Origin: a virus
Direction: 5' to 3' (one strand)
Virus record (IMG/VR): IMGVR_UViG_3300046170_000065
Location: 1-45,744 of that record
Length of the DNA stretch: 45,744 nucleotides
The position numbers were made by a program, and so were the translations under genes. Below, piece after piece: positions 1-45,744 of this stretch (positions within the stretch are counted from its first letter, which is position 1; the number at the start of each line of letters is the position of its first letter). The notes beneath the pieces were generated by a model. The model was not told the origin of the DNA. It did no database searches and saw nothing but the letters and a program-made list of their open reading frames with translations.

Positions 1-12
1 ACTCTATAGACT

Positions 13-34
13 CAGAATACTCTAAAGTATTCTG
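13..34. repeat. Hairpin 1 of leader array
   Basis: A 9-bp perfect stem (CAGAATACT / AGTATTCTG) closes a CTAA tetraloop. It is the first of four neighbouring perfect hairpins. No T-run follows on either strand, so it is not a standard terminator. Confidence 0.8.
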
Positions 35-62
35 TAAACTAGAGAGCTTTGGAGTTCTGAGG

Positions 63-84
63 CTAGAGTCTGACAAGACTCTAG
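63..84. repeat. Hairpin 2 of leader array
   Basis: A 9-bp perfect stem (CTAGAGTCT / AGACTCTAG) closes a GACA tetraloop. Its stem is nearly the same as that of hairpin 3, pointing to duplication or a shared binding site. Confidence 0.8.
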
Positions 85-99
85 AGATTCTGGAGGTTC

Positions 100-119
100 T
101 AGAGTCTGATAAGACTCTA
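100..119. repeat. Hairpin 3 of leader array
   Basis: An 8-bp perfect stem (TAGAGTCT / AGACTCTA) closes a GATA tetraloop. The stem matches hairpin 2, while the loop differs at one base (GATA versus GACA). Confidence 0.8.
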
Positions 120-127
120 AAGTCACT

Positions 128-161
128 CGCCCTCTAAAGACTTATTAGTCTTTAGAGGGCG
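128..161. repeat. Hairpin 4 of leader array (15-bp stem)
   Basis: A perfect 15-bp stem (CGCCCTCTAAAGACT and its exact complement) closes a TATT tetraloop. It is the strongest hairpin in the control region. It lacks a flanking T-run on both strands, so intrinsic termination is unlikely. RNA stability, processing or protein binding in the leftward leader is a better guess. Confidence 0.85.
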
Positions 162-228
162 GGGCAGGAGGCCGGAGGGGGTATACCTATATATATACTA
201 AATGTTATACATTTCTGGAACTTCAGAG

Positions 229-240
229 TGTTAAGTAGTT
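229..240. repeat. 12-bp direct repeat, copy 1
   Basis: TGTTAAGTAGTT occurs here and again at 279-290, with starts exactly 50 bp apart. Possible repeated protein-binding site; function unknown. Confidence 0.55.
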
Positions 241-278
241 CGTCGGAGGGATGGGGATTAATAAATAACTATAAAAAC

Positions 279-290
279 TGTTAAGTAGTT
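279..290. repeat. 12-bp direct repeat, copy 2
   Basis: Second exact copy of TGTTAAGTAGTT (first at 229-240), lying in the presumed leftward leader. Confidence 0.55.
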
Positions 291-390
291 TTTAAGCGCA
301 TAGAGGCTTTAAAGTCTTTAAAGGGGTTTCAATCCGCTAGGATTGTCGAGGTGGTCTATATAGATATATAGCCGGGGGGCTACAAAGTAT

Positions 391-419
391 ATTATACAGT
401 CCACAGAGCATTTTGTCAA
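391..419 (-). promoter_or_regulatory. Leftward perfect-consensus sigma70 promoter
   Basis: On the minus strand TTGACA (419-414) and TATAAT (396-391) are separated by exactly 17 bp, a perfect match to the bacterial housekeeping consensus. Transcription would start near 384 and run left off the window edge. On a circular molecule it would then enter the replication operon at 45739. It is the mirror image of the rightward promoter at 436-464. Confidence 0.85.
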
Positions 420-441
420 GTACTTTAGAAAACACTTGACA
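414..441. promoter_or_regulatory. Dyad over both -35 boxes (candidate operator)
   Basis: TGTCAAGT (414-421) and ACTTGACA (434-441) form a perfect 8-bp inverted repeat with a 12-nt centre. The arms contain the -35 boxes of both divergent promoters. One protein bound here could block or switch both. The symmetry may also simply reflect two identical -35 boxes. Confidence 0.55.
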
Positions 442-464
442 GAACCTGTATTTAGCTCTATAAT
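436..464 (+). promoter_or_regulatory. Rightward perfect-consensus sigma70 promoter (late block)
   Basis: TTGACA (436-441) and TATAAT (459-464) have a 17-bp spacer, again a perfect consensus. The predicted start point, near 471, falls at the ATG of the small terminase gene (472). The mRNA would therefore be leaderless or nearly so, consistent with the missing Shine-Dalgarno sequence. Confidence 0.87.
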
Positions 465-471
465 ATTAATA

Positions 472-843
472 ATGAGTAAAGAACTAACAGTTAAACAGAA
501 AGATTTCTTAGACTATCTAGTCGAAACTGGAGGTGATCCTAAGAAAGCTGCTGACTTAGCAGGCTATGCAGAGAATGGACATTGGCAGGTTGTCAAATCA
601 CTAAAGCATGAAATTATTGATCTGGCCTCTAACATTCTCGCTCAGTCAGCACCCCAAGCAGCTATGAAGCTTGTAGAGGTTATGCACTCTGACCAGCCTA
701 TTCCTCAAGCGAATATGCGCTTACAAGCTGCACAGACTATCTTAGATCGCACAGGACTAGGTAAACAGGAAAGGTTAGAAGTAAATAATAATCTTACTGG
801 TGGTTTATTTATATTACCTGCGAAAGTTAATGAGGCGAACTAG
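472..843 (+). CDS. terS: Terminase small subunit
   Basis: Probable DNA-recognition subunit of the packaging motor, judged from its place just before the large subunit. The 123-residue product opens with a helix-turn-helix-like segment (about residues 7-30: VKQKDFLDYL, then GDPKKAADLAGYA), as in phage small terminases, followed by helices likely used for oligomerisation. The start at 472 is chosen because an in-frame TTG at 436 is itself the -35 box of the promoter. No Shine-Dalgarno precedes 472 and transcription probably starts at about 471, so leaderless initiation is likely. The end overlaps the next gene by 14 bases. Confidence 0.8.
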   Translation: MSKELTVKQKDFLDYLVETGGDPKKAADLAGYAENGHWQVVKSLKHEIIDLASNILAQSAPQAAMKLVEVMHSDQPIPQANMRLQAAQTILDRTGLGKQERLEVNNNLTGGLFILPAKVNEAN

Positions 844-1063
844 TAGTACTATACCTTTCGGGTACAAGTTATCCGAAGATGCTAAAACTCTAGAGCCTGT
901 AGAAGATGAATTAATATCTTTACGTAAAATTAAAGATATGGTATCTTCACAATCAATGTCTTTACGCGAGGGAGCTGAATGGTTAACACATATGACAGGT
1001 AGAAGTATTAGTCATGTTGGCCTAAAGAATATTATATATGGAAGAATGGGAGAAGAATCCTGA
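830..1063 (+). CDS. Small recombinase-type helix-turn-helix protein
   Basis: A 77-residue protein that begins inside the end of the small terminase gene and ends inside the large terminase gene. The opening IPFGYKLSEDAKTLEPVEDE, followed by a SLREGAEWL helix and a GRSISHVGLKNIIYG segment, resembles the 'Recombinase' DNA-binding domain found C-terminal in large serine recombinases. The catalytic resolvase domain is absent, so it should bind DNA but not recombine it. Its place between the terminase genes suggests a packaging or regulatory role (inference). The ATG at 830 is preferred over upstream starts, which lie deep in the previous gene. Confidence 0.65.
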   Translation: MRRTSSTIPFGYKLSEDAKTLEPVEDELISLRKIKDMVSSQSMSLREGAEWLTHMTGRSISHVGLKNIIYGRMGEES

Positions 1064-2711
1064 TAAGTACCTTACTGATGCCGAAGGTAACTTCGTCCTC
1101 AAGAAGGACGGGACACCAAAGTTAAAAGGTGGCAGACCTAAAGGTTCAAAGGGTAGGGGCTATAACTACCATTCAGAGACAAAGACAAAACTACAGGCGC
1201 GGAGAGTTGTACGCCAGAAAGAAAAGAACGCAGAGCGTACCAGAGTCAAGCTTAATCAACAAAGAGAAACACTCAAAGCCTCTAAAGAAACTTTAAATAA
1301 ACTAGATAATAATACTAATAAAGTAATTACAGATGATGTACTGTCACAGGTTCCAAAGTCTTTAAGGGAAGAAGCTAATAATAATGTTATCTTTAAACCT
1401 AACGAGGGACCACAGACAGATTTCCTAGCAGCTCCTGAGAAGGACGTATTGTACGGAGGAGCAGCTGGGGGTGGTAAGTCCTACGCTATGCTTATAGATC
1501 CTCTTAGATACGCTCACAGAGCTGCTCATAGGGGGTTAATACTTAGGCGATCGATGCCTGAGTTAAGAGAGTTAATAGATAAGTCTAGGGAGCTTTATCC
1601 AAGAGCTTTCCCCGGATGTAAGTACAGGGAAGTTGAGAAGCTTTGGAACTTTCCTTCAGGGGCTAAAATAGAATTTGGATTCTTGGAACGAGATGCAGAT
1701 GTTTATCGTTATCAAGGACAAGCATATAGTTGGATAGGATTTGATGAGATTACTCACCTGCCAACAGAGTTTGGATGGAATTATCTGGCTTCACGATTGC
1801 GTACTACAGATTCAGATATTATTCCATATATGCGGTGTACAGCTAACCCCGGTGGCGTTGGCGCACATTGGGTAAAGAAAAGATATATATTACCATCAGA
1901 ACCTAATGAGTCTTTTAGAGGTGAGGATGGTTTAACTAGAAAGTTTATACCAGCTCGATTAGATGATAATCCTTATCTAGCTGAAGATGGTCGCTACGAA
2001 GAGATGCTTAAAGCTCTTCCTGCGATTCAAAGAAAGCAGTTATTAGAAGGTAACTGGGAAATAGCAGAGGGTGCTGCCTTCACAGAGTTTGAAGCAGAAA
2101 CCCATATAGTCACACCATTTGAAATCCCAATAGGCTGGGAACGTATAAAAGGTATTGACTACGGTTATGCTTCAGAGAGTGCTTGCGTTTGGGGATGTGT
2201 TGATCCTTCAGACGGTACTTTAATTATATATAGAGAACTGTATCGTAAAGGACTGACAGGCGTTGACTTAGGACATCTTATCGCAGAGATGGAAATAGAA
2301 GACCCTTTCTCAGTTCCGGGAATTTTAGATACAGCTGCTTGGGCTAAGACAGGATCTACCGGGCCTACAGTAGGTGAAGCTTTAATGCGTATAGGTCACA
2401 AGCTAAGAAGAGCAGATAAGAATAGGATACAAGGTAAAATACAAATTCACGAATACTTACGAGTTCAGCAAAGCGGAAGGCCCAAGTTGCAAATATTTAA
2501 CAATTGCCCTAACCTGATACGCGAACTGCAAAGTATTCCTTTAGATAAAACAAACCCAGAGGATGTGGATACAAGAGCTTCGGATCACGCTTATGATGCA
2601 CTAAGATATTTAATTATGTCTAGACCTAGAGTTTCTGATCCTCTATCAAGGATTAGGCACATGCATCGTGAACAAGCCTACACCCCCATTGATTCAGAGT
2701 TTGGTTACTAA
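1038..2711 (+). CDS. terL: Terminase large subunit (ATPase and nuclease)
   Basis: Motor and nuclease that cuts and pumps DNA into the prohead. Of 557 residues, the ATPase shows Walker A GGAAGGGKS (140-148), Walker B WIGFDE (232-237) and a coupling-type TANPGGVG segment (268-274). The nuclease shows acidic residues at D374 (GIDYG) and D431 (GILDTAA), and a DHAYDALRY signature near the C-terminus. A basic extension of about 110 residues precedes the ATPase and carries GGRPKGSKGRG (31-41), an AT-hook-like DNA-binding motif. Start at ATG 1038, overlapping the previous gene by 26 bases, with only a weak ribosome site, so the exact start is somewhat uncertain. Confidence 0.93.
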   Translation: MEEWEKNPDKYLTDAEGNFVLKKDGTPKLKGGRPKGSKGRGYNYHSETKTKLQARRVVRQKEKNAERTRVKLNQQRETLKASKETLNKLDNNTNKVITDDVLSQVPKSLREEANNNVIFKPNEGPQTDFLAAPEKDVLYGGAAGGGKSYAMLIDPLRYAHRAAHRGLILRRSMPELRELIDKSRELYPRAFPGCKYREVEKLWNFPSGAKIEFGFLERDADVYRYQGQAYSWIGFDEITHLPTEFGWNYLASRLRTTDSDIIPYMRCTANPGGVGAHWVKKRYILPSEPNESFRGEDGLTRKFIPARLDDNPYLAEDGRYEEMLKALPAIQRKQLLEGNWEIAEGAAFTEFEAETHIVTPFEIPIGWERIKGIDYGYASESACVWGCVDPSDGTLIIYRELYRKGLTGVDLGHLIAEMEIEDPFSVPGILDTAAWAKTGSTGPTVGEALMRIGHKLRRADKNRIQGKIQIHEYLRVQQSGRPKLQIFNNCPNLIRELQSIPLDKTNPEDVDTRASDHAYDALRYLIMSRPRVSDPLSRIRHMHREQAYTPIDSEFGY

Positions 2712-2723
2712 TAAGGTAATAGT

Positions 2724-4904
2724 ATGGCTGGTGGAAACACAATAACAGATAGTGCTAATAATGTTTACTTCCAAGACGTAGAAGGTGAGGAAGGTAAAAC
2801 ACTTAACCTTGAAGATTCACTACGTAATCAATTCATAGGTGTTATTTATGACCGCTATCAATCAGCTAAAGATGCTAGAGATCAAGATGAGAAGCGTTGG
2901 ATAACGGGGTATCACAATTACCGTGGACTTTATGCAAAACACTATAAATTCAGGGAATCAGAAAAATCAAGAGTCTTTGTTAAAGTTACTAAAACTAAGG
3001 TTCTTGCTGCTTTTGGTCAGCTAGTGGATGTAGTCTTTGGTTCCAATAAGCTCCCAATTGGAATATCAGAGACAAATATACCGGAAGGAGTTGCTGAGTA
3101 CGCGCATCTCGATACACAGAATCCGGTTCCAAGTATTGAAACTAGCTTACCAGCCCCAGAGCCTGACAGTTCAAATCCTTACGATGTAGGGTATGCAGGT
3201 GACGGTAAAGTCTTAAATGCTGGGGCAACCTATGTTAAAGGCAAAACTGAAGATGTAGACGCAGTATTAAAAGATTCACTTACGGATGGTGCTACAGCTA
3301 TCCCACAGTTTTATGAAACTAAGCCAGCTCAAGAAGCTGCAAGGCGTATGGAAAAGCTGATCCATGATCAAATAGAAGAATCAAAAGGATCTAGTGAAAT
3401 ACGAAATGCTTTGTTTGAATGTTCATTGTTTGGAACAGGTATACTTAAAGGACCATTTAACTTTAACAAGACTCTTAATCGTTGGAAAGAAAACGCAGAG
3501 GGTGAAAGAGAATACAATCCTGTAGATGTACGTGTACCTAAAATAGAATTTGTAAGTATATGGGATTTCTTTCCAGATCCTAATGCTACTAACATGGACG
3601 AGTGTGAATACGCTTTTCATCGTCATAAGATGAATAAGTCTCAAGTAAGAGCGTTGGCGCGTATGCCTTACTTTAATAAAGAAGCTATACGTGATGCTTT
3701 ACGTATGGGTCCGAACTATGAGCCTGAACAGTACGAACACGAGTTAAAAGATGATAATCGTTCTGAAGAGTATGGCTCTGGGCAATTTGAAGTCTTAGAG
3801 TACTGGGGAATAATGGATGCAGAGTATGCCAAAGAAGCTGGCATGGAGCTGCCTGAAGGCGTTGATGACTTAGATGAAGTCCAGATTAACGCATGGATTT
3901 GTAATGGTAATGTACTAAGAGCTGTTGTTAATCCTTTTACTCCACATAGAATTCCATATAATGCTTTCCCTTATGAAAGAAATCCATACAGCTTCTTCGG
4001 TATAGGTGTAGCTGAAAACATGGATGACTCTCAGAAGATTATGAATGGTCATGCACGTATGGCAATAGATAATCTAGCGTTGTCAGGTTCCTTAGTATTT
4101 GATGTAGATGAGTCTGCCTTAGTAGGCGGTCAAAGTATGGAAATATATCCGGGTAAAATATTTAAGCGTCAAGCTGGTATGCCCGGAACTTCTATCAATG
4201 GATTAAAGTTTCCTAATACATCTACAGAAAACATGATGATGTTTGATAAGTTTAGGCAGTTAGCAGATGAACAAACAGGAATACCAAGCTACTCGCATGG
4301 TCAAACTGGAGTTCAAAGCATGACACGTACCGCTTCAGGTATGTCAATGCTACTAGGTGCTGCTTCTTTAAATATAAAAACAGTTATAAAGAATCTAGAT
4401 GATTTCTTATTACGTCCTTTAGGTGAAGCTTATTATCAATGGAACATGCAATTTCTAGATAAAAAGCTTAACATAGAAGGTGATTTAGAAGTTAAAGCCA
4501 CGGGTACTAATAGTTTGATGCAGAAAGAAGTACGTAGTCAAAGACTAACTATGTTCTTACAGACAGCACAGAATCCTTCTATAGCACCCTTCATTAAAAT
4601 TAACAAGCTAATTAGCGAACTAGCTTATTCTCTGGAGCTTGACCCTGAAGAAATTCTTAATGATCCAGAAGAAGCTGCTATCATGGCACAAATCATAGGA
4701 ATGCAAAATGCTGGACAAGGATCTGGTGAGGCAGCTCAAGCCTCTGGTGAACAACCCGGAAGTATGGGAGCCAATGAAGAACTACCTCCAGAAGGCCAAG
4801 ATGTCGGAGTTACGGGTACTGGCGGTGGCAACATCGGAACTGGAGATGTTCCGCAGTCAGGGGAGAGTGAATTCTCTGGAACGCTTAGAGAGGTTACGGG
4901 ATAA
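2724..4904 (+). CDS. Portal (head-tail connector) protein
   Basis: A 726-residue protein just after the terminase, in the usual portal position and of podovirus portal size. It would form the ring at the capsid vertex through which DNA passes. The N-terminal part contains YDRYQSAKDARDQDEKRW, and a long mixed core includes the NPFTPHRIPYNAFPYERNP region. The last 60 residues or so are rich in Gly, Glu, Ser and Gln and look disordered; this tail is overprinted by another gene from 4708. Start ATG 2724 follows an AAGGT-type ribosome site. The portal call rests on position and general character more than on a diagnostic catalytic motif. Confidence 0.85.
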   Translation: MAGGNTITDSANNVYFQDVEGEEGKTLNLEDSLRNQFIGVIYDRYQSAKDARDQDEKRWITGYHNYRGLYAKHYKFRESEKSRVFVKVTKTKVLAAFGQLVDVVFGSNKLPIGISETNIPEGVAEYAHLDTQNPVPSIETSLPAPEPDSSNPYDVGYAGDGKVLNAGATYVKGKTEDVDAVLKDSLTDGATAIPQFYETKPAQEAARRMEKLIHDQIEESKGSSEIRNALFECSLFGTGILKGPFNFNKTLNRWKENAEGEREYNPVDVRVPKIEFVSIWDFFPDPNATNMDECEYAFHRHKMNKSQVRALARMPYFNKEAIRDALRMGPNYEPEQYEHELKDDNRSEEYGSGQFEVLEYWGIMDAEYAKEAGMELPEGVDDLDEVQINAWICNGNVLRAVVNPFTPHRIPYNAFPYERNPYSFFGIGVAENMDDSQKIMNGHARMAIDNLALSGSLVFDVDESALVGGQSMEIYPGKIFKRQAGMPGTSINGLKFPNTSTENMMMFDKFRQLADEQTGIPSYSHGQTGVQSMTRTASGMSMLLGAASLNIKTVIKNLDDFLLRPLGEAYYQWNMQFLDKKLNIEGDLEVKATGTNSLMQKEVRSQRLTMFLQTAQNPSIAPFIKINKLISELAYSLELDPEEILNDPEEAAIMAQIIGMQNAGQGSGEAAQASGEQPGSMGANEELPPEGQDVGVTGTGGGNIGTGDVPQSGESEFSGTLREVTG

Positions 4905-4926
4905 CGTAAATGACTACAAAGACTAA
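4708..4926 (+). CDS. Overprinted small protein, portal-tail overlap
   Basis: A 72-residue protein read in the +1 frame of the portal gene. It overlaps the portal's last 197 bases and the start of the next gene by 17 bases. The ATG is preceded by AGGA (4697-4700) at 7-nt spacing. The product, with LKPLVNNPEVWEPMKNYL and FRSQGRVNSLERLERLRDN, looks like a normal helical protein rather than random translation. Small helical proteins of this sort often follow phage portals. The matching portal stretch is low-complexity, as expected when the other frame is under selection. Function unknown. Confidence 0.65.
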   Translation: MLDKDLVRQLKPLVNNPEVWEPMKNYLQKAKMSELRVLAVATSELEMFRSQGRVNSLERLERLRDNVNDYKD

Positions 4927-5092
4927 AAGTAAAGTAAATGCAGCAGGTAATTACACTAATCCTACTATGCGTAAGAACCTTTTTAATAAAATTAAAGCAG
5001 GAAATAAAGGTGGCAGCTCAGGTCAATGGTCTGCACGTAAAGCGCAGATGTTAGCAAAACAATATAAAGCTGCTGGTGGTGGTTACAAGTAA
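4910..5092 (+). CDS. Small basic protein of unknown function
   Basis: A 60-residue Lys/Gly-rich protein (NPTMRKNLFNKIKAG, GQWSARKAQMLAKQYKAAGGGY). The composition suggests nucleic-acid or protein-surface binding. It overlaps the preceding overprinted gene by 17 bases. Its stop TAA shares its last base with the ATG of the next gene (TAATG). Similar small basic proteins are common beside portals in marine podoviruses, to my knowledge. No function can be assigned. Confidence 0.75.
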   Translation: MTTKTKSKVNAAGNYTNPTMRKNLFNKIKAGNKGGSSGQWSARKAQMLAKQYKAAGGGYK

Positions 5093-5895
5093 TGGCACTT
5101 AAAAAATCACAACAGTCCTTAAAAAACTGGACAGACCAGAAGTGGAGAACCAAAAGCGGTAAGCCCTCCACTCAAGGATCTGAAGCTACGGGTGAAAGAT
5201 ACTTACCTGAAAAAGCTATTAAGTCTATGTCTGATTCAGAGTATGCAGCTAGTACTAAAAAGAAAAGAGAAGATACTGCAAAAGGAAAGCAACATTCTAA
5301 GCAACCTGACAAGGCTGCTAAAACATCACGTAGATACAGAAGTATGGGTGGACCTATGAATTTTATGGATGCTTTCAATAACCCACGACCGATGTTAAGA
5401 AAAGCAGAAGGTGGGGAAATTCCTGAAGATACATATGATAATGTACCACCCGAAGAGCAACAAGCTATGTTGGATTCACAACTTCCAGATGCTCAAATGG
5501 AAGAAGCATACATGGACTATGTGTTAAATGAAACATTAGATGAATCCGAAAAAGAATATTTACAGAATGCTTTAGCAGCAGATCCTCAACTTAGTTCTAT
5601 TTTAGATAAAGTTGTAGTAACTGCTGCTGAGTTTTCTGGGGCTGGAGAAGTTGAAGGCCCCGGAACTGGTGTATCAGACTCTATACCTGCCAGATTATCT
5701 GACGGGGAGTTTGTATTCACTAAGAAGGCCACTGATCAAATAGGTGCTGACAACCTGCAGAAAACTATGGATGCAGCTGAACGTGCTTATGATGGTGGTT
5801 TAATGAGTCGGCCTGAAGAAGCCACGCCTTTTGATTCTGATGATAAAATGAAGAGTCAAATGGCTGAAGCTAATCAAATGCCGAGTATTCGTTAA
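5092..5895 (+). CDS. Structural-module protein, DUF5872-like N-terminus
   Basis: A 267-residue protein starting within the TAATG overlap. The N-terminus (LKNWTDQKWRTKSGKPSTQG, GERYLPEKAIKSMSD, GKQHSKQP) resembles the DUF5872 family seen in phages and large viruses. The acidic middle carries an RKAEGGEIPED double-glycine element. The C-terminus has GPGTGVSDSIPARLSDGEFVF, a signature I associate with phage head/tail assembly proteins. Its place between portal and scaffold suggests a virion or assembly role (inference). No enzyme motif is visible. Confidence 0.65.
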   Translation: MALKKSQQSLKNWTDQKWRTKSGKPSTQGSEATGERYLPEKAIKSMSDSEYAASTKKKREDTAKGKQHSKQPDKAAKTSRRYRSMGGPMNFMDAFNNPRPMLRKAEGGEIPEDTYDNVPPEEQQAMLDSQLPDAQMEEAYMDYVLNETLDESEKEYLQNALAADPQLSSILDKVVVTAAEFSGAGEVEGPGTGVSDSIPARLSDGEFVFTKKATDQIGADNLQKTMDAAERAYDGGLMSRPEEATPFDSDDKMKSQMAEANQMPSIR

Positions 5896-5898
5896 TAC

Positions 5899-5973
5899 GG
5901 CTACCTTGAAGTAACAAGCCCCTATCAGTTTGACGAAACATAAAGATAGGCTACCTTGTAGGCAACAAGCCCC
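5899..5973 (+). repeat. Duplicated GGCTACCTTG motif upstream of scaffold gene
   Basis: Two near-identical units, 5899-5922 and 5949-5973, each begin GGCTACCTTG and end CAAGCCCC. Each can fold as a GGCT/AGCC hairpin with inner TTG/CAA pairing. The spacer adds a CCTATC (5921-5926) / GATAGG (5945-5950) inverted repeat that competes with or links the two units. The block ends just before the scaffold ribosome site GGAG (5978-5981), so it could act on translation or RNA processing of the capsid genes. No promoter boxes are visible here. Confidence 0.6.
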
Positions 5974-5988
5974 GTTTGGAGAAGTAAC

Positions 5989-6834
5989 ATGACTGAAGCA
6001 GTACAACAAGTAGAGGAAAAAGAAGCAAATCCTTATAACATGAAAAAAGATTGGCATGCTGGAAAGGAAGAGAATTTCGAGAATGCTAATGGTTTATTTT
6101 TTCAATCTGAACCTGTAGTAGAAAAGGCTACCTCCAGCGAAGCTGAAGCCCCTAAAGAAACTAAAGGTAAAGATGTAAATTATAAGAAGCGTTACGATGA
6201 TTTAAAGAAGCATTATGATAGTAAAGTTTCTGAATTTAAGCAGCGTGAGCAAGAACTAGTAGCGGAAGCAAAAACTAAAGCTCCTCAGTATCAAGCTCCT
6301 AAGTCTGCCGAAGAGATAGAATCTTTCAGGAAAAAGAATCCAGATCTGTACGAAACAGTAGAGACTGTAGCACATCTTCAAAACGAACAGCAATTGGCAG
6401 ATATACGTCAAGAGCTAGTTTCATTGAAGCAACGTGAGACTGACATAGCTAAGAAGGAAGCTGAAGTTGAGTTGCGTAATAGGCATCCTGACTTTGAAGA
6501 CCTTCGTAGCAATGAAACCTTTCACGAGTGGGCTAAAGCTCAACCTGAACAAATACAAAATTGGATTTATAACAATCCTAATAATGCAGAATTAGCTAGT
6601 AAAGCTATTGATTTGTATAAACTCGAAAATGGAATTAAAGCTCAGTCAACCAAACCTCAGTCTAAACAACAGGGAAGTGCAGCAGATATGGTGTCTACTA
6701 AGACTAAAGCCATTGATACTAAGCAACCTAAAGTATGGACTGAACGGGAAATCGCTAAGATGTCCATCGCTGAGTATGATAAGTATGAACAAGATATTAA
6801 TCAGGCAATCAGTGAAGGACGAGTGATTAAATAA
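5989..6834 (+). CDS. Capsid scaffolding protein
   Basis: A 281-residue, highly charged, mainly helical protein directly before the coat gene. The VNYKKRYDDLKKHYDSKVSEF segment is followed by a long Glu/Lys coiled coil, as in scaffold proteins of T7-like marine phages. It would guide prohead assembly and be absent from the mature head. ATG 5989 has a good GGAGAAG ribosome site. The upstream repeat block may tune its expression. Confidence 0.8.
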   Translation: MTEAVQQVEEKEANPYNMKKDWHAGKEENFENANGLFFQSEPVVEKATSSEAEAPKETKGKDVNYKKRYDDLKKHYDSKVSEFKQREQELVAEAKTKAPQYQAPKSAEEIESFRKKNPDLYETVETVAHLQNEQQLADIRQELVSLKQRETDIAKKEAEVELRNRHPDFEDLRSNETFHEWAKAQPEQIQNWIYNNPNNAELASKAIDLYKLENGIKAQSTKPQSKQQGSAADMVSTKTKAIDTKQPKVWTEREIAKMSIAEYDKYEQDINQAISEGRVIK

Positions 6835-6861
6835 TTTTGTCTTTTATTGAGGTAATTAAAA

Positions 6862-7851
6862 ATGGCTTATAACCAATCAGATCAATTTTTCGAGCCGAGT
6901 ACGGATACCGATGCTAACTTTGCGAACTCCGTAAGTGGTCAAACCAATTCATTCTTCCTGCCTTCTATTTATAGTAAGTCAGTACTGAATTTTTTCCGTA
7001 AGTCCTCTGTGGCTGAAGCAATCACTAATACTGATTATGCTGGGGAAATTTCCGCTTTCGGTGATTCTGTAAAGATCATCAAAGAACCTGAGATTACTGT
7101 GTATCAGTATGAAAGAGGTGCAGATGTTACACAAACTAAGTTGACAGACCAAGAGGTAACTCTTGTTGTTGATACTGCGAATGCATTCAAGTTCATCGTT
7201 GATGACATTGAAAGCAACATGTCTCATGTAAACTTCCGTGAAGTTGCAGCTTCTTCTGCTGCTTACTCTTTGCGTGATGCTTTCGATGAAGGCGTAATTG
7301 CAGCTATGTTTGCAGGAGTATCTGCAGCTTCTCCTAACCACATCTTAGGTTCTGATAGCGCAACTGACCTTGCAGCAGGTACTTTTGACGGTACTGGTAA
7401 TCTAGACATAGGTTTTGCTTCTGGTGAGCATGACCCAATTGATGTTCTTTCACACATGGCCCGTCTACTTGACGAGCAAAATGTTCCTGAAGAAGGTCGT
7501 TGGTTCCTAGCTAATCCAGAGTTTTATGAGCAGCTTGTACAAAGCAACTCAAAACTTTTGTCAGTTGATTACAACGCTGGTCAAGGTTCTATCCGTAATG
7601 GTCTGGTATCATCTGGTAAGTTACGTGGATTTGATATGTACAAGACTAACAATATCGCAGCTACTTCAAACGCAGCTGGTAAGTGTATTGCTGGTCACAT
7701 GTCATCTACATGTACTGCTCAGACTATTGTTAACACCGAAGTAATTCGTGATCCAAGCAGCTTTGGCGATATAGTACGAGGACTCCATGTTTATGGAGCT
7801 AAAGTACTACGTGGCGAAGCGTTGGTATCTGCATTCTACGGTATTGACTAA
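6862..7851 (+). CDS. Major capsid protein
   Basis: A 329-residue protein following the scaffold gene, with good codon quality and a GAGG ribosome site. The Gln/Asn-rich start, then a FLPSIYSKSVLNFFRKSSVAE segment, then beta-rich blocks (DSVKIIKEPEITVYQYERG) and a long central helical stretch fit a HK97-fold coat protein as found in T7-like podoviruses. It would form the icosahedral shell. A hairpin with a T-rich tail directly follows the stop, so it may end one major transcript. Confidence 0.85.
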   Translation: MAYNQSDQFFEPSTDTDANFANSVSGQTNSFFLPSIYSKSVLNFFRKSSVAEAITNTDYAGEISAFGDSVKIIKEPEITVYQYERGADVTQTKLTDQEVTLVVDTANAFKFIVDDIESNMSHVNFREVAASSAAYSLRDAFDEGVIAAMFAGVSAASPNHILGSDSATDLAAGTFDGTGNLDIGFASGEHDPIDVLSHMARLLDEQNVPEEGRWFLANPEFYEQLVQSNSKLLSVDYNAGQGSIRNGLVSSGKLRGFDMYKTNNIAATSNAAGKCIAGHMSSTCTAQTIVNTEVIRDPSSFGDIVRGLHVYGAKVLRGEALVSAFYGID

Positions 7852-7859
7852 ATATTATT

Positions 7860-7887
7860 GGGGGCTGAAATATGCCCCCTTTAATTT
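7860..7887 (+). terminator. Probable intrinsic terminator after coat gene
   Basis: GGGGGC (7860-7865) pairs with GCCCCC (7874-7879) across an 8-nt loop, followed by TTTAATTT. It lies 8 bases past the coat stop. The interrupted T-run suggests partial termination, which would give more coat mRNA than tail mRNA. Confidence 0.7.
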
Positions 7888-7903
7888 CAATGGAAGTTAA
7901 AGC

Positions 7904-8071
7904 ATGCCTCAGATTGGAACTGAACATAATCCTGTAAGATTTAACGTCAACAATAAAGTTAAGATACGTTCTCCTTATATGAAAAGTGAGAACAAAAAAA
8001 AGTTTGACGATAACTTTGATCGCATTTTTAGAAACTCTAATAATCCTAGTAAGCAAAAAGAGGACAGTTAG
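7904..8071 (+). CDS. Small protein of unknown function (55 aa)
   Basis: A short gene after the coat terminator: MPQIGTEHNPVRFNVNNKVK at the N-terminus, then a Lys/Asn-rich C-terminus. A GGAAG ribosome site lies at good spacing before ATG 7904. The next short gene starts one base after the TAG. Probably a minor virion or assembly protein by position only. Confidence 0.6.
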   Translation: MPQIGTEHNPVRFNVNNKVKIRSPYMKSENKKKFDDNFDRIFRNSNNPSKQKEDS

Positions 8072-8072
8072 T

Positions 8073-8207
8073 ATGATGTATGGCAAAGATAAAAAGAAAG
8101 AAAAGAAAAAAATGTATAGTAAAGGAGGTAAGGCTAATGGCAACGCTATGGCACGTAGAGATAAGAAAGCTATGGGCGGTGAGATGAAAAAAGGGAAGCC
8201 TTGTTAA
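8073..8207 (+). CDS. Small Lys/Gly-rich protein (44 aa)
   Basis: Starts ATGATG at 8073 (second ATG at 8076 also possible). The product is very basic, with two double-glycine elements (MYSKGGKANG and KKAMGGEMKKG) of the same style seen in larger virion proteins of this genome. An AGGA ribosome site lies about 9 bases upstream. Possibly DNA-binding within the head; function unknown. Confidence 0.5.
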   Translation: MMYGKDKKKEKKKMYSKGGKANGNAMARRDKKAMGGEMKKGKPC

Positions 8208-8360
8208 ATGAAAGTCTCGGCCCCTAAAGGCTATCACTGGATGAAAAGTGGTAAGTCTTATAAACTAATGAAAGATCCCAAGGATGGATACAAAGCCCAT
8301 ACAGGATCTTCAAAGTCTGCTAACTTTGAAATTCAAAAGGTTCATAAAACTAATGGCTAA
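8208..8360 (+). CDS. Small conserved-looking protein (50 aa)
   Basis: Starts immediately after the TAA of the previous gene and overlaps the next gene by 8 bases. The product (KGYHWMKSGKSYKLMKDP, then AHTGSSKSANFEIQKVHK) reads as a compact folded protein. I recall similar 'PKGYHWMK' proteins near the coat genes of marine phages. The AAAAAAGGGAAG stretch upstream can serve as ribosome site. Role unknown. Confidence 0.65.
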   Translation: MKVSAPKGYHWMKSGKSYKLMKDPKDGYKAHTGSSKSANFEIQKVHKTNG

Positions 8361-9123
8361 ATCCTTTTTACAGTTAACAAATGAGCTGTTGCGTGAATCC
8401 AATGAAGTAATATTGACTTCATCTAACTTCGGCTCTGCTACAGGAATACAAGCCCATGCTCAAGACTGTATAAATAGATCTTATTTAGATATTGTAAATG
8501 AAGAACCTAAGTGGCCTTTTTTAGCTACGGCTGAAAGTGGCACAACAGATCCTATGTATGGAAATGTTTCTGTAGAAACTACAGCAGGTACTCGCTGGTA
8601 TGAATTAAAGCCGGCCAGTAATAGCTTAACCACAGACTATGGAGCTATTGATTGGGAAAATTTCTACTTAACTACAGTAGGAGTTACAGGCGAAGTAGCA
8701 CCATATGTTTCTAAAAACTTAAACTATTTAACACCAGAAACTTGGAAAGATTTTAGAAGAGTTTCTGAAAACATGGATGATGCAGATACTCAAAACTGGG
8801 GAGAGCCTAATGGAATAGTGCGAAGTCCTGATGGTAGAAAATTTGGACTTACTCCTATTCCTAAGCAAGTGTATAAAGTTTGGTTCTTTGCTTATGATTT
8901 GCCTACAGCGTTATCAGATTATTCAGATGAAATAGTATTTCCTGATTTGTATAGCACTGTACTTATAGCTAAGGCTAGGTATTACTTGCATCAATTTAAA
9001 GACAACCCACAATCAGCAGCTTTTGCTCTTGATGATTACAAAAAAGGATTAAGAAGTATGCGTGAAAACTTACTTGATCCTAGCACATCCTATTTTAAAG
9101 ATGATAGAGTGGTATTTATTTAA
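8353..9123 (+). CDS. Tail adaptor protein (T7 gp11-like tubular A)
   Basis: A 256-residue protein that would bind below the portal and seat the tail. The N-terminus (MAKSFLQLTNELLRESNEV, then CINRSYLDIVNEEPKWPFL) and later DALRVSENMDD-like Trp/Tyr-rich blocks match the gp11-type gatekeeper family of T7-like phages. The internal ATG at 8353 is preferred over an upstream in-frame ATG because the family begins at MAKSFLQLTN and this start gives an 8-base overlap with the previous gene. Confidence 0.75.
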   Translation: MAKSFLQLTNELLRESNEVILTSSNFGSATGIQAHAQDCINRSYLDIVNEEPKWPFLATAESGTTDPMYGNVSVETTAGTRWYELKPASNSLTTDYGAIDWENFYLTTVGVTGEVAPYVSKNLNYLTPETWKDFRRVSENMDDADTQNWGEPNGIVRSPDGRKFGLTPIPKQVYKVWFFAYDLPTALSDYSDEIVFPDLYSTVLIAKARYYLHQFKDNPQSAAFALDDYKKGLRSMRENLLDPSTSYFKDDRVVFI

Positions 9124-10718
9124 TGTCTTTAGCATTTGGTTTATCTTGTAAAGGAGGTTTAAATACTAACCTCAACGAATTTGATATGCTTCAAAATCCG
9201 GGACTTGCCAAAGAGTTGCAAAACTTTGAGGTAGACCCTGATGGCGGTTACAGAAGAATAAACGGTTACTCTAATTACGGAGACACACGACCCGAAGGTG
9301 CTAGTAAAATTTTAGGTGTTACGCCTTATGGACCGGGCGTAGTAGCTTGTGTAGATACTTCTATCTATTATACTGAAGACGGCTCTACATGGACTCAGAT
9401 AAATGTTGATACAGGTAATAGTGGAGTACTGCAATCTGCATTAAGCAGTCAATCAGTTCTCGATAGACCTAATCAAGGACAAGCTCAATTTTCTTTGATG
9501 AAGTCATCTTTAAGTGCAACTAGTGCTACTTATGGTTCGCTGTCTATAGCAACTGGTCCAAATAAAGTAGCTCACTTTCATATAGATGGTACTGGAAACA
9601 CAAGAAAATTTGTATACAGAGAAACTTCAAGTCCTTCTGCTGGTCAATTTATAGAGATACATGATAAACATTTATGTGTAGTTGACACTACTAATGCACC
9701 TAGTACTTTATCTTATTCTAAAACAAATGACGATAAAGATTTTACTGGTACAGGTTCAGGTTCAGTAACAATAGCAGATGACATTACAGGCATTAAAAGT
9801 TTCCGTGGTTCATTATTTATTTTTTGTCAGAACAGTATTCATAGACTTGATAACATCAACGATTCTGCTAACACTACTGTTGTTCAAATAACAAATAACA
9901 TTGGATGTTTAAGCGGATATAGCATTCAAGAATTTGCTGGAGATATTATATTTTTAGCTCCAGATGGGTTACGCTTAGTAGCTGCTACCTCACGTATTGG
10001 TGACGTAGAGTTAGGCTCTGTTTCAAGACAAGTACAGGCGTTATTAGCTTCTTTAACTTCTAGTATATCTAGCTACACTGTTAGTAGCGTTGTATTAAGA
10101 AATAGATCTCAATATAGATTATTTTACACAGGATCAGGAGCTGATATAAATGCTTCATTAGGCGTAATAGGAACATTAACTCCTAATGGATTTGAGTGGT
10201 CACAAGTAAAAGGTATTCAAGCTCCTGCCATATCTTCAGGATTTAATGCAACTGGAATTGAAAAAGTTTATCATGGTGATAACTTAGGTTACATTTACAA
10301 CCACGACACAGGAAGTAATTTTTATCAAAACGGCACTGTCAAAACAATAAGTGCAAAATATCTCACACCTAATTTAGATTTCGGAGATGTCGGAACTTTA
10401 AAAACATTAAAGTATGCTAAAGTTTCTATTGGCCCAGAAGGAGATATAACTCCTTTTTTAAGAGTTAGATACGATTACGAAGATCCAGCAATACCTCAAC
10501 CCGGTGATTATGAAATAACAAACATTAGAACGCCTGCTGTTTTTGGTAGTTCTCTTTTTAATTCAGCTACATTCGGAGGCTCATTAGATCCAATGACTAG
10601 ACTATCTATACAAGGTAGTGGACATACTTGTAGCTTTAAAATTTTTACTGATGACAACAAGCCATCATATTCAATTAATGGTTTGTATATAGATTACATG
10701 CCGTCTGGTAGGAGATAG
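9123..10718 (+). CDS. Tail tube/nozzle protein, propeller type
   Basis: A 531-residue beta-rich protein coupled to the previous gene by TAATG. The N-terminus (LSCKGGLNTNLNEFDMLQNP, then ELQNFEVDPDGGYRRINGY) and repeated blade-like segments (GVVACVDTSIYYTEDGSTW, SFRGSLFIFCQNSIHRL) suggest a beta-propeller. Proteins like this take the place of tubular protein B (gp12) in many marine podoviruses. It would form the nozzle of the short tail. The functional call relies on position and fold style. Confidence 0.65.
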   Translation: MSLAFGLSCKGGLNTNLNEFDMLQNPGLAKELQNFEVDPDGGYRRINGYSNYGDTRPEGASKILGVTPYGPGVVACVDTSIYYTEDGSTWTQINVDTGNSGVLQSALSSQSVLDRPNQGQAQFSLMKSSLSATSATYGSLSIATGPNKVAHFHIDGTGNTRKFVYRETSSPSAGQFIEIHDKHLCVVDTTNAPSTLSYSKTNDDKDFTGTGSGSVTIADDITGIKSFRGSLFIFCQNSIHRLDNINDSANTTVVQITNNIGCLSGYSIQEFAGDIIFLAPDGLRLVAATSRIGDVELGSVSRQVQALLASLTSSISSYTVSSVVLRNRSQYRLFYTGSGADINASLGVIGTLTPNGFEWSQVKGIQAPAISSGFNATGIEKVYHGDNLGYIYNHDTGSNFYQNGTVKTISAKYLTPNLDFGDVGTLKTLKYAKVSIGPEGDITPFLRVRYDYEDPAIPQPGDYEITNIRTPAVFGSSLFNSATFGGSLDPMTRLSIQGSGHTCSFKIFTDDNKPSYSINGLYIDYMPSGRR

Positions 10719-10720
10719 GA

Positions 10721-11698
10721 ATGGCAGGAACAAATTATACGCGACAAAGTACATTTGCAGATGGCGATACTATTACCGCTGCTTTATTTAATGACGAATA
10801 TAATCAGCTTTTAAATGCTTTTACTTATGCTAGTACAGGAACTACTGGACATAGGCATGATGGTTCAGCAGGACAAGGCGGTAATATTCATACTATTGGC
10901 GATCAAGATTTTTTAAATAAGATTGTTGTTGATAGTACAAACAATAGATGGGGAATTTTTGTTGAAGTAAGTTCTGCAGCTGTAGAACAAATACGAATAC
11001 AAGATGGAGCAGTTGTACCTGTCACTGATAGTGATATTGATTTAGGTACAAGCTCTTTAGAATTTAAAGATTTATACATAGATGGGACAGCAAACATAGA
11101 TGCCTTGGTTGCTGATACGGCTGATATAAATGGTGGAACTATTGATGGGGCTACAGTTGGTGCTGCTTCTGCAAGTACCGGAGCATTTACAACCCTTGAT
11201 GCTTCTGGAGCTACTACTCTTAGCGGTACTTTATCTGTCGAAGGAAATACCACACTTGGAAACGCGGCAACCGATACAGTTACCTTTACTGCCGACATTG
11301 CCTCAGATATTATACCCTCTGCTGATAGTACTCATAGTCTTGGGGACAGCTCTACTTATTGGGCGAATGCCTATATAGATGCAATTACTACTACAGGTAA
11401 TGTATCCGTAGGAGGAAATCTAACGGTTACAGGCACTACCACATTTAATGGAGGAACTCTTACTTTAGGAGATGCTGCTGACGATAATGTTGTATTTGGT
11501 GCAGATGTCAATAGTAATATTATTCCTAATACAGACAACGCTTATGATTTAGGTTCATCTAGTCAAGAGTGGAAAGACTTGTATGTAGATGGTACAGCTT
11601 ATTTAGATGCTATAAATTTTAATGGTACAGCAATTAGTTCTACAGCTGCCGAGTTAAATATTCTTGATGGTGTTACAAGCTACTACTGCAGAACTTAA
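10721..11698 (+). CDS. Long tail fibre, N-terminal part (frameshifted)
   Basis: A 325-residue open frame that stops soon after an apparent one-base insertion (C at 11680). It carries the virion-attachment side of a long fibre: the start [19 protein letters not shown], repeated LG[TS]SS-E-[FW]KDLY[IV]DGTA units, and the first [14 protein letters not shown] repeat. Its last residues (YYCRT) are out of register. Joined to the next frame, the fibre would be 1007 residues. It may be made as a truncated fibre if the insertion is real. Confidence 0.75.
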
Positions 11699-11835
11699 CA
11701 TACTAGATGGAGTAACTTCTACAGCTGCCGAGTTAAATATTCTTGATGGTGTTACAAGTACTACTGCAGAACTTAACATACTAGATGGAGTTACATCTAC
11801 TGCAACTGAATTAAATTTAGTAGACGGTTCTACTG
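11638..11835 (+). repeat. Tandem fibre repeat array 1 (39-bp units, 78-bp duplication)
   Basis: About five 39-bp units encode variants of [13 protein letters not shown]. Two 78-bp double units, beginning at 11638 and 11717, are nearly identical at DNA level except for an extra C at 11680 in the first copy. The identity suggests a recent tandem duplication, and the extra base breaks the fibre reading frame. Confidence 0.8.
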
Positions 11836-13745
11836 CAGGAACAGTTGTAAATAGTAAAGCAGTTATTTATGGCTCCTCTGGAGAAGTAAAGGGTACTACT
11901 TTTCAAACAGCTACAAATACTTCTGGTAATTTGCTAATCGCTAATGGAACAGCTTTTGCATCTACGGCGGTCGGAGATCTATCAGAAATTTCTACTGTAG
12001 CTAGTGATGATGTATTGCTTGCAGTAGATACTTCTGGCGGTGGTTTAAAAAGAATTTCTAGAAGTACATTAGTTGCAGGATTAGCTGCATCATCAGCCAT
12101 TTCAAATGTAGTTGATGATACTACACCACAGCTAGGCGGTGATTTAGATGTAAATGGAAATGATGTAGTTTCTACTTCTAATGGTAATATTACTTTAACT
12201 CCTAACGGAACTGGAGTTGTTAGAATAGATGGTAATGTAGATATTCAATCTGGAGAAGTTGTATTAAAAAATTCAGGTTCAGTATCTAATGTTAAATTTT
12301 ATTGTGAAGTAAGCAATGCACATTATACACAACTACAATCATCTGCTCATTCAGCATATTCTGGTAATGTAGTATTAACCTTACCTCCGTCTACAGACAC
12401 TTTAGTAGGTAAGGCAACTACTGACACTCTTACAAACAAAACACTAACAAGCCCAGTTCTTACAACACCTAATATTGGAACACCTAGTGCAGGAGTATTA
12501 ACTAATGCAACTGGGCTACCTTTATCAACTGGTGTTACTGGTACATTACCTGTTGCTAATGGAGGCACAGGAGCAACTACTGCAGCAGCAGCCCGAACTA
12601 GTTTAGGTTTAGTTATTGGTACAAATGTATTAGCTTTTGATACGAATCTACAAGCTTTTACAACAGCTTTTACACTTCCTACTTCAGACGGCACTAGTGG
12701 GCAAGCTCTTATTACTAATGCGTCAGGAACAATTTCTTTTGGAGATGTAGATTCTCTTCCTAGTCAATCTGGTAATTCAGGAAAATTTTTAACTACAAAT
12801 GGCACAGCAGCTTCTTGGGCCACTGTAGGTAATTCAGCCTACTCACGTACTTCTTTTACAGCTACTGCAGGGCAAACAACTTTTAGTGTTAGTTATACTG
12901 TAGGCTTTGCAGATGTATTTTTAAACGGTATTAAATTAGTATTAGCTACAGATTTTACAGCTACTAATGGAACTTCTATTGTTTTAGCATCTGGGGCTGC
13001 TGTTAATGATCATGTAGAAGTATTAGCTTATAATGTTATTAGTGTAAGTAATGTTTATACACAAGTACAAACTGATGCTAAATATGCACATGTTTCAAAT
13101 AACCTTTCTGATTTAGCTTCAGCTTCTACAGCTTTAACTAATTTAGGACTTACAAGCACTGCAGCAGAACTAAATATTTTAGATGGGGTTACAAGTACTG
13201 CAGCAGAACTTAATATTTTAGATGGTGTCACAAGTACTGCAGCAGAACTTAATATTTTAGATGGTGTCACAAGTACTGCAGCAGAACTTAACATCCTTGA
13301 TGGTGTTACTGCTACTGCAGCCGAAATTAATTACAATGACATTACAACTCTTGGAACAAGCCAAGCTTCAAAAGTTTTAACAGCTGACGCAAATGGCGAT
13401 GTACTTGCTAGTGAAGAGTTTAAAGCAAAAAGTTATAATGAAACCTATGTAGCAATGTCTGCAAACGATGTTGATTGTGAAACAGGTAACTTTTTCTCAA
13501 AGACAATTTCTGCAAACACTACGTTTACGTTTAGCAATCCTCCTGCAAGTGGAACTGCCTATGGTTTTGTTTTACAGCTAACAGTAAGCGGTACACGCAC
13601 AGTTACTTGGCCCAGTGCTGTTGATTGGGCAGGTGGTTCTGCACCAGATGCTCCAGCTTCAGGTGAAACAGATATATTGTGTTTTATTACACGCGACGGT
13701 GGTACCACTTGGTACGGTTTCCTCGCAGGAGATGCTTTAGCGTGA
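11681..13745 (+). CDS. Long tail fibre, C-terminal part (frameshifted)
   Basis: Continuation of the fibre in the +1 frame. An isolated ATG exists at 11664 in this frame, but there is no convincing ribosome site, so independent translation is doubtful. About 690 residues include the [10 protein letters not shown] array, a [15 protein letters not shown] segment, a [23 protein letters not shown] motif typical of phage fibre trimerisation regions, a second array of four repeats (about 13150-13310), and a C-terminal beta domain ([28 protein letters not shown]). It probably trimerises and contacts the host surface. Confidence 0.7.
13150..13310 (+). repeat. Tandem fibre repeat array 2 (39-bp units)
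   Basis: Four consecutive 39-bp units encode [13 protein letters not shown]. Adjacent copies differ at only a few bases. The array separates two fibre regions and should be prone to unit gain and loss by recombination. Confidence 0.85.
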
Positions 13746-15079
13746 GCCTTATTTCAACTCTTACAATGCTAGGTAAAGCCGGTTCTGGTAGTGGCGTTTC
13801 TTATTGGGTAAACGAAGCTCATATATCACGATCATACGGATGGTCTTCTTCGCTTGGTAGAATAGCTGTAAGTTCAGATCATGTGGTTATGTTTGGTAAG
13901 GAGCAGGTAGAAAACTCCTACACTGGTAGTGCTATTTTGGTCTACGACCAAGACGGCAGCCAATTAAGCACAAAGCTATTCTGGAATAATTCTGGTCAGT
14001 CTGCATCGGATCGTACTGAGCCGACTTCAGCAATGTATGACGAAACTACCGATAGATTTTATACCCCAAACTATGGGCCAGCAGGTTCTAGTCAACTCTC
14101 GCGATGGCAGATGGGTAGCAATGACCTACTATCTTCAAATTACTGCAAGAGTGGTGGTGGGACAAACGATACTTTTCCCTCTAATATAACGTCTACTGCC
14201 TCCAATGAAGTATCTTACTTCTCACGAGGTGTACTACCGAGTTCTACTTGGAACAGCACAGTATACAACGTTGCCTATAAAAGCAGTGGCAGTCATGTAA
14301 AGAGATACGTCATTGGCAACACCAACTACAACTACTACCCATCCTGTGGTGCTTTTGAGCAATATAATTCAACACCTACTTACGGTTATTTAGGCTTCTA
14401 TTTTTATCAATCTGGCTTGAAAGGAGGAGTTACAAAGTTTAATTTATCAAACGGCTCAACTGAGTGGGGCAGAAGACTCCAGTATGACGACGGATACGGT
14501 AGCAGTTATAGCGGTAGACTTAATGCCGTCTGCCCAGACGACTCAGGAAATGTTTTGTGTGGGTTTGATTTTTCTGGAGGAAATAACCCTCTGGTTTTAT
14601 TAAACAGTTCAGGGTCGGTAGTTTGGTCAAGAAGCTCAGATTCTGAAATTATCAGAATTGATTGGGATAATGTAAACGACCGATGGGTAATTCTAACTGC
14701 TTACCGGATGAAATTAGAGTTTATTTACCCAAACGGAACTACTGCTCAAGGGTTAGAAGTAAATATCTCCGGTCTTGATATGAACACTAACAACAGTGAC
14801 GTTAAATATGATTTTGTAAATAACATTGCTTGGATTTTTGGTCATAGAAATAGTGATTACAAATATATTGTTAAAAGACCTTTAGATTCTTCGCTCGATG
14901 GGACGTATGGCTCTTACACTTTAGCTACGACAAACAGTGGCATTGGCACTAGTTGGACTTCTGGTTACTCTTGGAACAATGTAAGTATGACCGGATACTC
15001 CGATACTGTTAGTACAACTAGTATGAGTATAAATCAACTTACTAACTATGTGTCTACAACTAAAACAGATTTAGGGTAA
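13742..15079 (+). CDS. Propeller-like tail/receptor-binding protein
   Basis: A 445-residue beta-rich protein. The GTG start at 13742 overlaps the fibre stop as GTGA and follows AGGAG (13727-13731); an ATG at 13766 is the alternative. After [14 protein letters not shown] come repeated blade-like blocks ([48 protein letters not shown]), as in WD/SBBP-like propellers found after fibres in marine phages. A distal adhesin role is likely from position. No enzyme motif seen. Confidence 0.6.
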
Positions 15080-15083
15080 ATTT

Positions 15084-15533
15084 ATGTATATAAAAGTAAA
15101 CAACGACGCGCCTGAGAACTATTCAATCGGACAGCTTCGGAGAGACAACCCACAAACTTCTTTTCCAAAACAAATTTCAGAAGAAATGCTTGCTGAGTAT
15201 GATGTGTACGCAACTACAACCGCAAAACCACCTGAAGTATTATCGACACAAAAATTAAATCAATCTACCAAACCAGTTCTTGTTGACGGAGCGTGGGTAT
15301 ATCAGTGGACTGTTGTTGAAAAAACTGCGGATGAGATTGCGGAGTATAATGCAAATCAAGCTACCGCTATGCGTGAAAAAAGAAATACTCTTCTTTCAAA
15401 CACCGACTTTTATGCCTTATCAGATGTCACTATGACTGACACAATGGCTACTTACAGGCAAGCCTTGAGGGATATTACTACTCACTCAGACTTTCCTAAT
15501 TTGTCTGACGATGATTGGCCTACAGCCCCATAG
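15084..15533 (+). CDS. Tail fibre assembly chaperone (Phage_tail_APC type)
   Basis: A 149-residue protein. The C-terminal block ATAMREKRNTLLSNTDFYAL, then MATYRQALRDI and a closing PNLSDDDWP matches the Phage_tail_APC family (MRxKRxxLLxxSDW...YRQALRDI...FP...W). Such proteins help fold or attach the neighbouring fibre. The N-terminal half is specific to this phage and includes SIGQLRRDNPQTSFPKQI. It lies between two fibre-type genes. Confidence 0.75.
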   Translation: MYIKVNNDAPENYSIGQLRRDNPQTSFPKQISEEMLAEYDVYATTTAKPPEVLSTQKLNQSTKPVLVDGAWVYQWTVVEKTADEIAEYNANQATAMREKRNTLLSNTDFYALSDVTMTDTMATYRQALRDITTHSDFPNLSDDDWPTAP

Positions 15534-15542
15534 GAGTTTTAA

Positions 15543-16154
15543 ATGAGTAGAGCAAGAGATATAGCTGATAGCGCATCTACTATCAATGCACTTGACGGTG
15601 TTACTGCTACTGGAGCAGAACTAAATATTTTAGATGGTGTAACAAGCACAACAGCTGAATTAAATTTAGTAGACGGAGTTACAGGTACTACAGGTACAGG
15701 TAATATGGCGTTAAGTACTAGTGCAGCACTTACAACTCCTAAAGTTACTACTGGTATACAAGACTCAGGTGCTAACTTAGTTATTCCTTTTGATACCAAT
15801 CAGTTTTTTTCTGGTACATTTTCTGATAAAGTTGTGGCTATAGGAAACACCGGAACATCACAAACAATAGATTTAAATGATGGTAATTTATTTACTGCTA
15901 CACTTAATGGTAATTGTACTTTTACACTCGCTACTGCTAATAGTGTTAGTAATAGAGGAAGTTCATTTACTTTAGTTCTAACTAACGATGGAACGGCAGG
16001 TCGAAGTTTGGCTTTGGCGGGAGGTACATTTAAATACCCCGGTGGGTCGGTGACTAGAACGACCGACGCAAATACAACAGATATATGGTTCTTTTTCACA
16101 CCAGATGGTGGGACAACCTACTATGTAAGTATACCTATGAAAAATCTTTCTTAA
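15543..16154 (+). CDS. Short tail fibre/tip protein with shared repeats
   Basis: A 203-residue protein with a strong AGGAG ribosome site. The N-terminus MSRARDIADSASTINALDGV is a widespread start of phage fibre proteins. It is followed by two copies of the same repeat as the long fibre ([26 protein letters not shown]). The C-terminal domain (NGNCTFTLATANSV, FTLVLTNDGTAG, YPGGSVTRTTDANTTDIW) is close in style to the end of the long fibre. It may be an alternative or accessory fibre tip. Confidence 0.75.
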   Translation: MSRARDIADSASTINALDGVTATGAELNILDGVTSTTAELNLVDGVTGTTGTGNMALSTSAALTTPKVTTGIQDSGANLVIPFDTNQFFSGTFSDKVVAIGNTGTSQTIDLNDGNLFTATLNGNCTFTLATANSVSNRGSSFTLVLTNDGTAGRSLALAGGTFKYPGGSVTRTTDANTTDIWFFFTPDGGTTYYVSIPMKNLS

Positions 16155-16169
16155 TTTGGAGAAAAAAAA

Positions 16170-16406
16170 ATGGCTCTTTCACCAGAAATGCAAGCAGTGG
16201 TTGATCAGCAAAAGGCAATAGAAGATATTCGTCATAATAATCAAGCGGTAGTAGAAGGTAAGAGGATAAAAATGGAAGTGTTAAGACTCGCTAAAGAAGT
16301 TCTTGTAGAAAATAGAAGAACTAAATCACTTTCAGAAGCTACAGATATTACCAGTGCAAATGTAAAAGATTTTGCAGATGTTCTAACAGATTATGTAAAC
16401 AGCTAA
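16170..16406 (+). CDS. Small helical protein of unknown function
   Basis: A 78-residue, mostly helical protein (VVDQQKAIEDIRHNNQAVVE, LRLAKEVLVENRR). A GGAG site precedes the ATG across an A-run. Its stop overlaps the next start as TAATG, so it is translated with the oxygenase genes. No known motif. Confidence 0.7.
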   Translation: MALSPEMQAVVDQQKAIEDIRHNNQAVVEGKRIKMEVLRLAKEVLVENRRTKSLSEATDITSANVKDFADVLTDYVNS

Positions 16407-16993
16407 TGGAGTCTTATTTCTATTTCCCCTCTGTGATTTATCGTGAAGAACGCGCAGAGTGGGTTGATAAAACTTTAAAAATTGCAGAAAAACATTATGA
16501 AGCAGTAAAACAGAAAGTAAAAGATAATGTTTATCAAACGCAAGATATGAACGAAGATAAAGAATTAAATTTTTTAACTTCTTATTTTAAAGATAAAAGT
16601 ATTAGTATATTAAAAGAACAAGGGTATGCAACAGATAGTTATGAGTTTTTTGTTGAAGCTATGTGGGGACAAGAGTTTAATTGTAATGGTAGCAATATAA
16701 TGCATATACATGCAGATAGTCAATTATCAGGTTTTTATTTTTTAGAAACTCCTGAAGGAGGATCTTATCCTATTTTTGATGATCCAAGATCTAGTAAAAA
16801 AATGGCAAGTTTAATGCCAGAACAAACAGATAAAATAAATTCAGCAACTTCTCATATACATTTTAATAATGTAATCCCCGGAACTATGATGATGTTTAAT
16901 AGCTGGCTACCTCATATGATTACTACTAGTTTTTCAAAAGATAAAACAAAGTTTATTCATTTTATCTTGTCTTGTAATAAAAGGTTTTATTAA
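16406..16993 (+). CDS. 2-oxoglutarate/Fe(II)-dependent oxygenase
   Basis: A 195-residue protein of the small 2OG-Fe(II) oxygenase type common in marine phage tail regions. The metal-binding pair is H102-A-D104 (in MHIHADSQLSGFYFLETP) and the distal His is probably H170 (SWLPHM). The usual Arg that binds 2-oxoglutarate is not clearly present after it; the sequence there is TKFIHFI, so the cosubstrate contact may differ. Substrate unknown: fibre or capsid residues, or host molecules, are candidates. Coupled by TAATG on both sides. Confidence 0.75.
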   Translation: MESYFYFPSVIYREERAEWVDKTLKIAEKHYEAVKQKVKDNVYQTQDMNEDKELNFLTSYFKDKSISILKEQGYATDSYEFFVEAMWGQEFNCNGSNIMHIHADSQLSGFYFLETPEGGSYPIFDDPRSSKKMASLMPEQTDKINSATSHIHFNNVIPGTMMMFNSWLPHMITTSFSKDKTKFIHFILSCNKRFY

Positions 16994-18162
16994 TGGAATA
17001 TACATTAACTCCATACTCAAAAAAAATAGAAACTCATGCGTGGTGGGAAGGAGCTTTTACTGATCAAGAATTAGATCATTTGCAAGATATGTCAAAGGTT
17101 TCTGCAACAAAAGCTCAAGTTGGTAATGGTCAAGTAGAAAATAATATAAGAAGGTCTGAAGTGTTTTGGCTTGGTAATAAAAAAAAGACACGATGGGTTT
17201 TTGAAAAACTAAGTCACGTTATTTCTTCTTTAAATGCTGAGTATTTTCAATTTGATTTAACTGGATTCGGAGAAAAAATACAGCTTACAAATTATAAAGA
17301 ATCAAATGAGGGGTTCTATAGTTGGCATCAGGATTTTGGTAGAGAAGGAATGTCACGCAAGCTAAGTGTCGCTTTACAACTTACCGATCCTTCAGAGTAC
17401 GAAGGAGGAAACTTACAGATACTTACAGGATCAGAGCCTTTAACAATAAAAAAACAACGAGGGTTAATTATTGTTTTTCCTTCTTGGACAGTGCATCAAG
17501 TTACACCTGTAACAAAAGGATCGAGACAGTCTTTAGTAACTTGGATAACAGGGCCCATCATTCAAATGAATTTTAGTGAAAAAGATTTTATAGGTATTTT
17601 TGAAAATGTTTTTCCTGATGGTTTTTGCAAACATTTAATAGAAGAATTTAATGCAAATCAAAAACTAGGGATAACTACAAATAGACTTCAAAGTGAAAAT
17701 ACTGAAGGTCATTATAAAAGTGATAATCAATTATTTTGCAATGGCAGAAATTTAGAACTAAATGTTTTTGAAAATAAAAATACTTACGATATGTTTTTTG
17801 AAGGATTACAAAAATGTTACGATTTGTATGTAACTAAATTTTCAGTCTTAAAAGATACTAAAGTAATTTGTAGAAACTTTAAAATACAAAAAACAAAAAA
17901 CGGAGAAGGCTATCACGTTTGGCATCACGAACAAGGAAATGATTATCAAAATAATCGTTCATTAGTTTTTATGCTTTATCTTAATTCCTTGCCTGATGAT
18001 GCTTGTGGAGAAACAGAATTTTTATATCAACAAAGAAGAATAAAGCCAGCTGCAAATACAATGCTCATATGGCCTGCAGCTTATACTCATGCACACAGGG
18101 GCAATGCTGTGTATGGTGAGAATACAAAATACATTGCTACCGGATGGTTTTTAAACGAGTAA
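16993..18162 (+). CDS. Tandem two-domain 2OG-Fe(II) oxygenase
   Basis: A 389-residue fusion of two oxygenase domains. The first (about 1-190) has SWHQDFG with H112/D114, distal H168 (WTVHQVTP) and R178, as in prolyl/PKHD-type hydroxylases. The second (about 195-389) has H311-H-E313 (an HxE rather than HxD pair), GETEFLY, and distal PAAYTHAHRG (H366/H368). Both keep the core residues, so both may be active. With the preceding gene this makes three oxygenase domains in a row. A hydroxylation role on fibre proteins or host surface is inference. Confidence 0.8.
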   Translation: MEYTLTPYSKKIETHAWWEGAFTDQELDHLQDMSKVSATKAQVGNGQVENNIRRSEVFWLGNKKKTRWVFEKLSHVISSLNAEYFQFDLTGFGEKIQLTNYKESNEGFYSWHQDFGREGMSRKLSVALQLTDPSEYEGGNLQILTGSEPLTIKKQRGLIIVFPSWTVHQVTPVTKGSRQSLVTWITGPIIQMNFSEKDFIGIFENVFPDGFCKHLIEEFNANQKLGITTNRLQSENTEGHYKSDNQLFCNGRNLELNVFENKNTYDMFFEGLQKCYDLYVTKFSVLKDTKVICRNFKIQKTKNGEGYHVWHHEQGNDYQNNRSLVFMLYLNSLPDDACGETEFLYQQRRIKPAANTMLIWPAAYTHAHRGNAVYGENTKYIATGWFLNE

Positions 18163-18168
18163 ATAACT

Positions 18169-19200
18169 ATGCCAATAGGAACAAGCAAAACAGGAGTTTT
18201 AGGAGGAGTTAGCCTAGCTCCCGGAGGAACAGAAACATTCAACTCTTCAGGCACTTTCACAGTACCTGCTGGTATTACAAGCGTAAACGTATCGGGAAAA
18301 GGCGCAGCAGGAAGTGCTGGAAATAGTGGATGTTCTACAGCTGGAGTAGGGTCAGGCGGACTTGGTGGACCTACGCCACAAGTACCCCCACAAAATCAAC
18401 CAAAGGCAGTTAGTGGTGGTCGAGGGGGTGGTACAGGAGGGGGTGCTGGACATCCTAATACAGGTGCTCCTGTTTCTGGAGGCACAGCAGGTAGTGCAGG
18501 TGCAGCATCTACTGTTTTTTGTTTAAGTTTTGCTGGAGGAACTGGTGGTGCTGCAGGTAATACCGCCAATACAGGAACGAACGGAAATAATGGTACGAGT
18601 GGAAATGTTACTCCTTGGGGAAATGCTAGCGCTTCACCCTTAAATACTGCAGGTAATCCCGGAGGAGGCACAGGAGCAGGAGGTACTTACTGTGCATTTA
18701 TTGGTCCCTATGGAGCAGGTGTAACCACTTGGGGTGGCGGTGGAGGAGGAGGTGGAGGACGCTTTCATGCTGCTGGACCTTCTCAAAATGGAAATGATGG
18801 TACTTACGGTAGTACTACATACAATAGTGCTCCCGGAGGTTGTGGAGGCTATTATTTAGGGGGTGCTGGAGGGAACGGAGCGAAAGCATCTTCAACCTGT
18901 GACGGCACTGGGGCTACTCAAAATGGAGTTGTCCCTAATTCTGGAAGCAACGCGCAAGCCCCCGGATCAGGAGGAGGAGGTGGCGGTGGATCAGCAGGTG
19001 CAAGTGTACATATGCTACAGGGTTCAGTAGGCACTGGAGGCAGTGGAGGTGGATATGGAACCGCAGGTAACGTAGGTGGAGCAGGTGGTGCTGGCTCTGC
19101 AGCTAACACTACAACACACAACTGTGTAACAGTAGTAGCTGGAGCTTCATATCCTGCAACGGTAAATGGTCAAATAGTAGTTAGTTGGTGTCCTCAATGA
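18169..19200 (+). CDS. Glycine-rich tail tip/adhesin-like protein
   Basis: A 343-residue protein of which a large share is Gly, Ala, Ser, Asn and Thr. After GGTETFNSSGTFTVPAGIT, a beta motif of many glycine-rich fibre proteins, come long Gly-run blocks (WGGGGGGGGG, GSGGGGGGGSAG). Such regions can pack as polyglycine helices in phage receptor-binding tips. The closing YPATVNGQIVVSWCP matches the common end of this protein type. Seven or so Cys residues are scattered through it, which is unusual for a fibre. No signal peptide. Confidence 0.7.
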   Translation: MPIGTSKTGVLGGVSLAPGGTETFNSSGTFTVPAGITSVNVSGKGAAGSAGNSGCSTAGVGSGGLGGPTPQVPPQNQPKAVSGGRGGGTGGGAGHPNTGAPVSGGTAGSAGAASTVFCLSFAGGTGGAAGNTANTGTNGNNGTSGNVTPWGNASASPLNTAGNPGGGTGAGGTYCAFIGPYGAGVTTWGGGGGGGGGRFHAAGPSQNGNDGTYGSTTYNSAPGGCGGYYLGGAGGNGAKASSTCDGTGATQNGVVPNSGSNAQAPGSGGGGGGGSAGASVHMLQGSVGTGGSGGGYGTAGNVGGAGGAGSAANTTTHNCVTVVAGASYPATVNGQIVVSWCPQ

Positions 19201-19628
19201 ATAAAAAAGATTTTAGAAAATTGTTTGAAGAAAAACAGCAGCAACAACAGCTTGATAGTTTGGACTCAAATAAAAATAGAGCGCAATCTGTAAGTATAGG
19301 AATGTCGGCTTCTGGTACTTCTGAAATTACAATGCGTGGAGCAGACGGTACTTTTCTTTGGAATGTTTATCAGCCTACGCAAGTTACAGAATTTATACAT
19401 CAGTTGGCTGCAAGTATTGGTTGTCATATATACATTCAACCCAGAGAAGATTTTGGAAGCTGGAGAGAGTGGAGAGAAATAACTGAAGAAGAAAAGATTC
19501 ATTTAAATGGCTTTCCTCCTTTTGCTGGTCAATTACAAGGTAGCCATACATCTGGTTTAATTAAAGAAGATAAGGTAAAAGAAAATGTGGCAATTGAGAA
19601 AACTGTCAACAAACGAAGCACTAAGTGA
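19197..19628 (+). CDS. Hypothetical protein of tail region
   Basis: A 143-residue protein whose ATG overlaps the previous stop (ATGA). A charged, Gln-rich N-terminus (FEEKQQQQQLDSLDSNKN) leads into a small beta-rich part (VSIGMSASGTSEITMRGADG, then FLWNVYQPTQVTEFIHQLAA). The C-terminus is basic and overlaps the next gene by 44 bases. Possibly a tail accessory or chaperone; no family recognised. Confidence 0.65.
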   Translation: MNKKDFRKLFEEKQQQQQLDSLDSNKNRAQSVSIGMSASGTSEITMRGADGTFLWNVYQPTQVTEFIHQLAASIGCHIYIQPREDFGSWREWREITEEEKIHLNGFPPFAGQLQGSHTSGLIKEDKVKENVAIEKTVNKRSTK

Positions 19629-19959
19629 AGCTGGCGATTTACCTACAAACTGGCATTCTATTTTTGGGCTTCATGGATTTTTAGATGATATAAAAGACTT
19701 GTCTTGGATGGGACCAGATTATAAAGATATGGGATGGATTAAACTTTCAGAAGAAGAGGAAAAACAAATTAAAACTGATAGACAATTAGATAGAATTAAT
19801 GAAGAAAAAAACAAAGCTTTAAAAGCCCTTGAAGATGCTGACCTAACAATAGGTGAGATGTTTTTATGGAAAGAATACGTAATGGCTTTAGAAGCAGCAA
19901 GATTGAAACCTGATCTTGCAACAAATCCTGAACTTCCTATATGCCCAAATACAGAATAA
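19585..19959 (+). CDS. Hypothetical protein, tail-chaperone-like C-terminus
   Basis: A 124-residue acidic protein overlapping its neighbours on both sides (44 and 19 bases). The second half (DRINEEKNKALKALEDADLT, IGEMFLWKEYVMALEAARLK) resembles the last part of tail assembly chaperones, where xxWxxYRxALR is typical. The similarity is weak. An Asp/Trp-rich N-terminal part (LPTNWHSIFGLHGF) is unassigned. Confidence 0.6.
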   Translation: MWQLRKLSTNEALSEAGDLPTNWHSIFGLHGFLDDIKDLSWMGPDYKDMGWIKLSEEEEKQIKTDRQLDRINEEKNKALKALEDADLTIGEMFLWKEYVMALEAARLKPDLATNPELPICPNTE

Positions 19960-20162
19960 GATTTAATAAATCAAAAGGTCATGTAGGTAGAGGTTCTTCT
20001 GAACACGCATGGAGAGTTCTGCAAGGAAACACCGAATGGTTAGCAAGACACGTTGTTATTCAAGTTCCTTCTAGGACAGAGCAAGAAGGTCCAGATTGGA
20101 ATATAGTTTGTGAAGGCAGACTTTTATTTTTTACTGATACAGATACAGTGGTAATTAAATGA
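19941..20162 (+). CDS. Small conserved-looking protein of unknown function
   Basis: A 73-residue compact protein (PKYRIRFNKSKGHVGRGSSE, then AWRVLQGNTEWLARHVVIQV and GPDWNIVCEGRLLF). I recall the YRIRFNKSxG...GPDWNIVCEG pattern from other marine phages. It overlaps genes on both sides (ATGA into the sulfotransferase). Function unknown. Confidence 0.7.
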   Translation: MPKYRIRFNKSKGHVGRGSSEHAWRVLQGNTEWLARHVVIQVPSRTEQEGPDWNIVCEGRLLFFTDTDTVVIK

Positions 20163-20893
20163 TAATTTCATACTCAAATAATTTTACAGCAGTAAGAGTT
20201 CCTCGATCAGGCTCTGCTACTCTTGCCTTTTATTTTTTTAAATCTGGGCTTATTTCAGATACAGATATTTATACTTTAGAAGGTGACTTTGAGTCTTGGC
20301 AAGAATACGAAAAGTTTTGTCAAGACAATGAGTATGACTATGCAACTTTTCCCTATACAAAACATGGAGAGCAATCAAAGGTTCATAGAACTTTTGAAGA
20401 TGCAAGATCTAAAAGTGCTATCTCTGCAGATATGCCATGTATTGCTACAATAAGAAATCCTTTACATTGGCTTGCTTCTCTTTATAACTCTGTCAAACAA
20501 AGAAGAGAGTCTCAGTTAGCTAGTAACGTTTTAAAAATAAGAGAGTTTGGACAAAGTAGCCTTAGAGATTTTGGAGATCCTGATAAAGCATGGGACACTG
20601 TTAAAAAAGATTATAATACTGATCTTATATTTAATAGTTTAAGACCACAACATAGTTATTTTTCAAAAGATGCATTGCTTTGTAATACAGAAAATATACG
20701 AGATCATGTTAGTAAATTTATTTTAGATAAAGGTGGCAAAGTAACTGACCCTTTAAATTACAAAGCTCAACCTAATACTGAACATATAGATTATTGGCTG
20801 GCAAATATTTCTGAAGATAGAAAAAAAGATATTCTTGATTTTTACGCCAAAGACTTTGAGCTTTGGGAAAAGGCATATGCGGTATATAATTAA
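20159..20893 (+). CDS. Sulfotransferase-like protein
   Basis: A 244-residue protein with the two PAPS-binding signatures of sulfotransferases. The 5'-phosphosulfate loop VRVPRSGSATLAFYF lies at about 12-26. The 3'-phosphate element IATIRNPLHWLASLYN lies at about 95-110, with R99 and S107. It would transfer sulfate from PAPS to a hydroxyl group of a sugar or protein. In the tail region next to hydroxylases, modification of fibres or host surface glycans is plausible but unproven. Coupled to its neighbours by ATGA and TAATG. Confidence 0.75.
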   Translation: MIISYSNNFTAVRVPRSGSATLAFYFFKSGLISDTDIYTLEGDFESWQEYEKFCQDNEYDYATFPYTKHGEQSKVHRTFEDARSKSAISADMPCIATIRNPLHWLASLYNSVKQRRESQLASNVLKIREFGQSSLRDFGDPDKAWDTVKKDYNTDLIFNSLRPQHSYFSKDALLCNTENIRDHVSKFILDKGGKVTDPLNYKAQPNTEHIDYWLANISEDRKKDILDFYAKDFELWEKAYAVYN

Positions 20894-21372
20894 TGATAGA
20901 GATTTCGTTAGCACTTGCAGCAGCAAGCAAAGCATTCCAAGTAATCCAAGCATCTGTCAAAACAGGAAAAGATGCCTCTGATCTTATTGGAAAACTAGGA
21001 GCGTTTTATGACGCTAAAGATAAAGTTACTGAAGCTCGTGAAGAGCTAGATAAAAATCCTAATAAAACCTACAAGGAAGGTTCTGTAGAAAGCTATGCTT
21101 TACAAGCTATAGAAGCAGAAATGAAGATTGCTAAATATGAAGAACAGATAAAAAAAATATTTATGCAGAAAGGCAAGACAGCTATGTATCATAAGATGCT
21201 TAGAATTAGATCTGAAGAAAAGTATAGACGGACTCAAGAAAAAATAAAACAGAACAGAATAAAAAGATTAAAGCTAGAAAAGGAACAAGACATAAAAAAC
21301 TTAGTGTTTGCTTTAATAGCCTTGGGTATTTGTTTAGGAGGTGGTAGTTGGTTAATTTCATTCTTTATGTAG
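20893..21372 (+). CDS. Membrane-anchored coiled-coil protein (lysis region)
   Basis: A 159-residue protein with a helical N-terminus (LALAAASKAFQVIQASVKTG), a Lys/Glu-rich coiled coil (about 60-133) and a single C-terminal membrane segment (NLVFALIALGICLGGG, about 136-157). It opens a set of small membrane proteins ending in the holin. The form suits a tail-anchored lysis or superinfection protein, but no family can be named with certainty. Confidence 0.65.
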   Translation: MIEISLALAAASKAFQVIQASVKTGKDASDLIGKLGAFYDAKDKVTEAREELDKNPNKTYKEGSVESYALQAIEAEMKIAKYEEQIKKIFMQKGKTAMYHKMLRIRSEEKYRRTQEKIKQNRIKRLKLEKEQDIKNLVFALIALGICLGGGSWLISFFM

Positions 21373-21392
21373 AGAGGTAAAATAAAAAGCTA

Positions 21393-21488
21393 GTGAAAAG
21401 TTATTTAGAAGATTTATTTATTTATAGTTCGTTATATATTTTATTTGTTTTTATTTATTGTACGGTAAACATTACAGCGGTAGCATAA
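21393..21488 (+). CDS. Possible tiny membrane peptide (31 aa)
   Basis: In the 119-base gap between two membrane-protein genes, a GTG-started frame encodes VKSYLEDLFIYSSLYILFVF followed by IYCTVNITAVA, one clear hydrophobic segment. The GAGG at 21374-21377 is about 15 bases from the GTG, further than ideal, so translation is uncertain. Position in the lysis region is compatible with a small holin helper. Confidence 0.35.
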   Translation: MKSYLEDLFIYSSLYILFVFIYCTVNITAVA

Positions 21489-21491
21489 GAT

Positions 21492-21737
21492 ATGGAACAA
21501 TCAGAAATAGAAGTTATAATTCAAGCAGCAGCTCAAAGAGGAGCTAAACAAGCCTTGAAGGATATAGGATTATCTGATCAAGAAGCTTATGATGATGTAA
21601 GAGAGTTAAGAGGTTTATTAGATTCTTGGAGAGCTACTAAACAAACAATAGGACACACTATTGCGCGTATGTTAACGACCGCTATCTTAACTGCGTTAGC
21701 CGTAGGAATTTTCATGTCTTACGGAGGGCCTGAATAA
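21492..21737 (+). CDS. Small membrane protein, DUF6127-like
   Basis: An 81-residue protein. A soluble helical part (VIIQAAAQRGAKQALKDIGL, then YDDVRELRGLLDSWRATKQT) is followed by one C-terminal membrane segment (TTAILTALAVGIF). The VRELRxLLDxWR plus C-terminal helix arrangement resembles a phage family annotated DUF6127. It overlaps the holin start as TAATG, so it is probably a lysis partner such as an antiholin or second holin (inference). Confidence 0.65.
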   Translation: MEQSEIEVIIQAAAQRGAKQALKDIGLSDQEAYDDVRELRGLLDSWRATKQTIGHTIARMLTTAILTALAVGIFMSYGGPE

Positions 21738-22144
21738 TGATGAGTTTACTTTCTACTTTGGTAGGACCAGTTTCATCTTTACTAGATAAGACTGTACTTG
21801 ATAAAGACTTAAAAGAAAAGTTAGCACATGATATAGCAACTATGGCTGAACGTCATGCTAATGATGCAGTGCAGGCTCAGTTAGAAATTAACAAAACAGA
21901 AGCTCAACATGCAAGCGTTTTTGTTAGTGGATGGCGACCTGCTATTGGATGGGTATGTTGCTTAGGTATGGCTGGTAACTTTTTAATAATTCCTTTTGTT
22001 AATATGGCTTTAGAATTATTAGAAACAGGAGTTGTAGTTCCTATGATAGAATTAGATATAATGATGCCAGTACTAATGGGCATGTTAGGCTTAGGAGCTA
22101 TGCGTACTGTAGAAAAAGTTAAAAAAGTAGATAGGAAATCATAA
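21737..22144 (+). CDS. Holin (3-TM family)
   Basis: A 135-residue protein that should form inner-membrane pores at the end of infection. The order is an N-terminal helical region, the signature INKTEAQHASVFVSGWRPAI, then membrane segments (GWVCCLGMAGNFLIIPFV; MMPVLMGMLGLGAM) and a basic tail RTVEKVKKV. This matches the 'holin of 3TMs' family first noted in gene-transfer agents. It begins ATGATG in a TAATG overlap. The partner lysozyme is 13 kb downstream at 34885. Confidence 0.82.
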   Translation: MMSLLSTLVGPVSSLLDKTVLDKDLKEKLAHDIATMAERHANDAVQAQLEINKTEAQHASVFVSGWRPAIGWVCCLGMAGNFLIIPFVNMALELLETGVVVPMIELDIMMPVLMGMLGLGAMRTVEKVKKVDRKS

Positions 22145-22428
22145 TGGCATATCAAAAAGACGCACGATTAGTAAGAGCAGGTGTCTCAGGATTTAATAAA
22201 CCTAAACGTACCCCTAGTCATCCTACTAAGAGTCATGTAGTTGTAGCTAAGGAAGGGGATACAATTAAAACTATAAGATATGGACAGCAGGGCGTTAAAG
22301 GTGCAGGAAGTAATCCTACTACAGCTGCAGAAAAAGCTAGGCGTAAATCCTTTAAAGCTAGACATGCTAAAAATATTGCTAGGGGAAAATTAAGCGCAGC
22401 TTACTGGGCTAATAAATCTAAATGGTAG
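22144..22428 (+). CDS. Small basic protein (SFKARHAKNI...WANK type)
   Basis: A 94-residue basic protein coupled to the holin by TAATG. The C-terminal RRKSFKARHAKNIARGKLSA followed by AYWANKSKW is a block I have seen in small phage proteins (similar to DUF6321). It precedes the internal virion genes. It may be DNA-associated in the head; the role is unknown. Confidence 0.7.
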   Translation: MAYQKDARLVRAGVSGFNKPKRTPSHPTKSHVVVAKEGDTIKTIRYGQQGVKGAGSNPTTAAEKARRKSFKARHAKNIARGKLSAAYWANKSKW

Positions 22429-22601
22429 ATATAAATAAAACAGAATTGCTATTGCAAATAGTAATAGCTACTAAAGGTAAGTGGACTCCTGAAGAAGTTA
22501 TAAATTTTTATTATTTGATAGAAGAAGTTAACAGGGATAATTCTTATACAGCTGAGTTAGCTGTCATAACAAATATTGATGAAGGTATGAAAGATGGCTA
22601 A
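22422..22601 (+). CDS. Small acidic protein (59 aa)
   Basis: Starts at an ATG overlapping the end of the previous gene (7 bases) and ends 8 bases inside the next. Product MVDINKTELLLQIVIATKGK, then WTPEEVINFYYLIEEVNRDN, a plausible helical protein. Reading frame and overlaps on both sides support it as a real gene in the late operon. Function unknown. Confidence 0.6.
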   Translation: MVDINKTELLLQIVIATKGKWTPEEVINFYYLIEEVNRDNSYTAELAVITNIDEGMKDG

Positions 22602-24171
22602 AAGAAAAAAATATCAAGATGGTGGTGACGCTGATAAGATGCAAGCAGCTATAGACTTTGCTAATACTAATCCTGATAGTTTGACTATGGCTCGGTACAT
22701 TAAAGATCAAGGAGTAGACTTAAATACTTTAGCAGATAATCTAGGTGTTGACCAAGACGTTGCTAATAGAATGTTTACTGCTTTAACCGATGATAAAACT
22801 GCTAGTGTAATTGAGTATCAACAAGCTAATCCTCAAGCTAGTCAAACAGACATAGCTAGGTTTATGAGAGATACAGGAGCTGACGTAGGCTCAGTAGCAG
22901 ATGCTTTAGATATAGACAGAGCAGCAGGACAGCAAGCATATCAAGATGCTTTAGGCAGTGAGTTTCAAACTGCTAGAGTAGCTTCTACTCCTGTTGCAGG
23001 TATTAAAAAAGATACAGCAGGAAGCTATCGGTCTACTCCTGTATCTGTAGAACAATATGTAGAAAAACCAAAAACTTCTGATATTAGCACTACTCAAGGC
23101 ATAACGCCTGCTACAGCTATTGAAGAGCTAGATCAGTACATAGACATAGCAGCTCCTTTAAATATTAAAGCAGATGTTCTAGAAGCATCTGTAGCTGCAG
23201 TACAAGATGCTATAACAAAAGAACAAGTAGATGCTAGTCAATATGGAGCTGCCTTAGCTGCAGAGTTAAATAAAACTATAGCTGCTCAAGGAACTCAACG
23301 CGCTCCTATAACTGTTGCTGAAATTGAAGATCTTAGATCTAGAGCGCAAGCAGCTACTATGGGAGATGTTAGTGGGCAGTTAGCTTCTACTAGTGAATTT
23401 AAAATTGATCCTAATTCTTTTGTTCCCGGAGTAACAGCAGCTAACATTCAAGTTACGCAGTCTCCTGCTATCGAAGCAAAGCAGCGAGAAGCTATTACAG
23501 GTACTGCTTCTACAGGTAAAGAAGCTCAAATACTAGAGACAGTTAACTATGAAGCAGCTCAGTCTAGAGTAATAACTGGAACAGCAGCTAAGGGTGCTGC
23601 AGCTTCAATGGTTGCTGAAGTAGGACAAATACCTAATGCAGTAGCAGCTGCTATTGTGGAAGATCCTGAAAGTGTAACAGCGGTTATTGATTCACAACCT
23701 ATAGAAGTACAAGCTGCAGTAGCTGCATTACCTGCAGAAGCTTTAGTATCATCACAGCTAGAAACATTACTAGGTGGTCTTGATGAAGGAGAAATACCTA
23801 CATGGGCTAAACCAGCTGTAGATGCAGTAGAGCAGAGGTTAGCTGCTAGAGGAATGGAAGTTTCTACTGTAGGTAGAGATTCTTTATTCAATGCTATTAT
23901 ACAAACATCTTTACCTATAGCTGAGTCCAATGCACAGGCATTACAACAAAGAGCCACACAAAATTTAAGTAATGAACAGCAGGCAAACATACAGTCTTCA
24001 CAGCTAGACATGACTAGACGTATGCAGAACTTAGCTAATCAACAGACTGCTGCAAGTCAGACAGCGCAGATGGCTCAGTCAATGGCTCAGATGCAAAGTC
24101 AGTTTACACAAGATGCTACGCTTACTGACTGCTCAACAAGCCCAGCAAATCAGAACTCAAAATCTTACTAA
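22594..24171 (+). CDS. Internal virion protein, N-terminal part (frameshifted)
   Basis: A 525-residue frame whose last 16 or so residues (CSTSPANQNSKSY) are out of register after about 24130. The N-terminus KKYQDGGDADKM contains a double-glycine element like those of other virion proteins here. It continues with repeated helical units (ANTNPDSLTMARYIKDQG and QANPQASQTDIARFMRDTG, about 45 residues apart), then Ala/Gln-rich helices. Joined to the next frame the protein would be 957 residues. A tape-measure-like or ejected internal role is inferred from length and place. Confidence 0.7.
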   Translation: MAKRKKYQDGGDADKMQAAIDFANTNPDSLTMARYIKDQGVDLNTLADNLGVDQDVANRMFTALTDDKTASVIEYQQANPQASQTDIARFMRDTGADVGSVADALDIDRAAGQQAYQDALGSEFQTARVASTPVAGIKKDTAGSYRSTPVSVEQYVEKPKTSDISTTQGITPATAIEELDQYIDIAAPLNIKADVLEASVAAVQDAITKEQVDASQYGAALAAELNKTIAAQGTQRAPITVAEIEDLRSRAQAATMGDVSGQLASTSEFKIDPNSFVPGVTAANIQVTQSPAIEAKQREAITGTASTGKEAQILETVNYEAAQSRVITGTAAKGAAASMVAEVGQIPNAVAAAIVEDPESVTAVIDSQPIEVQAAVAALPAEALVSSQLETLLGGLDEGEIPTWAKPAVDAVEQRLAARGMEVSTVGRDSLFNAIIQTSLPIAESNAQALQQRATQNLSNEQQANIQSSQLDMTRRMQNLANQQTAASQTAQMAQSMAQMQSQFTQDATLTDCSTSPANQNSKSY

Positions 24172-25468
24172 TCGTCAAAGAACTGCTGAGTTAAATAGCC
24201 AGAACAAACAGGCTATGAATGCTTTAAATCTTTCTAATGAACAGCAGATGGAACTAGCTAATCTTGAATCTAGAAGCTTGACTGAACGTGAAAACATGTC
24301 AGCGGTTAATCAAGAAAGACTAGCAGAGTTTCAGGTTGCAGCAGACTTCCTAAGTAAGAACGCTGCTTTTAAACAGCAAATGGAAATAGCTAACCTCGAT
24401 GCTAATCAGCAAGTAGCTTTAGCTAATCTTACTGCAAAAAATAATGCAGGGTCTGATAATTTAAATGCTGCACAACAGACAGAGCTTGCTAATCTAAATG
24501 CTAAGATGGAAACAAACTTAGCTCAAGCACAGATAGCACAGACTATGGGTGTTGCACAGTTAAATGCTAATCAGCAACGAGCTGTAGAAAATGCAAAGCT
24601 TGTAGCTAACATTGATTTAACTAAGTTTAATGCTGATCAACAAGTACAGCTTGCTAATAGTCAATTCATGCAGACTGCTACTCTTACTGACTTTAGTGCT
24701 AAACAACAAGCAGCTATGCAGAATGCTACAGCTTTAGCATCCTTAGACTTAGCAACTTTAGATCAACGTACTAGATTAGCTGTAGAGAATGCTAATAACT
24801 TTCTACAGTTAGATATAGCTAATCTTTCTAATTTACAACAAGCTACAATTCTTGATCAGCAAATGGAGCAGCAACGATTGTTATCTGATCAATCTGCTCA
24901 AAACGTAGCAGCTCAGTTTAACGCTCAGACTACAGCACAAGCTGATCAGTTTAACGCAAGTCTAGCTTCTCAGATAGCACAATTTAATGTTACGCAGCAG
25001 AATGCTATGGCTCAGTTTAATGCTACAGAGTCTAATAGAGTACAAGCTCTAAATGCTGGTAATGCTATTGATGTAGAAAAATTTAATAATCAACTTGTTG
25101 TACAACTAGATCAATTCAATGAATCTATGGATCAGCAAAGAGAAATATGGAATGCTCAAAATGCTCAAGCTATAGAACAGTCTAATATTGAATGGCGTAG
25201 GCAAGCTAATACTATTAATACAGCAGCTGAAAATGCAGCAAATGCAACAGCAGCTCAACAGGCTTACGGTTTATCAAGTCAAGAACTTGCAAATACTTGG
25301 CAGCAATTACGTGATGATGCTGCTTACGCAAGAACAGCTTTTCAAAATGAAGAGCAGCGAAAGACTACCCTGTATGCTACTGCACTAGCTAACGATCCGG
25401 GTGCAGCTGGAGACACAAACTACATAGATAAGTTAGTTGGTATAGCAGATAAAATTATAGACACATAG
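24131..25468 (+). CDS. Internal virion protein, C-terminal part (frameshifted)
   Basis: About 445 residues in the +1 frame continue the previous gene. An ATG at 24113 exists in this frame but has no ribosome site. The protein is Gln/Asn/Ala-rich with a recurring unit near 20 residues long (NLDANQQVALANLTAK, NLNAAQQTELANLNAK, KFNADQQVQLANSQ), which should form long helices or coiled coils. Homologous repeats on both sides of 24130 show that the two frames were one gene. Confidence 0.7.
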   Translation, partial: AQQAQQIRTQNLTNRQRTAELNSQNKQAMNALNLSNEQQMELANLESRSLTERENMSAVNQERLAEFQVAADFLSKNAAFKQQMEIANLDANQQVALANLTAKNNAGSDNLNAAQQTELANLNAKMETNLAQAQIAQTMGVAQLNANQQRAVENAKLVANIDLTKFNADQQVQLANSQFMQTATLTDFSAKQQAAMQNATALASLDLATLDQRTRLAVENANNFLQLDIANLSNLQQATILDQQMEQQRLLSDQSAQNVAAQFNAQTTAQADQFNASLASQIAQFNVTQQNAMAQFNATESNRVQALNAGNAIDVEKFNNQLVVQLDQFNESMDQQREIWNAQNAQAIEQSNIEWRRQANTINTAAENAANATAAQQAYGLSSQELANTWQQLRDDAAYARTAFQNEEQRKTTLYATALANDPGAAGDTNYIDKLVGIADKIIDT

Positions 25469-25478
25469 GTGATTCGAT

Positions 25479-26450
25479 ATGGGATTTTTTAGTAAAGTTT
25501 TTAAAGGTGTTAAAAAAGTCTTTAAGAAAATTGGTAAAGGTATAAAAAAAGTAGCTGGTAAGGTTGGTAAGTTTATGAATAAGATCGGAGTAGTAGGTCA
25601 GATTGCTATGGCCTTTATACTTCCGGGAATAGGTCAAGCCTTAGCTAGTACGTTAGGTAATGTAGGAACTTGGGCAGCTACGGCTCTTGCCAATCCTGCT
25701 ACAAACTCACTAGTCAAAGGTGTGGCTCATGTAGTTAATGGAGCTACTAAGTTTGCAGCAACTGCAGGAAGAACATTTAATACTGTTACTAGTGCTGTTA
25801 AAAACTATGTAGGTGAGGTAGGCAAAACAATGCTAAACAAGATTCCGGGAGTTAGCGTTGAGAATGCCTCTGCTAATATCTTTGGTTCTGGTGGTGCTTT
25901 AGATAAAGCTGCTCAAGCTACTGGAAAGACTTGGGATACTACTATAGGTAGTGGAGAATGGTGGGATGGCTTTAAGCCTGAAACTGTAGATCCTTTAGCT
26001 GAAGTAAAATCTAGTGTATTAGAAACTGCTGAATCTATAAAGCCATCTGTGGAGGCTCCTGTTGTAGATCCTGACTTTAGACCTCCTTCTTTGATGGAGC
26101 CTGTACCTGTAGATACATCCAATCTTGGTACTCCTCTTCCAGATTATTTAAAGAAGCCTGAAGCCCTTGCTGATGTAGGTTCAGACTACATGATTACAGA
26201 GCGTAGCCTAGCTGCTGCAGGTACTGAAGTAGTTAAAGGGGCAGCTCAAAGCTTGATGGCTCCTGAGCAGGAAGAGTATGTTCCTTATGGGGAAGTAGTA
26301 GCAGCAGAAAACATGTACACAGTACAGGCTTCACCTATGGCTCAGATGTCTCAGATGCCACAGATAGGTTACGGAATGCCTATGCTGCAATACGATGCCA
26401 TGTATAGACCTACTAGTACTTATGCTACTAGAATGCAAGGAGCAATATAA
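25479..26450 (+). CDS. Internal virion protein with cationic amphipathic N-terminus
   Basis: A 323-residue protein. The first 37 residues are a Lys/Phe/Val amphipathic stretch (GFFSKVFKGVKKVFKKIGKG continuing with KKVAGKVGKF). A hydrophobic segment follows (VGQIAMAFILPGIGQALA). The rest is Pro/Glu-rich and probably extended, ending with Met/Gln/Tyr-rich sequence. The design suits a protein ejected from the head that inserts into the host membrane. Exact family not named. Confidence 0.65.
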   Translation: MGFFSKVFKGVKKVFKKIGKGIKKVAGKVGKFMNKIGVVGQIAMAFILPGIGQALASTLGNVGTWAATALANPATNSLVKGVAHVVNGATKFAATAGRTFNTVTSAVKNYVGEVGKTMLNKIPGVSVENASANIFGSGGALDKAAQATGKTWDTTIGSGEWWDGFKPETVDPLAEVKSSVLETAESIKPSVEAPVVDPDFRPPSLMEPVPVDTSNLGTPLPDYLKKPEALADVGSDYMITERSLAAAGTEVVKGAAQSLMAPEQEEYVPYGEVVAAENMYTVQASPMAQMSQMPQIGYGMPMLQYDAMYRPTSTYATRMQGAI

Positions 26451-26981
26451 ATGGACGCTAACTACGCAGAAAACATAATGAAGGCTGGTAGATCTATTCC
26501 GGGTCAGTCCTTAACTAATGATCCTGAACAACGCTATGAGTTTGAAAAAGCTCCTGAGATAACTAATCTTAGAGAAGGTATTGAATACTTCTTTACTAAA
26601 GTTATTGACGAGGAAGTATATCCAGAAGTCATGGAACTAGTTATGGAAGGCGTTCCTGTAATGGAGATAGTGCAAACTATTTTATTTTCAGGATTCGACA
26701 AAGGCTTATGGAACCCTGATCTTATGATGTTACTAGCTGAACCAGCTACCTACATTATTATGGGACTTGCTGAAAGAGCAGGAATTGAATATGTAATATA
26801 TGCAGAGGAAGAAGAAGAACAGGAAGCTGAAGATGAAGCCACAGGCAAGACTGTAGCAATGGCAGCATCAAAGCCTAATATACCAAGAGGTGCTATACCC
26901 GAAGAAATACAGCAGAAGATAGATGAGATTCCTGAAGATAGCCTAATGGCTCCAAAAGAAAAAAGTTTGTTAGAGGGATAG
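26451..26981 (+). CDS. Virion-region protein, acidic
   Basis: A 176-residue protein directly abutting the previous gene. The N-terminus has RSIPGQSLTNDPEQRYEFEK, a proline-glycine pattern I associate with proteins beside phage internal virion genes. The centre is helical and partly hydrophobic (YPEVMELVMEGVPVMEIVQT, then EPATYIIMGLAERAG), followed by a run of Glu. Function unknown; co-expressed with the ejection proteins. Confidence 0.65.
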   Translation: MDANYAENIMKAGRSIPGQSLTNDPEQRYEFEKAPEITNLREGIEYFFTKVIDEEVYPEVMELVMEGVPVMEIVQTILFSGFDKGLWNPDLMMLLAEPATYIIMGLAERAGIEYVIYAEEEEEQEAEDEATGKTVAMAASKPNIPRGAIPEEIQQKIDEIPEDSLMAPKEKSLLEG

Positions 26982-26984
26982 AAA

Positions 26985-28307
26985 ATGTCAATTGAATCAG
27001 TTTTTAGTAAATTACAAACACAGCGAAGAAAGCAGTATGAAGATATTGCAAAACGTAGAAGCCGTGAAGCTGTTGTAGATACCTTTGCTAATGTAGGCGG
27101 TACTCTTTTAAAAGGAGTTATTAACGATACATTGAGAGAACGTACTACTAATTTTATTAACTCTGCCCCTGTTATGAATGAGCGTATGCAGTTTAAAGTA
27201 GCTGACGCTAACAGAAACCGAATACAAGCTGTACAAAATAAAATTGATAATTCTGGTAAATCAACTTCTGAATATTTCTTTGATACTTATAGAGGATCGT
27301 TTGAAGAACAGATTAAAGATCAATTGGCTGAAAGAAAAGGAGAAGATTGGAGAGACATAGCATCTAATCCTGATGTATACGATGCTCAGATAACTACTCA
27401 AATGAGAGGTTTAGCAGAGGCTCTTGCATCAAATCATAATGAGGCTTATGCTCTTGCACAACAAGTAGGAACTACTGATGATTTTAATGCTGTTGTTTCT
27501 TTAGCTACTAAAAATGCCAGACCAGCAAATGTTGGAAGTTTCCTTAGTCGTGGTATACGTAGTATGTACACAGGAAAAACTAAAGAAGATTATGATCTAG
27601 AAGCAGTAGAGGCTATTACTAACGGGCCACTTTCTAAAAATGCTACAGCCTTAAATGATTTTATGGAACAGTATGAAGAAACTAAAGATGTTGTTAATGC
27701 TTATAATTATACATATTTTGTAAATCAATTAGATGAACCTGAAACAAAAGAAAAAGTAGATGTATCAAATGATACAATTACTGTAAATGATAAAGTTGTA
27801 AAACGCACAACTACAAAAACAACAAATATATTTACAGGTGAAACGTCAGAAGATATAGCAGTAGCAGAACTTTTAGATTTAAATGTAGATGGGGTTGATG
27901 GTTTATCAAAACTAGCTACTGAACTTCGTACTAGGTTTGACCATCAAAAAGAAGCAGGCACAGATTTTAATGCTGATGGAAGAAGAGAGTTAGTAACCTT
28001 AGTAAATAAACAAGGTATAGATATAACTAACATTAGGACAGGAGTAGAATATTCTAAGGTTGGTAAGATCTATAGTACATTATTAGAACGAGAAGATTTA
28101 ATTAAAGATGATATAAAAGCAGCAGAACGTCAAGGTATAGTAGATATTCTAGCCACTGAAATGGGGGATATTGATGGTATTATTGCTAGGCTTATGGACA
28201 TTGAAAATGAAGATGAAAAAATGACAGAAATGAGAAAAGTAATGAACGATTATTTTGGTATTCTACAGCTTATTGATGGCGAAGAGTTTAATCGACAAGG
28301 AAAATAA
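26985..28307 (+). CDS. Internal virion protein, unknown fold
   Basis: A 440-residue, largely helical, charged protein starting three bases after the previous stop with a GAGGG ribosome site. It contains basic N-terminal helices (KLQTQRRKQYEDIAKRRSRE), an Asn-rich middle and an acidic end. No catalytic motif. Its place among the long ejection-type genes and its composition suggest an inner-core or ejected protein. Confidence 0.6.
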   Translation: MSIESVFSKLQTQRRKQYEDIAKRRSREAVVDTFANVGGTLLKGVINDTLRERTTNFINSAPVMNERMQFKVADANRNRIQAVQNKIDNSGKSTSEYFFDTYRGSFEEQIKDQLAERKGEDWRDIASNPDVYDAQITTQMRGLAEALASNHNEAYALAQQVGTTDDFNAVVSLATKNARPANVGSFLSRGIRSMYTGKTKEDYDLEAVEAITNGPLSKNATALNDFMEQYEETKDVVNAYNYTYFVNQLDEPETKEKVDVSNDTITVNDKVVKRTTTKTTNIFTGETSEDIAVAELLDLNVDGVDGLSKLATELRTRFDHQKEAGTDFNADGRRELVTLVNKQGIDITNIRTGVEYSKVGKIYSTLLEREDLIKDDIKAAERQGIVDILATEMGDIDGIIARLMDIENEDEKMTEMRKVMNDYFGILQLIDGEEFNRQGK

Positions 28308-28316
28308 GGACTAGTT

Positions 28317-31300
28317 ATGCCTAGAACAGTCATATTAGCTAATGGTAGAAAAATAAATAATGTCCCTGATGACGTTAGCGATGAAGAATTGTCAGAAATT
28401 TATAAGGTAGAAAAACAAGATGAAGAAGTTGCTGAAGTCTCACAGCCTGTAATAGAAACTGAAGAGGAAGATGATAAAAGTTTTCTAGAAAGTGCTAAGG
28501 AAGTAGGAACAGATCTACAAAGAGTAGCAGCTAGAACAGCTACTAGTTTAGTTAAACCTTTTGTAAGTAAAATGCTGCCTGATGATTTAACTGAAGAGCA
28601 ACAAGAAGCTGCTGAAACCATGATGTCTTCGGCTGTAGGATCTACACTAGCAGGAGATACTTCTGGAAAACTTATAGATCCTGAAACAGGAAAGATAGCT
28701 GCTACTGAAACCGTACCGGGAATGGTAGCTGAAATAGTTCCTTATGTTGCAGTAGGTTCTAAAGTACAAGCAGCTAAGACAATACAAGCACTGCCTAGAG
28801 TAGTACAAGGTCTTGCTACTGGTGTAATTACTGATCAATTACTAGCTGATCCCGAAGAAAATGTATTTAATGTTATTCAAGATTTGTTTCCTGAAAGCAC
28901 AGTAGCTGATTACACAGCTTTTATGGCTGCTGATGAAGAAGATTCCGAAATTGTGCAGCGACTTAAATTAGTCGGAGAAGGATTAGGACTAGGATTATTA
29001 GGAGAAGTTTTAGTAGGCGGTGGTAAAGGAGCTATAACACTAGCTAAAAAATCTAGAGAAATGTTTAAGAAAAGTTATACTGATCTTAGCCCCGAAGAAC
29101 AGGGAGAAATCTTCGTTGATTTTTTAAAGGACACCAAAGAAACTGCAGGATTAAAAAATCGAGAAGATAAGATAGAGTTTAACGAAACGCCTGAAGGAGC
29201 TGCTCAAGTAAGACAACAGCAAAGCAGTGGACTAAACAGGTTCTTTAGACAAGTGTTTACCTCGCGTGGTTACTTTACTCCCAAAGCTCAGAGTGCTTTT
29301 GATGATGCTGAGTATGCCCAAAGAGCAGCAGTGTCTAGGGCAGAACATATATCACGTAGACTTACTACAGCTATAGATGAAGTAATTAAAACTACAGATG
29401 ATTCTACAATAACAGAAAGAGTACAAGAAGCTTTATCATCAGAAAGGCTGAAGAACGTTATGCAGCCTGATCGTAAAACTACTTTAATGGATATTCAAGA
29501 CGAGTTTGGATTTACTTCAGATGTTGCAGAAGAAGTACTTAATGCTAGACAACTTATAGATGATTTATCTAGAGATATAACAGGCAGTTCTATTCTTCCT
29601 TTGAAGGTTAAAGAACTAGTTAATGAGAATGTAGGATCTTACATGCGAAGATCTTATAAACTGTTTGAAGATACAGGATACACACCTGCCGATGATGTAC
29701 TGAATGACGCAAAAGAATATATTGCTAATCAAAAACTTTTAAAAGATCCTAATATGAGTGAGCTAAAAGCTTACGAAGAAGCAAATGATGTTGTAGACGA
29801 TATACTAGATCAAGGAGGATTTTCTGATCGCTCTGCTGCTGGCGATTACTTTGTTAAAGTAAAGAGGATTAATAAAGAAATACTAGAAGGTAAAAAAGAA
29901 ATAGCACCTGAAATTAGAGCTTTGATGGGAGAGATAGAAGATCCTGCTGATAATATTGTTTTAACAGTAAGTAAGATGGCTAGGTTTGCAGAGACTAGTA
30001 AGTTCTACAATAATCTAGATAGGCTTGGTCAACAAGGAGATTATATTCTTGACAAATCAGCTAAACGTCCTAGAGATTTTGTAAAAATTACAGGTACTAA
30101 CTCTAAACTAGACGGTAAATATACTACGCCTGAAATATTTACAGCAATAAAAAATAAAGAGTCTAACTTAGGGCTAACTGAAGGCGAAGGTTTTCTTGCT
30201 AATGGTTATAGAAACTTCTTAGCATTAAAGGGAGGATCACAAGCAGCTAAGACTGTATACAGTGTAACTACACATGCTAGAAACTTATTAGGTGCTGTTC
30301 AGTTTGGGTCTGCTAATGGCCTAAATCCTTTTGCAAATATAGGAGCTACAGGTAAAGTACTTCTTAATCAGATAGCAAGAGCAGGAGATACTAATTTAGA
30401 TGAAGCTTATGAAAAATACCAACGCTTAGGAATTATAAATACTAACGTTAAGGTAGGCGAGTTCAGAGCTTTGATGGACTCTGATTATGATGTCATGCTT
30501 AACCCTGACAAATTGTCTAAGAAATTAGGTAAGGGATATGGTAGAGCTGTAGATGGCATACAAGATTTATATGTAGCTACTGATGATATGTTTAAAGTAA
30601 ATGCATACCATCAAGAATTAGATACTTTAAAGAGAGCATTTCCTAATTACACAACAGATAAACAAATAGCTATCTTAGAAGAGAAGGCAGCAGAAACAAT
30701 ACGTAATACATTCCCTAACTATGACAGAGTTCCTAAAGGAATAAAAGCTTTAAGAGAATTACCTGTTGGTAGTTTTGTTAGTTTTCCTGCTGAGATATTA
30801 CGTACTTCAGGTAATATTGTTAGGCAATCAATAAAAGAAATAGGTTCAGGAAGTGATGTACTGGCTGCTAGAGGTAGGGCTAGACTAGCTGGATTTGCAG
30901 CTACTAATAGTGTATGGGCAGCTGCAGGAGCTACTTCAGCTAAACTAGCAGGATTTAATGACGATCAAAGAAAATCTATTGAAGACCTGACTACTACTCC
31001 GTGGTCTAAAGATGCACCTAAATTATTTTTAAAAATTGATGACGAAATATACACAGCTGATACTCAGTTTCTAGATAGTTATAGTGTTATAAAAGAACCA
31101 TTGTTAGCTGCTTACCGTGAAATTAATGAAGGCAGGTTACAAGGAGAATCTGCAGATAAATACATAAGAGATGCAATGCTAGGCTCCGCTCAGGTTCTGT
31201 TAAAACCTTTTGTAGATGAAACCATTCTAACAAAATCATTAACCGATGTAGCTTACGCATATCAATCTGGAAATGGTAGAACCCCTGAAGGTAAGCCTAT

Positions 31301-34300
31301 CTTCACTCCGGGGTTATCAAATGCAGAAAAAGGCATCGGGGCACTTCAACATGTACTAAGCAGTTGGGTTCCCGGAGCAGCTATTCAGGCTAAAAATATA
31401 TTTGAAGGAATAGCTGAAGTCCCTAATAAGTATACAGGAAATACTAGACCTACTACTGCTGAAGTAGCAGCTACATTTTTGGGTGTTAGGTTCACACCAG
31501 TCGATGCTAAAAATATATTAGGGTTTGCTGCTGGAGACTATACAAGAGCGAACACAAATCTAGTAGGTATTAGTGCTGACTATAGAACTAAAGGTGAAAA
31601 AATTGTTAATCAATATGTAAATAAAGAAAAAGAAAGATACAGAAATGCTCAAGAATTTTATACAAAAGTACAAGCATCCGTAGAAGTTGTAGGTAGAGCA
31701 AAGACTGCAAAATTTTTAAAAGATTCAGGGATGTCAAGTAAAGCAGCTGGTAGATTTTTAGCTGGTAAATATTTTCCTGAGAAGGTATCTACTGATCTTA
31801 TAAGAGGAGTGATAGAAAAGACACCACTTGGACCTGATGAAACAGCGTCTAGTATTGCTAGAGATTTAAACATTAAACGTGCTTCTATGATAGGTACGCA
31901 TTTAAATAACCCTGATAAAGATTCGATACTAAGAAGAGGTATGTTTGCTATAGGTGGTGAAGTCACTGATGTACCTCAAGCACCTGAAGAGCCTGATGAG
32001 CGCATAGATCGCATGACAGGTATGCCTTATAACCTTCAAGCTGGAGGGGCTTTCATAGATGAAGAAGAACGTGAAGCCTTCGGTGCAGGTGGTGCTGTTG
32101 TTAAAGCAATTGCTAATGTTATAAAACAATATTCTAAGAAAGGTGTATCTGAAGAGAACGCACTACAGGCTGCAGAAAATATAGTAAAGACTGCAGATGA
32201 AACTAAGTATCTAGATCCTGATGCCTCTACAGATAATCCTAGATACGAACGCTTCCTAAGAGATGAAGTAAGAGTCTTGTTAGATGAAAAGCACACTCCA
32301 ATACCTCAAGAAATACTTGATCAGGTAGACGGTAATGTTAACAGCCCTGAGTTTTCTAGACTAAGGGGATACACTGATGATGAAATTAAAACCTTTGAGA
32401 ATACAGGAACGCTTGCTGCATCTTTAAGTAAGCAGCCTGATTTAGGTGACATGCAAGCAATGACATCTAACATTACTAACGAGCTAGACAACATTAAAGC
32501 TAGAGATTTTGTTTATGATGATGAAGAAGCAGCACAGCTTTATCCTAAGTATGTAGCTCTTAATGAGCAGCTTGATATGAATAAAGTATTAAAGGATGAA
32601 GGTATAGAAGAATATGCTGCAGAAATAAACAACATCAAAATGGAGTATGCTGACGCAATCAATAACGCTGATAGGGAAGGAAAAGACTTAGCAGAGCTGT
32701 TAGCAGAACAAGATAGTAGGATTAAAGAAGTTACTAGTTACTATATAAAGCCCTCCAACGATACTATAAAGACAAACTTAGCAGATGAAATAAATAAATT
32801 ATCCCCGGAAGAAAAGGTAATGTTTGAGGAATTAAATAAAGACATGCCGGGAAATACTAGAATAGAAGTAGATGAGATTAGTACTGCGCGTACTGCTCAA
32901 GAGTTTGTAGAAGACTCCGCAGAAAAACAACCTGTCTACAGAGGAACTTCTAGTGGTATAGATTATGATTATGATATTGCATTTGCTTTTCCTAGAGAAC
33001 TAGGAGTACACGTAGGAACTTTCGGACAAGCTAATGAGATAGTATTAAAATCTATGGACAATGATTCTTACAAGTTTGCTGAAAGATATTTAGATGATGA
33101 AGTATTAGATGAAATATTTACTACTACTGCACCTACAGAAGGTATACCCGTTTCATTAAAGAAAGGATACATTAACGTTAAGAATCCTTTGGTGGTAGAA
33201 GCTGACTTTGGAATGTGGGATGCGCTTAGTATTGCTACTGATTCTAAGAACAGACAGGATTTATTAGGAGCTATGGAGGCCCACTTTAAAGACACAGGGG
33301 AGGACGTAGGCTTTGGTGTAATAAATAAATTCCTAGACGATATAGGCAGCTATAAGTTTACAGATGAGTATGGCTCTGAGTTACTCAAAGGTAACGAAAG
33401 TTTCAGGGGCGATATTGTAAAAGCAAATATCAACAAACAGCTTAGGAATATATTAAATAAAGTATACGGTTTCGATAGTATCAAATATAAAAACACAGGA
33501 GAGAAGGCATACAAAGACGTAGAAGATTATTCATATATACTCTTTGAGCCTCAGCAGTTTAAGAATGTTAACGCTACCTCGTTTGATCCTGATGATCCTA
33601 GAGAGTTATTCTCAGCAGGAGGGTTAAACTCACGCCAGAAATACGGAGGAGGTGGTTTATTACTCAAGGCTTTAGCTAAACATTTTGCTAAGAATATACC
33701 TGATGAAGAAGTTGCTAGGAATGTAATGCCAGCACCTCAAAGGTTCTTTGATCCTAAGAGTAAAGAGTTTAAACCCTTTATAGGAGACATGGGTGAACAA
33801 CCCGGAGGGCGATACTTACAGATGGGCGAAGGTTCTCCTAAAGATATTACAGGAGAATATCCAGAGCAGGCTGTAATTGGAGTTACTTCAGAGGGTAAAC
33901 CTGTAATGAAAGTCTCAAAGAACCTTTTAGAAGGAGAGACAGCTACAGAAGGAAGAAAGATAAAAACTAATCTGTTTAAAAAGAAAGCAGGATGGAAGTG
34001 GACAGAAGCTCCTGAAGGATTTGATCCTAATCCTCCATCTAACTTCCCTTTGGTTTCTGTCGAGGATGGTAAGCAACACTACTATACTTTAAGAACAGAG
34101 TTCCCCAAAGGAGTAGAGCTTTCTAGATACGAGAAGTCTGCATCAGAGCCTAGACTAAGACCTACCAAAAAAGGAAAGGTTTATTTAGGTGATAAGGTAG
34201 GAGAAATAAGTGTTCGAGGTAAGTCTCATCCTGTGTATGATCAGATAAAAGTATTGGGAGCAGCTGGAGCTGCAGTAGGAGCAGCCCTGCAAGAAGAAGA

Positions 34301-34880
34301 TTCTAGAGAGGCTCTCTCTGTAGGAGGTTTCTTAGAAAAACAATTTGAAAAGCTTCTTAATAAAGGTGCAGCAATGCGTGGTCTTAATGGAAGAGATCTA
34401 CGAGAGCATGAAAAAGAAGTAGCTACTTTTTTAAACGCAGCTATTGATAGAGGAGAGATACCGGAAGACTTCAGAGTTCCTACAGACGAAGCAGGGTTTG
34501 GAGATTTTAGCGCACCTTTCAACAACGAGGTTTGGAATGTAGCCAATCATGCTTACTTATCTTATAAGCATGGAGATAGCTTTATTAATAGAGCTTTACT
34601 ACAAGGTAAAGAACTAGGTCAGGCATTATTTAGAGATGATGCTAAAACTGAAACAACAGATATGATTAACAATGCATATGGCTTTTCGCTACGTGACCTT
34701 GCAGATGATGAGCTGGATGCCCAGCGTATGATAATACAATCCTTTCACGATGTGAAAAATAAACTGCAAAGAGGTGAGCATTTAAAATATGGAGTTGATC
34801 CTATCTACAATGTTAACGAAACAAAAGAAGTAATAATGAGAAACCCAATGTTCACTAAGTATGGTAGATCAGGGCTATAA
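28317..34880 (+). CDS. Giant internal virion/polyvalent protein with ART-like module
   Basis: A 2187-residue protein, the largest here. The N-terminus PRTVILANGRKINNVPDDVS is a short module common on phage internal proteins. Residues about 60-1200 are helical with Ala/Gly-rich hydrophobic stretches, suited to passage into the host. At 1539-1765 (32931-33611) a block with PVYRGTSSGIDY, GVHVGTFGQANEI and YSYILFEPQQFKN resembles ADP-ribosyltransferase domains of phage 'polyvalent' proteins. Another unknown domain (about 1800-1985) and a C-terminal helical domain follow. GG junctions occur at 1213, 1243, 1258, 1768, 1777 and 2003, several followed by cationic amphipathic helices. No lytic transglycosylase motif seen. 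Confidence 0.75.
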   Translation: MPRTVILANGRKINNVPDDVSDEELSEIYKVEKQDEEVAEVSQPVIETEEEDDKSFLESAKEVGTDLQRVAARTATSLVKPFVSKMLPDDLTEEQQEAAETMMSSAVGSTLAGDTSGKLIDPETGKIAATETVPGMVAEIVPYVAVGSKVQAAKTIQALPRVVQGLATGVITDQLLADPEENVFNVIQDLFPESTVADYTAFMAADEEDSEIVQRLKLVGEGLGLGLLGEVLVGGGKGAITLAKKSREMFKKSYTDLSPEEQGEIFVDFLKDTKETAGLKNREDKIEFNETPEGAAQVRQQQSSGLNRFFRQVFTSRGYFTPKAQSAFDDAEYAQRAAVSRAEHISRRLTTAIDEVIKTTDDSTITERVQEALSSERLKNVMQPDRKTTLMDIQDEFGFTSDVAEEVLNARQLIDDLSRDITGSSILPLKVKELVNENVGSYMRRSYKLFEDTGYTPADDVLNDAKEYIANQKLLKDPNMSELKAYEEANDVVDDILDQGGFSDRSAAGDYFVKVKRINKEILEGKKEIAPEIRALMGEIEDPADNIVLTVSKMARFAETSKFYNNLDRLGQQGDYILDKSAKRPRDFVKITGTNSKLDGKYTTPEIFTAIKNKESNLGLTEGEGFLANGYRNFLALKGGSQAAKTVYSVTTHARNLLGAVQFGSANGLNPFANIGATGKVLLNQIARAGDTNLDEAYEKYQRLGIINTNVKVGEFRALMDSDYDVMLNPDKLSKKLGKGYGRAVDGIQDLYVATDDMFKVNAYHQELDTLKRAFPNYTTDKQIAILEEKAAETIRNTFPNYDRVPKGIKALRELPVGSFVSFPAEILRTSGNIVRQSIKEIGSGSDVLAARGRARLAGFAATNSVWAAAGATSAKLAGFNDDQRKSIEDLTTTPWSKDAPKLFLKIDDEIYTADTQFLDSYSVIKEPLLAAYREINEGRLQGESADKYIRDAMLGSAQVLLKPFVDETILTKSLTDVAYAYQSGNGRTPEGKPIFTPGLSNAEKGIGALQHVLSSWVPGAAIQAKNIFEGIAEVPNKYTGNTRPTTAEVAATFLGVRFTPVDAKNILGFAAGDYTRANTNLVGISADYRTKGEKIVNQYVNKEKERYRNAQEFYTKVQASVEVVGRAKTAKFLKDSGMSSKAAGRFLAGKYFPEKVSTDLIRGVIEKTPLGPDETASSIARDLNIKRASMIGTHLNNPDKDSILRRGMFAIGGEVTDVPQAPEEPDERIDRMTGMPYNLQAGGAFIDEEEREAFGAGGAVVKAIANVIKQYSKKGVSEENALQAAENIVKTADETKYLDPDASTDNPRYERFLRDEVRVLLDEKHTPIPQEILDQVDGNVNSPEFSRLRGYTDDEIKTFENTGTLAASLSKQPDLGDMQAMTSNITNELDNIKARDFVYDDEEAAQLYPKYVALNEQLDMNKVLKDEGIEEYAAEINNIKMEYADAINNADREGKDLAELLAEQDSRIKEVTSYYIKPSNDTIKTNLADEINKLSPEEKVMFEELNKDMPGNTRIEVDEISTARTAQEFVEDSAEKQPVYRGTSSGIDYDYDIAFAFPRELGVHVGTFGQANEIVLKSMDNDSYKFAERYLDDEVLDEIFTTTAPTEGIPVSLKKGYINVKNPLVVEADFGMWDALSIATDSKNRQDLLGAMEAHFKDTGEDVGFGVINKFLDDIGSYKFTDEYGSELLKGNESFRGDIVKANINKQLRNILNKVYGFDSIKYKNTGEKAYKDVEDYSYILFEPQQFKNVNATSFDPDDPRELFSAGGLNSRQKYGGGGLLLKALAKHFAKNIPDEEVARNVMPAPQRFFDPKSKEFKPFIGDMGEQPGGRYLQMGEGSPKDITGEYPEQAVIGVTSEGKPVMKVSKNLLEGETATEGRKIKTNLFKKKAGWKWTEAPEGFDPNPPSNFPLVSVEDGKQHYYTLRTEFPKGVELSRYEKSASEPRLRPTKKGKVYLGDKVGEISVRGKSHPVYDQIKVLGAAGAAVGAALQEEDSREALSVGGFLEKQFEKLLNKGAAMRGLNGRDLREHEKEVATFLNAAIDRGEIPEDFRVPTDEAGFGDFSAPFNNEVWNVANHAYLSYKHGDSFINRALLQGKELGQALFRDDAKTETTDMINNAYGFSLRDLADDELDAQRMIIQSFHDVKNKLQRGEHLKYGVDPIYNVNETKEVIMRNPMFTKYGRSGL

Positions 34881-34884
34881 TTGT

Positions 34885-35298
34885 ATGGAACTAACCGATT
34901 TATTAATCAGACATGAAGGCATGAAGACAATGCCCTACCGCTGCACCTCAGATAAGTTAACTATAGGTGTAGGCAGAAATCTAGAAGACTGTGGTATTAC
35001 TGAAGAGGAAGCCCTGTACCTTCTAAAGAATGATATAGCAAAGTTTGATAGTGAGTTAACATCTCGTTTCGATTTCTATAGTTCTTTAGAAGGGGCTAGG
35101 AAAGATGCCATTCTTAACATGGCTTTTAATATGGGTGTGCCTACGCTGGCTAAGTTTGTTAAAGCTCTAGACTTTATGGCTAAAGAAATGTATGACAAAG
35201 CAGCTGATGAGTTTTTAAATTCTAGGTGGAGTAGGCAAGTGGGCCAAAGAGCTGTTGAAGTAAGCACCATGATTAGGACCAATCAGTACCCTACCTAA
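34885..35298 (+). CDS. Endolysin, T4-type lysozyme (GH24)
   Basis: A 137-residue muramidase that would cleave peptidoglycan once the holin opens the membrane. With the start at 34885 the catalytic layout is E11, C20, T26 (RHEGMK, PYRC, TIGVGRNL), matching the E-8-(D/C)-5-T pattern of GH24 phage lysozymes, here with Cys in place of T4 Asp20. An earlier in-frame ATG at 34861 overlaps the giant gene but has no ribosome site; AGGG (34871-34874) favours 34885. No signal peptide, so it depends on the holin. Confidence 0.88.
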   Translation: MELTDLLIRHEGMKTMPYRCTSDKLTIGVGRNLEDCGITEEEALYLLKNDIAKFDSELTSRFDFYSSLEGARKDAILNMAFNMGVPTLAKFVKALDFMAKEMYDKAADEFLNSRWSRQVGQRAVEVSTMIRTNQYPT

Positions 35299-35515
35299 TA
35301 GTAGAAGTTACTGTTTTTATTTCTTTCGATAAAGAAATTGCAGCATCTTTAAATTTATGATCCATAAAATTATGAATACTTTTAACTAAAGATGCTTCAA
35401 ATTTATTACGAAATACATCATCTATTTTTTCAAAAGGTAACTCGGAATACTCAATGTAAAAGTTTCCGTCTGTACCTACTTGTACTGCCATAGATATTAT
35501 ATTAGCTGTCTTCAC
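35291..35515 (-). CDS. Small protein of unknown function
   Basis: A 74-residue protein, last gene of the minus-strand operon. A GTG start overlaps the NrdB stop as GTGA. The product (ISMAVQVGTDGNFYIEYSEL, then DDVFRNKFEASLVKSIHNFM) reads as a small folded protein. Its end overlaps the end of the lysozyme gene by 8 bases, so the two transcription units converge tail to tail here. Function unknown. Confidence 0.6.
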   Translation of the reverse strand: MKTANIISMAVQVGTDGNFYIEYSELPFEKIDDVFRNKFEASLVKSIHNFMDHKFKDAAISLSKEIKTVTSTIR

Positions 35516-36474
35516 GCAAACGTAATCCCTTCTTGATTACCTCTAAGACCAGCCTTCATGTAAGCTGTGGCTCTTCCTTCAAAGAAGTTCTGATGTTCTA
35601 CTCCTAGTACATCATCTAACCAATCCAGAGGGTTATCTTTTACATTATAGTTAGGCTTTAATCCTAGCTGTAGTAATCGTCTATCAGCAATATAGTGTAC
35701 ATAGTCTGACATTTGCTTCCGTGTAAGACCGGGAATGTCTCCCATCTCAAACACTAAATCTAAAAACTTTTGCTCTAGTTCTACCATGTCTCTACATGAT
35801 TGATAAATTTCTTTCTTAAAATCATCTGTCCATATCTCAATGTTTTCTTGTATAAATTCTCTAAATAATTTAGTCATCGCCTCTACGTGTAGCGACTCAT
35901 CTTTTATACTATAACTAACAATTTGTCCCATCCCTTTCATCTTGCCAAATCTAGGGAAGTTTAACAATATAACAAAACTAGAGAACAGTTGAAGTCCCTC
36001 AGTAAAGGCACTGTATACAGCCAAGTTTTTAGCTATAGAAGTTTTATCCTTCAAAGATATTTTTAAGTTATGTATATACTCATGCTTATCTGACATCTCT
36101 TCATACTCTGCAAATGCTTTGTACTCAGTCTCAGGCATGCCCACAGTATCAAGAAGAAGGCTATAGGCATGTTGATGTATAGACTCCATGTTTGCAAATG
36201 AACCCATCATCATACGAGCTTCAGGTTTCTTAAAGATCTTCATGTATCTATCTACATAACCTGCCCCTACATCTACATCAGACTGAGTAAACAATCTAAA
36301 TATTTGTGTAAGTAAATTCTTTTCTAGATCAGACATGTCTTGCCAATCTTTAACGTCATTATGTAGTGGTACATCTTCTGGGAACCAATGCATCTGGTTC
36401 TGTTGAAAATAGTAGTCAAACATCCACGGGTAATCAAAAGGTTTATAGTACTCTCTTGTTGTTAATAGGCTCAC
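35512..36474 (-). CDS. nrdB: Ribonucleotide reductase class I, beta subunit
   Basis: A 320-residue radical-generating subunit that, with NrdA, makes dNTPs. Iron ligands are readable: D66, E97, H100 (MESIH), E159 (FTEGLQ), E193 and H196 (DESLH). Y104, seven residues after E97, sits at the radical tyrosine position (E. coli Tyr122). The spacing equals that of class Ia enzymes, so it should be a standard di-iron tyrosyl protein. GTG start at 36474 with GGAG eight bases upstream. Confidence 0.93.
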   Translation of the reverse strand: MSLLTTREYYKPFDYPWMFDYYFQQNQMHWFPEDVPLHNDVKDWQDMSDLEKNLLTQIFRLFTQSDVDVGAGYVDRYMKIFKKPEARMMMGSFANMESIHQHAYSLLLDTVGMPETEYKAFAEYEEMSDKHEYIHNLKISLKDKTSIAKNLAVYSAFTEGLQLFSSFVILLNFPRFGKMKGMGQIVSYSIKDESLHVEAMTKLFREFIQENIEIWTDDFKKEIYQSCRDMVELEQKFLDLVFEMGDIPGLTRKQMSDYVHYIADRRLLQLGLKPNYNVKDNPLDWLDDVLGVEHQNFFEGRATAYMKAGLRGNQEGITFA

Positions 36475-36479
36475 TTATC

Positions 36480-36623
36480 TCACTCCTTTGGTAAATATAC
36501 TAGCACAGTCGCTCCACATTTAGGACAACTTAAATTAGTTACCATACAATACGGATCGTCCTCATCGTCTATGTCGTGATCTCCACCCCATATTAATTCT
36601 GACTCACAATGCCAGCAGTTCAT
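36480..36623 (-). CDS. Zinc-ribbon protein (47 aa) between nrdA and nrdB
   Basis: A tiny protein with two CxxC knuckles: MNCWHCESELIWGGDHDID at the N-terminus and NLSCPKCGATVLVYLPKE at the C-terminus. It probably binds one zinc ion. It starts one base before the NrdA stop codon is cleared, with a GAGGG ribosome site, and ends six bases before NrdB. Co-translation suggests a role linked to replication or reductase, but none is known to me. Confidence 0.75.
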   Translation of the reverse strand: MNCWHCESELIWGGDHDIDDEDDPYCMVTNLSCPKCGATVLVYLPKE

Positions 36624-36624
36624 A

Positions 36625-38535
36625 TTATCCCTCGCAACTTAAACATCCTTCGTCTTCTAGATTAATTTTAGGTATTTTAATATTAACATTCTCGACTCCT
36701 CGCGCTGCATCTGATCTTAAATAGTACATTGATTTAAGATTCTTAGCACCTGCCCAATGTACATCATTCACATACTGTAAATATTCATTATGAGTTTCTT
36801 GATCAGCTGTAGACTTAGGAGGAATAAAGAATAAGTTAACGCTCTGGCTTTGACAGATATACTTCTGTCTACTAGAGGCATGTTCAATAATCCAAATCTG
36901 ATTTAACTCAGGAGCTGTCTTGAATACTTCTTTAATTTCGTTAGACAGTATATCTAACTGCTGTACGGAACCATCGTGTGCAGCTATATTCTTCCAAGCT
37001 TTCTCGCGCTCTGCTTTAGTAGTAATTAATTCATTAAGAACCTTATCTAAGTACTTATTCTTTACCCTAAAGCTACCAGATAAAGTCTTATGAGTAAAAG
37101 TGTTTGCTCTGAAAGGCTCTATGGAAGGACTAGTAACTCCACATATAATAGAACTAGAGGCGTTAGGAGCAACAGCAAGTAAGTGTGCGTTACGCTTACC
37201 ACTCCCTGTCATATCAGGAGCTTCACCTCTATCCACAGCTAAACTACGTGAGGCAGCAGCAGCTCGATCTTTTATAAGTGAAAAAGATTTATGATTAAAT
37301 GAGGCAGCATACATACCCTCAAAAGATATGCTATTTTTCTGAAGATAACTATGGAATCCCATAGCCCCTAGCCCTAAAGATCTTTCACGATAAGCAGAAT
37401 AAGCAGCTTTAATATAACCTGACCTGTCTTTTCTACAGCAAGTTTTAAACTGTTCAAAGCTTAAAGATTTATCTTTCATGTATTCATTATGATTTGGAAA
37501 GCTACCGTCCACTACATAGTCAATAAAATGCTGTAGTACATTATCAAGCATAGTTATAAGATCAGGTATAAATGTATCAAGATCAGACCATTCATCAAAG
37601 TACTCAAGATTAACACTTGAGAGGCAGCACACTGCCGTCCGTTCATCATTGGTTGCTAGTGTTATCTCTGAACATAGATTGCTTTGCTTAATATCAAGAC
37701 CTAAAGCCTTCTGTTCTTCTGGCATGTCTTCATTACAATTATCTATATTTACTATATAAGGCTCACCTGTTTCTGCCCTAGTGGATATTAATTTCCACCA
37801 TAAATCTCTAGCTGATATTGTCTTGATAGCTGTATTGGTTTTAGGATCTATTAATCTCCAATCCTTATCATGCTTGACAGCATCTAAGAAAGCGTTGGTA
37901 ATGTTAACTCCGTTGTGAAGATTCAAACATTTTCTATTTATATCTCCACCTGTAGTCTTACGCATGTCTATAAACTCTTCAATCTCTGGATGAGATATAT
38001 TCATGTAAGCAGCATAGCTTCCTCTTCGGGTAACGCCCTGATTGAAAGCTAACATCTGGCTATCTACAACATGCATGAAGGGTATTGCACCAGTAGACTT
38101 ACTGCCGTTAGAAGTATCCACCCCATTACTACGAATATCGCCCCAATATCCACCAATGCCTCCACCTCCACTTGCCAGCCATATGTTTTCATCATAATGA
38201 TTAGATAACCCATAACGGGAATCAGGTACATAATTAAGAAAGCAGCTGATAGGAAGCCCACGGCTGGTTCCCCCGTTGCTAAGGATAGGAGTGCTAAACA
38301 TAAACCAAAGTTTGCTACTGTAGTCATAAAGCCGTTGTGCCAAAGCATAGTCAGTATTCTCATTATAAGTTGCTCCAAATATAGCTGCCCTTGCAAAAGC
38401 TTCTTGTGCATGATCTTCATTTTCCCAGAAGTATCTATCCTTTAAGGTTGCTATGGCAAAGTCACCAAGTAAAGATTCTCTTTCGTAATCTATTTTTATT
38501 CCTTTGTAATCTTGTATTCCTATTTTAGTTGTCAC
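36625..38535 (-). CDS. nrdA: Ribonucleotide reductase class I, alpha subunit
   Basis: A 636-residue catalytic subunit. Redox pair C98 (PISCFL) and C304 (VCCLSS), and active-site N286-x-C288-x-E290 (SNLCSEI), are present. The tail ends EDEGCLSCEG, the CxxC pair for re-reduction. The usual N-terminal ATP cone is missing, so dATP feedback inhibition is probably lost, as in many phage enzymes. GTG start at 38535 with AAGGAG seven bases upstream; overlaps the next upstream gene by 11 bases. Confidence 0.93.
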   Translation of the reverse strand: MTTKIGIQDYKGIKIDYERESLLGDFAIATLKDRYFWENEDHAQEAFARAAIFGATYNENTDYALAQRLYDYSSKLWFMFSTPILSNGGTSRGLPISCFLNYVPDSRYGLSNHYDENIWLASGGGGIGGYWGDIRSNGVDTSNGSKSTGAIPFMHVVDSQMLAFNQGVTRRGSYAAYMNISHPEIEEFIDMRKTTGGDINRKCLNLHNGVNITNAFLDAVKHDKDWRLIDPKTNTAIKTISARDLWWKLISTRAETGEPYIVNIDNCNEDMPEEQKALGLDIKQSNLCSEITLATNDERTAVCCLSSVNLEYFDEWSDLDTFIPDLITMLDNVLQHFIDYVVDGSFPNHNEYMKDKSLSFEQFKTCCRKDRSGYIKAAYSAYRERSLGLGAMGFHSYLQKNSISFEGMYAASFNHKSFSLIKDRAAAASRSLAVDRGEAPDMTGSGKRNAHLLAVAPNASSSIICGVTSPSIEPFRANTFTHKTLSGSFRVKNKYLDKVLNELITTKAEREKAWKNIAAHDGSVQQLDILSNEIKEVFKTAPELNQIWIIEHASSRQKYICQSQSVNLFFIPPKSTADQETHNEYLQYVNDVHWAGAKNLKSMYYLRSDAARGVENVNIKIPKINLEDEGCLSCEG

Positions 38536-38773
38536 TGTTTGCTCCTTTGAAATAATTGTTCTCCTGAATAAAATTTAACATCCTATCTTCATACCATCTT
38601 GCCTTGTACAAATCTTCTTCCAGATTTTTATACGTAAACCTCCATCTATACTTGAGGCTGTTGCCTCGAAGGTATCCTACATATTCTTCGGGAGTAAGCA
38701 TGCTTTCAATAGCTTCGATGCATTCTACTTTTCCGTTGTTGTAATGCACCGGATTGTTTACTACATCGCTCAT
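38525..38773 (-). CDS. DUF3310 protein (T7 gp1.7-like)
   Basis: An 82-residue protein with VNNPVHYNNGKVECIEAIES, GNSLKYRWRF and DLYKARWYEDR, the pattern of DUF3310. The T7 member, gp1.7, is reported as a nucleotide kinase. A nucleotide-metabolism role next to nrdA fits. Start ATG 38773 follows AAGGAAA and overlaps the upstream stop as ATGA. Confidence 0.8.
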   Translation of the reverse strand: MSDVVNNPVHYNNGKVECIEAIESMLTPEEYVGYLRGNSLKYRWRFTYKNLEEDLYKARWYEDRMLNFIQENNYFKGANSDN

Positions 38774-39282
38774 TCTGTTTCCTTTTCTATTTTAAAGTAT
38801 TCTTTTTTAAACTGTTCGCTTTCCCTAAACTTTTTATCTACCCAGTTATCAGGGATACTTTCTTCACTGAACCATTGGAATCCATTTATACTTGCCCATT
38901 CACCGTGGCTTCGTTTAGTACCATCTTTACGTCTTTTAGCTTGAGGCATAGGAGCTGAGGGGTCCATGAATAAAAACACCAGTTCTACATTAGGAGGTAG
39001 CATTTTGTTTATCCAAATGTATTTACTATATTCTGCGTAATCCCAGAACCTACCCTTAGCTTCTATAAGATATGTTTTCTTACCTATCTTTTTACTAAAG
39101 TCAGGATGATATACATGGTTAACTACATAAGGAATCTTTCTATCGTGGTGCTTCCAGTTTTTTAGGATGCCATTATGTAAAGTGTACTCCCAATTAGAAT
39201 CGTAATTAGCAGGTACATCTTTTTCTACAGGGCGTTTTACTCTACGCTTTCTGTATCCTTTTCTTACTTTAGGTTTATTCAA
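38770..39282 (-). CDS. Endonuclease I-like PD-(D/E)XK enzyme
   Basis: A 170-residue basic nuclease. The N-terminal tail is Lys/Arg-rich; the core shows E32 (NWEYTLHNG), D61 (HPDF) and E74-A-K76 (YLIEAKGRFWDY). The spacing is close to that of T7 endonuclease I, which resolves branched DNA and degrades host DNA. A TTG start is used, overlapping the upstream stop as TTGA; no ATG occurs before residue 93, well past the catalytic residues. Confidence 0.82.
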   Translation of the reverse strand: MNKPKVRKGYRKRRVKRPVEKDVPANYDSNWEYTLHNGILKNWKHHDRKIPYVVNHVYHPDFSKKIGKKTYLIEAKGRFWDYAEYSKYIWINKMLPPNVELVFLFMDPSAPMPQAKRRKDGTKRSHGEWASINGFQWFSEESIPDNWVDKKFRESEQFKKEYFKIEKETE

Positions 39283-39449
39283 TGTAGAGGACTCTCAGAT
39301 CTAATTACCATTTCATAATCAGAAAGATCAATTAACCTTTCGATTATATCATCAGGAACTTCTTCGATTCCTGCATTCTTTGAAACTAAAAAGGCACTGG
39401 TTGCTATAATAAGACCAGCTAAGTCTATATCATCTAGATCGTTTATCAT
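39279..39449 (-). CDS. Small acidic protein (56 aa)
   Basis: ATG at 39449 lies inside the end of the upstream gene (20 bases) and the TGA overlaps the next start. Product MINDLDDIDLAGLIIATSAF, then SKNAGIEEVPDDIIERLIDL, an acidic helical protein. The overlapping arrangement on both sides supports a real gene. Function unknown. Confidence 0.6.
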   Translation of the reverse strand: MINDLDDIDLAGLIIATSAFLVSKNAGIEEVPDDIIERLIDLSDYEMVIRSESPLH

Positions 39450-39678
39450 TTATATTATCCACGCCTGATAGTTTAACTTGCTTAACAAACCATCTAAAGC
39501 TGTTAGGCATGATGCGTAGCTGCCCTTCATTCATTATGTGTGTTTGCTTAGGCATGAGAGCCATGAAGTTATTAGAGTTTATTTTAGTAGCTTCTTCTTT
39601 ACTCACTAAAGTTTTTAACCAGCCAAAGGCTAACTCCTTAGCTAATCTACGTGTTAGTTTACTTTTTCTTCCGTTCAA
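39430..39678 (-). CDS. Small basic protein of unknown function
   Basis: An 82-residue basic protein (NGRKSKLTRRLAKELAFGWL, later FMALMPKQTHIMNEGQLRIM). The TTG start at 39678 overlaps the upstream stop as TTGA and is backed by a strong GGAGGAAG ribosome site seven bases away. DNA or RNA binding is possible from charge. No family recognised. Confidence 0.65.
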   Translation of the reverse strand: MNGRKSKLTRRLAKELAFGWLKTLVSKEEATKINSNNFMALMPKQTHIMNEGQLRIMPNSFRWFVKQVKLSGVDNINDKRSR

Positions 39679-40532
39679 AATACTTCCTCCACGTTAGGCT
39701 CTTTAACTATTTTAGTAAAGTAAGTTACACCTTTAGAATATCTAAATCCTCTAAGCCCCTCATTGTCATTGGCATCAGCATGACAGACAAACTTATGAGG
39801 ACAATATGAACACCCTCTATTTAATCTCATGTTACCTTTTGTTCCTTCTGCTACATCTGTATAACATTTATGTGGAGGACTATCTTTCTTTAGAGTTTTC
39901 TTTAAAGAAGATATTCTTTTACTAGCATCTATCTTGATAGATTCATAAGGAGCAAAGAAAGCAAGCTCTCCCGTTTCTTTATTGATAGCTAAAAAACCTC
40001 CTTCATCTGTGTTCTCAGCTTGTTCGTAGCCTGATAGCTGTGCTATGTAACCGAAGGGATCATCTTCAGCCAAGGAACCATACTTAAACTTTTTAAATGC
40101 AAAGGAAGAAGCTGTCTTAACATCTACTACTTGCCCGTCTATCTTACAATCTATGTGTCCTTTAACACCATTGACTGTTACCTCTTTCTGTTCATCAGTT
40201 ACTTCATGTCCTGCTAACCTTACTAATAACAGTACTACTTCTTCTAACAGATGTCCGTATAAGAACTTAATCATTGTACTAGGATTAACCATACTACTGC
40301 CTAGCTGTCTGTTATTATCGTACCACAACTGACGGGAAGGCTTTCCTATATTAGACATTCGTAATGTAAAACCAGAGTCTTTAGACTTAGGATTAGCCCA
40401 ATGACGCAGAGCATTTTTCATATCCTCACCAAACTTTTCTATATCTTCCTCTGAAAAGTCTAGAGCTTCTCCTTCACATAGAGGTCTTATATTTTCGTAT
40501 ATATCTTCTACTATGTTATGTAGTGTTTTCAT
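39675..40532 (-). CDS. RecB/Cas4-like PD-(D/E)XK exonuclease, probable Fe-S
   Basis: A 285-residue nuclease. Readable core residues are H94 (LYGHLLEE), D128 (GHIDCKIDG), D137-V-K139 (VVDVKTAS) and Q165-xxx-Y169 (QLSGY), the RecB-type motif set. Near the C-terminus C241-x2-C244-x5-C250 (CSYCPHKFVC), with C19 or C223 as the fourth ligand, suggests a 4Fe-4S cluster as in Cas4 and AddB nucleases. No cas genes or CRISPR array are present, so a role in recombination or host DNA breakdown is more likely. Confidence 0.8.
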   Translation of the reverse strand: MKTLHNIVEDIYENIRPLCEGEALDFSEEDIEKFGEDMKNALRHWANPKSKDSGFTLRMSNIGKPSRQLWYDNNRQLGSSMVNPSTMIKFLYGHLLEEVVLLLVRLAGHEVTDEQKEVTVNGVKGHIDCKIDGQVVDVKTASSFAFKKFKYGSLAEDDPFGYIAQLSGYEQAENTDEGGFLAINKETGELAFFAPYESIKIDASKRISSLKKTLKKDSPPHKCYTDVAEGTKGNMRLNRGCSYCPHKFVCHADANDNEGLRGFRYSKGVTYFTKIVKEPNVEEVF

Positions 40533-40819
40533 TTTTTATAGTGCCTCACAAATCTACATTTACGTGTGTCAGAATTGTAATGTAAATACTGTACACCTAA
40601 TTTTTTCTGTATTGAAGTCTTACCTGAAAGCCTGCCATCCTTATACGACTTAACATCTATAAGTGTTATCTCTCCTTCGGGTGATAAAGCCACAATGTCT
40701 ACTGGCCCTGTGCATCCACAGTTTTTAAATACGTGATACCCATTATCCCATAACCATGTAATAGCATAATGTTCTCCTAAATCTCCTACTCTATTCGGAT
40801 CATGTTTAATGTGTTTCAC
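40529..40819 (-). CDS. Small PD-(D/E)XK nuclease (resolvase-like)
   Basis: A 96-residue protein with E16 (GDLGEHYAITWLW), D41 (CTGPVDIVAL) and D55-V-K57 (LIDVKSYK), the minimal nuclease core as in archaeal-type resolvases and UPF0102 proteins. Probably acts on branched or single-strand DNA during replication. GTG start at 40819 overlaps the end of the polymerase gene by 14 bases. Confidence 0.75.
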   Translation of the reverse strand: MKHIKHDPNRVGDLGEHYAITWLWDNGYHVFKNCGCTGPVDIVALSPEGEITLIDVKSYKDGRLSGKTSIQKKLGVQYLHYNSDTRKCRFVRHYKK

Positions 40820-42551
40820 TCCAGTTATCTCCTATCTTGTATTCACCATCTAAAGGACAGCTTAACTCTAAGTCTAGTCCTGCTTGCTGGATACATTTTA
40901 CTCCTACCTTACCTACTTCTACTGCGTATTCTTCAGGTACTTCAACCTGCCATTCATCGTGAATGTTACCTACTACAACAGCACCATACTTTTGTATTTT
41001 TTCATGGAACAGTATGAGGGCTTGTTTCATGGCGATAGCACCGCCTCCTTGTAGCAAAGCATTTAACGCACTGTGCTGTGATCTAACCTTAATCTTTCTA
41101 CCATCTAATCCCTTGAGATACCCTCTTGTTGCTGCTCTTGATACCTTAGAGATAAGAGTTCTAAATGATGGTAGATTATTGAGGAAAGTGTCTCTAAGTT
41201 TTTTGCCATCTGTTTTGTTTCCTCCAACCACGGTTCCAATCTTTTCATCTCCTGCTCCGTATATAAGTGCATAGATGAATGTCTTCGCCTGATTTCTTGA
41301 TTCAAGTCCTGCAAGTCGTTGGTTAGCTGTGTGTATGTCTCCATTGAGTATTTCATCTATGAATCCCTCGTCCTTCATGTAATGAGCTAACATCCTTAGC
41401 TCTAGACCGCTGGCATCAATACCAACCAGTTTATGTTTAGGAGGAACTACCCAACAGGCCCTGCATTCCTTACCGTAAGGAGCGTTACAGTTCGGAACTT
41501 GAGCCATGTTGGGGTTCCTGTGAGTCATTCTACCAGTAACAGTACCATTGTGGTTAACAAATCCATGCACTCTGCTGTTGTTACCTAGCTCTTTGAACCA
41601 TGAATTTATTTGTGATATTCGTTTTTGTAACATCAAATATCTACCTATCAGCGATGCCTCTGGTATGTTCTTTACATTAGATAGTATCTTCTCATCAACC
41701 ATAGGCTGACCAGTAGGAGTAAACTTCTTAGGTTTCCATCCAAACTCCTGTAAGTATTCTCCTATTTGTTTACGAGATCCTAAATTAAATTCTATTCTTT
41801 TTTCTCGGATGATAGATCCTTTCTTTGCAATTTCTTTATGATCTTCATCAGTTAACCGTATGCCTTTACCTTGCAGGGTTTCTCCCATTTTAGATATAGA
41901 ACCAGACTTAGTTCTGCGTTTAAAGATTTCTATCTTTTCTACTTTAGGTTTGAATCTTTTCTTTACTTCTACTGTTACTATGTCTACCTCTTCTTGTAAC
42001 TCAGCCAGTAGCATTGATCCTGCTTTCTGATCTAACAAGAAGCCATGCTCTTCCTGTTCTTTTAAGATGTGAGCTACTTTGTTTTCTATTTCTATAGACT
42101 GCTTAGAAAATCCTGCTGCTTCTTTGCGTAATTCAAAGTATACTTTTTTATTTAAGATAACATCACTGGTACATCGTGCCATCATCTCTGCACTGTAAGC
42201 AGTGAAGTCATCATAACCACTCTTTGAAAAGCCAACTGACTCTCCCCATTGTTTAAGACTGTGGCCTCCTTCACGTACAGGATTAAATAATCTAGATATA
42301 ATTAAAGTATCAACAAGCTTTTTGTCTGACAGATCTACGCCACACATTCTTTCAATCCAAGGAATGTCGTAGTTAATTATGTTATGTCCTATAAGTTTAT
42401 CTGCTTGCTGTAAGAAGGCTACACCCTCATCAATCTGATCAGGACCAAACTCATAAGTAGCAGAGCTATCTAAGTCTACAGCAGCTATACACCAAATGAC
42501 GCTAACATCTGTAACTCCATCAGTTTCTATGTCAAATACTAAAGATTTCAT
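40806..42551 (-). CDS. DNA polymerase, family A, with 3'-5' exonuclease
   Basis: A 581-residue replicative polymerase like T7 gp5. The exonuclease has D7/E9 (FDIETDG), D62 (NIINYD) and D130 (CTSDV). The polymerase has motif A D379 (GIDASGLELR), motif B K423-TFI-Y427-ALIYG and motif C H531-D532-E533 (NIHDEW). Tyr427 lies where T7 has Tyr526 and E. coli Pol I has Phe762; Tyr is linked to fast T7-like synthesis. No 5' nuclease domain. Coupled to the helicase gene by ATGA. Confidence 0.95.
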   Translation of the reverse strand: MKSLVFDIETDGVTDVSVIWCIAAVDLDSSATYEFGPDQIDEGVAFLQQADKLIGHNIINYDIPWIERMCGVDLSDKKLVDTLIISRLFNPVREGGHSLKQWGESVGFSKSGYDDFTAYSAEMMARCTSDVILNKKVYFELRKEAAGFSKQSIEIENKVAHILKEQEEHGFLLDQKAGSMLLAELQEEVDIVTVEVKKRFKPKVEKIEIFKRRTKSGSISKMGETLQGKGIRLTDEDHKEIAKKGSIIREKRIEFNLGSRKQIGEYLQEFGWKPKKFTPTGQPMVDEKILSNVKNIPEASLIGRYLMLQKRISQINSWFKELGNNSRVHGFVNHNGTVTGRMTHRNPNMAQVPNCNAPYGKECRACWVVPPKHKLVGIDASGLELRMLAHYMKDEGFIDEILNGDIHTANQRLAGLESRNQAKTFIYALIYGAGDEKIGTVVGGNKTDGKKLRDTFLNNLPSFRTLISKVSRAATRGYLKGLDGRKIKVRSQHSALNALLQGGGAIAMKQALILFHEKIQKYGAVVVGNIHDEWQVEVPEEYAVEVGKVGVKCIQQAGLDLELSCPLDGEYKIGDNWSETH

Positions 42552-44212
42552 AGTGCTTCACCTGCATCATCATCATCATCTTCGTAATCAATTACTTCAG
42601 ATAATCTACCAGTGTCTTTATCATACATTAAATGTGTAGCCATTCCTACATCTCCGGTGTATCTAGACTTCAGAACTCTAACGTGAGTTGTATTGGCTTC
42701 ACTAGGATCATCTGACTGCTGGTTACGTTCAAGAGCTATCACACAATCTGATAGCTGTGCTATAGACTGAGAGCCTCGAAGGTGGCTAAGGTTTACTGAT
42801 ACTCCATTCTCATGTCCTCTATTACCTTCTATTCTTTTTAAGTGAGATACTAATATCATACCTGCATTTGTTTCTTCTACTATAGATCTTAGCTTGTGCA
42901 TTATAGTATCAATCGTTCTACGCTCATCACCTTCGGCACTTGCTGACAGTAGCATGTGTAAGTGATCTACTACTATCCATTTACAATCCAAGCCTACTAT
43001 CATGTATCTAATCTTTGCAAAGATTTCATCTATATCATTAGATCCAAAGTGGGAATGAATCCAAACACGATCATCTTTAAATAGGTTTTGTAACATACCG
43101 TCTAGTTTATCTTTAGAATGTACTTCATATTCTTTTCTAATATGATCTATATATAATCTAGCATTAGCCTCAATAGATACTAGGCAGTCTGTAGTTTTAA
43201 AGTAATCTTCTTCAAGCGCAATGATGCCTACTTTGTCATGTGTATTTTTAATAAGCCAATGTTCTAGCTCTCTGGTAACGCTTGACTTTCCTAGCCCTGT
43301 ACCTCCAGTAAGAGTTATCAACTCTCCTGTTCTTAAACCATATAGTTTATCGTTAAGTCCTTGCCAAGGATAAGGCACTGATTCTTTTTCAGGACGCTCA
43401 TAGTATTTACCCATGATGTCTTTAGCACTCATAATTCCTGAAGGTGTATAAGTCTTAGCTGCCCACCAAGCAGTCATGTACGCTTTGTGATTACCACTAC
43501 GTAACATATCGTTAGCATCTTTAAACTCTTCAGGTAAGTTCATTACCAAAGCTTTGCCGGGGGTAAAAAGTCTTGCTACTTTCTTTGCTGCTTCTCTTCC
43601 CGGAGCGTCACTGTCAAAGTTAATAACAATCTTATCGAACTTCTCAAGGAATTCTAAAGACGCTTTAACATCTCTTACTCCTCCTCCAGCTCCGTTCTTT
43701 AAAGATATTACAGGCCACTTAGATCCTAGTAATTCATAGCCTGCCATCGCATCACACTCACCTTCGGTGATGGTTATAAACTTACCGCCCTCTTGAAAGA
43801 GTTGTTGTCCAAATAATCCTGTACCAATAGATGATCCTTGCCAGAAGAATGTTTTATTAGCATCTCTAAGTTTGTAAGCACCTATCTCGTTGACACTGTA
43901 ATAAGGATAGATGTGTGTATCTATGTCACCTTTTGAATTTAAAATAGATTTAACTCCATACTTCTTAGCAGTATCTAAAGAGATACCTCTATCCGTTAGA
44001 GCATTGAATGATCCATCGGAGGTATTCATAGAGTTGTTTCTATAGGTTTTAAATTCTATAGGATCATTAGTAATTGAAGGGGTACTAGATGAGTCGTGGT
44101 TCTTTATTAGTTTATCACAGCTAAAACAGTAAAGAGATCCATCTTCGTTGAGAGATGCGGGGTCACTTCCTCCGCAGTCTGGACATGGTAAATGTGTCTT
44201 GACAAACGCCAT
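42548..44212 (-). CDS. Primase-helicase (T7 gp4-like)
   Basis: A 554-residue bifunctional replisome enzyme. The zinc-binding domain has C10, C13, C29 and C32. The TOPRIM primase has E149 (TEGECDAM) and D199/D201 (NFDSDAPG). The RecA-like helicase has Walker A GGTGLGKSS (302-310) and Walker B WIVVDHLHML. It ends in an acidic tail (YEDDDDDAGEAL), as in T7 gp4 where such a tail contacts the polymerase. Start ATG 44212 follows AAGGAG. An intrinsic terminator lies directly upstream. Confidence 0.95.
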   Translation of the reverse strand: MAFVKTHLPCPDCGGSDPASLNEDGSLYCFSCDKLIKNHDSSSTPSITNDPIEFKTYRNNSMNTSDGSFNALTDRGISLDTAKKYGVKSILNSKGDIDTHIYPYYSVNEIGAYKLRDANKTFFWQGSSIGTGLFGQQLFQEGGKFITITEGECDAMAGYELLGSKWPVISLKNGAGGGVRDVKASLEFLEKFDKIVINFDSDAPGREAAKKVARLFTPGKALVMNLPEEFKDANDMLRSGNHKAYMTAWWAAKTYTPSGIMSAKDIMGKYYERPEKESVPYPWQGLNDKLYGLRTGELITLTGGTGLGKSSVTRELEHWLIKNTHDKVGIIALEEDYFKTTDCLVSIEANARLYIDHIRKEYEVHSKDKLDGMLQNLFKDDRVWIHSHFGSNDIDEIFAKIRYMIVGLDCKWIVVDHLHMLLSASAEGDERRTIDTIMHKLRSIVEETNAGMILVSHLKRIEGNRGHENGVSVNLSHLRGSQSIAQLSDCVIALERNQQSDDPSEANTTHVRVLKSRYTGDVGMATHLMYDKDTGRLSEVIDYEDDDDDAGEAL

Positions 44213-44224
44213 ACTTTGCTCCTT

Positions 44225-44250
44225 AAAAAAAAATGGGGGACTAAACCCCC
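44225..44250 (-). terminator. Intrinsic terminator within the replication operon
   Basis: On the minus strand GGGGG (44250-44246) pairs with CCCCC (44239-44235) across a six-base loop, followed after one A by nine T residues (44233-44225). It separates the SSB-side genes from the primase-helicase gene, whose ribosome site lies immediately after the T-run. It should lower or control expression of the downstream replication genes. Confidence 0.85.
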
Positions 44251-44271
44251 TAAGTCATACAATCATGCAAA

Positions 44272-44574
44272 TTAATTCTCCGCTCTAACATAGGCTTCGT
44301 TTTCAATAGTGGTAGGGTCATCAGCAACAAACCTACCTTCCTCATCTCTAGCTCTTTCATACTTTATTTTAGTAGTATCATTACATTCTTTCGCTAGTTC
44401 ATACCTGAAATGATACAGTGCTGCTTGCTTTGTCGCTACTTCATTAGAGAGATTACTTATTTCAGTAACAAGCTTTTGAGCAAGTAAGTATCTATGCTGA
44501 CCATCAGAGCTGAAAAGGGAGACATCAAAGTCCCCCTCATCAGTTTTGAAAACGCGATGAGTTTTATCACTCAT
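44272..44574 (-). CDS. Hypothetical protein downstream of SSB
   Basis: A 100-residue charged helical protein (SDKTHRVFKTDEGDFDVSLF, then QKLVTEISNLSNEVATKQAA). Its ATG overlaps the SSB stop (ATGA), so it is translated with it. It ends just before the terminator at 44250. A replication accessory role is possible; no family recognised. Confidence 0.7.
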   Translation of the reverse strand: MSDKTHRVFKTDEGDFDVSLFSSDGQHRYLLAQKLVTEISNLSNEVATKQAALYHFRYELAKECNDTTKIKYERARDEEGRFVADDPTTIENEAYVRAEN

Positions 44575-45005
44575 AGCTCATCTTCCTCCTGCAACGAGTC
44601 TTCAACTTCAAACTCGTCACCAATCCCACCGTTCTTGTAAGGAACAAGATCTAGTATTTGCATTGCAATAAACTCTAGTCCTTGGAAGTGCTGACCTTTA
44701 CGATCCATCTCCCATTCCCTGTACTGAACCTTAACCTTAGAGCCGTTACCAACTTCAAGATCAACTTCGTTTTTTGAACGATCGAATAACTTGGGAGCTT
44801 CTCTAGTTCCCTTCGGTCCACCATTTACCTTTCGTTTGATAATTAGTGCTGGACCTTCCTGCATATCTTTGATTGAGAATCCTCGTCTTTTAAAGTCCTT
44901 TGCAGACTCTTCATCAATGACAAGGTTCACACTGTATACAGGTTCATAAGTAGTGTTAGGTCTTTTAACACTTGCCCAATAAGCTGTACCTTCTATTATA
45001 GCCAT
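44571..45005 (-). CDS. Single-stranded DNA-binding protein (T7 gp2.5-like)
   Basis: A 144-residue OB-fold-type protein (GTAYWASVKRPNTTYEPVYS, GPALIIKRKVNGGPKG, FQGLEFIAMQILDLVPY) with a strongly acidic C-terminus (EFEVEDSLQEEDEL). In T7 and relatives the acidic tail binds polymerase and helicase. It would coat unwound DNA at the fork. GGAGCTATAG precedes ATG 45005. Primary sequence is diverged, so the call leans on pattern, tail and neighbours. Confidence 0.82.
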   Translation of the reverse strand: MAIIEGTAYWASVKRPNTTYEPVYSVNLVIDEESAKDFKRRGFSIKDMQEGPALIIKRKVNGGPKGTREAPKLFDRSKNEVDLEVGNGSKVKVQYREWEMDRKGQHFQGLEFIAMQILDLVPYKNGGIGDEFEVEDSLQEEDEL

Positions 45006-45296
45006 CTATAGCTCCTCTTTTGCTTTTGTGTAAAAATATTTGTGACCTGCCCAGAACAGGAAAGCCATTACTAGATTTTCAACTGTCGATGGTATCACAC
45101 CAGTTCGAGTTTGTAAATCTATTAGTTCTACTACTTCTCCTAACACAGAAAAAGAAAACCAGTAAAATCCTATTATGAATATTGCTCCACCCAACATCCA
45201 AGCTTTAGCTTTTATAGAACCTTTGAGGGTTGCTTCTGTTAAAGTTTTAAAGTATTCTTTAATTTCTGTAAACGGACTCAAATTCATTTCGCTCAT
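45006..45296 (-). CDS. Small membrane protein with two TM segments
   Basis: A 96-residue protein with hydrophobic segments at about 33-54 (WMLGGAIFIIGFYWFSFSVL) and 71-86 (NLVMAFLFWAGHKYF), and charged ends. It is expressed second in the early operon. Early membrane proteins can act in superinfection exclusion or host takeover, but nothing specific is visible. GGAGATACAG precedes its ATG. Confidence 0.65.
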   Translation of the reverse strand: MSEMNLSPFTEIKEYFKTLTEATLKGSIKAKAWMLGGAIFIIGFYWFSFSVLGEVVELIDLQTRTGVIPSTVENLVMAFLFWAGHKYFYTKAKEEL

Positions 45297-45739
45297 TCTG
45301 TATCTCCTATTATGGTAAACTTTCCAATGTCAATATTTAATAAAGGTTCTACATCTTGCCAATCGTTACGATCATACCGACCTCCTACAGTTATGTCAAT
45401 TAAATCATCTTCTATATCTCCCAAACATATATAGCCACTAGCATCATTCCATTTAACACACAGGTATGTTTCTATGTTTAAAGATCTATAGATCTCTTTA
45501 GCTTTTAATAGCTTTGATAAAGATATAATATAAGTTGGATAAGTAGTCTTAGAACACTTTCTATTTTTAAGTTCTAAAAAGAACTTAGGTTTCTTATTTC
45601 TTTTATCAAGAGCCATGAAGTCTAAACCATACTGCATGGGAAGTTTTTTCATTATCACTTGAAAATATTTCTGTAATTGTTCAGCAAAAGTAGTTTCTGC
45701 TGATAAACTTTCTTTGTTTTCATAAAGTTTTCTAGGCAT
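45293..45739 (-). CDS. PD-(D/E)XK-like nuclease, first early gene
   Basis: A 148-residue protein. A core of E20, D40 (YGLDFMAL) and E56-L-K58 (KFFLELKNR), then a helix (IISLSKLLKAKEIYRSL) and a strand (ETYLCVKW), fits the restriction-endonuclease-like fold. It is the first gene after the presumed leftward leader. A role in host DNA attack or in early recombination is possible. The ATG is five bases from the window end, so its ribosome site can be judged only if the end joins position 1 (then AGAG lies about 7 bases upstream). Confidence 0.65.
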   Translation of the reverse strand: MPRKLYENKESLSAETTFAEQLQKYFQVIMKKLPMQYGLDFMALDKRNKKPKFFLELKNRKCSKTTYPTYIISLSKLLKAKEIYRSLNIETYLCVKWNDASGYICLGDIEDDLIDITVGGRYDRNDWQDVEPLLNIDIGKFTIIGDTE

Positions 45740-45744
45740 AATTA

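Follow-up and report, generated by a model that had tools for sequence, protein, structure and literature searches.

Divergent consensus sigma70 promoter sequences at the early/late gene junction of a marine podovirus and its relatives

Gene arms and promoter boxes in the window

The DNA analyzed here, referred to as the window, is a truncated marine podovirus record of 45,744 bases (IMG/VR record IMGVR_UViG_3300046170_000065). The phage is kin of the pelagiphages HTVC115P, HTVC103P and HTVC104P (host HTCC7211), to whose large terminase subunit (TerL) its own is 64-67% identical, and more distantly of HMO-2011; identity to HMO-2011 and the CRP-type roseophages is approximately 45-50%. By identity in pairwise comparison, its TerL is nearer to that of HTVC115P (66%) than to that of HMO-2011 (50%). 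Homologous terminase, portal and replication genes, as well as the two-arm layout, match the group of HMO-2011-type phages and related pelagiphages. A near-identity search of the phage collection with positions 1-20000 of the window gave no match, and scanning the window for tRNAs and Rfam families likewise gave no hit. The plus arm encodes TerS, TerL, portal, capsid and tail proteins, and the minus arm encodes a PDDEXK nuclease, an SSB-like protein, a primase-helicase, a DNA polymerase, a Cas4-type exonuclease, an endonuclease and ribonucleotide reductase. The two arms diverge from a pair of promoter sequences, and the following features define the junction:

391-419, minus strand: early-arm promoter, TTGACA (419-414), 17-nt spacer, TATAAT (396-391), 12/12
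420-435, no strand: 16-bp gap between the two -35 boxes
436-464, plus strand: late-arm promoter, TTGACA (436-441), 17-nt spacer, TATAAT (459-464), 12/12
472-843, plus strand: terS, first gene of the late arm (PHROG terminase small subunit)
1038-2711, plus strand: terL, large terminase (PHROG; 64-67% identical to HTVC115P, HTVC104P and HTVC103P)
42548-44212, minus strand: primase-helicase gene
44235-44250, minus strand: intrinsic terminator of the early arm, immediately ahead of the primase-helicase gene

Scored against the sigma70 hexamers (sequences near TTGACA and TATAAT with a spacer of 16-18 nt), both strands give 12/12 with a spacer of 17 nt, and boxes, spacers and coordinates are all as the original prediction had them. 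No further 12/12 site occurs on either strand of the 45,744-base window, and the second-best match (11/12) lies on the minus strand at 45399-45371. This promoter-like sequence, TTGACA-17-TATGAT, is located within the PDDEXK nuclease gene and possibly represents a second early promoter. Under a first-order Markov model of the window, 0.020 perfect sites with a 17-nt spacer are expected, and perfect divergent pairs with -35 boxes 0-50 bp apart are expected at approximately 1.1 × 10−7. RNA usually starts approximately 7 nt past the -10 box of a sigma70 promoter, which places the predicted starts at approximately 384 on the minus strand and at 471-472 on the plus strand, about 87 bp apart.

The distance from the minus promoter to the start of the primase gene is approximately 7-8 kb in two long relatives, compared with 1.9 kb in the window when its ends are joined, and the first early ORFs of four relatives have no match anywhere in the window. 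Because of this shorter distance and the unmatched ORFs, we conclude that small early genes amounting to roughly 5-6 kb are missing between the ends of the window (positions 1 and 45744). The window ends within the early leader, and therefore the operon first served by the minus promoter is absent from it. The prediction that the phage has no RNA polymerase of its own was upheld within the part of the window's ORFs that was searched: neither the minus-arm proteins that were searched nor the annotation of HTVC115P includes one.

Conservation and geometry of the promoter pair

A TerL scan of IMG/VR yielded 80 loci, 75 of which had enough upstream sequence for comparison. A divergent promoter-like pair adjoins terS in 72 of these 75 loci (the window counted in); 54 of the pairs score 24/24, 15 score 23/24 and 3 score 22/24. 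The plus promoter is held at 11/12 or better in 71 of the 75 relatives' pairs or better scored pairs. The three exceptions (L049, L053 and L054) form one clade, in which the minus promoter scores 11/12 and the plus promoter only 9/12. Loci were scored at a threshold of at least 10/12, which biases box conservation upwards, and almost none were discarded; many of the loci are near-identical, leaving 44 that are non-redundant. The boxes are near-invariant, whereas the spacers are 56-59% identical by column. In cultured phages, both strands of HTVC115P score 12/12, HTVC103P and HTVC104P have 12/12 on the minus and 11/12 on the plus strand, HTVC033P has 12/12 on the plus and 11/12 on the minus strand, and the HMO-2011 junction carries a perfect late promoter only. 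Among 18 long relatives, the pair constitutes the sole perfect sites of the record in 10. As anticipated, almost all relatives thus retain host-type promoters on both strands, directed towards the early and the late arm.

A consensus match alone is neither activity nor proof of function, and a match arising by chance has to be considered. An exact-pattern scan of the whole IMG/VR collection returned divergent pairs in at least 120 stretches, against 59 for the convergent control, and among the matches listed 75 of the 118 analyzed divergent-pair loci fall outside the window's family. The back-to-back perfect arrangement is therefore not unique to this phage group, a fact that speaks for chance, whereas the excess over the convergent control speaks against it, as does an expectation of only about 1 × 10−7 pairs. 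Chance is excluded mainly because the pair is conserved in relatives where spacers and gaps have diverged, and we regard a functionless match as extremely improbable. Both sites are very probably real, functional sigma70 promoters, one facing the early arm and the other the late arm; their activity, start sites and timing are what we infer from sequence.

The original prediction had gone further and read the locus as a single symmetric switch, in which one regulator or polymerase bound at the dyad would select early or late transcription. Its elements are present in the window: the two box pairs share a center at 427.5, and an 8-bp dyad (414-421/434-441) is found as described. However, the common center is uninformative, as divergent promoters with equal spacers always share one, and six of the eight bases in each arm of the dyad are the -35 box itself. 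Likewise, chance is indeed an unlikely source of the perfect pair, but mirror spacing and dyad add nothing to that argument. The comparison with relatives that had been proposed as a check confirmed conservation of the boxes and not of the dyad or the exact mirror spacing. The gap between the -35 boxes varies between 6 and 49 bp with 24 distinct values, the two spacers of a locus differ in length in 8 of the 72 loci, and in the 44 non-redundant relatives the exact dyad reaches just 0-3 bases past the -35 hexamer. Mirror identity of the two spacers was also considered as a signal and dropped, since matches within a locus (7.2 of 16 positions) barely exceed those between different loci (6.6 of 16). 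No common additional site was found in the gaps of the relatives, nor was a site found at the axis for the proposed regulator acting on both directions.

Because the gap varies, the dyad stops at the boxes and the spacers are unequal in 8 of 72 loci, the exact mirror geometry is not under selection; the symmetry follows from geometry alone, and relatives do not conserve it. The boxes of some relatives lie just 6-9 bp apart, so that two polymerases might crowd, which would favor a switch. Nevertheless, predicted starts in the family are approximately 77-120 bp apart, compared with 10-23 bp at promoters sharing a -10 element (PMC12825309). Collectively, we consider a single bidirectional switch very unlikely, and two separate promoters fit the locus better.

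Two separate promoters could still be physically coupled, either by divergent supercoiling or through the shared A+T-rich gap, so that the firing of one alters the other. The promoters are closely spaced, and the gaps of the relatives are 75% A+T compared with 62.5% in the plus spacers, which makes a shared UP-type stretch possible. Moreover, no locus has a gap shorter than 6 bp, about the minimum we estimate for two bound sigma subunits. On the other hand, the gap varies without obvious helical phase, and coupling, although the least doubtful of the alternatives weighed here, remains unlikely in our judgment.

Predicted transcripts, leader RNA and terminators

On the plus side, the terS ATG of the window starts 8 nt past the end of the -10 box, and in 72 of 72 loci this distance is 6-11 nt, ATGs formed at the box edge being set aside. 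Because of the usual distance between -10 box and RNA start, the mRNA would carry only 0-4 nt before the ATG. The terS/late mRNA, with its predicted start at 471-472, is therefore predicted to be leaderless, a class of messages in which 0-5 nt precede the start codon. In HTVC033P, the plus promoter is located well upstream of terS, and hence the message is not leaderless there.

The minus side differs in that its predicted transcript begins with structured RNA. The leader spans approximately 0.5-1 kb ahead of the first sizeable early ORF and contains the following features:

367-384, minus strand: hairpin at the predicted 5′ end of the early transcript (folding in relatives; arm-swap test)
157-247, minus strand: non-coding leader element, CTnnTTnACA ... 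AAAATGTAT ... TTAGTATATATA ... TGGCCTCCTGCC (alignment of 42 copies)
128-161, minus strand: perfect 15-bp stem right after the conserved element, with similar hairpins in most relatives
Further copies of the element in relatives: L093, 15557-15637 (plus); L085, 504-585 (minus); L083, 336-404 (minus)

The hairpin starts where the minus RNA is predicted to start (approximately 384). In 42 distinct relatives, the first nucleotides of the minus RNA have a mean folding z of -2.9, with 83% below -1, compared with +0.3 for the plus-side RNA starts. When the 3′ arms were swapped between relatives, the mean folding energy weakened from -7.3 kcal/mol to -4.9 kcal/mol, and the observed value was not reached in any of 2000 permutations. 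The strength of this result is somewhat overstated, as each sequence was split according to its own fold and the relatives are non-independent. The same swap on a downstream control stretch had no effect. The pairing of the 5′ hairpin thus covaries among relatives. MAFFT combined with RNAalifold yielded no consensus structure for either the hairpin or the conserved element; for the hairpin this is because its variable loops were misaligned, and therefore per-sequence folding and arm swaps were used.

The element of approximately 85 nt has near-fixed internal spacing across the 42 aligned copies and is best seen as a sequence element, not a structure. A profile built from these copies finds one copy in the window (E value of 2 × 10−17) and gives weaker matches at the early/late junctions of CRP-1 (7 × 10−5), HTVC115P (2 × 10−4), HTVC103P (4 × 10−4), HMO-2011 (1 × 10−3) and HTVC104P (0.04). 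A role as a second sigma70 promoter was rejected, as no -10 hexamer with A2 and T6 occurs at an allowed spacing. Downstream of the element, most relatives have strong hairpins; positions 1-160 of the window hold dense short inverted repeats of the TCTAAAGACT type, and similar repeats fill the leaders of relatives. The motif TGTWAASTAGTT was discarded as an iteron because it is not enriched: the window contains 31 loose matches where 33.6 would be expected. Its only two exact copies both lie in the leader.

In the wider phage group, the element is a candidate for an origin, a packaging site or a site of RNA control. Its conservation beyond the range of the promoter pair raises the alternative that the conserved unit functions mainly as an origin of replication or in packaging, with promoters that prime or accompany replication and do not serve early/late expression. 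The GC skew changes sign at the far end of the two arms, which also counts in favor of this alternative, though gene direction changes there too. The promoters themselves, however, are conserved and face the two gene arms, and the packaging version is weakened because the element of CRP-1 and HMO-2011 remains at the junction even though terminase lies several kilobases away. We hold an origin or packaging function of the whole unit to be distinctly improbable.

Control after initiation is suggested by the conserved terminator in front of the primase-helicase gene (44235-44250 in the window). Terminator-like structures with differing stems precede the primase gene in 30 of 51 distinct relatives, and this recurrence may mean that the replication genes are gated by read-through. 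No strong plus-strand terminator is listed between terS and the portal gene. The nearest clear plus-strand terminator, directly after the major capsid gene, is a GC-rich stem flanked by T-rich sequence on both strands (7860-7879) and likely acts as a two-way terminator.

Taken together, we propose that early and late transcription diverge from this region in a marine podovirus for which no RNA polymerase is known. Here, a pair of separate sigma70 promoters of maximal consensus would recruit the host RNA polymerase without an activator. The minus promoter would produce an early RNA comprising the hairpin, the long structured non-coding leader and small early genes, followed by the SSB, primase and polymerase genes, while the plus promoter would start at the terS ATG and give a leaderless terminase/structural mRNA. 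Each promoter would be selected for its own boxes, the shared axis being a by-product. A perfect late promoter would be expected to fire at once, which is at odds with the usual timing of late genes; replication and late timing are probably set after initiation, by termination and read-through, RNA stability or poorer translation of the leaderless message, or else by an early repressor. As a whole, we regard this explanation as likely.

A more specific version gives the central part to the leader RNA. In phage HK022, put-type antitermination relies on a structured early leader RNA that drives terminator read-through in cis. In this version, the 5′ hairpin, the 85-nt element and the later hairpins would act in cis to let the host polymerase read through the pre-primase terminator, which, if true, would provide a built-in early-to-middle switch for phages without their own polymerase. 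The window has a structured leader and a downstream terminator, and it contains no Rfam match; such a role of the leader seems rather improbable.

Comparison with known systems

Early/late junctions with sigma70 promoters placed back to back are already known. In phi29, the early promoters A2b and A2c and the late promoter A3 lie in one intergenic region, are read by the host RNA polymerase and serve genes on opposite strands (PMC3100819), and the window resembles phi29 in that a single intergenic region would serve early and late genes lying on opposite strands. However, phi29 A3 has a poor -35 box and requires protein p4 (PMC3100819), whereas the late promoter of the window scores 12/12. No p4-like regulator was identified: the gaps hold no common site, the first early proteins of relatives had no confident match to known regulator families, and the window is without the early genes. 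Bidirectional bacterial promoters with a shared -10 element, whose starts are typically 10-23 bp apart (Warman and Grainger; PMC12825309), likewise show divergent sigma70 transcription from one short region. In contrast, the window has separate -10 and -35 boxes with predicted starts approximately 87 bp apart and falls outside that class.

Among its kin, the window shares with HTVC115P, HTVC103P and HTVC104P the divergent pair, the position of terS, the leader element and a TerL identity of 64-67%. HTVC103P and HTVC104P differ in their 11/12 plus promoter, and HTVC115P differs in a 16-nt minus spacer and in additional perfect late-strand promoters. The latter lie on the minus strand of MN698247.1 at 54238, 50898 and 18832, two of them ending in the same GAGGTGTATAAT, and some relatives have therefore added late promoters. 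With HMO-2011-type phages, the similarities extend to the gene order of the replication arm, the leader element at the early/late junction and a TerL identity of approximately 45-50%. In HMO-2011 and CRP-1, however, the late arm does not open with terminase, and the junction of HMO-2011 carries a perfect late promoter without an early counterpart. The paper on HMO-2011-type phages, which together with related pelagiphages are abundant marine viruses, makes no mention of promoters (PMC9038755). In the literature examined, mapped promoters or RNA data for this group and its related pelagiphages were not found; the pelagiphages with published transcriptomes, HTVC022P and HTVC027P, belong to different groups. 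In alphaproteobacteria, -7T is absent from many sigma70 promoters, which may depend on CarD (PMC8407463). The promoters of the window's family retain -7T, which would fit CarD independence if the host is SAR11 or another alphaproteobacterium.

Three features deserve follow-up: the late promoter with its perfect consensus, the leaderless start predicted for terS and the conserved element of the leader. The conserved pair provides a concrete starting point for transcription mapping. It leads to the prediction that the late mRNA is leaderless, and it poses a testable puzzle, namely what holds back late gene expression in a phage whose late promoter is perfect. A well-known leaderless mRNA is that of lambda cI transcribed from PRM. 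As in lambda cI, the predicted start in the window lies at or beside the ATG; unlike lambda cI, the gene is the first of a late structural operon, and the leaderless start is predicted from spacing.
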